Assembly: GCA_902779125.1 (NCBI GenBank)
Contig: CACZAC010000022.1
Span: 1-44,256, forward strand
Reading direction: 5' to 3'
From: an uncultured Bacteroidales bacterium
GTDB lineage: Bacteria; Bacteroidota; Bacteroidia; Bacteroidales; Muribaculaceae
Length of the DNA: 44,256 nucleotides
Position numbers and translations under genes: made by a program
Part shown: piece by piece, positions 1 to 44,256 of the stretch
Layout of the letters: each line of letters starts with the position of its first letter
Position numbering within the stretch: the stretch's first letter is position 1
The notes under the pieces: generated by a model
What the model was told of the DNA's origin: nothing
Seen by the model: the letters and a program-made list of their open reading frames with translations, nothing else
The model's database searches: none

Positions 1-1
1 T

Positions 2-907
2 GCCGCTCAGATGGACGGTGCTATCGTAGTTGTTGCTGCTACCGACGGTGTTATGCCGCAGACCCGCGAGCACATCCTGCTCGCCCGTCAGGTGAACGTT
101 CCCCGTCTGGTTATCTTCCTGAACAAGTGTGACTCCCCCGACGTTGACGACGAGATGATCGAGCTCGTTGAGATGGACGTTCGTGACCTCCTCTCAGAGT
201 ATGAGTTCGACGGTGAGAACACCCCCATCATCCGCGGTTCCGCTCTTGGTGCACTCCAGGGTGATCCCAAGTGGGAGGATACCGTTCGTGAGCTGATGAA
301 CGCTGTTGACGAGTGGATTCCCCTGCCCCCGCGTGATCGTGACAAGCCCTTCCTGATGCCCATCGAGGACGTCTTCTCAATCACTGGCCGTGGCACCGTT
401 GCTACTGGTCGTATCGAGACTGGTGTCGTTAAGGTGAGCGACGAGGTTCAGATCATGGGTCTGGGTGCCGAGATGAAGTCGGTAGTTACCGGCGTTGAGA
501 TGTTCCGCAAGATCCTCGATGAGGGTGAAGCTGGTGACAACGTTGGTCTGCTGCTCCGCGGTATTGACTATAAGACTATCAAGCGTGGTATGGTTATCTG
601 CCACCCGGGCGTTATCAAACCCCACGACCACTTCAAGGCTTCTATCTACGTCCTGAAGAAGGAAGAGGGCGGCCGCCACACCCCGTTCCACAACCACTAT
701 CGTCCCCAGTTCTACATCCGCACCCTGGATGTAACCGGTGAGATCATGCTCCCCGCTGGTGTCGAGATGGTAATGCCTGGTGACAACGTCGAGATCGACG
801 TCAAGCTGATCACCCCGGTTGCTTGCAGCGAAGGTCTGCGTTTCGCTATCCGCGAGGGTGGCCGCACCGTAGGTTCTGGTCAGATCACTGGCATCATCGA
901 GGACTAA
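2..907 (+). CDS. tuf: Elongation factor Tu, 5' end outside window
   Basis: EF-Tu is the GTPase that delivers aminoacyl-tRNA to the ribosomal A site in the cytoplasm. The window opens inside the gene: the frame is open from base 2 and the first residues, [16 protein letters not shown], correspond to about residue 95 of full-length EF-Tu. The P-loop, switch I and switch II are therefore missing only because of the window edge. The G4 motif NKCD and the G5 region (RGSAL) are visible, followed by the two beta-barrel domains, including the GRGTVATGR stretch. The TAA stop at 905–907 is followed by a hairpin terminator and then trnW, secE and nusG, the usual Bacteroidetes order. Codon use is strongly biased, as expected for a highly expressed gene. 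Confidence 0.98.
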
Positions 908-963
908 TCGTTAGATAGTCTAACCCGGCCGAGGTCCTAACGGGCCGAAGCCAAAGGAATAAA

Positions 964-994
964 AGGTCTGGCTGCATGCCAGTCAGACCTTTTT
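964..994 (+). terminator. Intrinsic terminator after tuf
   Basis: AGGTCTG (964–970) pairs with CAGACCT (984–990), with a further CTG/CAG inside the loop, and is followed directly by four T. It lies between the tuf stop and the tRNA gene and would end or attenuate tuf transcription. Confidence 0.8.
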
Positions 995-998
995 GAAT

Positions 999-1071
999 AC
1001 GGGAATAGCTCAGTTGGTAGAGCGACGGTCTCCAAAACCGTAGGTCGTGAGTTCGAGCCTTACTTCCCGTG
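999..1071 (+). tRNA. trnW: tRNA-Trp (anticodon CCA)
   Basis: A complete cloverleaf can be drawn by hand. The acceptor stem is ACGGGAA (999–1005) with TTCCCGT (1064–1070) and discriminator G1071. The D stem is GCTC/GAGC, the anticodon stem ACGGT/ACCGT with loop CTCCAAA (anticodon CCA at 1032–1034), and the T stem GTGAG/CTTAC with loop TTCGAGC. The 3' CCA is not fully encoded (GCA follows). Its place between tuf and secE is the usual one in Bacteroidetes. Confidence 0.97.
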
Positions 1072-1096
1072 CAAAAAAAGAAAGAAGAATAAACAA

Positions 1097-1303
1097 ATGA
1101 AGAAATTTTTTGAGAATAGACTTACGGATCTCAAGGAATCTTATAACGAGCTCGTTCATAAGGTTTCTTGGCCTACTAAGAGTGAACTTGCCAACAGTAC
1201 CGTTCTTGTGATGGTTGCTTCCATCATCGCATCACTGGTAATCTGGGTAATTGACCTCGCCATCAATGAAATGATGAAGGTCGTTTATCACGTGGCTGCC
1301 TAA
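1097..1303 (+). CDS. secE: Preprotein translocase subunit SecE
   Basis: This is the small SecE subunit of the SecYEG inner-membrane channel, which clamps SecY. The protein has 68 residues, the short single-span form usual in most bacteria. The amphipathic N-terminal helix carries the conserved core KVSWPTKSEL at about residues 22–31. A single membrane segment (about residues 35–57, VLVMVASIIASLVIWVIDLA) follows. It sits between trnW and nusG in the conserved secE–nusG order. The gap to nusG (1304–1400) contains a short hairpin around 1327–1349 (GTCCAC/GTGGAC). Confidence 0.95.
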   Translation: MKKFFENRLTDLKESYNELVHKVSWPTKSELANSTVLVMVASIIASLVIWVIDLAINEMMKVVYHVAA

Positions 1304-1400
1304 TAACCCGGGCGCCTCATTAGCAATCAGTCCACTCTTGTGGACGGCTGTTTCATTACATTACATTTTTAACAAACTGTCACTGCACTAAGTCACAACT

Positions 1401-1955
1401 ATGTCTCAAGGTAAGCATCAATGGTACATCCTGCGCACCATTTCGGGCAAGGAGATGAAGGTCAAGGAGATGATTGAGGGATACAGGAAGAACAATCCTG
1501 TCTATGCCGAGAATATCTCTCAGATTCTTGTGCCTACTGAGAAGGTTTACACCACGCGTGCCGGAAAGAAGGTCCTCAAAGAGAAGGTCATGTTTTCGGG
1601 CTATGTGTTCGTGAAGCTGGAGCTTACTCCTGACATCGAGGTGACCCTGCAGGACACCACCAACGTGGTGAACTTCGTGCGCTCCCGTGAGGGTGAGCGT
1701 CGTCCCGAGCCGGTGCCTGAGCACCAGATCCAGACGATGCTCGGTCAAGCCGAGGTACGCGAGATGGAGGCAGCCGACGCTGTCAGCGATTATATCGTTG
1801 GCGAGTCGGTGAAGGTCAACTTCGGCCCCTTCAGCGGCTTTATCGGTGAGATCAAGGAAATCAATCGCGAGAAGCGCGAGTTGACGGTTATGGTTAAGGT
1901 GTTCGGTCGTGAGACGCCGCTCAAGTTGGATAATTCGCAAGTCGAGCGCGAGTAA
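1401..1955 (+). CDS. nusG: Transcription termination/antitermination factor NusG
   Basis: NusG binds RNA polymerase near the upstream fork of the bubble and couples it to Rho or to ribosomal protein S10. The product has 184 residues. The N-terminal NGN domain begins with WYILRTISGKE and contains the FSGYVFVKLEL strand; the C-terminal KOW domain begins at GESVKVNFGPFSGFIGEI (about residue 131). It lies directly upstream of the ribosomal protein genes, as in most bacteria. The length and domain order are those of an ordinary housekeeping NusG, not a specialised paralogue such as RfaH or UpxY. Confidence 0.97.
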   Translation: MSQGKHQWYILRTISGKEMKVKEMIEGYRKNNPVYAENISQILVPTEKVYTTRAGKKVLKEKVMFSGYVFVKLELTPDIEVTLQDTTNVVNFVRSREGERRPEPVPEHQIQTMLGQAEVREMEAADAVSDYIVGESVKVNFGPFSGFIGEIKEINREKRELTVMVKVFGRETPLKLDNSQVERE

Positions 1956-2029
1956 CGACAAGGTCGATGTTACGCTTCCGAGTCGTGCTTGCCATGTTTT
2001 TTAACAACACAATAAATTGAATTTGTACA

Positions 2030-3166
2030 ATGGCTAAAGAAATTGCTGGACAGATCAAATTGCAGATTAAGGGTGGGGCAGCAAACCCCTCTCCTCCCGT
2101 TGGTCCCGCTCTGGGTTCCAAGGGTATCAACATCATGGATTTTTGCAAGCAATTCAACGCCCGCACCCAGAACAAGGCCGGTAAGGTGCTGCCCGTAGTG
2201 ATCTCTTACTACGCAGACAAGAGCTTTGACTTTGTTGTCAAGACTTCTCCCGTGCCTGTACAGCTGCTTGAGGCCGCTAAGGTCAAGGGCGGTTCCGGTG
2301 AGCCTAACCGCAAGAAGGTGGCATCGGTGACCTGGGATCAGGTGAAGGAAATTGCCGAAGACAAAATGCCGGATTTGAACTGTTTTACATTAGCCTCGGC
2401 TATGCGTATGGTGGCCGGAACAGCAAGAAGTATGGGTATCACTGTAAAGGGTCAATTCCCTGAGAACGTTTTGTACAACGCGAAGGTAGAAGCGGGGAAA
2501 GCGTACACCCTTGAGGAAGCTGCAGCATTGGTTAAGGAAATCACTTTTACCAAGTTTGATGCTTCCACTGATATTGACGTACGTCTTGGCGTAGATCCGC
2601 GAAAGGCCAACCAAATGGTCCGTGGCGTTGTTTCTCTGCCTCATGGCACTGGCAAGCAGGTGCGCGTCCTGGTTCTCTGTGGACCGGAGGCTGAAGCCGC
2701 TGCTAAGGAAGCCGGAGCAGAATATGTCGGTCTTGACGAGTACATCGACAAGATTAAGAGCGGATGGACTGACATTGATGTGATTATCACTCAGCCCCAA
2801 ATCATGGGAAAGGTAGGTCCTCTCGGTCGCATCCTCGGTCCTCGTGGCCTGATGCCGAACCCCAAGAGCGGCACCGTTACTCCTGACGTGGCTAAGGCTG
2901 TGAAAGAAGTGAAGCAAGGTAAGATCGACTTTAAGGTCGATAAGGGTGGTATTGTACACACCTCGATTGGTAAGGTATCGTTCAGCCCCGAGCAGATTCG
3001 CGACAACGCTGCCGCGTTCATCAACACGCTCATCAAGCTGAAACCCGCCGCTGCCAAGGGTACGTACATCAAGAGCATTTATCTTTCGAGCACCATGAGC
3101 AAGGGTATCAAGAGGATACTCTTGACAAGTATAGCGTTGTCTATCTGGCTAACACCACATCGCTGA
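2030..3166 (+). CDS. rplK-rplA: Ribosomal proteins L11 and L1 in one continuous reading frame (apparent fusion)
   Basis: Residues 1–145 are an essentially complete L11 ([20 protein letters not shown] near the start, [16 protein letters not shown] at the end), the protein that builds the GTPase-associated centre with 23S rRNA. From about residue 152 ([14 protein letters not shown]) the frame is L1 of the L1 stalk, with [16 protein letters not shown] and [19 protein letters not shown]. There is no stop codon between them, and L1 lacks its usual first ~13–15 residues. The L1 homology ends near base 3112, after which the frame reads 18 residues of unrelated sequence to the TGA at 3164–3166. Normal L11 and L1 are separate proteins of about 145 and 230 residues. 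Codons around 2380–2620 (TTA, ACA, AGA, CGA, GCG) are unlike the strongly biased codons on either side. An assembly collapse is more likely than a true fusion, but the sequence as given reads this way. Confidence 0.85.
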
Positions 3167-3180
3167 ATGCTGAGAAGACC

Positions 3181-3597
3181 GTGGACCTGCGCCGCGCTGC
3201 CTTCAAGGCCGGTATCAAGATGATGGTAGTCAAGAACACCCTGTTGAAGAAGGCCATGGATGCTTGTGACATCGATTATAGTGGCCTCTATGACGCATTG
3301 GCTGGTCCCACCACCCTGTTGCTCAGCGACACGGGCAATGCTCCGGCTAAACTCATCAAGGAATTCCGCGGTAAGAAGGAGACTATTCCCGCTTTTAAGG
3401 CTGCTTATGTTGAGGAGACCGTCTTTATTGGCGAGCAGAACCTCGACGCTCTGGTAGCTCTCAAGAGCAAGAACGAGCTTATCGCCGATGTTGTGGCTCT
3501 GCTGCAATCGCCGGCTAAGAACGTCATCAGCGCTCTCCAGTCGGGTGGCAACAAGCTCCACGGAGTCCTGGAAACCTTATCCAAAAAAGAAGATTAA
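3181..3597 (+). CDS. rplJ: Ribosomal protein L10, 5'-truncated
   Basis: L10 anchors L7/L12 dimers to the ribosomal stalk and also binds rRNA with its N-terminal domain. From 3181 the frame gives 138 residues (family usually about 170), with KAGIKMMVVKNTLLKKA and a normal C-terminus. L10-like sequence in this frame actually begins upstream near 3112 ([23 protein letters not shown]), but no ATG, GTG or TTG precedes it; the first possible start is the GTG at 3181, inside the conserved core. The upstream L1 frame is offset by one base and stops at 3166. The native start and the rplA–rplJ spacer thus appear to be missing. As L10 is essential, either the sequence is wrong here or L10 is made by reinitiation at GTG 3181 with a shortened N-terminus. 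Confidence 0.85.
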   Translation: MDLRRAAFKAGIKMMVVKNTLLKKAMDACDIDYSGLYDALAGPTTLLLSDTGNAPAKLIKEFRGKKETIPAFKAAYVEETVFIGEQNLDALVALKSKNELIADVVALLQSPAKNVISALQSGGNKLHGVLETLSKKED

Positions 3598-3639
3598 ACA
3601 AAAACAAAAAACAAAAACCAATTTTAAATCCATACTATT

Positions 3640-4017
3640 ATGGCAGATTTGAAAGCTTTTGCAGAACAGTTAGTCAACCTTACCGTAAAGGAAGTTAACG
3701 AACTCGCTCAGATTTTGAAAGATGAATATGGCATCGAGCCCGCCGCTGCAGCTGTTGCTGTTGCTGCTGGTCCCGCTGCTGGTGCAGCCGCTGAGGCCGA
3801 GGAGAAGACCTCGTTTGACGTTGTCCTCAAGGCCGCTGGTGCTCAGAAGCTCCAGGTGATCAAGAAGGTGAAAGAGCTCCTCAGCCTTGGTCTGAAGGAT
3901 GCTAAGGACCTTGTTGACAAGGCTCCCGCTACCCTCAAGGAGGGTGCTACCAAGGACGAGGCCGACGCTCTGAAGGCAGAGATCGAGAGCCTGGGTGCCG
4001 AGGTTGAACTGAAATAA
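3640..4017 (+). CDS. rplL: Ribosomal protein L7/L12
   Basis: L7/L12 forms the mobile stalk that recruits translational GTPases. The 125-residue product has the usual layout: an N-terminal helical dimerisation domain, an Ala-rich hinge (about residues 35–53, [20 protein letters not shown]), and the globular C-terminal domain with [22 protein letters not shown] and [10 protein letters not shown]. It starts 42 bases after rplJ and is followed by a strong hairpin terminator, then a structured leader before rpoB. Length and composition are normal. Confidence 0.98.
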
Positions 4018-4020
4018 TAG

Positions 4021-4036
4021 CACCTGTTAACAGGTG
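4021..4036. repeat. Perfect 16-bp palindrome just after rplL
   Basis: CACCTGTTAACAGGTG is a perfect palindrome beginning four bases after the rplL stop codon. It stands directly in front of the terminator hairpin at 4041–4075. It may be an RNA hairpin that stabilises the rplL mRNA end or a site for a dimeric protein; nothing in the sequence decides between these. Confidence 0.6.
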
Positions 4037-4040
4037 TGTA

Positions 4041-4080
4041 GGTTAAGAATCACTACCACGAGTCGATTCTTAACCTTTTT
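4041..4080 (+). terminator. Terminator/attenuator between rplL and rpoB
   Basis: GGTTAAGAATC (4041–4051) pairs perfectly with GATTCTTAACC (4065–4075) across a 13-nt loop and is followed by TTTTT. In Escherichia coli the rplL–rpoB gap carries a partial terminator that sets the ratio of ribosomal protein to polymerase transcripts; this hairpin is in the equivalent place. Confidence 0.85.
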
Positions 4081-4119
4081 GTGTCAAATTTGACCTGCAC
4101 ACAAGATGATTCATCGGGA

Positions 4120-4157
4120 GTTGTCCAGCGGTGGGCAAAACCCATTGGCTGGACAAC
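4120..4157 (+). other. Structured rpoB leader hairpin
   Basis: GTTGTCCAGC (4120–4129) and GCTGGACAAC (4148–4157) form a perfect 10-bp stem, with a nested TGGG/CCCA pair in the loop. No T-run follows, so it is not a simple terminator. It lies in the 289-base rplL–rpoB gap and would be part of the rpoB leader RNA. Confidence 0.55.
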
Positions 4158-4306
4158 TTGTCCTGATGAATATTGACCACTCAACCCCTAGCCGCCCAAT
4201 GGGTTGGCGCGTTATACTGAAAGCCCCCTTGCGGCAGGCTGTGTGGCGCATGAGCTGTTTTTCTACGCTTTTTTCTATATTTTGAGTTCTCAAAACATCA
4301 TTGTCA

Positions 4307-8110
<3,804 letters not shown>

Positions 8111-8124
8111 TTCCGCTTTCTACT

Positions 8125-11100
8125 ATGGCTTTCAAGAAAGATACAAAGATAAAGAACAATTTCACCAAGATCACCATCAGTCTGGCTTCGCCCGACGAGA
8201 TCCTGGAGAATTCACATGGTGAGGTCCTCAAGCCTGAGACCATCAATTACCGCACCTATAAGCCTGAACGTGACGGCTTGTTCTGTGAACGCATCTTTGG
8301 CCCTGTCAAGGACTATGAGTGCCATTGCGGTAAGTACAAGCGCATCCGCTACAAGGGCATCGTGTGCGACCACTGCGGTGTTGAGGTGACCGAGAAGAAG
8401 GTGCGCCGCGAGCGCAGCGGCCACATCGAGCTCGTTGTGCCGGTGGCTCACATCTGGTACTTCCGCTCACTTCCCAACAAGATCGGTTACTTGCTGGGTA
8501 TCCCCACCAAGAAGCTCGACATGATCATCTACTATGAGCGTTATGTCGTGATCAATCCTGCTGGCGTGAAGTATGAAAACGGTACCGAGAGCCGCGAGCT
8601 GCAGAAGTACGACCTGCTCACCGAGGATGAGTATGTCGCCATCATGGAGAAACTGCCCAAGGACAACCAGTCCCTGGATAACGATAATCCCGACAAGTTC
8701 ATCGCCAAGATGGGCGCCGAGGCCATCTATGACCTCCTTGCCGAACTTGACCTGGACTCTCTGGCCAACACGCTGCGTGACCGTGCTTATAAGGAGAATT
8801 CACAGCAGCGCAAGACCGACGCCCTCAAGCGTCTGCAAGTCGTTGAATCATTCCGTGCCAGCAAGAACGTGAACCGCCCCGAGTGGATGATTCTCAAGGT
8901 CATCCCCGTGATTCCGCCCGAGCTGCGCCCCTTGATTCCCCTCGATGGTGGCCGTTTCGCTACCAGCGACGTCAACGACCTGTATCGTCGCGTGATTATC
9001 CGCAATACCCGTCTGAAACGACTCATCGAAATCAAGGCCCCCGAGGTCATCATGCGCAACGAGAAGCGTATGCTTCAGGAGGCTGTGGACTCGTTGCTTG
9101 ACAACTCACGCAAGTCGAGCGCCGTCAAGAGCGATGCCAACCGTCCCCTCAAGTCCTTGAGCGACAGCCTCAAGGGTAAGCAAGGTCGTTTCCGTCAGAA
9201 CCTGCTCGGTAAACGTGTGGACTACTCAGCCCGCTCGGTTATCGTCGTGGGTCCTGAACTGAAGATGGGCGAGTGCGGTATCCCCAAGGATATGGCTGCT
9301 GAGCTTTACAAGCCCTTCGTAATCCGCAAACTGATTGAGCGCGGTATCGTCAAGACGGTCAAGAGCGCCAAGAAGATTGTGGACCGCAAGGAGCCCGTCG
9401 TGTGGGACATTCTCGAGAACGTGATGAAGGGTCATCCCGTGCTCTTGAACCGTGCACCGACACTGCACCGCTTGGGTATCCAGGCCTTCCAGCCCAAGCT
9501 CATTGAGGGTAAGGCCATCCAGCTGCACCCCCTGGCTTGTACGGCATTCAACGCCGACTTCGACGGTGACCAGATGGCAGTTCACCTGCCCCTGGGCAAT
9601 GAGGCCGTTGTCGAGGCTCAGATGCTGATGCTCGAGCCCCACAACATTCTCAATCCCGCCAACGGTGACCCCGTGACCGTTCCTTCACAGGATATGGTAC
9701 TCGGTCTGTACTACATTACCAAGCTGCGCAAGGGCGACAAGGGCGAGGGACTCAAGTTCTACGGTCCCGAAGAGGCTCTGGTAGCCTATAACGAGGGCAA
9801 GGTGGCCATGCACGCTATCATCAGCGTGGTGGTTGATGTGGTCAACGAGAATGGTGAGCACGAGAGCAAGCTCGTCGAGGAAACCTCTGTCGGTCGTATC
9901 ATCTTCAACAACACCGTTCCCTACGAGATCGGTTATGTCAACGAGTTGATTTCTAAGAAATCGCTGCGTAACATCATCACCCGTGTTATCCGCAACTGCG
10001 GTGTGCCCCGCTCGGCACAGTTCCTTGATGACGTCAAGAACATGGGTTACTACATGGCATTCAAGGGTGGCTTGTCGTTCAACCTGAACGATGTGCTCAT
10101 TCCCGACAAGAAAGCCGATATCATCGCTGCCGGTGATGCCGAGGCCGAGAAAATCAAGGCCAGCTATGAGATGGGTCTCATCGGTGACAATGAGCGTTAC
10201 AACCAGATTATTGATATCTGGACTAATGTCAATACCGAGCTCACCAGCGAGCTGATGAAGCAGATTACTGCCGACAAGCAGGGCTTCAACTCTGTATTCA
10301 TGATGCTTGACTCGGGTGCTCGTGGTTCTAAGGACCAGATTCGTCAGCTCTCCGGTATGCGTGGTCTGATGGCCAAGCCGCAGAAGTCGGGTGTCGAGGG
10401 CGGTCATCAGATTATTGAGAACCCCATCCTCGCCAACTTCAAGGAGGGTTTGTCGGTGCTCGAGTACTTTATCTCGACCCACGGTGCCCGTAAGGGTCTT
10501 GCCGATACCGCATTGAAGACCGCCGACGCCGGTTATCTGACCCGTCGTCTGGTTGACGTTGCTCACGATGTGATTATCAACGAGGAAGACTGTGGCACCC
10601 TGCGCGGACTTGTTTGCCGCGAGGTGCGTCAAGGCGACCGCGTTGTTGCTACCCTGGGTGAGCGCATCCTGGGTCGCGTTTCGGTTCACGATGTGATTGA
10701 TCCCACCACGGGTGAAATCATCGTCGAGAGTGGTGAAGAAATCACCGACGCTATTGCTGCACGTATCGACCGCTCGCCCATCGAGTCGGTAGAAATCCGT
10801 TCGGTCCTCACCTGTGAGGCTAAGCGTGGCGTGTGCGCCAAGTGCTATGGACGTAACCTGGCATCCCACCGCATGGTACAGCGTGGCGAGGCGGTCGGCG
10901 TGATTGCCGCCCAGTCTATCGGTGAGCCTGGTACTCAGCTGACTCTGCGTACCTTCCACGCCGGTGGTGTGGCAAGCAACGCTTCGGCTGTTTCCAATAT
11001 CACTTCCAAGTATAACGGTCGCATCGAGATTGAAGACCTGCGCACCGTGCAGGATAAGGACGGCGTGGATATCGTTGTTGGTCGTATGGCCGAGATGTCT

Positions 11101-12426
11101 ATCAAGGATCCCAATACCAACATGGTGCTCACCCATGCTCCTATCGAGTACGGTTCCAAGCTGTTCTTCAAGCCAGGTGATTCAGTGAAAGAGGGTGACA
11201 AGATCTGTGAATGGGACGCTTTCAATGCTGTCATCGTGAGTGAGGTCGGCGGTACCTTGAGATTCAAGAACTTGATCAAGGACGTCACCTTCCGCGAGGA
11301 GTATGATGAAATGTCGGGCAACGCCGAGATTTTCATCATTGAGACCAAGGACCACAACCGCATTCCCGAGGCCGAGGTAATTGATGCCGAGGGTAATGTG
11401 CTCAGGTCCTACTCACTGCCCGTGCGTGCTCACCTCATGAAGAAGGATAACGAGGAAATCACCCCCGGTGAAGTCTTCGTCAAGATTCCGCGCTCGTTCT
11501 CGGGTGGTGCTGGTGATATCACCGGTGGTCTGCCTCGTGTAACCGAGTTGTTCGAGGCCCGTAACCCGTCCAACCCCGCTATCGTCAGTGAGATTGACGG
11601 TGAGGTTTCGTTCGGCCGCATCAAGCGCGGTAACCGCGAGATTACCGTTAAGAGCCGCATCGGTGAGGAGAAGAAGTACCTTGTGCCGCTGTCAAAGCAG
11701 ATTCTGGTTCAGGAGAACGACTTCGTGCGTGCCGGTACTCCGTTGTCCGACGGTGCCATCACGCCTGCCGACATCCTGCGCATCAAGGGTCCCACGGCCG
11801 TTCAGGACTATATCGTTAACGAGGTTCAGGACGTTTACCGCACCCAGGGTGTGAAGATCAACGACAAGCACTTTGAGGTTATCGTGCGCCAGATGATGCG
11901 CAAGGTGCGCATTATCGATCCCGGTGACACTCGTTTCCTTGAGGAGCAGACGGTTGACAAGCGTGACTTCATGGAGGAGAACGACCGTATCTGGGGCAAG
12001 AAGATTGTTACCAACAGTGGTGACAGCGACGAGGTCCAGAATGGACAGATTCTCACCGCGCGCAAGCTGCGTGACATCAACTCATCGCTCAAGCGCCGTG
12101 ACATGAAACTCGTCGTCGTTCGCGACGCCGTGCCCGCTACCAGTGAGCAGATTCTGTTGGGTATCACCCGTGCCGCTCTGCAGACCAGTAGCTTCATGTC
12201 GGCAGCATCATTCCAGGAGACCACCAAGGTCCTCAACGAGGCTGCCATCAACGGTCGCACCGACACGCTCGAGGGTATGAAGGAGAACGTCATCTGCGGT
12301 CACCTCATTCCCGCCGGTACCGGTATGCGCGAGTATCAGACTCTTGTCGTTGGTGACAAGAACGAGATGGCACTCGCCGAGCAAGCCAGGAAAGAGCGTG
12401 AGCTTGCTGCAATGGAAGGTGAATAA
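8125..12426 (+). CDS. rpoC: DNA-directed RNA polymerase subunit beta'
   Basis: RpoC carries the catalytic magnesium site of RNA polymerase. The ATG at 8125 gives 1433 residues beginning [15 protein letters not shown]; an upstream in-frame ATG at 8086 overlaps rpoB and is not needed. Visible landmarks are the N-terminal zinc ligands C66, C68, C81 and C84 (CHCG…CDHCG), the catalytic NADFDGDQ at residues 476–482, and the second zinc site with C823 and C897, C904, C907 ([11 protein letters not shown]). The trigger-loop/bridge-helix region is intact. It is the last gene of the rpo operon; a hairpin terminator follows at 12509–12543. Confidence 0.98.
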
Positions 12427-12508
12427 CTCCATCGGTCCCCAACATTGAATGATAATTAATTGAGATTGAAATAATCGTATATTTTCCATAGTTAATTTGT
12501 TTATTGAG

Positions 12509-12543
12509 ACTCTGGCCCGCTGCGAAGCGTGCTGGAGTTTTTT
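12509..12543 (+). terminator. Terminator after rpoC
   Basis: ACTCTGGC (12509–12516) pairs with GCTGGAGT (12531–12538), with two wobble pairs, and is followed by a run of T to 12543. It would end the rpoBC transcript. Confidence 0.7.
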
Positions 12544-12592
12544 CTTGTTAAGATATCGGCTTGGCTCGGTATAACGATTGGGAATTAATGTG

Positions 12593-12600
12593 TAACTTTG
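12593..12600 (+). promoter_or_regulatory. Bacteroidetes -7 element at the start of the glycosyltransferase gene
   Basis: TAACTTTG matches the Bacteroidetes -7 consensus TAnnTTTG and is followed by CA, as in many such promoters. No TTTG lies 19–20 bases upstream. The next gene's ATG is at 12608, so the transcript start would fall at or within a few bases of the start codon. Confidence 0.5.
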
Positions 12601-12607
12601 CAATCTC

Positions 12608-13582
12608 ATGCAAGGCAAACGTGTGTCAATAGTGATGTGTACCTACAATGGGGAGCGGTTCCTGAGGGAACAGCTCGAATCCTTGTTGTGGCAGACCCGT
12701 CAGGCTGATGAAATCATCATTCAGGATGACCATTCGACCGATGGCACCTGGCAGTTGTTGCAGGAGTATGCCGCTGGCTATCCTCAGATAAGGCTTTTCG
12801 CCAACGAAGCTGGACGCGGTGTGAACAACAACTTCTTTAGTGCCTTGCGGCGTGCGACAGGGGACTATATCGCCATCAGTGACCAGGATGACATTTGGGA
12901 TAGTACCAAGATGGAGAAACAACTGGCTGCTATCGGTGACAAATTGCTGTGTACTTGCCGTTCCAAGCCGTTCTCAACTGATGGCTCTCCCGTTAATTAT
13001 GATTCTCGCAAACCCAACTACCACTTGGCGCGCATGCTTTACAGTTCCATTGCCGGCCACACCGTGCTTATTGACCGACGACTATTGGATATGATTCCCG
13101 ATCAGGAAGTGGTGGGACGGATTTACTATGACGTGTTTCTGGCTCTTGCAGCCGCTGCCAATGACAGTGTTGTGCTTGTCAACGAGGTGCTCGTCAATCA
13201 GCGGCGCCATGAGGATGCGGCCACGTTCACGCGTGCCGACAGCCACCGCACGCCGTCGGTGGGTAATGCCTTTTATACCCTGTCATGGTCGATTCGCCAT
13301 TATCGCGAGATGCAACCCTATCTGTTTGACTATTTCCAGCGCCGTTACCGCCTGATGCAGGGCATCCAGGCCGAGGGTGAACTCTATGAAGATGTTACTG
13401 CTATGGCCGGACTTGAAGGAAAGCCCGGCCTGTGCAACCTCATTCGCCTGTGTCGTTATCACCTTAAATACCGTCATCATCTGTTTTATACCGAGGGAAG
13501 AGGTGCCGTGAACTTCCTGAGAGCCGCCCTCTACTGCATCATGCACGTCTATTTCTACCGCAACCTGTTACCAGCCAAATAA
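12608..13582 (+). CDS. Family 2 glycosyltransferase
   Basis: This is a GT-A fold glycosyltransferase of family GT2, which moves a sugar from a nucleotide-sugar donor to a growing surface glycan at the cytoplasmic face of the inner membrane. The 324-residue protein starts with the nucleotide-binding strand VSIVMCTYNGERFL, has the DDHSTDGT loop near residue 40, and the metal-binding SDQDDIWD near residue 97. It resembles rhamnosyltransferase-type GT2 enzymes (GHTVLIDRRLL, then YYDVFLAL). The donor and acceptor cannot be told from the sequence. It stands alone between rpoC and a cobalamin riboswitch, without other glycan genes, so its pathway is unknown. The ATG at 12608 is only six codons before the conserved strand, so no upstream start is needed. 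Confidence 0.85.
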   Translation: MQGKRVSIVMCTYNGERFLREQLESLLWQTRQADEIIIQDDHSTDGTWQLLQEYAAGYPQIRLFANEAGRGVNNNFFSALRRATGDYIAISDQDDIWDSTKMEKQLAAIGDKLLCTCRSKPFSTDGSPVNYDSRKPNYHLARMLYSSIAGHTVLIDRRLLDMIPDQEVVGRIYYDVFLALAAAANDSVVLVNEVLVNQRRHEDAATFTRADSHRTPSVGNAFYTLSWSIRHYREMQPYLFDYFQRRYRLMQGIQAEGELYEDVTAMAGLEGKPGLCNLIRLCRYHLKYRHHLFYTEGRGAVNFLRAALYCIMHVYFYRNLLPAK

Positions 13583-13645
13583 TACTGATTCCAAAACCAT
13601 TGCGGAATTGTTGCCTCTCACAGCCTCAACGTGAGTTTTTTGTTG

Positions 13646-13653
13646 TATCTTTG
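13646..13653 (+). promoter_or_regulatory. -7 element ahead of cobalamin riboswitch 1
   Basis: TATCTTTG fits TAnnTTTG and lies immediately before the riboswitch aptamer. No good -33 TTTG is seen at the expected distance. Confidence 0.55.
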
Positions 13654-13654
13654 C

Positions 13655-13860
13655 GGCGAGATTTGGTGCCTGGGGTTACGGCTCCGGGTGAAAAGGGAAC
13701 CGGGTGTGAATCCCGGACAGACGGCGCTGCTGTGTGCCCCTGGTGAGATTCCCGCAGTGGACCACTGCGTGGCGTCCCTGTAGCAAGGGACGACGTGGGA
13801 AGGGACAGTGCAAGAAAGGGAAGGGGCGAGTCAGAAGACCTGCCAAATCGTGGACATAGA
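13655..13860 (+). promoter_or_regulatory. Cobalamin riboswitch 1 (approximate limits)
   Basis: The leader holds the conserved cobalamin aptamer pieces in order: AAAAGGGAACCGGGTGTGAA followed by TCCCGG (P3/P4 region), GCTGCTGT, and the 3' core box GTCAGAAGACCTGCC at about 13830–13844. The start codon of the TonB receptor is 28 bases after the box. In Bacteroidetes this class lowers translation or transcription of uptake genes when B12 is plentiful. No terminator hairpin with a T-run is visible between the aptamer and the ATG, so control of translation initiation is more likely. Confidence 0.92.
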
Positions 13861-13871
13861 AACCCGGAATA

Positions 13872-15956
13872 ATGCGTAAAACGTTAGTTATAGCACTTTT
13901 TGTCTTTGTGTGTTTCCTGTGCACTCGTGCCCAGGAAGGCGTTCTTGCGCACCAGGCCGACTCGGTTATGGCTGCTGTGGGTATCGGTCGTCTGGATTCG
14001 ATGCATTATATCCAAAATGTCATCGTCTATGGACGCCGCCCCTATGAAGACGTCATTCCTGCCCAGGAACTCACGGGTAAGCAACTTGAGGGTCTCAACA
14101 GCCATTCTGTGGCCGATGCCGTGCGCTACTTTGCCGGCGTCCAGCTCAAGGATTACGGCGGTGTGGGAGGACTCAAGACGGTTGACATCCGCTCGATGGG
14201 AACCAATCACATGGGTGTTTTCTATGACGGCATCCAGATTGGCAACGCCCAGAACGGCCAGGTGGACTTGGGAAAATTTTCACTCGACAATATTGAGGCG
14301 ATTTCACTTTACAACGGTCAGCGAAGTAACATTTTCCAGAGCGCCAAGGACTATGGCTCGGCAGGCACTATCTACTTGCGCACCCGCCGTCCCAAGTTCA
14401 AGGATGGCAAGCGTGACAACGTGAATGTGTCGTTCAAGACGGGCTCCTTCGGGCTCGTGAATCCCAGTGTGCGTTGGGAGCATAAATTGAGTCGCTCGGT
14501 GAGCCTGTCGTTCAACAGCGAGTTCACCTACGCTACGGGTAAGTATCGTTTCCGTTACCGCAAGCACTACAGCGACGGCACCCTGGCGTGGGACACCACT
14601 GCAGTAAGGCAGAACGGTGACGTGCGTTCCTATCGTGTCGAGGGCGCTGTCTTCGGCGTGATGCCCAGTGGCAAATGGCACGCCAAGGCCTATTTCTACG
14701 ACAGCAGTAAGGGCATCCCCGGTGCCATCGTCAATAATGTGTGGAAGCATGCCCAGAAGCAGTGGGACCGCAACTTCTTCCTGCAAGGAGCCTACCAGCG
14801 CAAGTTCAGCGACCGCTACGAGATGATGTTCAACGCCAAGTATTCGCGTGACTATCTGCACTATCTCAACCCCGACACCACGTTGATGTATATCGACAAC
14901 AAGTTCTGGCAGGACGAGATTTACCTTTCTACAGCCAACAAATACACCATCCTCACCGATTGGGACGTCAACCTGTCGGTGGACTATCAGTGGAACAGCC
15001 TTGACGCGACGTTGACAGGCTTCGGCTATCCCGTGCGCCACACGGTGCTCACCGCACTGGCGACCGCATGGAGCTGGCGCGGTTTCAAGGTGCAGGGTAG
15101 TCTGCTCTACACGATGGTCAACGACCGTTCTTCGGCACGGTTCAACGGACAGGTCGTGGGCAAGATGAGCAGGTATGCCAACAAGGTCACGCCTGCTGTT
15201 TTCCTCAGCTGGCAGCCGTGGCAGGAGCGGGATTTTAACCTTCGCGCCTATTACAAGCGCATCTTCCGTCTGCCAACGTTCAATGACCTCTACTATACCG
15301 ACATGGGCAACATCACGCTCAATCCCGAGTATGCCACCCAGTACAACGTGGGATTCCTCTACCGCCTACTTGCCGACCGGGGGCTGTTGGAGGGCATCAA
15401 GTTGAGCGCCGATGCCTATTACAACTACATTACCGACAAAATCATCGCCGTGCCCAAGGGCACAGGACAGTACCGATGGATGATGATGAACGTGGGCATC
15501 GTGAAAATCCTTGGCATCGACGTGAGCGCACGAACCACTTTGCGCTTGCCTGCCGACGTAATTCTGGACATCAACCTGAGCTATACCTACCAGAAGGCTC
15601 AGGACTATACCAATCCCGCCGACAACGAGGATGGTGGTACGTACAAGGGGCAGTTGGCTTACATTCCATGGCACAGTGGTTCAGTTGTCGGTCACCTGAA
15701 CTGGCGTGACCTGGACGTGAACTACAGCTTCATCTATGTCGGTGAGCGCTACCACACCAGTGCCAATACCCGCGAGAACCACGAGCAGCCCTGGTACACT
15801 CACGACCTGTCGGCAGGATATCTGTTCCACTTGGGAAAAACCACGTTAAAAGTCTCGGGCGAGGTCAATAACCTCTTCAACCAGTACTATGACGTCATCC
15901 TCAACTATCCCATGCCGGGACGCAATTACAAACTCATCCTCAAATTCGACATCTGA
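13872..15956 (+). CDS. btuB: TonB-dependent outer-membrane cobalamin receptor, BtuB-like
   Basis: This is a TonB-dependent receptor for import of cobalamin (or a related corrinoid) across the outer membrane. The 694-residue protein has a signal peptide (cleavage after about residue 20), a TonB-box-like stretch near IQNVIVYGRR, a plug domain at about residues 60–165 (VADAVRYFAGVQLKDYGG, then RSMGTNHMGVFYDGI), and a beta-barrel ending in the aromatic-rich KLILKFDI. It lacks the N-terminal carboxypeptidase-like domain of SusC glycan receptors, which fits a vitamin transporter. The substrate call rests mainly on the cobalamin riboswitch directly upstream and on the BtuG-like gene whose ATG overlaps its stop codon (TGATG). 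Confidence 0.9.
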   Translation: MRKTLVIALFVFVCFLCTRAQEGVLAHQADSVMAAVGIGRLDSMHYIQNVIVYGRRPYEDVIPAQELTGKQLEGLNSHSVADAVRYFAGVQLKDYGGVGGLKTVDIRSMGTNHMGVFYDGIQIGNAQNGQVDLGKFSLDNIEAISLYNGQRSNIFQSAKDYGSAGTIYLRTRRPKFKDGKRDNVNVSFKTGSFGLVNPSVRWEHKLSRSVSLSFNSEFTYATGKYRFRYRKHYSDGTLAWDTTAVRQNGDVRSYRVEGAVFGVMPSGKWHAKAYFYDSSKGIPGAIVNNVWKHAQKQWDRNFFLQGAYQRKFSDRYEMMFNAKYSRDYLHYLNPDTTLMYIDNKFWQDEIYLSTANKYTILTDWDVNLSVDYQWNSLDATLTGFGYPVRHTVLTALATAWSWRGFKVQGSLLYTMVNDRSSARFNGQVVGKMSRYANKVTPAVFLSWQPWQERDFNLRAYYKRIFRLPTFNDLYYTDMGNITLNPEYATQYNVGFLYRLLADRGLLEGIKLSADAYYNYITDKIIAVPKGTGQYRWMMMNVGIVKILGIDVSARTTLRLPADVILDINLSYTYQKAQDYTNPADNEDGGTYKGQLAYIPWHSGSVVGHLNWRDLDVNYSFIYVGERYHTSANTRENHEQPWYTHDLSAGYLFHLGKTTLKVSGEVNNLFNQYYDVILNYPMPGRNYKLILKFDI

Positions 15957-17146
15957 TGATTAATATCCTAAATATGACAAAATGGGACAAAGGGACGGTT
16001 CTTTTGTCCCAGGTTCTTTTGGTGCTGTTGTTATTGCTGGTGACATCGTGCCGTGAAGAGGAAACCATCTTCCTGCCTGAGCATGTGTCGGTGGCTCAGC
16101 CTGAATTTACCGACATCGAGGGTTTCTACCTGCTGTGCGAGGGCAACATGGGCTGGAACAAGGCGACGCTCGACTACTATGACTACGCCTATGGCGAATA
16201 CCTGCGCAATATCTTCTCCTACGCCAATCCCAATGTGCCTAAGGAGATGGGTGATGTGGGTAATGACCTCGGTATCTATGGCAGCAATCTGTTTTGTGTC
16301 ATCAACTGTTCCAACAAGGTGGATGTGCTTGACAAATACACCTGCAAGAAGAAATATCAGATTGACATTCCCAACTGCCGCTTCATCCGCTTCTACGGCG
16401 GCTATGCCTATGTGACCAGTTATGCCGGACCGGTGCAGATTAACCCTAACTACGAACAGCGCGGTTATGTCGCCAAGATAGACACCGTCACGATGCAGAT
16501 TGTCGATACCTGTCTCGTCGGCTTCCAACCCGATGAATTGGAGATTGTCGAGGGCAAGATTTATGTCGCCAATTCGGGCGGCTACATGGTGCCTAACTAC
16601 GAGAACACCCTATCGGTCATCGATGTGGCGACTTTCAAGGAAGAACGCCGCATCCCTATTGCCATCAACCTGTCGTGGGTCAAGGGTGACCGCCATGGCA
16701 TGCTGTGGGTGGCGTCTCGTGGCGACTATTACACCACACCGAGCAAGATTTATGCCTATGACACACGCAAACAGCAACTTGTCGATAGCATCGATTGCCG
16801 TGTGAGCAACATGTGGCTCGACGGCGACTCGCTCTATGTCGTCAGCACCGAGTGGAGTTATGTGTCGATGAGCAACAAGTTCAATTATGCTATCGTGGAC
16901 ACCCGTCAACGCAGGGTGGTGAGCGACAATTTCATCACCGATGGTACCGACAAGGAAATTGTCATCCCCTATGCAGTTGCTGTCAATCCGATAACCAAGG
17001 ACATCTATGTCACCGATGCCAAGGATTACGTATCACCGGGACGCCTCTTCTGTTTCGATCGTTATGGCGTGAAAAAATGGGATGTGCGAACTGGCGACAT
17101 TCCTGCCCACTTTGCCTTCTTGGGCAACAATATCAATGAGAAATAA
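15956..17146 (+). CDS. btuG: BtuG-like beta-propeller surface lipoprotein (DUF5074/YncE-like)
   Basis: BtuG proteins are surface lipoproteins that bind cobalamin very tightly and cap BtuB in gut Bacteroides. The 396-residue product has a type II signal peptide with lipobox LVTSC; the lipidated residue would be C32, followed by REEE, an acidic stretch like Bacteroidetes surface-export signals. The body consists of YncE-type propeller blades (GNDLGIYGSNLFCVINCSNK, VEGKIYVANSGG, YAVAVNPITKDIYVTDA). The ATG overlaps the stop of the TonB receptor, so the two are translationally coupled. The exact name btuG is by context and fold. A related propeller is fused into the protein at 35682–38252. Confidence 0.82.
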   Translation: MINILNMTKWDKGTVLLSQVLLVLLLLLVTSCREEETIFLPEHVSVAQPEFTDIEGFYLLCEGNMGWNKATLDYYDYAYGEYLRNIFSYANPNVPKEMGDVGNDLGIYGSNLFCVINCSNKVDVLDKYTCKKKYQIDIPNCRFIRFYGGYAYVTSYAGPVQINPNYEQRGYVAKIDTVTMQIVDTCLVGFQPDELEIVEGKIYVANSGGYMVPNYENTLSVIDVATFKEERRIPIAINLSWVKGDRHGMLWVASRGDYYTTPSKIYAYDTRKQQLVDSIDCRVSNMWLDGDSLYVVSTEWSYVSMSNKFNYAIVDTRQRRVVSDNFITDGTDKEIVIPYAVAVNPITKDIYVTDAKDYVSPGRLFCFDRYGVKKWDVRTGDIPAHFAFLGNNINEK

Positions 17147-17175
17147 ATCAACCTTCATTAATTTCAATTAGGTTT

Positions 17176-18393
17176 ATGGATATGAGAACTACAAAGAATT
17201 TAACAGCCCTTGTGCTGCTGCTGATGACCGCATTAACCATGTGGGGCAACCACCCGTGGCTGACGCGCGTGTATGAGTATCGCCCGGCTCCAGGACAGTT
17301 TGTCAACACCTTGCCTGTTGCAAGGGTGGGGGAGCCGGTGGACAGTGTGCTGTCACGCTGCAACTATAGTGTATGTGGACGCATTGACACCGTGACCCAG
17401 ACGTTCCATGGCCAGACTATCACCAGCATCGACACGGTGTGGGCGGGTAGCATGGTGACTTTGGGCGGCTATGGCGGCTATATCGTCATGGGTTTTGACC
17501 ATCCCGTGGTGAATATGCACACCTGGGACTTTGACATTCTGGGCAATGCCTTCTACAGCGACCAGATGGTATCGGGTGGCAGTTGTGAGCCTGGCATCGT
17601 CATGGTGGGCGTGGATGCCGATGGTGACGGCGTCCCCAGCGATGGCGACCGTTGGTATGAACTCGCTGGCAGTGACTATGACCATCCCAAGACGCAGCAC
17701 GATTATGCCATCACCTATTACCGTCCCGACGAGGGCAAACCGCGCACGCCCAGCATGACTGACCCCTTTCTGGTGGACACTACTTACATCCGCTGGACCA
17801 GCAATGATGTCAACCCCGACAGCACCAGCGGTTACATGAGCCGCAACAGTTTCCACTATCAGCCTTACTGGCCCCTGTGGCTGCAAGGTGAGGAGACGAT
17901 GACGTTCACGGGTGCCAAGTTGCGCAACAATGCGGTAGATATCGGCGGCAATGACGGCAACGCCTACTTTGTGCAGTACAACTTCTCGTGGGGCTATGTT
18001 GACAACCTGCCCAACCATTCTACTCGCCAACCCGGCGTTGAGGGCTTCAACCCTGGCTTCAAGATTGACTGGGCGGTCGATGAACAGGGACGTCACGTCA
18101 ACCTGACCCATATCGACTTTATCAAGGTTTATAATGCCGTCAACCAGTATTGTGGTTGGATTGGCGAGACTTCCACCGAGGTGGCAGGCGGTGTTGACTT
18201 TCATCCTGATGCACCGATGCCCGAGTCTCTGCCTGGCGATGTCAATGGTGACGGTGAGGTCACTGTAAGCGATGTCAATGCCATCATTCATGCAATCGTG
18301 ACGGGCATGGTTCAACCGAGTGCCGATGTCAACCACGACAGCGAAATTACGGTTGGCGATGTCAACACCGTAATCGGCTATATCTTGAAGTGA
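17176..18393 (+). CDS. Secreted cobalamin-operon 'PAPGQFVN' protein with C-terminal dockerin-like pair
   Basis: Third gene of the riboswitch operon, 29 bases after the propeller gene; 405 residues. A signal peptide (about residues 1–23, no lipobox Cys) is followed by a domain of about 320 residues starting PWLTRVYEYRPAPGQFVN. Its hallmarks are GGYGGYIVMGFDHPV, GGSCEPGIVMVGVD and the Asp-rich DADGDGVPSDGDRWYEL, and it ends with HIDFIKVYNAVNQYCGW. Residues about 362–405 are two calcium-loop repeats (GDVNGDGEVTVSDVNAII and ADVNHDSEITVGDVNTVI) of the type I dockerin kind. Its operon and its homology to the N-terminal half of the protein at 35682 argue for a part in surface cobalamin capture. The biochemical role is unknown; cobalamin binding is inference. 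A terminator follows. Confidence 0.8.
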   Translation: MDMRTTKNLTALVLLLMTALTMWGNHPWLTRVYEYRPAPGQFVNTLPVARVGEPVDSVLSRCNYSVCGRIDTVTQTFHGQTITSIDTVWAGSMVTLGGYGGYIVMGFDHPVVNMHTWDFDILGNAFYSDQMVSGGSCEPGIVMVGVDADGDGVPSDGDRWYELAGSDYDHPKTQHDYAITYYRPDEGKPRTPSMTDPFLVDTTYIRWTSNDVNPDSTSGYMSRNSFHYQPYWPLWLQGEETMTFTGAKLRNNAVDIGGNDGNAYFVQYNFSWGYVDNLPNHSTRQPGVEGFNPGFKIDWAVDEQGRHVNLTHIDFIKVYNAVNQYCGWIGETSTEVAGGVDFHPDAPMPESLPGDVNGDGEVTVSDVNAIIHAIVTGMVQPSADVNHDSEITVGDVNTVIGYILK

Positions 18394-18439
18394 AACGCAC
18401 CAGCAACAACTGTTATTGATTTTGTTGCCTTTTTGGCGC

Positions 18440-18487
18440 AAAAAAGATGCTTTTTGTAACTAATTTTTTACAAAAAGTGTCTTTTTT
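18440..18487 (+). terminator. Terminator after the first cobalamin operon
   Basis: An A-rich left arm (18440–18459, containing GATGCTTTTTGTAA) pairs with TTACAAAAAGTGTC and the following T-run (18468–18487). It forms a long hairpin ending in six T. Confidence 0.75.
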
Positions 18488-18519
18488 CTTGTATGTGTTA
18501 TTTGTGCTTTGTATATTTG
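18488..18519 (+). promoter_or_regulatory. Promoter for the 18614 gene
   Basis: CTTG at 18488–18491, a 20-base spacer and TATATTTG at 18512–18519 match the Bacteroidetes -33/-7 pattern. It abuts the preceding terminator and lies 94 bases before the start codon. Confidence 0.65.
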
Positions 18520-18613
18520 TAACCGTGAATAGTATTACCCCATAGTGGTGCTATTAATCCTGAAACGAAGAATTGTGTTTTTTAGCTTTATAAACTTTTA
18601 AAAATTACTGATT

Positions 18614-20233
18614 ATGAAGAAATTAATTTTTACTCTTGCAGCTTTGCTGATGGCGGGAACCGCCATGGCAGACCGTGTTGTAACGTTCAATGCGGAGACG
18701 GATGAACTCGGATGGGTTGCTGAAGATAACTCGGAAGGTTGGACTCAAAACATCTACGAGATGTCTAAAGATGGTGTTACCATTAGGTTGACTCAAAGCG
18801 GACTCACTGAAGTGCAAGGAGATTCTTATTGGTATTTCCCTGCTACCGAGACATTTACTGTTATATCTGACTTGTATGAGGTGTTTGAGGACGTGCCTTC
18901 TGATGAGACTTTTTATGGTGGTATCAGCAAAATTGTCATTTATTGCCAGAACAATCCTGATGATGGTATTGAAATGCAAGACCCGCAGCCTGCTATTTTT
19001 GAATGGGAAGAATCTGTATCAGAAGACGGTAAGGAGTTTACCTACGATTTTATTAGTAGTATTGGCCGCATGCCTGAATTAGTTGATTTTTTGCTTCTTA
19101 CACATGTAGTTGTTTATAAAATCGAAGTGACGCTCGACCGTGTTGATTCCACTACTCCTGGTGATGACCCCACCATCGCACCCAAAAAATTGACCATTTG
19201 TGACGGCATGGAAATTTGCCCGACAGTTCCCATTACTGGCAGAAGGTATGCAGACGGAACCTATAGCCAGATGATTTATCCTGCCGAAATGCTTACTGAC
19301 ATGATCGGTAGCGAGATAACTCAGCTGAAGTTCTATGTTGACGGAACGCTCCAATTCTCTGGTGGTGGCATCATCTTGTTTATGGGTGAAGTGGGTCAGT
19401 CTTCATATGACGATGATTACATCAACCTGAACTATGAGACTATTTACGGCATGGCTGTTCCCGAGGTTGGTGCATCAGAACTTGTGTTTGACCTCGATCA
19501 GCCATACGTTTATAACGGTGGCAACTTGGTCATTGAATTAGTGCGTGGTGGTAGTGATGATGATGTGATCTCGGGTGAGACCTATTTCTATGGTGTTGAG
19601 ATGGACTATTATTGCAGTACCAGTGATAGCGGTGACCGCTCGCTTGAATATTATATGTTCCTGCCCAAGGTGACCTTCGGCTATGAAGAGGGCGGAGAGC
19701 CTGATCCTGAGAATCCCCACGCTACTGGCTACTGGTTGGTAACCTACACCCTTGACGGTGAAGAGGTATGGGATCAGTTCATCCCCGACAAGGACAACTA
19801 CACTATGATTCTGCCACTCAATTATGACACCTATGGAACCTTCGCTTATCCTATTGAGCCCCGTCCCAACATCAGCTTCCGCGTTGTTGCTGACGGTGTT
19901 GACATGGGTGCTGTTGCTCCCGACACCAAGGCCGAGCTTGGCAACGCTCTGTTGAACCCCACCACCGAGGGTGACAACCTGTTCTACCTCGAGGAGGGTC
20001 TGGGCCACATCTACAACATGGGCCTGTTCATCGATCCCACTGATGGCCAGATCTACGTTTACGCTGCTATCGCAGGTTACACCGATGTAAACGAACTCAA
20101 TGCTGGCAAGACTGTTGCTGGTGTGCGCTACTACAACATGACCGGTCAGGAGATGCAGGAGGCTAACGGCATGACTATCGTCGTTACCACCTACACCGAC
20201 GGTACCACCAGCGCCGTTAAGGTGATGAAGTAA
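18614..20233 (+). CDS. Secreted multidomain protein with one YPAEML/GGNL module and C-terminal tag
   Basis: The 539-residue protein has a signal peptide (about residues 1–19, ending AMA). A first beta-rich domain of unknown family covers about 20–175. One copy of the locus-specific module covers about 185–355 (LTICDG, QMIYPAEMLTDMIG, YVYNGGNLVIE, FLPKVTFGY). A third domain lies at about 360–490 (WLVTYTLDGEEVWDQFIPD), followed by a C-terminal tag of about 45 residues (VRYYNMTGQEMQEANGM, ending AVKVMK). The tag is shared with the proteins at 20457 and 38307 and resembles, but does not clearly equal, type IX secretion sorting domains. No enzyme motif is visible, so function is unknown; location is probably the cell surface or outside. 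Codon bias becomes stronger from about base 19700, towards the conserved C-terminal part. It has its own promoter and terminator. Confidence 0.75.
   Translation: MKKLIFTLAALLMAGTAMADRVVTFNAETDELGWVAEDNSEGWTQNIYEMSKDGVTIRLTQSGLTEVQGDSYWYFPATETFTVISDLYEVFEDVPSDETFYGGISKIVIYCQNNPDDGIEMQDPQPAIFEWEESVSEDGKEFTYDFISSIGRMPELVDFLLLTHVVVYKIEVTLDRVDSTTPGDDPTIAPKKLTICDGMEICPTVPITGRRYADGTYSQMIYPAEMLTDMIGSEITQLKFYVDGTLQFSGGGIILFMGEVGQSSYDDDYINLNYETIYGMAVPEVGASELVFDLDQPYVYNGGNLVIELVRGGSDDDVISGETYFYGVEMDYYCSTSDSGDRSLEYYMFLPKVTFGYEEGGEPDPENPHATGYWLVTYTLDGEEVWDQFIPDKDNYTMILPLNYDTYGTFAYPIEPRPNISFRVVADGVDMGAVAPDTKAELGNALLNPTTEGDNLFYLEEGLGHIYNMGLFIDPTDGQIYVYAAIAGYTDVNELNAGKTVAGVRYYNMTGQEMQEANGMTIVVTTYTDGTTSAVKVMK
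20123..20233 (+). repeat. C-terminal-tag DNA repeat, copy 1 of 3
   Basis: The last 111 bases of this gene (36 codons plus stop) closely match 21468–21578 and, less closely, 39474–39584. All three encode [VI]RYYNM[TA]GQEMQ… ending in KV[MV]K. Confidence 0.85.
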
Positions 20234-20281
20234 GGTATAGACGACAGTTTTTAGCAAATAGCTGATAACTGGTGAAACATG

Positions 20282-20314
20282 GAGACGAGGGTCACCCCTC
20301 GTCTCTGTGTTTTT
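20282..20314 (+). terminator. Terminator after the 18614 gene
   Basis: GAGACGAGGG (20282–20291) pairs perfectly with CCCTCGTCTC (20296–20305) and is followed by TGTGTTTTT. Confidence 0.85.
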
Positions 20315-20354
20315 GATGGGAATCGTCAAAACGATATCTTTTTTTTTATTTGGT

Positions 20355-20385
20355 TTTGTGAGAAAATCATTATTTGTTACTTTTG
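20355..20385 (+). promoter_or_regulatory. Promoter for the 20457 gene
   Basis: TTTG at 20355–20358, a 19-base spacer and TACTTTTG at 20378–20385 followed by CA match both Bacteroidetes promoter elements. The start codon is 71 bases downstream. Confidence 0.75.
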
Positions 20386-20456
20386 CATTATCATAACCGA
20401 CAAATGCGAAATTAGCAAAACAGGCTTTTTATTAACCATAAAAATTTTAAAAAACA

Positions 20457-21578
20457 ATGAAAAGATTTTACATGATTCTTGCAGCTGTTGCTGCACTTGC
20501 ATTAACGGCTCAGGCCCAGTATTGGGAGAGCCTCGAGGTGGGCGACTTTGAAAACGCTGAAACCTACAACGGTTCCTATTTTGACATGGCGCCGACCAAT
20601 TTCTACCTTGCTCACACGGGCTGTCAGTTGCTTTACACCCCCGAAATGCTGGCCGACTTTAACGACAAGTTTAACTTGAAGATCAAGGGGCTGTCTTTCA
20701 GGTTCTATAATGAATCATTTGATGACATGGTCCGCAACGTGAATATTTATCTTCAGGAAACCGACGCTACGGAGTTCGCCGTCAATGAGGAGGGCGTGAA
20801 GCAATTCTTCCCCTTGGGTGATCAAGTTGTTGAGGAAGAACGTACCTTCTTCATGTCATATCTCTATGGCGAAGACTTTGACGTTTCTTTCCGCTTTGAT
20901 TATCCCTTCACCCCAGGTAAGGGTCTGCTCGTGACGATAGTCTTTGACGCCTTGGATGACGACAACTGCACCATGGGCAGCGACTATGCTCCCTTCTACA
21001 CCTCGGGTATCCGTGGCAAGGCCATGACCTATACTAATAACTGGACTAGCTTTGTTGACTATACCCACGGTAACGATTTCCCCAATGCAACCGCTTCGCT
21101 GGGTTGCGGCACCAACGTCGAACTTCCTTGTACCAGGATTGATTACTACTATGAGGATCCTGTTCAGACTGCATCACCCGAAATTATTACCACTCCTGGT
21201 GATGACTTCTACACATTTACGGCACAAGTGAAGGAAGGCGACCCCGAGGCCGAAGTGACTATGTATATAGTCGATGAGAACCGCGGACGCATTTTGGTAG
21301 ACAATCCCTTAGTCGTGAATCGCGGCGAACTGGATCAGACCTTTGAGCTCGTGGCTGTAGCCCACATTGAAAATCAGCTTGACGGTGAGACCTCCATCAC
21401 GGCTGAAGTTCCCGCTAAGACGGCTACCGGCATTAATGAAATCATCAATGGCAAAGCCGTTACCGGAGTGCGTTACTACAACATGGCTGGTCAGGAAATG
21501 CAGGAGGCTAACGGCATGACCATCGTCGTTACCACCTATACCGACGGCTCAACCACTGTCGCTAAGGTGATGAAGTAA
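20457..21578 (+). CDS. Secreted protein with divergent GGNL-type module and C-terminal tag
   Basis: The 373-residue protein has a signal peptide ending LTAQAQ. Residues about 30–230 look like a degenerate copy of the module seen in the neighbouring genes: QLLYTPEMLADF replaces QMIYPAEML, and FDYPFTPGKGLLVTIVF replaces the TPYxYxGGNLxIE strand. A smaller beta domain follows at about 235–320 (TPGDDFYTFTAQVKEGDPEA), similar to a stretch in the DUF4465 protein at 38307 (MYIVDENRGR against LYLVDENGGR). The last 36 residues are the shared C-terminal tag. The function is unknown. It faces a convergent gene across a bidirectional terminator. Confidence 0.75.
   Translation: MKRFYMILAAVAALALTAQAQYWESLEVGDFENAETYNGSYFDMAPTNFYLAHTGCQLLYTPEMLADFNDKFNLKIKGLSFRFYNESFDDMVRNVNIYLQETDATEFAVNEEGVKQFFPLGDQVVEEERTFFMSYLYGEDFDVSFRFDYPFTPGKGLLVTIVFDALDDDNCTMGSDYAPFYTSGIRGKAMTYTNNWTSFVDYTHGNDFPNATASLGCGTNVELPCTRIDYYYEDPVQTASPEIITTPGDDFYTFTAQVKEGDPEAEVTMYIVDENRGRILVDNPLVVNRGELDQTFELVAVAHIENQLDGETSITAEVPAKTATGINEIINGKAVTGVRYYNMAGQEMQEANGMTIVVTTYTDGSTTVAKVMK
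21468..21578 (+). repeat. C-terminal-tag DNA repeat, copy 2 of 3
   Basis: This 111-base segment is the closest relative of 20123–20233; long stretches such as CAGGAGGCTAACGGCATGA are identical, pointing to recent exchange or duplication of the tag. Confidence 0.85.
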
Positions 21579-21612
21579 ACACAACCAATCGCTGACACCC
21601 TCTTGCAGGGAC

Positions 21613-21665
21613 AAAAAGAATCGGGAGAAGATTGCCGCTTTGGCATCCTTCTCCCGATTCTTTTT
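21613..21665. terminator. Bidirectional terminator between convergent genes
   Basis: AAAAAGAATCGGGAGAAG (21613–21630) pairs perfectly over 18 bp with CTTCTCCCGATTCTTTTT (21648–21665). With A-runs on the left and T-runs on the right it can serve both the plus-strand gene ending at 21578 and the minus-strand gene ending at 21702. Confidence 0.9.
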
Positions 21666-21701
21666 CCCCATCAGTGATGGGTTTGGCAGGCAAATGAGCC
21701 T

Positions 21702-23798
21702 TTAGCCATTGATGATTAGGCTGATGACTGCATTTACATCTGCTACTGTTATCTCTCCGTCGCCGTTGACGTCGGCGGCGGGAATGTTGTCGATGCTGCC
21801 CAGGATGATGCCGATAATCGTATTGGCATCGGCAACAGTCACCTCGTCATCACCATTGACGTCGCCCTTCACAGGTTGGGGAACGGGTGTGATGTCTTCA
21901 ATGGCCATCTTGCTCACGAGCAGCATGCCCATATCATAGTGCGATGTGCAGCACAAGGCGATGAAGCTGGGGAAACTCTCATCGTCAGCGCCATAACCGT
22001 CATCCTCGACCTTGAACGTGAAGCTGTAATCACGGAATTCGCCGGGATGCTTCACTGTGAATGCTTCGTTGCCCAGAGGCACAGCGTTAGCCAGGTCATA
22101 GCCGGTTAACGTGTAAAAACGGAAGCTTTCCTCGCGGTAGCCGGCGATATCGTCGTTGCTCACGGTAGCAGTGATGGTGTACTCGTGGCCCTCGGTAAAC
22201 TGAATGGGAGGAGAGACGATGAAGTCATAGGCATAGAACACCTCGTTTTTCTGATAGATGTAGAAACACTTGTCATAGCCCTGGCCGAACATATTCATGA
22301 AATCTTTGTACCACACAAAGGGGTAGCCGTCTCCGTTGCCGTCAATAATGGTCCAGTACTGGCCACTCTCTTCCCAACTGTTGAACGGGGCAACATAGGG
22401 GCACTCAACGGCAGGACCGTTGACCAAATCATTGGTCTGGGCGGTTTCGCCGATGCCGTCAGCACTACGGGCAACAATCTTGTAACTGTAGCGCGTCAGG
22501 TCGGCAAACAGGTTCTCATCACTGAACTGGGTGCCGGTGATGTCGTGGGCAATCTCTTGATTGTCATTCAAGCGCACGATGTCATAAACCAGTGACGCTT
22601 TGTCCAGATAACCTCCATGGGCACCACTCAGTGGCGCATTCCAGGTGAGGTCATTTACCATGAGGCTCATGGGATTCAGTTCGGCCTTGGCGTCGGTGAC
22701 GGCGGCAGGCACATCATGGCCAATCCAGGCCTCGGCAATCTCATCAAGACTGGCACCGGCATCGTTCACTGCAGTGACGGTAAAGGTGTACATGCCTGCT
22801 TCAGCAACATCAAAGGTGTGCGTCATTGCCTCGCCAGGCTGGCATTGTGTATAGGTCGTCTTTTCACCGGTTGTCGTATTCACGACCTCGATGCTCATGG
22901 TCTCTTCCAGTGGGTTGCCTTCGTAGTCGTTGACCGGGTTGACCCAGCTCAAGGTGCCGTGCAGTTCACCAGTAGCGTCGGCAGCAAGAATGACGTCGGT
23001 CACACGACCTGGCGCATTGCTGCTGGTGGCCTCATAGGGGATGCTCAGGGCGATGGTGTGGGTGCCGTTGCCGATGACACCTACCTCGGTCGCTTTGCCC
23101 GAGGTGGTGTCGATAGTGTACAGGACGCTCTTCTCGTCCTTGGTCCATGCGGCAAGATACAGCGTGCCCGTCTTGCGGTCAAACTCCATACTCTGGAAAT
23201 TCAACCATGATGCAAGAGTCAGGCCTGTCAACCCGATGCGGCTGCTCTGCCCCGTGCCCTTGTCCACTTTGAGCAAGTAACCGTTGTTGGCTAGCGCGTA
23301 CATCTGTCCGCGGGCATCAATGGCAATCGCCTTGCAGTAATAGTCAAGATTATGGGCGAACGTCATTTTACCATTCTCCAGGTTCACGGTGCCGATAGCC
23401 GACACGCCGTCGATATCCTCAGAGTTGGCAATGAAATACATGGTGTTTGTCGAGTAGTCGTAGGTCATGTCGCCGGGACAGGTGACGTCACCGAGTTTCT
23501 TGATGGTCTCACCGTCACCTCCCGCGGTGCTCATGCTGTAGAACCACATGTTGAAGTCGTCATCGATGCCCATCATGTAAAGCGTGCTGCCAACGAGGGC
23601 ACCCGAGCGGGGTTCCGCCTTGGAATAAGTGCCCATGCGGGTAACTGTCGATGGGTCATCGGTAGTGAAACTGACCATTGCTGGAGACGTTGCCGGCAAC
23701 ATGGTGTAGCCGTAGACCGTCTTTTGGCCTGAAGCGTTAAAAGCAATGCTCATGCACATGCATGTCACAGCAAGTACATGGAGATAAGATTTACTCAT
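21702..23798 (-). CDS. Secreted beta-propeller/FN3/adhesin-type protein with dockerin-like pair
   Basis: This is the only clearly real minus-strand gene here; the product has 698 residues. A signal peptide (about residues 1–24, ending NASGQ) precedes a propeller-like region at about 28–255 (LVGSTLYMMGIDDD, DYSTNTMYFIANSED, IDARGQMYALANNGYLLKVD, FDRKTGTLYLAAWTKDE). Two fibronectin type III-like domains follow (about 260–455; LSWVNPVNDYEGNPL and LTWNAPLSGAHGGYLDK). A 'choice-of-anchor J'/cleaved-adhesin-like domain lies at about 460–640 (YWTIIDGNGDGYPFVWY). Two calcium-loop repeats end the protein (GDVNGDDEVTVADANTII and ADVNGDGEITVADVNAVI). It is probably a surface adhesin or scaffold-bound binding protein; the ligand is unknown. 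It is divergent from the paralogue array that starts at 24084. Confidence 0.8.
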   Translation of the reverse strand: MSKSYLHVLAVTCMCMSIAFNASGQKTVYGYTMLPATSPAMVSFTTDDPSTVTRMGTYSKAEPRSGALVGSTLYMMGIDDDFNMWFYSMSTAGGDGETIKKLGDVTCPGDMTYDYSTNTMYFIANSEDIDGVSAIGTVNLENGKMTFAHNLDYYCKAIAIDARGQMYALANNGYLLKVDKGTGQSSRIGLTGLTLASWLNFQSMEFDRKTGTLYLAAWTKDEKSVLYTIDTTSGKATEVGVIGNGTHTIALSIPYEATSSNAPGRVTDVILAADATGELHGTLSWVNPVNDYEGNPLEETMSIEVVNTTTGEKTTYTQCQPGEAMTHTFDVAEAGMYTFTVTAVNDAGASLDEIAEAWIGHDVPAAVTDAKAELNPMSLMVNDLTWNAPLSGAHGGYLDKASLVYDIVRLNDNQEIAHDITGTQFSDENLFADLTRYSYKIVARSADGIGETAQTNDLVNGPAVECPYVAPFNSWEESGQYWTIIDGNGDGYPFVWYKDFMNMFGQGYDKCFYIYQKNEVFYAYDFIVSPPIQFTEGHEYTITATVSNDDIAGYREESFRFYTLTGYDLANAVPLGNEAFTVKHPGEFRDYSFTFKVEDDGYGADDESFPSFIALCCTSHYDMGMLLVSKMAIEDITPVPQPVKGDVNGDDEVTVADANTIIGIILGSIDNIPAADVNGDGEITVADVNAVISLIING

Positions 23799-24083
23799 AA
23801 TTTAAGTTATTTCAATTATATATGTTAATGTTGATATGTTCTACCTCACAAAAGGCGTGCAAAGTTCGTACATTTTCCCTAAAGGTGCAAACCTTTTATT
23901 GTCTTTGGCTATATTTTGTATGATAAAAACTATCAATTCGGTGATAAAGTGCCTTTTAGCGCATTTTTTGAATGAATAATTTTGCAGTCAATGAAAATCA
24001 CTGTAATTTTGGCGCCGAATAATTAGCCTTTAATATTCAAGAGAATTTTTTATTTTTTTCTATTCTAAAAACTATAAACATTT
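23799..24083. promoter_or_regulatory. Divergent intergenic region with putative promoters both ways
   Basis: On the plus strand TAATTTTG (23977–23984, followed by CA) fits the -7 element for the 24084 gene, but no TTTG stands at the right distance. On the minus strand the complement of CAAAGTTC at 23860–23867 reads GAACTTTG, a weak -7 match. No gene or RNA is visible in the rest, which is AT-rich. Confidence 0.45.
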
Positions 24084-25670
24084 ATGAAAAAAAGCTTTAA
24101 ACTTTTTGCTGCAGCGCTGATGGCGCTTGCTATGTTTGTGCCCGCACAGGCCAACGAGACTTTGACCGTTTGTGAAGGTACCAACTCGTCAATGTATGTA
24201 CCCTTCAGGAACATCGATTTCCAAGACCAGGGTATGCACACTCAGTTTATCTATCCTGCCGAGATGGTTGAAGCCATGAACGGCCAGCAGATTAACTCTG
24301 TTACCTTCTTCTTGAATGGTGATGGCTTGTATGCTAAGGATGGTCAGCTCGTTATTAAGATGGGCGAGACCGATAATCCTCGTTACTCAACTGCTCGCGA
24401 TTTCCGTGAGGGCCTCACCGAGGTGGCTTCGATTTCTTTGACCGAAGGCGTTACCGAATTGACCATTGAATTCACTGCTCCCTATACCTATAATGGTGGC
24501 AACCTCGTTATCGACTGCTATGCAGCCGAGGGTGGTGATACCAACTACTACGGTTGGAACAGCTGGCGTGGACTGAACCAGAGCAGCTACTGCGCTATCG
24601 GCTCTGATGCTTCGATGGCTACCTTCCTGCCCATGGCAACCTTTGATTATGGTGTTCCCGCTGAGTGGGCTGCTAAGGTGACTCCCACCGAGGTAACCTT
24701 CAAGACCATCCGCGCCGAGCGTCAGGATGTGCAGACCATCGTGCTCAGGAACAACGGCCTCAACGCCTTCACTCCCGTGTTTGGTGCTCTGGAGGCTCCT
24801 TTCAGCATCGACGTCGAGGCTGTTGAACTGGCAAGTGCCCAGGAAATGGAGATTCCCGTCGTGTTTGCTCCCATGGCCGAGGGTGAGTACAACGCAACCC
24901 TGACCATTGACTGTGGTGAGGCTGGTGAGCTGGAGGTAATTCTCATGGGTACCGCTCTTGAAGCTGCTAACGAAATCACTGTTTGTGACAACACTGCTCT
25001 CAACAGTTATATCCCTGTTTATGGCTTGTACTATGACAGCAACAAGACCAATGCCCAGATGATTTATCCTGCCGAGATGCTGAAAGACCTCGTAGGTAAG
25101 GAAATCACCTCTGTTGCTTTCTATTCCAGCAAGCCCGTTGCTATCGAGAATGGTATGCTCCAGCTCTCATTCAAGATGACCGACCAGACTGAATTTGCCG
25201 AGGCCGAGGAAATCACCGATTTGACCGTTGTGGCTACCCTGGTTCCCGATCCCGCATCCGATATGCTCGTCTTCAACCTTGAGACTCCGTTCATGTACAC
25301 CGGTGGCAACCTCGCTATCGAGGACCGTGTAATCACTGCCGGCACATGGAAGGGCACCTCCTTCTATGGTGAGAGCCAGAGCTACAATGCCAGCCTTTAC
25401 ACCTTTGACAACTGGGGTGTAGAAAGCCGTGTTCAGTCGTTCCTGCCCAAGGCTACTTTCCTCTACAAGGATGGTGGTGAACAGCCCCAGGTAATCAAGG
25501 GTGACGTGGATGGCAACGGTGAGGTAAGTATCGCCGATGTTACCGCTCTGATTGACATCCTGGTCGGTGGAGGAGACGCTCCCGCTGCTGCTGACTGCAA
25601 CGACGACAACGAAGTAGGTATCGCCGACGTGACCGTTCTGATTGACTTCCTGCTCAGCGGTCAGTGGTAA
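24084..25670 (+). CDS. Array protein 1: module–anchor D–module–dockerin
   Basis: First of five tandem paralogues, 528 residues. The signal peptide is at about 1–24 (MKKSFKLFAAALMALAMF). Module copy 1 is at about 25–190 (LTVCEG, QFIYPAEMVEAMNG, YTYNGGNLVID, FLPMATFDY). A choice-of-anchor D/ASH-like immunoglobulin fold is at about 195–295 (KVTPTEVTFKTI, TLTIDCGEAGELEV). Module copy 2 is at about 300–465 (ITVCDN, QMIYPAEMLKDLVG, MYTGGNLAIE, FLPKATFLY). The dockerin-like pair is at about 473–528 (GDVDGNGEVSIADVTALIDI and ADCNDDNEVGIADVTVLIDF). No catalytic motif is visible. It is likely exported and tethered through its C-terminus. The signal peptide DNA is nearly shared with 28696 and 30526, indicating duplication within the locus. 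Confidence 0.8.
   Translation: MKKSFKLFAAALMALAMFVPAQANETLTVCEGTNSSMYVPFRNIDFQDQGMHTQFIYPAEMVEAMNGQQINSVTFFLNGDGLYAKDGQLVIKMGETDNPRYSTARDFREGLTEVASISLTEGVTELTIEFTAPYTYNGGNLVIDCYAAEGGDTNYYGWNSWRGLNQSSYCAIGSDASMATFLPMATFDYGVPAEWAAKVTPTEVTFKTIRAERQDVQTIVLRNNGLNAFTPVFGALEAPFSIDVEAVELASAQEMEIPVVFAPMAEGEYNATLTIDCGEAGELEVILMGTALEAANEITVCDNTALNSYIPVYGLYYDSNKTNAQMIYPAEMLKDLVGKEITSVAFYSSKPVAIENGMLQLSFKMTDQTEFAEAEEITDLTVVATLVPDPASDMLVFNLETPFMYTGGNLAIEDRVITAGTWKGTSFYGESQSYNASLYTFDNWGVESRVQSFLPKATFLYKDGGEQPQVIKGDVDGNGEVSIADVTALIDILVGGGDAPAAADCNDDNEVGIADVTVLIDFLLSGQW
25500..25670 (+). repeat. Dockerin-coding DNA repeat, copy 1
   Basis: The last 171 bases of array gene 1 closely match the last 171 bases of array gene 2 (27268–27438). 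They share long identical runs, for example GACCGTTCTGATTGACTTCC. Confidence 0.85.
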
Positions 25671-25715
25671 TTAACGCATTGAAGCTTCTTTCTGTAAAGG
25701 GGCTATGATAAATGG

Positions 25716-25748
25716 TCGGGCGACTCCTATTTTTCAGGAGCCGCCCGA
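25716..25748 (+). terminator. Hairpin after array gene 1
   Basis: TCGGGCG-CTCCT pairs with AGGAG-CGCCCGA (one A/C mismatch) around a 6-nt loop. The T-run is weak (TATTGTTGT), so termination efficiency is uncertain. Confidence 0.65.
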
Positions 25749-25773
25749 TATTGTTGTCAATTTACTGAAGATT

Positions 25774-25804
25774 ATTGCCTGAACAGTTTTTTGAATTACA
25801 TTTG
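25774..25804 (+). promoter_or_regulatory. Promoter for array gene 2
   Basis: ATTG at 25774–25777, a 19-base spacer and TACATTTG at 25797–25804. The start codon is 50 bases downstream. Confidence 0.6.
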
Positions 25805-25854
25805 TCGCTCATTTTTTATTCGATATAGCTTTTATTACATTCATTTAATTAATC

Positions 25855-27438
25855 ATGATCAACAGTATTAGATTCTTTTTAACCGCATTGCTTGCGTTGG
25901 TTTTAAGTTCATTGGCGGCTCATGCCGGTAATTTGACCGTGTTTGACGGTAGCCAGGTTTCGGTCTATGTGCCACTTCCCACAGCCGAGTATAACGAGCC
26001 GGGTACACGTGGACAAGTCATTTATCCTGCCGAGTACCTTACCTCGATGGTGGGACAGCCCATCAACGGTATCACCCTCTATATCAACGATGAGGGCTGC
26101 AAGATGAATGGTGGCGCCATGCGCGTGTCGATGGGTGAGGTGGCCGACACCACAGTGTTCACCAGTACTACCTATTTCACTGGACTGACTCAGGTCGCCC
26201 TTGTCGAAATGACAGCTGGTTTAGTGGAACTGGATATCGATTTTGACACCCCTTATATCTATAATGGTGGCAATCTGGTCATCGATTTCTATGTACAGGT
26301 GGCCGGTGAGTCGGGAGCTTACAATTTCACTTATTTCTATGGTTTGTATCAAACGGGCCACACGGCATTGTCAGGCGGTGAATATCGCGAATTCCTGCCC
26401 AAAACCACTTTTTACTATGGGGAACCGCTTGCTTACTCGGCTAAGGTCAGCCCCCGTTTCGTGACTTTCTCGACGATGCGTGCGGGTGAAAGAGAGGAAA
26501 GGACCGTTACACTCAAGAATAACGGCATGAATCCCTTTGAGCCGGTTGTCAGTGCCGGGAATCCGTTCAGCGCGTCTCTGCCCGCGGGGCTTGTGATGCA
26601 ACCTGGAACTTCTCAGGAAATCACCGTTGCATTCGAGCCCGTGGTGGCTGGCGATTTTGAGGGAGCGCTCACAATCGATTGTGGCGAGGCTGGTGTGCTC
26701 CAGGTGCCTCTGGCTGGTACTGCCCTCGAGAAGGGTCTGGAATTGACAGTGTGTGACGGCGATGCCTCCAATCAGTATGTTCCGTTTAATGGCATTTATG
26801 CCGATGATGTGAACACTATAGGTCAGATGATCTATCCTGCCGAGAAACTCATGCAGATGAAAGGCGGCAAAATTGTTGCCCTCTCATTCTACACCACTTC
26901 AGATATCAATATGAAGAATGTGGCGCTTGAACTCTCGATGCTCAATACCGACCAGGAAGGTTTTGGCCAGGCTGTGCCCATGACTGGATTGACAACCGTG
27001 GCAACTGCCGATGTCGTTAAGGGTGAAACGGTGATTACGTTCGAGTTTGATACCCCCTTTGAATACACTGGCGGCAACTTGGCTATTGAGGCCAAAGTGG
27101 CAACTGCCGGATGGACTGCAACCACGATATTCTGTGGAGAGGCAACCGACAATTATGCCAGCTTGTCGTGCTTCAAGAGCTGGAGCGGTGACAAGAAGGA
27201 ACGCTATCAGTTCCTGCCCAAGGCCACCTTTGTCTATCAGGAGAATGCTGGACCTGCTGTCATGCAAGGTGACGTGGATGGCAATGGTGAGGTAGGCATC
27301 GCCGACGTGACCGCTCTGATTGACGTGTTGCTCGGTGGTGAAGATGCTCCTGCTGCTGCCGACTGCAACAACGACAACGAGGTAGGCATCGCCGACGTGA
27401 CCGTTCTGATTGACTTCCTGCTCAGCGGCCAGTGGTAA
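25855..27438 (+). CDS. Array protein 2: module–anchor D–module–dockerin
   Basis: The 527-residue protein has the same architecture as its left neighbour. The signal peptide differs (MINSIRFFLTALLALVLSS, ending AHA). Module 1 has LTVFDG, QVIYPAEYLTSMVG, YIYNGGNLVID and FLPKTTFYY. The anchor D-like domain is at about 200–298 (KVSPRFVTFSTM, LTIDCGEAGVLQVPLAG). Module 2 has LTVCDG, QMIYPAEKLMQMKG, FEYTGGNLAIE and FLPKATFVY. The dockerin pair at the C-terminus is almost the same in DNA as that of array gene 1, while the modules are more diverged. This pattern suggests gene conversion or recombination at the tag. The function is unknown. Confidence 0.8.
   Translation: MINSIRFFLTALLALVLSSLAAHAGNLTVFDGSQVSVYVPLPTAEYNEPGTRGQVIYPAEYLTSMVGQPINGITLYINDEGCKMNGGAMRVSMGEVADTTVFTSTTYFTGLTQVALVEMTAGLVELDIDFDTPYIYNGGNLVIDFYVQVAGESGAYNFTYFYGLYQTGHTALSGGEYREFLPKTTFYYGEPLAYSAKVSPRFVTFSTMRAGEREERTVTLKNNGMNPFEPVVSAGNPFSASLPAGLVMQPGTSQEITVAFEPVVAGDFEGALTIDCGEAGVLQVPLAGTALEKGLELTVCDGDASNQYVPFNGIYADDVNTIGQMIYPAEKLMQMKGGKIVALSFYTTSDINMKNVALELSMLNTDQEGFGQAVPMTGLTTVATADVVKGETVITFEFDTPFEYTGGNLAIEAKVATAGWTATTIFCGEATDNYASLSCFKSWSGDKKERYQFLPKATFVYQENAGPAVMQGDVDGNGEVGIADVTALIDVLLGGEDAPAAADCNNDNEVGIADVTVLIDFLLSGQW
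27268..27438 (+). repeat. Dockerin-coding DNA repeat, copy 2
   Basis: Partner of 25500–25670, with the same length, same frame and same stop codon context (CAGTGGTAA). Confidence 0.85.
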
Positions 27439-27488
27439 ACAGAACTCTCGGCGGTAAAGTGTGACTGTTATCACACCGAACTAAACCA

Positions 27489-27524
27489 AATGACAGGTTC
27501 CTTCATCAGGAACCTGCCATTTTT
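27489..27524 (+). terminator. Terminator after array gene 2
   Basis: CAGGTTCCT (27494–27502) pairs with AGGAACCTG (27508–27516), extended by AATG/CATT around an A/C mismatch, and runs into TTTT. Confidence 0.85.
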
Positions 27525-27645
27525 AGTTAAGCAGAAATCGCCATTGAATTACCAAAAATTATTAAATTCTTACCGAAATCAGTGAAAAATAAGTGTATCT
27601 TTTGCATATTTTTGAAATTTAGCCTCATCGTATAATTTTTTTTAG

Positions 27646-27653
27646 TAAATTTG
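27646..27653 (+). promoter_or_regulatory. Possible -7 element for array gene 3
   Basis: TAAATTTG matches the -7 consensus 78 bases before the start codon. No -33 TTTG is seen at the expected distance, so this is a weak call. Confidence 0.4.
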
Positions 27654-27731
27654 GCGCATGAAATGAATTGACCCTCATTAATGCCGATATAACCGTTTTA
27701 TTATAAACTATAAACTTTATTTTAATCAATT

Positions 27732-28484
27732 ATGAAGAAGTTTTTTACTTTTGCTGCTGCAATGTTGATGCTTTCTGCATCTGCCGGCACGCTGAGTTTG
27801 TATGATGGTACTAGCTATTCTCCCATGGCTCCGTTCAATGGACCTAACTCATGGAAAGTTGATACCAAGACCCAGGTGCTTTATCCTGCTGCTGATCTGA
27901 CTGCAATGGTAGGTCAGGAGATTACTGCCATCACTTTCTATACCGAAAGTGAGGGCTTGACCTTGAATGGTGGTTTGATGAACATCGCTCTTGGTGAGAC
28001 TGATGCTACCGTGATGACCGACTACATTACCGAGGGTATGACTCAGGTGGGTACCTGCACTTTCACTAAGACTCCCAACCAGGTCGTTGAGTATACTATT
28101 ACCTTCACCACCCCCTATCTGTACAATGGTGGTAACCTCATTTTCGAGAGCCTTGTAGTTGAAGCAGCTGAAGATGAATATTGCTATTGGACTGGTGTCG
28201 AGACGAACTATAACAACTGTGTAGTTTACTCGTTTGGTACTGCTTTCCGTCAGTTCCTCCCCAAGACTACTTTCACCTATGGTGGTGAAACTCCCGAACC
28301 CGGCCTGCGTGGTGACGTGGATGGTGATGGCCAGACTGGTATTGCTGACGTAACCGCTCTGATTGACATCCTGGTTAGTGGCGCTGAGGCTCCTGCTGTA
28401 GCTGACTGCGATGAAGATGGCGAAGCTGGTATCGCCGATGTAACCGCTCTGGTTGACTTCCTGCTCTCCGGTGCTTGGAATTAA
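27732..28484 (+). CDS. Array protein 3: single module plus dockerin
   Basis: This 250-residue protein is the minimal member of the family and defines the unit. It has a signal peptide of about 18 residues (MKKFFTFAAAMLMLSASA). One module lies at about 19–185 (LSLYDG, QVLYPAADLTAMVG, YLYNGGNLIFE, FLPKTTFTY). A dockerin-like pair follows at about 195–250 (GDVDGDGQTGIADVTALIDI and ADCDEDGEAGIADVTALVDF). It lacks the anchor D domain and second module of its neighbours, so the module can stand alone between export signal and tag. The function is unknown. Confidence 0.8.
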   Translation: MKKFFTFAAAMLMLSASAGTLSLYDGTSYSPMAPFNGPNSWKVDTKTQVLYPAADLTAMVGQEITAITFYTESEGLTLNGGLMNIALGETDATVMTDYITEGMTQVGTCTFTKTPNQVVEYTITFTTPYLYNGGNLIFESLVVEAAEDEYCYWTGVETNYNNCVVYSFGTAFRQFLPKTTFTYGGETPEPGLRGDVDGDGQTGIADVTALIDILVSGAEAPAVADCDEDGEAGIADVTALVDFLLSGAWN

Positions 28485-28522
28485 GAAATTAAGGTCTCTT
28501 CAATTATGAGACGTTAAGCAAA

Positions 28523-28566
28523 CTCAGGTGGCTTCAGTTTCGGCGGAGTCACCTGATTCTTTTTTT
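28523..28566 (+). terminator. Terminator after array gene 3
   Basis: CAGGTG (28525–28530) pairs with CACCTG (28550–28555), with additional GGCTTC/GGAGT pairing inside. It is followed by seven T to 28566. Confidence 0.7.
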
Positions 28567-28578
28567 GTGGAGAATATG

Positions 28579-28610
28579 TTTGCTTATTTTATCTCTTCTC
28601 CCTACAGTTG
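28579..28610 (+). promoter_or_regulatory. Promoter for array gene 4
   Basis: TTTG at 28579–28582, a 20-base spacer and TACAGTTG at 28603–28610 (one mismatch to TAnnTTTG). The start codon is 85 bases downstream. Confidence 0.55.
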
Positions 28611-28611
28611 T

Positions 28612-28630
28612 GACATCAATTATTGATGTC
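28612..28630. promoter_or_regulatory. Dyad at the predicted transcription start of array gene 4
   Basis: GACATCAAT and ATTGATGTC form a perfect 9-bp inverted repeat around one base, directly after the -7 element. It could be an operator overlapping the start site or a 5' mRNA hairpin (8-bp stem, 3-nt loop). No similar dyad was seen at the other array promoters. Confidence 0.5.
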
Positions 28631-28695
28631 CATTTATCTGAAATAAAGAACGAATCAATCTGTTTTTATTAACTTAATCATTAACTTAAACATCT

Positions 28696-30303
28696 ATGAA
28701 AAAAAGTTTTAAACTCTTGTTCGCTGCACTGATGTCGATGGCCGCTTTCGTGCCCGCTCAGGCTGACAATCTGACCGTTTATGACGGCGCGGATTACAAC
28801 AACTATGTGCCTTTCTACGGTGGCTACTTTGACACCCAGAACATGGCTTCTCAGATGATCTACCGTGCTGGTGATCTCCAGGTTATGCAGGGCGCTCTGA
28901 TCAGTTCGTTGAAGTTCTACGTCTTTTATCCTGAGACCGGTAACCCCCTTAACGGTGGTAAACTGGGCGTTTCGATTGGTGTGACCGATTTGGATCAGTT
29001 CTCGGGATACAGTCCCAGTTTGATCACAGGCCTGACTCAGGTAGCCGAGATCACAATGAATCCTGGCGATACCGAAATCGTTGTCAATTTCGATACACCA
29101 TTTGCTTACACTGGCGGCAATCTCGTGATTGCAACCAACGTGAATGAATCTGCCGGTTATTACGAAGATTTCTATTTCTCTGGTAAGAACGTCGATTACT
29201 ATGCTTCGATGTATAGGCTGCCTGCCAGTGGTAGCTCTTATGCCCAGAGTTTTGGTCCCAAGACCACCTTTGAGTATACCTTGGCCGATGACTATGCTGC
29301 CGTAAGCACCAATGCTATTGATTTCGGCAAGCTCTATCCCGAGCAGGTGGCAACCCGTACTTTCACCGTCGCCAATTATGGTAAGAACGCCTTCACTCCC
29401 GTCTTCAGCACCCTCAATGCTCCCTTCAGCATTGCTCCTGCTGCAGCCGAGATCGCTGCTGGTGAGTCGGTAGAGTACACCGTGACCTTTGCTCCTACCG
29501 AGGAAAATGAGTATGCTCAGACCTTGACCATCGATTGTGGCAATGCCGGACAGTTCGAGATTGCTCTGAGTGGTATCTTGGCTCCTATCCCTGATGAGAT
29601 TCCCATTTGTGACGGTGACGCCACTGATCAGAATCTGCCCTTCTATGGCTACTACTATGATTGCAAGACCAAGGGCCAGATGATCTACACTGCCGATATG
29701 CTCTCTGCTGTCGCTGGCAAGAAGATTACTTCTGTTACCTTCTATCCCACCGAGGCCTTGACCCTCAAGGGTGGTAAGCTCCAGTTGGCGCTCAAGGCTG
29801 TCGATCAGGATGGTTTCAGCACCTACACTGCATTGACCGACTTCACCACGGTAGCTACTGTTGCTCCCGCCCAGGGCGACGAAGTTCTTGTCTTCACCTT
29901 GGATGAGCCTTATGAGTACACTGGTGGCAATCTCGCAATCGAGGTAACTGCCATTGAGAGTGGTAGCAACTATCCCAGGACTTATTTCTACGGCCAGGAG
30001 TTTGCTGACTATTATCCCAGCCTGTATCTCTATGGTACCTCGAGCTATTCTTCAAGCGACAAGTCTCACTTCTTGCCCAAGCTCGGTATCAAGTATGTGA
30101 AGGAAGACACTCCCGCTGATTATGACATGGGTGACGTGAACCATGATGGTAATGTGTCGATTCCCGACGTGACCGAACTCATCGATTACCTGATTAATGA
30201 CGCAACTGCAGCTCCCGCCGAGGCTAATGTGAATGGTGACGAGGTCGTTTCCATTGCCGACGTGACCGCTCTGATTGACTACCTGCTCAGTGGCGCATGG
30301 TAA
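28696..30303 (+). CDS. Array protein 4: module–anchor D–module–dockerin
   Basis: The 535-residue protein has a signal peptide (MKKSFKLLFAALMSMAAF, ending AQA) nearly the same as array protein 1. Module 1 is diverged in its YPAE motif (QMIYRAGDLQVMQG) but keeps FAYTGGNLVIA and FGPKTTFEY. The anchor D-like domain is at about 200–298 (TNAIDFGKLYPEQVATRTFT, LTIDCGNAGQFEIALSG). Module 2 has IPICDG, QMIYTADMLSAVAG, YEYTGGNLAIE and FLPKLGIKY. The C-terminal pair is GDVNHDGNVSIPDVTELIDY and ANVNGDEVVSIADVTALIDY. The function is unknown. It has its own promoter and a strong terminator. Confidence 0.8.
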   Translation: MKKSFKLLFAALMSMAAFVPAQADNLTVYDGADYNNYVPFYGGYFDTQNMASQMIYRAGDLQVMQGALISSLKFYVFYPETGNPLNGGKLGVSIGVTDLDQFSGYSPSLITGLTQVAEITMNPGDTEIVVNFDTPFAYTGGNLVIATNVNESAGYYEDFYFSGKNVDYYASMYRLPASGSSYAQSFGPKTTFEYTLADDYAAVSTNAIDFGKLYPEQVATRTFTVANYGKNAFTPVFSTLNAPFSIAPAAAEIAAGESVEYTVTFAPTEENEYAQTLTIDCGNAGQFEIALSGILAPIPDEIPICDGDATDQNLPFYGYYYDCKTKGQMIYTADMLSAVAGKKITSVTFYPTEALTLKGGKLQLALKAVDQDGFSTYTALTDFTTVATVAPAQGDEVLVFTLDEPYEYTGGNLAIEVTAIESGSNYPRTYFYGQEFADYYPSLYLYGTSSYSSSDKSHFLPKLGIKYVKEDTPADYDMGDVNHDGNVSIPDVTELIDYLINDATAAPAEANVNGDEVVSIADVTALIDYLLSGAW

Positions 30304-30341
30304 TCAAGAAACTATAGCCTCAACAGTTACGAGGCGTTAAA

Positions 30342-30389
30342 CTGACTCCGGTGGCTTCTATTTCAAGGAAGCCCCGGAGTCAGATTTTT
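30342..30389 (+). terminator. Strong terminator after array gene 4
   Basis: CTGACTCCGG-GGCTTC (30342–30358) pairs with GAAGCC-CCGGAGTCAG (30368–30383) with one mismatch, then ATTTTT. Confidence 0.9.
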
Positions 30390-30401
30390 AGTAGTGAATA
30401 T

Positions 30402-30432
30402 ATTGCATATATTGTTTTTTGCTTTATCTTTG
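30402..30432 (+). promoter_or_regulatory. Promoter for array gene 5
   Basis: ATTG at 30402–30405, a 19-base spacer and TATCTTTG at 30425–30432 followed by CA. The position makes the ATG at 30526 the true start and rules out an upstream in-frame start at 30394. Confidence 0.7.
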
Positions 30433-30525
30433 CACCATAGTATAGTGATTGATGTTGACTTTTGCTATAGACCATATTTGTTTTATTCATATAGTATTAA
30501 CCACTTAAATTTATTAAAAACTCTT

Positions 30526-31929
30526 ATGAAGAAAAGTTTTAAACTCTTGTCTGCAGCGCTCATCGCGCTGATTTCGTTTGCGCCCAGTGCTAATGCTGGC
30601 GAATTGGTCGTTTGTGATGGAGATGATAATAGCTCCTACTTCCCTGTATATGGGTTCTATTATGATCAGCAGTTCCACGACCAGATGATTTATCCTGTTA
30701 ACATGCTCTACGACATGGTTGGCAAGAACATCACCTCTATAACCTTCCATCCCAATTCGACTCTTGAATATCAGGGTGGTAAATTGCGCCTGTCATTAAA
30801 GGAATCTGAAATGGACCGTTTCGGCAGCTATGATTTGCAGACAGATTGCCGTATTGTCGCTGATCTCGTCCCCACTGTTGGTGACAACGAACTCGTTTTC
30901 GTTTTCGATCGACCTTATTATTATGATGGCGGTAACCTGCTGATTGACTGCGAGTTGATAGAGCCAGGTAGGAACTATCCCTCAATAACCTACCAGGGCA
31001 AGTCGATGGGCTATGTATGCAGCCTCTTCCACTATGGCTACAATAGTCAAAGTGATGTTGACTACTTCCTGCCCAAGGTTACTTTCACTTACGAAGACGG
31101 TAGCACCCCCACCCCCGTTGAGATGGTTTACACCGTTGTAGGTCCCGAGGACGTATTTGGCACCAATTGGGATATCAATGACCCCAACAACGAATTGGTT
31201 AAGGGTGAGGACGGCGTTTACACCTGGAGCAAGGAGAATGTAGCCCTGTATGGTAACTTCGAGTTCAAGGTTGTCGGCAACCACAGCTATGATATCTATG
31301 AGTGGCCCGTCGGCATGAACAACTGGGTTGCTAATGTTGCTGAGGAAGGCATCTACACCATCGAAATCACCTTCAATCCCGAGGCTGCCGAAGAAGACCG
31401 CATCGGCTGCACGCTGACCAAGACCGGTGATGTTGAGCACATTGAGCACGTTTACACCGTTGCTGGTACCGATAACCTGTTCGGCAGCTATTGGGACACC
31501 AATGACGAGGCCAACAACATGGTTAAGGGCGATGACGGCATCTACACTTGGAGCAAGAACGGTGTTGAGTTTGCTGCTGAGGAAGTAGTTGAGTTCAAGG
31601 TTGTTCAAGACCACGCTTGGACCTATGCATGGCCCTCCAACAACTGGTGGTACAAGGCAGAAGAGGCTGGCAAGTATAATGTTGTCATCACCTTCGACGC
31701 TGATACCAAGGAGATCACCTTCACTGCTAACCTCGTAACTGAACCCGGTTTTGAGCCTGGTGACGTGAACCAGGATGGTGATATTTCGATTGTTGATATT
31801 ACCATGTTGATCGACTTCCTGGTGGCTGACCCAAGCGCTGCCCCCGCCGAGGCTGACGTCAATGGTGATAACACCGTTTCAATTAGTGACGTTACTGACC
31901 TGATCGACTTGTTGCTGAGTGACAATTGA
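30526..31929 (+). CDS. Array protein 5: module, two X25/SusE-like domains, dockerin
   Basis: The 467-residue protein begins at ATG 30526, which gives the family signal peptide (MKKSFKLLSAALIALISF, ending NA). One module follows at about 25–190 (LVVCDG, QMIYPVNMLYDMVG, YYYDGGNLLID, FLPKVTFTY). In place of the anchor D domain are two tandem repeats at about 200–305 and 310–410, starting VYTVVGPEDVFGTNWDIND and VYTVAGTDNLFGSYWDTND. Each has a GVYTWSK- or GIYTWSK-type turn, an FKVV strand and a Trp-rich loop. These resemble the starch-binding SusE/SusF C-terminal domain and the pullulanase X25 module, so glucan binding is plausible but unproven. The dockerin-like pair is GDVNQDGDISIVDITMLIDF and ADVNGDNTVSISDVTDLIDL. 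It is the last member of the array. Confidence 0.78.
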   Translation: MKKSFKLLSAALIALISFAPSANAGELVVCDGDDNSSYFPVYGFYYDQQFHDQMIYPVNMLYDMVGKNITSITFHPNSTLEYQGGKLRLSLKESEMDRFGSYDLQTDCRIVADLVPTVGDNELVFVFDRPYYYDGGNLLIDCELIEPGRNYPSITYQGKSMGYVCSLFHYGYNSQSDVDYFLPKVTFTYEDGSTPTPVEMVYTVVGPEDVFGTNWDINDPNNELVKGEDGVYTWSKENVALYGNFEFKVVGNHSYDIYEWPVGMNNWVANVAEEGIYTIEITFNPEAAEEDRIGCTLTKTGDVEHIEHVYTVAGTDNLFGSYWDTNDEANNMVKGDDGIYTWSKNGVEFAAEEVVEFKVVQDHAWTYAWPSNNWWYKAEEAGKYNVVITFDADTKEITFTANLVTEPGFEPGDVNQDGDISIVDITMLIDFLVADPSAAPAEADVNGDNTVSISDVTDLIDLLLSDN

Positions 31930-31977
31930 TCTGAAAATGGCGATTGAGCAAGTTGATTGACAACTTGTGAATGAGAC

Positions 31978-32010
31978 AAGGCAGGCTCCAAATCCGGAGC
32001 CTGCCTTTTT
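31978..32010 (+). terminator. Terminator closing the array
   Basis: AAGGCAGGCTCC (31978–31989) pairs perfectly with GGAGCCTGCCTT (31996–32007) across a 6-nt loop, followed by more T. A smaller AAGTTG/CAACTT hairpin lies just upstream (31950–31966). The rest of the gap to nrdD is AT-rich and holds the nrdD promoter. Confidence 0.92.
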
Positions 32011-32169
32011 GCTGGCTGTTTGCTCGCTAATGGACTAATTTCTAAAATTTTACTGCCTCTGTTTTTGAAAAAGTTATCCAGAAAAATTATTAATTAATTG
32101 AAAATCAATGAAGTAAATTTTTACTCAGTCCAAAAAGTTTTCCAAAATGAATTTTTTATGTAAAAATTA

Positions 32170-32200
32170 TTTGTCATTTCGTCTCCCTGTATTATCTTTG
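32170..32200 (+). promoter_or_regulatory. nrdD promoter
   Basis: TTTG at 32170–32173, exactly 19 bases, then TATCTTTG at 32193–32200 followed by CA: a consensus Bacteroidetes promoter 64 bases before the nrdD start codon. Confidence 0.85.
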
Positions 32201-32264
32201 CAATCCCAAACTGGCAACGCCGGTTTTTTAACGATAGCAATGGTTCTTTTTTAATACCCGGAAT

Positions 32265-34472
32265 ATGATTCAGACAGTACTGAAGCGTGACGGCCGTGTC
32301 GTCGGCTATAATGAGGAAAAAATCAAAGCGGCAATTCGCAAAGCAATGCTCGCTACTGAGATAGGTGAGGACGAGGCGCTCATCCAGCGCATCGCAGACC
32401 GCATTGGCCAGCGTGGCCGTAGCCAGATGAGTGTAGAGGATATCCAGGACCAGGTGGAACTGGAGCTGATGAAGAGCCCCCGCAAGGAGGTGGCACGATG
32501 CTACATCAACTACCGCCACCAGCGCAGTGTGGCGCGCAAGGCTAAGACCCGTGACCTGTTTCTTGAAATCATCAATGCCAAGAATAACGATGTCACCCGC
32601 GAGAACGCCAACATGAATGCCGACACGCCCGCCGGCATGATGATGAAGTTTGCCAGCGAGACGACCAAGCCTTTTGTCGATGACTACCTCTTGAGCGAGG
32701 AAGCACGCGATGCCGTGCGCGGCAACTATCTGCATATCCACGACAAGGACTATTATCCCACCAAGAGTCTGACCTGTGTCCAGCATCCGCTCGACAAAGT
32801 GCTCAAGCAGGGGTACATGGCTGGGCATGGTGAGTCGCGTCCTGCCAAGCGCATCGAGACCGCCGGAGTCATTGCCTGTATCACGATGGAGACCGCCCAG
32901 AACGAGATGCATGGCGGTCAGGCCATTCCCGCCTTCGACTTCTATCTCGCCCCCTATGTGAGGCGTTCGTTCATCGAGGAGGTGAAGAATCTCGAGAAAC
33001 TCATGGGCCAGGACTATAGCCGCTTGTATGATGTCAAGTTTGATGACTACATCGAGCGTGAACTGGAATTCCTGCAGGGCGATGCACGCATCCTGCAGCA
33101 TGCTATCAACAACACCGTGCGCCGTGTCCACCAGGCCATGGAGGCATTCATCCACAATATGAATACCATCCACTCGCGCGGTGGCAACCAGGTGGTGTTC
33201 AGCTCCATCAATTACGGTACCGATACCAGCGCCGAGGGCCGGTGCATCATCCGCGAGTTGCTCAATTCGACCTACGAGGGCGTGGGTAACGGCTCAACGG
33301 CCATCTTCCCCATCCAGATTTGGAAAAAGAAGACGGGTGTGAGCTACAAGCCCGGTGACCCCAACTATGACCTGTACCAGCTCGCTTGCAAGGTGACGGC
33401 ACGTCGTTTCTTCCCCAACTTCGTCAATCTTGACGCTACTTACAATTACCATGAGCAGTGGCGTGCCGATGACCCCGAGCGCTACAAGCATGAGGTCGCT
33501 ACGATGGGATGCCGCACGCGCGTGTTCGAGAACCGGTTCGGCGAGAAGACCTCAATCGGCCGCGGCAACCTGTCGTTCTCGACCATCAATATCGTCAAGT
33601 TGGCCATCGAGTGCATGGGTATCAAGGACAAGCAGGAGCGCATTAACTGCTTCTTTGCCAAGTTGGACAATATGCTGGAAATCACTGCACGCCAGCTTGA
33701 TGCGCGCTTCCAGTACCAGAAGACTGCCATGGCCAAGCAGTTCCCCCTGCTCATGTCGCAGCTGTGGAACGGTGCCAGCGAACTCGGCCCCAATGACCGT
33801 GTGGAAGGTGTCATCAACCAGGGCACCCTGGGCATTGGCTTTATCGGACTTGCCGAGTGCTTGATTGCCCTCGTGGGCCATCATCACGGCGAGAGCGACG
33901 AGGCACAGCAGCTCGGCATCAAGATTGTGACCTATATGCGCGACCGCGTCAACGAGTTCAGCGAGCGCTACCAGCACAACTACAGCGTGCTGGCAACACC
34001 TGCCGAGGGACTCGCAGGCAAGTTCACCCGTCGTGACCGCAAGGACTTCGGTGAAATCCCCGGAGTGACCGATAAGATTTATTATACCAACAGCAACCAC
34101 GTGCCTGTCTATTACAAGTGCTCGCCCAAGCACAAGGCCGAGGTCGAGGCTCCCTACCATGAGTTGACCCGTGGCGGACATATCTTCTATGTCGAGATTG
34201 ACGGTGACGCCACCCACAATCCCGAAGCCATCGCCAATGTCGTGGACCTGATGGACAAGTACAACATGGGCTACTGTTCGGTCAACCACAACCGCAACCG
34301 CTGCATGGATTGCGGCTATGAGGACGCTACCGATGACCTCCACGAGTGCCCAAGCTGCCACGGCCACAACATCGACCGCCTGCAGCGCATCACGGGCTAC
34401 CTTGTCGGCACCACCGACCGCTGGAACAGCGGCAAGCTCGCCGAGCTCAAGGACCGTGTCGTCCACAAGTGA
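32265..34472 (+). CDS. nrdD: Anaerobic (class III) ribonucleoside-triphosphate reductase
   Basis: NrdD makes deoxyribonucleoside triphosphates from NTPs under anaerobic conditions with a glycyl radical. It needs neither oxygen nor adenosylcobalamin. The 735-residue protein has an N-terminal ATP-cone (about residues 1–90, VLKRDGRVVGYNEEKIKAAI) for allosteric control. The catalytic barrel contains IACITMETAQNEMHGGQ. The C-terminal zinc site has ligands C680, C683, C695 and C698 (CMDC…CPSC), and the glycyl radical site is G711 in RITGYLVGT. nrdG, its activase, is next. The ATG at 32265 is the natural start given the promoter position. Confidence 0.97.
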   Translation: MIQTVLKRDGRVVGYNEEKIKAAIRKAMLATEIGEDEALIQRIADRIGQRGRSQMSVEDIQDQVELELMKSPRKEVARCYINYRHQRSVARKAKTRDLFLEIINAKNNDVTRENANMNADTPAGMMMKFASETTKPFVDDYLLSEEARDAVRGNYLHIHDKDYYPTKSLTCVQHPLDKVLKQGYMAGHGESRPAKRIETAGVIACITMETAQNEMHGGQAIPAFDFYLAPYVRRSFIEEVKNLEKLMGQDYSRLYDVKFDDYIERELEFLQGDARILQHAINNTVRRVHQAMEAFIHNMNTIHSRGGNQVVFSSINYGTDTSAEGRCIIRELLNSTYEGVGNGSTAIFPIQIWKKKTGVSYKPGDPNYDLYQLACKVTARRFFPNFVNLDATYNYHEQWRADDPERYKHEVATMGCRTRVFENRFGEKTSIGRGNLSFSTINIVKLAIECMGIKDKQERINCFFAKLDNMLEITARQLDARFQYQKTAMAKQFPLLMSQLWNGASELGPNDRVEGVINQGTLGIGFIGLAECLIALVGHHHGESDEAQQLGIKIVTYMRDRVNEFSERYQHNYSVLATPAEGLAGKFTRRDRKDFGEIPGVTDKIYYTNSNHVPVYYKCSPKHKAEVEAPYHELTRGGHIFYVEIDGDATHNPEAIANVVDLMDKYNMGYCSVNHNRNRCMDCGYEDATDDLHECPSCHGHNIDRLQRITGYLVGTTDRWNSGKLAELKDRVVHK

Positions 34473-34477
34473 TAACC

Positions 34478-34507
34478 AATTAATCAAACAACAATTAATC
34501 AAACAAC
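34478..34507 (+). repeat. Tandem direct repeat after nrdD
   Basis: AATTAATCAAACAAC occurs twice head to tail (34478–34492 and 34493–34507), starting six bases after the nrdD stop. Confidence 0.9.
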
Positions 34508-34604
34508 AGAAACAACATAGAACAACGGCAACAACTCTTTTTTAAATACTAGAGAATAATAACATAATTGTTGTTCTGGTTGTTTTAAGTTGTTCATGTT
34601 GTTT
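34501..34604 (+). repeat. 35-nt periodic inverted repeat between nrdD and nrdG
   Basis: The left arm 34501–34535 and right arm 34570–34604 pair without gaps at 28 of 35 positions, plus two G·U pairs. The left arm carries AACAAC at positions 2, 11, 21 and 30, about one helical turn apart, and the right arm has GTTGTT at the matching places. The 34-nt loop is AT-rich. There is no T-run, so it is not a plain terminator. It may regulate nrdG translation or mRNA stability; this is inference. Confidence 0.85.
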
Positions 34605-34644
34605 GAAAAAAAGTGGGTTGTCTGAAAAAGAGAGTTTTTTTGAC

Positions 34645-35139
34645 ATGAATTTGAGGGTGCTGCACATCGTCGAGGGTACCAGCGTCGATGGACCTGGCCT
34701 GCGCACGTCAATCTACCTGGCGGGCTGCAACCATAATTGCCCCGGCTGCCATAACCCCGATTCCTGGAATCCGCAGGGTGGGGAAGAGCGCACCCTCGAC
34801 GAACTGATGGCAGTCATCGCCTATAATGAAGCCCCCGTCACATTGAGTGGCGGTGACCCCTTGCAGCAACCCGACGGCACCCTAGCTCTCATCCACCGCA
34901 TCAAGCAGGAACTGGGCTACAACGTCTGGTGTTACACCGGCTACACCTGGGAAGAAATAGCCGCCAATCCCAAACTATTGGAAGTGGTGCAAGAGTTGGA
35001 CGTCCTTGTTGACGGTCCTTTCGTGCAAGCCCAGCGCGACATCAGCCTCCGCTTCCGCGGCAGCCGCAACCAGCGCCTCATCGACGTCCAGCGCACTCTC
35101 GCCTCCAGCGACCCCACCACCCCCGTAACAATCCAATAA
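34645..35139 (+). CDS. nrdG: Anaerobic ribonucleotide reductase activase (radical SAM)
   Basis: NrdG uses S-adenosylmethionine and a [4Fe-4S] cluster to place the glycyl radical on NrdD. The ATG at 34645 gives 164 residues starting MNLRVLHIVEGTSVDGPG. The cluster ligands are C28, C32 and C35 in CNHNCPGC (CX3CX2C), followed by TLSGGDPLQQ, the GGE-like SAM-binding motif. An in-frame TTG at 34603 would add 14 residues but lies within the inverted repeat and is not supported by the family start. It is likely cotranscribed with nrdD, though a 172-base structured gap separates them. Confidence 0.95.
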   Translation: MNLRVLHIVEGTSVDGPGLRTSIYLAGCNHNCPGCHNPDSWNPQGGEERTLDELMAVIAYNEAPVTLSGGDPLQQPDGTLALIHRIKQELGYNVWCYTGYTWEEIAANPKLLEVVQELDVLVDGPFVQAQRDISLRFRGSRNQRLIDVQRTLASSDPTTPVTIQ

Positions 35140-35276
35140 AGTATAGCAACCCTCCATCTTTCTACCGCGGGTGACGTGTCCCCTTGCTGGTGGCGTGTCA
35201 GTGTATTGCAAGCCTCTGGCTTGCACATGATTTGACCCGCAATTTTTTCCTGATTCCAACAAAAATCCATTATAGT

Positions 35277-35308
35277 TTTGTTAGTTTCAAGGGAATGATG
35301 TATCTTTG
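35277..35308 (+). promoter_or_regulatory. Promoter for the second cobalamin unit
   Basis: TTTG at 35277–35280, a 20-base spacer and TATCTTTG at 35301–35308 followed by CA; the riboswitch aptamer begins within about 25 bases. The bases between nrdG and this promoter show no gene. Confidence 0.85.
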
Positions 35309-35324
35309 CACTAACAAATTGAAC

Positions 35325-35560
35325 GTGTTGAGGTTTCCAGCCTGAAAATGGTGAGGAATCAAAAGGGAACCAGGTGCAACTCCTGGACAGTACCCGCTGC
35401 TGTAACTCCCCACGTCACATCGAGCGGCATCATGCCACTGGTTGCAAACGCTACAATGTCTGCATCATCACCGGGAAGGCGCCGACATCGATGGGGGAGA
35501 AGTCAGAAGACCTGCCTCCACACGGCCATTGATTGTGGTTCACGCGGCATTTGAACCCTG
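35325..35560 (+). promoter_or_regulatory. Cobalamin riboswitch 2 (approximate limits)
   Basis: The conserved pieces appear in the usual order: AAAAGGGAACCAGGTGCAAC with TCCTGG, then CCGCTGCTGTAA, and the 3' core box GTCAGAAGACCTGCC at about 35502–35516. Compared with riboswitch 1, the region between GCTGCTGT and the box is somewhat longer. The regulated start codon is at 35682, so about 165 bases of expression platform follow the box. No T-rich terminator hairpin was seen in them. Confidence 0.92.
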
Positions 35561-35681
35561 GCGAAGTGAGATGATGCAGAGTGCAATCTGCCCATTTTCT
35601 TGAAGTCTTCACTGGCTACTGCCGGCTTCCGACGTGTCGCTTGATTCACAATATGAAGTGAAACAAGAAACTAATGATGAC

Positions 35682-38252
35682 ATGAAGAAAAAGTTGCTCT
35701 TTTCATTGATGGCTGTGACGGCGATGGCGGCTTCTGCCGGCAATTCGCCCTATATAGCCCGTGTGTATGATTACCTGCCTGCTCCGGGCCAGTTCGTGAA
35801 TCAGTCGCCCGCCTACAAGCCGGGATACACTCAGGACAGCATCAATGCCATCGTCGAAGCATCGCTGTGCGGAAAAGCGACCGGTGGCCCTGTCAGCTTG
35901 GGCAGCTATGGCGGCTATATCGTCTTCGGCTTCGACCATCCCGTTATCAACAAGCACGGCTATGACGTGAAGATTTATGGTAACGCCATGCAGAGCGCTG
36001 CAGTGCCCGATATGGCGGGTGGCAGTTGCGAACCCGGCATCATCATGGTGGGCGTGGACATGGACGGTAATGGGATGCCCAGCGACGGCGACAAGTGGTA
36101 TGAAATCAAGGGAGCAGACTATGACCGTTGCCAGCATGGCTTCGAGGTAACCTATTACAAACCCGACGAGAACAAACCTCGTGTGCCTCATGCAAGCTGG
36201 AAATTCATCAACGATATCGAGTATGTCCATTGGACGAGCAACGACGCCGATGCTTCCAGCGGCTATGTGTGGCGTAACACGTTCCACAGCCAGCCTTATT
36301 GGCCGCTGTGGACCGAGGACACGGTGCTTACCTTCCGAGGCACACGTCTGCCCAATTCTTCTATTGATATGAGTGGAGGCAGCGGTAACAACTGGTTCCA
36401 GCCGTTCTTTGGCGAAGGCTATGTGGACAACTTGCCCAACGGGCAGGAACCTGGTTTCATGATTGACTGGGCAATTGACGAGAATGGCAATCCTGTCCCC
36501 CTCGACCACATCGACTTTATCAAGGTCTATTGTGCTCAACTTGACTATTGCGGTTGGCTTGGTGAAGTATCTACCGAGGTGTGCGGTGCTGAGGATTTGC
36601 ACCCCGATGCCGAAGCCGATGAACCCGGTCCTGGTCCCGGTGATTATACGTTCACCAACGGCATCATCTTCGTCAACGAGGACCGTTATGGACCCAACCA
36701 GGGCTCACTCAACTATTACAACTACGACTACGACGAGATGGAATACAATGTTTATGCCATCGTCAATCCTGATACGAAGCTCGGTATGACAACCCAGTTT
36801 GGCCAGCTCTATGGCAATCATCTGTTCCTCGTCAGCAAGCAGGCAAACACCAGTGAGGCGTCGGGCAACACCATGGGCTCCCGTCTTGCAGTGCTTGATG
36901 CAGCAACGCTCAAGCAGCAAGGTAGCCTCCTGCGATTCGGCGAGTCACCTGACAGCATCTATGATGGTCGCGCCTATTGCGCTGTCACAGCCGAGAAAGG
37001 CTATATTTCGACCAGTGCGGGCATCTTCGTCTTTGATGTTCCCTCGATGAGCGTGACGGGCGCTATCGACGGCACATTGTCCAGCGCTAAGGGGGATTAC
37101 AACAGTCTCTATAAAGACCAGTGCGGTGATATGGTGCGCTTTGGGCAGTATGTGTTTGCCGTGCAGCAGGGCAGGGGACTGCATGTGATTGACCCCGCCA
37201 GTGATGCCATCGTGACCACATTGCCGTTCCCCAACATTGTTACCGTGTTTGTTACGGCAGGCGGTAACTTGTATGTGGCGAACAATTCCCGTGAAATCTA
37301 TGACTATAGCGGCGGCCCCTATGAGGCTAACTTCACCCGTATCGATCCTGTCACACTGAGCGTTGCCGAGGTATATCCATTAGACGGTACCCGTGGCGCG
37401 ATGAGCTCGTGGGGGGCTTGGCGGCCTTGCATGGTCTGTGTTGACCGCCAGGCCGAACGTGTCTATTACAACTATGACGAGTATCAGAACTACATCAGCA
37501 GTTATGACTTCACGACGCGCATGTTTACTGATGAACTCATCACTCTGCCTGAGGGCGTTGAAATCAACTGGGACGGCACGAAGGAACGTCAGGGGCTCTA
37601 TGCCTCAGCCATCAGCTTTGACCCCCACACGGGTGATATGGTGGTACAGACGACCGAAGCTGCCCCCCTGTCCTATCAGAACTTTAACCACAACTGGGTG
37701 CTCTTCTATGATGCCAACACGCTGGAACTCAAGAAGCAGGTGCGTCTGCAGGATGCCTATTGGTTCCCGTCGATGGCGGTCTATCCTGACGTCTGCAATC
37801 CCACGGTGGTCATGACAGACAGGCAACTGCCTGAAGGCGAGTCCCAGGAGATTGACCTGTTGCACGCCGTCAATGACGCCGACAACATGGCTGCTCTAGC
37901 TGTGACCACAGCAAAAAGTGCCAATCCGCAGGTCGCTCGCGCATGGGTGAGTGGTACTAGCCTTCATGTCGAAGCGGTAGCCCCAGGCAGGACGACAGTT
38001 ACGGTCACTACCGACAGCAACGGCAAACTGACAACAGCTTCGTTTACGGTAACTGTGTCAAAGGTGTCTGCCCCAGGTGATGTTAACATGGACGGAAGTG
38101 TCAACATTGCGGATGTTGCCAAACTCATAGACATCTTGCTGGGCTCAGTATTGGCTGACTATGACCCGAAAGCTGCTGATGTGGATTGTGACGGCGTGAT
38201 AGGTATTGGCGACGTGGCTGCGCTCATCGACCGCTTAATGATTGATGATTGA
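35682..38252 (+). CDS. Fused PAPGQFVN–propeller–Ig–dockerin protein under riboswitch control
   Basis: The 856-residue secreted protein begins at ATG 35682, which gives a signal peptide (MKKKLLFSLMAVTAMAASAG); an in-frame GTG 48 bases upstream has no export signal at its start and is rejected. Residues about 22–320 match the protein at 17176 (YLPAPGQFVN, GSYGGYIVFGFDHPV, GGSCEPGIIMVGVD, PSDGDKWYEI). Residues about 335–740 are a DUF5074/YncE-like propeller (GIIFVNEDRYGPNQGSLNYY, LYVANNSREIYDYSGGPY) related to the lipoprotein at 15956. A small bacterial Ig-like domain (about 745–810) and a dockerin-like pair (GDVNMDGSVNIADVAKLIDI and ADVDCDGVIGIGDVAALIDR) finish the protein. It thus joins in one chain two partners of the first cobalamin operon. 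It has no lipobox, so the dockerin may take over anchoring. Confidence 0.85.
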   Translation: MKKKLLFSLMAVTAMAASAGNSPYIARVYDYLPAPGQFVNQSPAYKPGYTQDSINAIVEASLCGKATGGPVSLGSYGGYIVFGFDHPVINKHGYDVKIYGNAMQSAAVPDMAGGSCEPGIIMVGVDMDGNGMPSDGDKWYEIKGADYDRCQHGFEVTYYKPDENKPRVPHASWKFINDIEYVHWTSNDADASSGYVWRNTFHSQPYWPLWTEDTVLTFRGTRLPNSSIDMSGGSGNNWFQPFFGEGYVDNLPNGQEPGFMIDWAIDENGNPVPLDHIDFIKVYCAQLDYCGWLGEVSTEVCGAEDLHPDAEADEPGPGPGDYTFTNGIIFVNEDRYGPNQGSLNYYNYDYDEMEYNVYAIVNPDTKLGMTTQFGQLYGNHLFLVSKQANTSEASGNTMGSRLAVLDAATLKQQGSLLRFGESPDSIYDGRAYCAVTAEKGYISTSAGIFVFDVPSMSVTGAIDGTLSSAKGDYNSLYKDQCGDMVRFGQYVFAVQQGRGLHVIDPASDAIVTTLPFPNIVTVFVTAGGNLYVANNSREIYDYSGGPYEANFTRIDPVTLSVAEVYPLDGTRGAMSSWGAWRPCMVCVDRQAERVYYNYDEYQNYISSYDFTTRMFTDELITLPEGVEINWDGTKERQGLYASAISFDPHTGDMVVQTTEAAPLSYQNFNHNWVLFYDANTLELKKQVRLQDAYWFPSMAVYPDVCNPTVVMTDRQLPEGESQEIDLLHAVNDADNMAALAVTTAKSANPQVARAWVSGTSLHVEAVAPGRTTVTVTTDSNGKLTTASFTVTVSKVSAPGDVNMDGSVNIADVAKLIDILLGSVLADYDPKAADVDCDGVIGIGDVAALIDRLMIDD

Positions 38253-38306
38253 GAATATTTAATTGATAATTAGCATATAGTTTAACCGTTAAATTCTTAA
38301 AACAAC

Positions 38307-39584
38307 ATGAAGAAATTATTTACTTTAGCAGTTAGTGCCTTGATGGCTTCCGCCGCATGGGCTGGTGTGATTACACTCGATTTGAACAAGCCATTGAATC
38401 CCTCTACGTTGGAATACAATGACTACGGTATCTGGACTGGGTGCTATAACGATGTTGACTATACATGGTTGGAGTTCGGCGATGAGAATGGTGAGTTTCT
38501 TCTCTCACACCTCATTGACGGCGAGGGGGCCTCGTGGGGTGGCTACTATTGGGACGGATTCTGCCCCGCTATCGGTGGAGATCAGACCGACTATGGTCAA
38601 CCCGGTAGCAGTGGCTCTTGGACCACCTATTTTGGCGGTTGCATGGCTGGTGGTGGCTGTGTCATCAACGATGGCTCGGTGACTGCTGATCCCAGTCAGC
38701 CCTATTTTGTAGCTTATTACAGCAATTGGGCAGTTGAAGGCCCCAGCAACCAGGTGATGTTTGTTGACAAGGACGGTAACACGACCTTTGAGCCTGTAGG
38801 TGTTTACGTTTGCAACCATCCTTGGCCCTATTACGGTTGTGAGCATGGCGACGGTTTTGGCTCCCCCTTTGCCGAGGGTGACTATTTCCAGCTCATAGCC
38901 CATGGCGTTGCTGCTGATGGCTCGGAAACTACCACTAGCATCAATCTCGTTGAATTCACCAATGGACAGCTCCACGCCCTCAACGATTGGACATTCTTTG
39001 ACCTCTCTAGTCTGGGCGAGGTGGAGTCAGTTTACTTTACCATGACTTCGACCGATTCGGGTGACTATGGCATGAATACTGCTGCCTACTTCTGCATGGA
39101 CAAGTTCCAAGTGAAGGGAGAGGGTGGTGACACTCCCGGCCCAGAGCCTTATACTCCCGTTGCTCCCAAGCTTAACACGACAGTCGAAGATAATTACGTT
39201 GTTGTTGAGGGTGTCATCGAGGGCGAAGTAGCTGAGCATGGAACCGTGGTTCTCTATCTGGTTGATGAGAATGGTGGTCGTGCGCTTATTGAGATTGCCA
39301 ACCCCACGAACTTTGAACGCAAGGCTGAGGATTACCAAGTGGCGATCGTTGCCGAGGCCATCTATGATAACGGCGAGATCATCACCAACGAGCCCCAACT
39401 GGTAGACGTTCCCAAGAAGGTTACACCTTCCACCAGCATCAGCGAGATGATGAGTGGCAAGGCTGTTGCTAGCATTCGTTACTATAACATGGCTGGTCAG
39501 GAGATGCAGTCGGTCAACGGCATGACGATCGTAGTCATCACCTACGCCGATGGCACCACCAGCACAGCTAAGGTAGTTAAATAA
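38307..39584 (+). CDS. DUF4465-type secreted protein with C-terminal tag (second gene of the riboswitch unit)
   Basis: It starts 54 bases after the fused protein with no promoter or terminator seen between, so it is probably under the same riboswitch. The product has 425 residues with a signal peptide ending AWA. Residues about 20–270 match the DUF4465 pattern as I know it (YWDGFCPAIGGDQTDY, VGVYVCNHPWPYYGC, EGDYFQLIAHGVAADGSETT, WTFFDLSSLGEVESVYFTM, GMNTAAYFCMDKFQVKG). DUF4465 genes are found in Bacteroidetes cobalamin loci; a link to the B12-binding BtuH class is possible but I could not verify it. A Pro-rich linker, a small beta domain (LYLVDENGGRALIEI) and the tag IRYYNMAGQEMQ…KVVK follow, the same tag as at 18614 and 20457. 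Confidence 0.8.
   Translation: MKKLFTLAVSALMASAAWAGVITLDLNKPLNPSTLEYNDYGIWTGCYNDVDYTWLEFGDENGEFLLSHLIDGEGASWGGYYWDGFCPAIGGDQTDYGQPGSSGSWTTYFGGCMAGGGCVINDGSVTADPSQPYFVAYYSNWAVEGPSNQVMFVDKDGNTTFEPVGVYVCNHPWPYYGCEHGDGFGSPFAEGDYFQLIAHGVAADGSETTTSINLVEFTNGQLHALNDWTFFDLSSLGEVESVYFTMTSTDSGDYGMNTAAYFCMDKFQVKGEGGDTPGPEPYTPVAPKLNTTVEDNYVVVEGVIEGEVAEHGTVVLYLVDENGGRALIEIANPTNFERKAEDYQVAIVAEAIYDNGEIITNEPQLVDVPKKVTPSTSISEMMSGKAVASIRYYNMAGQEMQSVNGMTIVVITYADGTTSTAKVVK
39474..39584 (+). repeat. C-terminal-tag DNA repeat, copy 3 of 3
   Basis: The last 111 bases match 20123–20233 and 21468–21578 in length, frame and most of the sequence, despite lying about 18 kb away. Confidence 0.8.
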
Positions 39585-39632
39585 GTCCTAGAGAAAAATA
39601 GATATTAGTATATAGTAACCTGATGTGTGAAT

Positions 39633-39675
39633 GTGCGTCCATACGGCAGTGATGCCGCAAGGGCGCACTTTTTTT
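39633..39675 (+). terminator. Terminator after the second cobalamin unit
   Basis: GTGCG (39633–39637) pairs with CGCAC (39664–39668) outside an inner CGGCA/TGCCG stem, followed by seven T. Confidence 0.8.
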
Positions 39676-39797
39676 ACCCTCAAAGTGGCCACCGTGAAAA
39701 ACCGTAGTTTCTCTTACTCCTTAATAATATATATTATTAAAGATGTGTAATGAAAAAAAACTTGACTTTTTCGATGCCTTATTTCAAATTATTGGAT

Positions 39798-39805
39798 TAC
39801 CTTTG
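39798..39805 (+). promoter_or_regulatory. Putative topA -7 element
   Basis: TACCTTTG followed by CA matches the -7 consensus 30 bases before the topA start. No -33 TTTG is found at the right distance. Confidence 0.55.
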
Positions 39806-39834
39806 CAGCCGATTTTAAAAAACACTACTCATTT

Positions 39835-42195
39835 ATGGCAAAAAATCTAGTAATCGTAGAGTCCCCTGCAAAGGCTAAAACAATCCAAAAGTTCTTGGGT
39901 AACGACTATAAGGTGATGTCGAGTTTCGGTCACATCCGCGACTTGCACAAGAAGAATTTCAGCATCGATGTGGAGAATGGCTTCATGCCGATTTATGAGA
40001 TTCCCGAAGACAAGGAAGATCAGGTCAAGAAACTGAAAGATGAAGCAGCCAAAGCCGACATCGTGTGGCTCGCAAGTGATGAAGACCGTGAAGGAGAGGC
40101 TATTGCTTGGCACTTGTTCGAAGTACTGGGACTGTCGCCCGACAACACGCGACGCATCGTCTTCCACGAGATTACCGAACCTGCGATTCTGGAAGCCATA
40201 CAGCATCCGCGCAACATCGACCTGAATCTGGTGGACGCCCAGCAGGCAAGGCGCGTGCTTGACCGCATCGTGGGTTTCGAACTGTCTCCCGTGCTGTGGC
40301 GCAAGATTATGCCTGGTCTGTCGGCTGGTCGTGTGCAGAGTGTCGCCGTTCGTCTTGTTGCTGAGCGTGAGAAAGAAATCAAGGCGTTCACCAGTGAGCC
40401 TTACTATCGCGTTACAGCCCAGTTCAAGGGCACTGAGGGCTCTGAGTTTGCTGCTGAGCTCAACCGTCACATGGATGACCACGAGACGGCGTTGGCTTTT
40501 GTCGAGAACTGCAAGCAGGCCCAGTTCACGGTGGATAGTGTTGTAGTTAAGCCTCTCAAGCGCACTCCGGCGCCTCCTTTCACTACCAGCACGCTGCAGC
40601 AGGAAGCTGCACGCAAGTTGGGCCTTTCGGTAAAGCAGACGATGAGGTTGGCGCAGCGCCTCTATGAGGAGGGTTTGATTACTTATATGCGTACCGACTC
40701 GGTCAACCTGAGCAATTTGGCATTGGGTACTATCAGCAAGGAAATCAAGGAGAATATCGGTGAGCAGTACCTCAAGGTGCGCCATTACCGTACGACCAGC
40801 AAGGGGGCACAGGAGGCTCACGAGGCCATTCGTCCCACCTATATCAGCAATCACACCATCACGGGCACTCCACAGGAGAAGAAACTCTATGACCTCATCT
40901 GGAAGCGCACCATTGCATCCCAGATGGCAGATGCAGAATTGGAGAAGACGACCGCCAATATCTCTGTCTCGGGTCGTAAAGAGATGTTTGTTGCCGAGGG
41001 CGAAGTAGTCAAGTTTGACGGCTTCCTCAAGGTGTATTTCGAGAGCACCGACGACAATGCTCAGGCCAGCCCTGAACTGCACACTTTACCGGTGCTGACG
41101 CGTGGCGACCTGCTCGATGCGGCTTCAGTAACAGCAACGCAGCGTTTCACACAGCAGCCCAACCGTTATACCGAGGCTTCGCTGGTGCGCCGGCTTGAGG
41201 AACTGGGCATCGGACGCCCGTCTACCTATGCTCCTATCATCTCTACAATTCAGGACCGCAACTATGTCGAGAAGGGCGAGAGCAAGGGACAGAAGCGTGA
41301 GTATGAGGTCATCACTCTTAAGGGTGGCAAGATTACGACAGGTAAGAAGAGCGAACTCTTCGGTGTCGAGAAAGGCAAACTCATTCCCACCGACGTGGGT
41401 ATGGTGGTCAATGAATTCCTGGTGAAGTATTTCCCCTCAATCATGGACTACAACTTTACGGCCAAGGTGGAGAATGAATTCGATGAGGTGGCCAAGGGAA
41501 ATGTCGTGTGGAACAAGGAAATCGCTGATTTCTACGAGGGCTTCCACCCAAGTATCAGCAAGGTATCGTCGCTTCGTCTGGAACACAAGGTAGGAGAGCG
41601 CTTGCTGGGTAATGACCCCAAGACGGGACTTCCTGTCATGGTTAAAATCGGTAGATATGGTCCCCTCGTGCAGATGGGCAGTGCTGACAATGAGACAAAG
41701 CCCCGTTTTGCTTCGTTGCAGCGCGGACAGAGCATCGAGACGCTGACCCTGGAAGAGGCAATCAAACTCTTCGACCTGCCGCGTGACTTGGGTGACTTTG
41801 AGGGCGCTGCGGTCTCGGTGGGCGTAGGACACTATGGCCCCTATGTGAAACATAACGGCAAGTATGCATCTATTCCCCAGGATATGTCTCCCACTGCAAT
41901 TACACTTGAGGAAGCTGTAGAACTTATCAAGGCTCAGCGCGAGGCCGAAGCCAAGAAAGTCCTCAAGACCTTTGACGAGGATCCCGACCTCAAGGTGATG
42001 AACGGTCGTTATGGTCCTTATATCGTTTACAAGAAGCAGAATGTCAAGATTCCAAAGGGGAAGGACGCTGAATCGCTCACTCTTGAGGAGTGTCATGAGA
42101 TTGTTGCTGATGAGGCCAATATCTCCAAAGGTGGCGCACGCCGCAAGGCCTCACGGACACGCACTGCAAGCAAGAAAACCACATCAAAAAAGTGA
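39835..42195 (+). CDS. topA: DNA topoisomerase I
   Basis: This type IA topoisomerase relaxes negative supercoils by single-strand passage. The 786-residue protein starts MAKNLVIVESPAKAKTIQKFL, the Toprim domain with SDEDREGEAIAWHL near residue 80. The ARRVLDRIVGFELSPVLW and SAGRVQSVAVRLV blocks follow, and the catalytic tyrosine is Y284 in LITYMRTDS. The C-terminal part has several RYGP-type repeats (IGRYGPLV, VGHYGPYV, NGRYGPYIVYKK) in place of the Cys4 zinc ribbons of the Escherichia coli enzyme. It ends in a basic Lys/Arg/Thr tail. This is the usual form in Bacteroidetes. Confidence 0.98.
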   Translation: MAKNLVIVESPAKAKTIQKFLGNDYKVMSSFGHIRDLHKKNFSIDVENGFMPIYEIPEDKEDQVKKLKDEAAKADIVWLASDEDREGEAIAWHLFEVLGLSPDNTRRIVFHEITEPAILEAIQHPRNIDLNLVDAQQARRVLDRIVGFELSPVLWRKIMPGLSAGRVQSVAVRLVAEREKEIKAFTSEPYYRVTAQFKGTEGSEFAAELNRHMDDHETALAFVENCKQAQFTVDSVVVKPLKRTPAPPFTTSTLQQEAARKLGLSVKQTMRLAQRLYEEGLITYMRTDSVNLSNLALGTISKEIKENIGEQYLKVRHYRTTSKGAQEAHEAIRPTYISNHTITGTPQEKKLYDLIWKRTIASQMADAELEKTTANISVSGRKEMFVAEGEVVKFDGFLKVYFESTDDNAQASPELHTLPVLTRGDLLDAASVTATQRFTQQPNRYTEASLVRRLEELGIGRPSTYAPIISTIQDRNYVEKGESKGQKREYEVITLKGGKITTGKKSELFGVEKGKLIPTDVGMVVNEFLVKYFPSIMDYNFTAKVENEFDEVAKGNVVWNKEIADFYEGFHPSISKVSSLRLEHKVGERLLGNDPKTGLPVMVKIGRYGPLVQMGSADNETKPRFASLQRGQSIETLTLEEAIKLFDLPRDLGDFEGAAVSVGVGHYGPYVKHNGKYASIPQDMSPTAITLEEAVELIKAQREAEAKKVLKTFDEDPDLKVMNGRYGPYIVYKKQNVKIPKGKDAESLTLEECHEIVADEANISKGGARRKASRTRTASKKTTSKK

Positions 42196-42212
42196 TTTAA
42201 TATTAAAGTGTT

Positions 42213-42256
42213 ACTAGAGGCTGTGTGTTGCAACTTTCTGCTGCACAGCCTCTAGT
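42213..42256 (+). terminator. Hairpin terminator after topA
   Basis: ACTAGAGGCTGTG (42213–42225) pairs perfectly over 13 bp with CACAGCCTCTAGT (42244–42256). The T-run is short, but the stem is strong and its place after topA supports a terminator. Confidence 0.75.
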
Positions 42257-42543
42257 TATATATGTCAAATAACCCCTTAAGAAAATAATCAGTCTAAATA
42301 TTGAAATTTTTTCTTTTTTAGAGCCTGTATTAGAAAAAATCATCGTAATTTTACCGACTGGAGAGAAATCCATTGGCTTTTGCCTTGGTTATCTTCTGGC
42401 TCGTCTGATTCGTATATCACTTAATGTGAATATATTAAACATCAACCCTTCAAGTAAGTTTGAGGTTTTTGGTGGCGATTGGATGGGTGATTTGCGTGGA
42501 TAATAACTAAAACAAACCAAATAACTAAAAAAAGTTTATAATT
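42257..42543 (+). promoter_or_regulatory. Intergenic region upstream of the coiled-coil gene
   Basis: AT-rich, with no gene or RNA recognised. TAAGTTTG at 42455–42462 fits the -7 consensus 81 bases before the next start codon, without a clear -33 element. Confidence 0.4.
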
Positions 42544-43977
42544 ATGTCTTTTATTAAATCTATCAAGAATGCTCTTGGTGGCTCGAGCGACGAAGACTAT
42601 GATGTTTTTGGACAGCCCACAACTTTTGTGAACCCCTTTAGCAAGGATAAGAATGTCCATGATCAGGAGCGCGTTAACGATGACGTGCACATCGAGGTGG
42701 ACAAACATGAGGAATATGCCATTGACGCTGAGTTTGCCGACAAGGCAGCTCGACTCATGAACGAGCACACTCAGGCCGTGATCAGCATGCTCAAGGGCAA
42801 CTGGAAGAAGGAGCGTGAAGAACTCCTGCAGAAGGTTGAGGATGCCAACAAGCTGGTCGAGGAAAACAAGGAGAAGATGCAGGTCAATGAGGCTAACCGT
42901 CGTCAGGCTCACAACAGGGCCAACGAACTCTCGGGAAAGGTCGATGAGCTGGAAGCTGCCTACGATAAGCTCGAAATCGAGAAGAAGAGTCTTGAGAGCC
43001 GTATCAAGGCGATGGAGGCTCGTGGCGACAACTCAGATGAACTGAACGCCCAGATTGAGCAGCTCAATGCTACAGTCGAGGACCTGCGTAAGCAGGTGGC
43101 TGACCGTGACGCTGAAATTGAGCGCCGCGACAATATGCCGTTGCCTGCCGACGACGGTCCCACTATTGACCAGCTCAATCAGCAGGTTGAGCAGCGCGAT
43201 GAGCTCATTGAGCGCCTCCGCGCCAACATTACTGAGCTGGAGGGCAAGCTGGATGCCGCTGCCGAGGATTTGAAGGCTGCCGAGGAACTCCAGAAGACCA
43301 TTGAGCAAGTCGAGGAGTTCAAGGACAAGAAGAATTCCGAGATTGCTTCGCTGCGTCAGCAGATTATTGACCTCCAGAAGCGCGCTTCTGAGTTTGATGA
43401 GCTCCGCAAGGCCCACATCGTACTCAGTGACGAGAACGAGTCGCTCCGCAAGTCGATTGAACAGCTGGAGCAGACTGCTAAGCAGAATGCCGAAGTTCAA
43501 AATCGCCGCAGCATCGAGACCGGCAACATCATTGACGGACTCAAGCGCCAACTGGCTACTGCTAATGCCATGGCCGAGGATTTCAAGCGCAAATACAATT
43601 CATTGAGTGTTGACGGTAACGAGCGTGCTGCCAATTTTGCCAAAATCACAGCCGAGCGTGATGATGTCAAGGCCGAGTTAAAGCGTATGCAGGTGACTTT
43701 GCAGAAGAAGCAGCACGAGGCCCAGGCAATGAACGATGCTATAGCCGAGAAGGACCGCCGTATCGCTGCTCTCACCCAGGAGGTGGAAGAACTGAGCAAG
43801 CGACCCGCTGTACAGGAAGCGGCTGGAAACACTGCACGGGAGTCGGCCTATGGCTCCGTTGTCGAAGAAGTGTCTGACGACCCTGCAATGAGCGCTATTG
43901 ATGACATCGACTGGGCCGATGACGGTTCACAGCCTCCTCATCCCGGTGAAGACCCCCGTCAGCTTTCCTTGTTCTAA
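42544..43977 (+). CDS. Coiled-coil protein with C-terminal sliding-clamp binding motif QLSLF
   Basis: The 477-residue cytoplasmic protein has no signal peptide and no family I can name. The N-terminus (about residues 1–35, MSFIKSIKNALGGSSDEDYD, then FVNPF) is a short amphipathic helix followed by an acidic linker. Residues about 60–430 are almost unbroken heptad-rich coiled coil with many Glu, Lys, Gln and Asn. The tail is acidic and disordered (AIDDIDWADDGSQPPHPGED) and ends exactly with QLSLF (bases 43960–43974), the consensus beta-clamp binding pentapeptide QL(S/D)LF. A C-terminal clamp motif is typical of proteins that work at the replication fork or in repair. It lies downstream of topA, but a hairpin separates the two genes. 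A role bridging DnaN to something else is inference; it could also be a structural protein with a chance match. Confidence 0.8.
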   Translation: MSFIKSIKNALGGSSDEDYDVFGQPTTFVNPFSKDKNVHDQERVNDDVHIEVDKHEEYAIDAEFADKAARLMNEHTQAVISMLKGNWKKEREELLQKVEDANKLVEENKEKMQVNEANRRQAHNRANELSGKVDELEAAYDKLEIEKKSLESRIKAMEARGDNSDELNAQIEQLNATVEDLRKQVADRDAEIERRDNMPLPADDGPTIDQLNQQVEQRDELIERLRANITELEGKLDAAAEDLKAAEELQKTIEQVEEFKDKKNSEIASLRQQIIDLQKRASEFDELRKAHIVLSDENESLRKSIEQLEQTAKQNAEVQNRRSIETGNIIDGLKRQLATANAMAEDFKRKYNSLSVDGNERAANFAKITAERDDVKAELKRMQVTLQKKQHEAQAMNDAIAEKDRRIAALTQEVEELSKRPAVQEAAGNTARESAYGSVVEEVSDDPAMSAIDDIDWADDGSQPPHPGEDPRQLSLF

Positions 43978-44037
43978 ATGACGGGTAAGAGTGCTATGAG
44001 TGGCTCGATTTGAGTCCTCTTTGGTGCCGACAATATC

Positions 44038-44076
44038 TATTGGGGCTGCCTCTCAAGGGCGGTCCCAATATTTTTT
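44038..44076 (+). terminator. Terminator after the coiled-coil gene
   Basis: TATTGGG (44038–44044) pairs with CCCAATA (44064–44070), with inner GCC/GGC pairing, followed by six T. Confidence 0.85.
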
Positions 44077-44204
44077 AATGATTAATTACCTATATATATT
44101 ATAATACCTTAAAGTATTTAAGCGTGCGCGAAACTGCCAATTTACCCCATTTTCGCCATTAAATTGTGAAAATAGGTTAAATAATAGATTTTTCTTCCGG
44201 AATA

Positions 44205-44236
44205 TTTGGTCGGTTTCCCGGGCGGCTGTAATTTTG
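44205..44236 (+). promoter_or_regulatory. Promoter reading out of the window
   Basis: TTTG at 44205–44208, a 20-base spacer and TAATTTTG at 44229–44236 followed by CA form a consensus promoter. Its gene lies beyond base 44256. Confidence 0.75.
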
Positions 44237-44256
44237 CATCGCTTTTCGGCTCACAA

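What the first reader, a model, noticed from the sequence alone, without database searches (positions are those of the whole stretch)
35325..38252. Second riboswitch drives a fusion of two proteins encoded separately in the first B12 operon
The 856-residue protein joins a PAPGQFVN domain like gene 3 of the first operon to a propeller like gene 2 of that operon, in one chain under its own cobalamin riboswitch. Such a fusion strongly suggests that the two separate proteins act together, for example as a complex that holds B12 before transfer to BtuB. Lacking a lipobox and a TonB partner, it may be an outlying or released capture protein fixed by its dockerin.
Basis: partly seen in the sequence, partly recalled or inferred. 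Interest (0 to 1): 0.78.

Follow-up and report, generated by a model that had tools for sequence, protein, structure and literature searches.

The report
Two vitamin-B12 catchers fused together
A Bacteroidales bacterium, probably from a ruminant gut, joins two known kinds of vitamin-B12-catching protein into one secreted protein under a B12-sensing RNA; it is a new arrangement of known parts, and close relatives still make the two halves as separate neighbouring genes.

Summary
A cobalamin riboswitch (Rfam, 101 bits) precedes an 856-residue protein made of a BtuH-type domain, a DUF5074 beta-propeller, an Ig-like stretch and a C-terminal dockerin. A DUF4465 (BtuJ-type) gene lies 54 bases downstream. 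The N-half is a paralogue of gene 17176 (49% identity). The propeller shares only its Pfam family with gene 15956 (BtuG). Its nearest solved relative, by sequence and by fold, is BtuK1, so the fusion is BtuH+BtuK rather than gene 3 + gene 2. Of 37 related loci, 23 carry this fusion and 14 have H and K separate, 13 of them abutting in the order H-K. All 23 fused copies share one junction length, yet trees reject a single fused clade. Five of the eight BtuH2 residues that touch B12 are invariant in the 24 fused copies. Best explanation: a starvation-induced, non-lipidated two-site B12 capture protein that loads BtuG-BtuB, encoded elsewhere, in trans. A propeller-BtuH fusion in the other order (BtuGH) is already published. 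The dockerin could be an anchor: cohesin-like modules exist in this genome on proteins with a secretion-type tail. B12 binding, anchoring and outer-membrane crossing are not shown.

The parts
35278..35308 (+). promoter-like element TTG-N20-TAnnTTTG directly before the riboswitch
   Evidence: pattern recalled from Bacteroides promoters; no chance control was run; a match to the pattern was found in the searched 900 bases upstream of the first cassette gene in 34 of 37 related loci, not always at this distance
35314..35533 (+). cobalamin riboswitch aptamer (RF00174), 101.2 bits
35682..38252 (+). BtuH-BtuK-type fusion gene, 856 aa (GTG at 35634 gives 872 aa)
35682..35741 (+). signal-peptide-like N terminus without lipobox cysteine (by eye)
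   Evidence: sequence; in split relatives the downstream propeller gene has a signal-peptide-like start of its own
35742..36611 (+). BtuH-type domain
   Evidence: (8blw E 8e-57, 7biz E 3e-36)
36612..36641 (+). Pro/Gly-rich linker; junction length identical in 23 of 23 fused loci
36642..37793 (+). DUF5074 beta-propeller, BtuK type
   Evidence: (PF16819 E 1.8e-73), (9s6c 'B12 Binding protein - BtuK1', E 1.2e-17)
37794..38072 (+). Ig-like (Big_2-like, below Pfam cut-off) spacer
   Evidence: E 0.014
38073..38237 (+). C-terminal type I dockerin
38307..39584 (+). DUF4465 (BtuJ-type) protein with a C-terminal tail that recurs in the genome and looks T9SS-like; second gene of the unit
   Evidence: (E 6e-34); not recognised as a T9SS tail by NCBIfam
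13647..13861 (+). first cobalamin riboswitch
13872..15956 (+). BtuB-like TonB-dependent receptor, presumed recipient in trans
   Evidence: PF07715; TIGR01779 E 1.6e-31, under that model's cut-off
15956..17146 (+). BtuG-type propeller protein, lipobox by eye
   Evidence: (8ptd/8ptf E 2e-37)
17176..18393 (+). stand-alone BtuH-type protein with C-terminal dockerin

Best explanation
The gene encodes a secreted, non-lipidated, two-site cobamide capture protein: a BtuH-type domain joined in-frame to a BtuK-type propeller. It is probably co-transcribed with a BtuJ-type (DUF4465) binder from a cobalamin-riboswitch leader, so it is made when B12 is scarce. Each half is expected to bind one corrinoid. 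The captured vitamin is expected to pass to the BtuG lid on BtuB, encoded in the first operon. The fusion came from two adjacent genes (H then K) by loss of the first gene's dockerin and stop and of the second gene's signal peptide. The C-terminal dockerin most likely holds the protein at the surface, perhaps through cohesin-like proteins with a T9SS-like tail. Shown: riboswitch, domain content, split and fused forms in one riboswitch/DUF4465 setting, conservation of most contact residues of the H half, purifying selection on both halves. Inferred: co-transcription, B12 binding of both halves, hand-off to BtuG-BtuB, anchoring.
For: H half: best solved relatives are the BtuH domain of BtuGH (8blw) and BtuH2 (7biz). 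The BtuH2 contacts named in PMC8941943 are kept in the 24 fused rows as follows: Gln333, Asn399, Trp511, Trp577, Leu578 24 of 24; His476 21; Phe401 7; Tyr510 0. BtuGH lacks Tyr510 and Phe401 too, and its H part was reported to bind cobalamin on its own (PMC12751083, section 6). K half: 9s6c is the only entry matched through its propeller with a significant stretch (whole-sequence E 2.7e-6, best stretch 1e-4), and it is the top fold hit, titled BtuK1; BtuK1 binds cobalamin (PMC12751083). A DUF4465 gene follows in 35 of 37 loci; B12 binding is reported for members across that family (PMC13398666). Rfam finds the riboswitch before the cassette in 15 of the 15 cassette loci examined (4, 11), and a riboswitch-box pattern occurs in 37 of 37 (no chance control). 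Median dN/dS is 0.064 for H and 0.058 for K against 0.18 for the spacer. Fused and split forms both occur between nrdD and the gene called topA here.
Against: Two of the eight BtuH2 contact positions are mostly changed, and 3 of 24 fused rows have Arg for His476. BtuK2, close in sequence to BtuK1, did not bind cobalamin (PMC12751083), so kinship alone does not prove binding by K. The whole-chain model is of medium quality (pLDDT 73, pTM 0.59), so the mutual placing of H and K is unknown. By fold, BtuG is nearly as close as BtuK1 (TMt up to 0.80 against 0.80-0.81). dS to most relatives is above 1, near saturation, so dN/dS values are rough. How a dockerin-tailed protein without lipobox or recognised sorting domain crosses the outer membrane is not explained.
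Confidence: 0.72

Rival explanations
1. One reading: the fusion mirrors genes 15956 (BtuG) and 17176 (BtuH-type) of the first operon, and those two act as a complex.
For: Both propellers are PF16819; BtuG structures match the fused propeller by fold almost as well as BtuK1; B. theta has a real G-H fusion, BtuGH (PMC10404256, PMC12751083).
Against: The fused propeller aligns with the 15956 product over only 95 residues at 27%. The nearest entry by sequence and fold is BtuK1. In another genus of the family btuG, H and K are three consecutive separate genes (L038-L040), so K and G are distinct there. BtuH2 and BtuG2 were not robustly co-precipitated (PMC8941943, passages).
Confidence: 0.12
2. Only the BtuH half binds B12; the propeller has drifted and serves as a spacer or protein-binding platform.
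For: BtuK2, a relative of BtuK1, did not bind cobalamin (PMC12751083). Identity of the K half with BtuK1 is low (18-19% in the fold alignments).
Against: The K half is as strongly constrained as H (median dN/dS 0.058 against 0.064) and stays beside a DUF4465 gene in 35 of 37 loci.
Confidence: 0.2
3. The fused protein is released from the cell as a soluble B12 trap rather than anchored.
For: No lipobox by eye. BtuH2 of B. theta is found partly in the supernatant (PMC8941943, passages). Only three borderline Pfam cohesins in the genome.
Against: A profile from this genome finds 11 cohesin-like modules, its own sources included. Of the orthologues read in other genera, several end in T9SS-like tails and others have lipobox-like starts, that is, other means of surface attachment for the same proteins.
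Confidence: 0.25
4. The fusion is a frameshift or assembly artefact of one genome.
For: None beyond the absence of the fusion in many relatives.
Against: 23 of 37 loci from separate assemblies carry it with an identical junction length and a diverged linker sequence; dS of the H and K halves to the window is above 1 in every measurable locus except L069.
Confidence: 0.01

Closest known systems
BtuGH (BtuG1, BT_1490) of Bacteroides thetaiotaomicron, PDB 8blw
   Same: Natural fusion of a B12-binding beta-propeller with a BtuH domain in a riboswitch-regulated B12 locus; two binding sites in one chain.
   Different: Order is propeller then H; the propeller is BtuG and sits as a lid on BtuB1; lipoprotein. 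Here H comes first, the propeller is BtuK-type, there is no lipobox, the C terminus is a dockerin, and no btuB is next to it.
BtuH2 (BT_1956), PDB 7biz
   Same: Same type of B12-binding domain with most contact residues kept.
   Different: PKD domains and a lipid anchor in place of propeller and dockerin.
BtuK1 (BT_1486), PDB 9s6c
   Same: Closest solved relative of the propeller half by sequence and fold; encoded with btuH1, btuB1, btuGH and btuJ1 in B. theta operon 1.
   Different: Separate lipoprotein; low sequence identity.
BtuJ / DUF4465 family (PDB 9fct, 9i2l)
   Same: The next gene encodes a DUF4465 protein, as BtuJ1 does in B. theta operon 1.
   Different: Here it carries a T9SS-like tail (by eye) instead of a lipobox.

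Membership tests
BtuH domain family | Homology over the whole C-terminal B12-binding domain of BtuH2 | tested here: met
   E 3.2e-36 to 7biz over query residues 34-322 and E 7.6e-57 to the BtuGH H domain
BtuH domain family | Hydrogen-bonding/polar B12 contacts Gln333, Asn399, His476, Tyr510, Trp511, Trp577 of BtuH2 | tested here: inconclusive
   Five of these six kept in the window (Tyr510 is Asn); across 24 fused rows 24, 24, 21, 0, 24, 24. BtuGH, a binder, also lacks Tyr510
BtuH domain family | Cobalamin binding | not testable with these tools
   needs protein
BtuK | DUF5074-type propeller nearer BtuK1 than BtuG | tested here: met
   9s6c first among propellers by phmmer and by Foldseek, E 1.2e-17 against 2.1e-15 for the best stand-alone BtuG; the fold margin is small and no tree with named BtuK and BtuG sequences was made
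BtuK | Lipoprotein | tested here: not met
   no lipobox by eye in the fusion, nor in the 11 split K genes whose starts were printed (10, L083); no signal-peptide program was run
BtuGH | BtuG-type propeller N-terminal, H C-terminal, encoded with btuB | tested here: not met
   reverse order, other propeller type, no btuB match in the held flanks of 37 loci
Cobalamin riboswitch-controlled gene | RF00174 aptamer over gathering score directly upstream | tested here: met
   101.2 bits against 31.5
Cellulosome-type dockerin-cohesin attachment | Cohesin partner in the same genome | tested here: inconclusive
   3 Pfam cohesins over the cut-off in the genome search (24.7-27.4 bits, cut-off 24.1), but 23.6 and 22.9 bits, and none in the third, when the proteins were scanned; 11 cohesin-like modules with a home-made profile, four of them its own sources; no binding shown

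The most novel reading that the evidence does not exclude
In this genus the type I dockerin has taken over the job that lipid anchors and T9SS sorting tails do for the same B12 proteins elsewhere. Dockerin-tailed capture proteins such as H-K would reach and stay on the surface by binding cohesin-like carriers that themselves bear a T9SS-like tail, possibly crossing the outer membrane together with them. That would be a cohesin-dockerin surface-display system for vitamin capture in Bacteroidota, outside polysaccharide breakdown.
Probability: 0.15. Interest if true: 0.8.

Novelty: new variant of a known kind. Interest (0 to 1): 0.46.

Why it matters
[quoted passage not shown] Here the same H and K proteins occur fused and unfused in one genomic setting, a ready pair for testing whether H and K hand B12 to each other. 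The same proteins also occur with three kinds of likely attachment (lipobox, T9SS-like tail, dockerin), which makes the role of the many dockerins of this genus testable with a ligand assay.

Tried and rejected
Naming 9s6c from sequence alone failed: the 65-residue fragment found one 42% relative among 393 genomes of the order, and two paper searches gave no name; the fold-search title named it BtuK1. A single origin of the fusion as one clade was tested and rejected on quick trees (p-AU 0.002 for K with 24 fused and 12 split rows, 0.003 for H+K with 24 and 10). The K tree needs 4 changes and its starred branches force 2; the H tree forces only 1. Recombination between fused and split copies, a return to the split form, or a second fusion remain possible. 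The idea that 945-aa and similar frames were further fusions was dropped: searches show separate genes in the loci read; the lengths were of open frames from stop to stop. T9SS-type tails on the window proteins were not recognised by NCBIfam at E up to 10 and are called T9SS-like by eye; one K protein of another genus reaches 22.5 of 23 bits for TIGR04183, and one (G126) has no such tail. Nine loci of other genera were searched with Rfam: 7 have a cobalamin riboswitch, L046 (a short contig) and L051 have none over the gathering score.

Rows dropped: L083 from the K tree (no start motif); L076, L078, L083 and L088 from the H rows (motif not found or no H gene recognised by the pattern). L072, cut by its contig end, from dN/dS; saturated dS values left out of the medians. 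One search labelled L058 split because its H motif differs; one search shows one frame with both motifs, so it is counted as fused.
Full report
What is there. A cobalamin riboswitch aptamer lies at 35314-35533 (RF00174, 101.2 bits), with a promoter-like element just before it (35278-35308; the pattern is recalled). The next gene starts at ATG 35682 (856 aa; a GTG at 35634 would give 872) and ends at 38252. It has a signal-peptide-like start without a lipobox (by eye), a BtuH-type domain, a DUF5074 propeller (PF16819, E 1.8e-73), a weak Ig-like stretch and a C-terminal dockerin (E 1e-7).

Which families. The N-half is 49% identical to the product of 17176-18393 and matches the H domain of BtuGH (8blw, E 8e-57) and BtuH2 (7biz, E 3e-36). 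The 15956 product is a BtuG: best chains 8ptd and 8ptf, E 2e-37. The fused propeller aligns with it over only 95 residues at 27%. By sequence its best entry is 9s6c (E 2.7e-6; best single stretch 1e-4). By fold its best match is again 9s6c, titled B12 binding protein BtuK1 (E 1.2e-17, TM 0.80 on the target), followed by BtuG structures (best stand-alone E 2e-15). BtuGH and BtuH2 structures appear at ranks 4 and 12, over 296 and 312 columns at 38 and 36% identity, presumably through the H half; ranges are not given. The fold model is middling (pLDDT 73, pTM 0.59, 49-row alignment), and fold alone separates BtuK1 from BtuG weakly.

Relatives. In 198 genomes of the family, 159 have some match to the protein at E 1e-20. 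Among the matches listed only two (G000 and G187) span both halves in one row; at most four candidates per genome were scored and the weakest matches are not listed, so this is a lower bound. In G164, G180 and G193, same genus, the halves are two adjacent genes, each with its own signal-peptide-like start and dockerin-like end (sequences; Pfam run for two of the three), after a riboswitch and before a DUF4465 gene. A scan of genome contigs gave 37 loci, by their titles uncultured Prevotellaceae, Muribaculaceae, Porphyromonadaceae or Bacteroidales assemblies, several named after goat, water buffalo, sheep or roe deer. Of these, 23 are fused and 14 split. L088 is one of the split ones and has K before H. 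In the other 13 split loci the gap from the H stop to the K start runs from -11 to 14 bases. The distance across the junction is 22 residues in 23 of 23 fused loci while its sequence varies. A DUF4465 gene starts shortly after K in 35 of 37; the exceptions are L072, cut by its contig end, and L088. nrdD (named) lies upstream in 28 and a gene taken by eye for topA downstream in 26 of 37, in fused and split loci alike; contig ends and the 6-kb flank limit these counts. No btuB or btuG match was found in the held sequence of any of the 37. Rfam finds the riboswitch upstream of the cassette in 4 of 4 same-genus loci and in 11 of 11; these 15 are the cassette loci of this scan that were examined with Rfam, the four being counted by matching contig lengths. 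A box pattern occurs in 37 of 37 (no chance control). Of nine loci from other genera, 7 have a riboswitch and 2 (L046, L051) none over the gathering score; in several of these it lies before btuB, with btuG, H and K behind.

History. K and H trees mix fused and split forms: K needs 4 changes and its starred branches force 2, H forces 1 (quick trees). With H and K together, a single fused clade is rejected (p-AU 0.003; 24 fused rows including the window, 10 split). The split loci L077, L082 and L086 sit in one group with the fused L063 and L084 (SH-aLRT 99-100). The shared junction length argues for one fusion event, so recombination between fused and split copies is the simplest reading, but this is inference. 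dN/dS against the window is low in both halves (medians 0.064 for H, n 21, and 0.058 for K, n 22, of 22 loci) and higher in the spacer (0.18, n 18) and the dockerin (0.13, n 6); most dS values exceed 1, so these are rough.

Binding residues. PMC8941943 (passages read) names eight residues of BtuH2 that touch B12. In the 24 fused H domains Gln333, Asn399, Trp511, Trp577 and Leu578 are invariant, His476 is kept in 21, Phe401 in 7 and Tyr510 in none. BtuGH lacks the last two as well, yet its two domains each bind cobalamin (PMC12751083, section 6 read). For K, BtuK1 binds cobalamin but its close relative BtuK2 does not (same section), so binding by this K is likely and unproven; no K contact residues could be checked. 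The DUF4465 protein has Asn-Thr-Ala-Ala-Tyr-Phe where PMC13398666 (sections 15-17 read) describes a conserved HI loop of the type Gly-Thr-Pro-Ala-Tyr-Phe with the B12-binding tyrosine.

Attachment. In B. theta the BtuH, BtuK and BtuJ proteins are described as lipoproteins (PMC12751083 sections 5-6 and passages; PMC8941943 passages). Here the H, H-K and DUF4465 proteins of the window have no lipobox by eye. The H and H-K proteins end in a dockerin; the DUF4465 protein ends in a tail of which a six-sequence profile finds 30 copies in the genome and which looks like a T9SS sorting tail. Of the H and K proteins read from other genera, several end in T9SS-like tails, some H proteins have a lipobox-like start, and one K (G126) has neither. 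All 7 dockerin hits of the window lie within five residues of the protein's end. The genome has 148 dockerin hits at E 0.001 (150 of 235 candidates scored). T9SS sortase is present in 98 of 99, with two copies here. Pfam finds three borderline cohesins, in proteins with leucine-rich repeats, Ig-like domains, an internal dockerin and the same recurrent tail; scanned as proteins, two fall just under the cut-off and the third shows none. A profile built from two of them finds 11 modules, four of them its own sources. So dockerin anchoring is possible, and the route across the outer membrane is open.

Known or new. BtuGH (passages of PMC10404256; sections of PMC12751083) is a published propeller-BtuH fusion, and PMC8941943 (passages) notes beta-propellers among the domains attached to BtuH homologues. 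New here, as far as I could see, are the order, the BtuK-type propeller, the dockerin end, and the coexistence of fused and split forms in one genomic setting. Searches for this arrangement in print were and 91 of the held library, which lacks most subscription journals and holds no preprints; in the listings and passages seen, no paper describes it. PMC6118326 (passages) describes bacteria with many dockerins and few cohesins where a cohesin may anchor isolated proteins, a possible parallel. PMC6071333 (passages) reports dockerins in rumen Bacteroidetes, so their presence is not new. PMC5831590 (passage) reports none in another rumen Bacteroidetes lineage.

Noticed in passing
G000 whole genome; window 18232-18387, 21720-21869, 25497-25655, 27268-27423, 30130-30288, 31756-31914, 38073-38237: 148 type I dockerin hits in one Bacteroidales genome, an expansion seen in the six sampled genomes of the genus and in one genome of another genus (30 hits), but hardly in the other 92 family genomes.
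   Followed up: partly
L091 125-7402 (-), L092 442-3552 (-): Three BspA-like proteins with paired cohesin-like modules around an internal dockerin and a T9SS-like tail: candidate receptors for the dockerins.
   Followed up: partly
L090 4112-7615 and 9073-12525: Two T9SS sortase homologues close together; the five other sampled genomes of the genus carry three to six, several in tandem. Some other genera also have four or five, so a link with the dockerins is only a guess.
   Followed up: no
L050 4759-14961: The genome's third cobalamin riboswitch leads a stretch with two TonB-dependent receptors and anaerobic cobalamin synthesis genes (CbiK-, CbiH-CbiC-, CbiE-CbiT- and CbiG-CbiF-like; CbiH, CbiE, CbiT and CbiF over their cut-offs), so this organism may both make and scavenge corrinoids.
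   Followed up: partly
L041 10685-14236, L043 160-4263: In other genera the same B12 operons end with very large proteins (1183 and 1367 aa), each with a further BtuH-like motif by eye.
   Followed up: no
L048 8748-8940: In G062 a second cobalamin riboswitch stands directly before the stand-alone K gene, behind a btuB-btuG-H run with its own riboswitch.
   Followed up: no
window 13861-13872: In the first operon the aptamer ends only about 10 bases before the btuB start codon, against about 150 bases before the fusion gene; the two leaders may act by different means.
   Followed up: no
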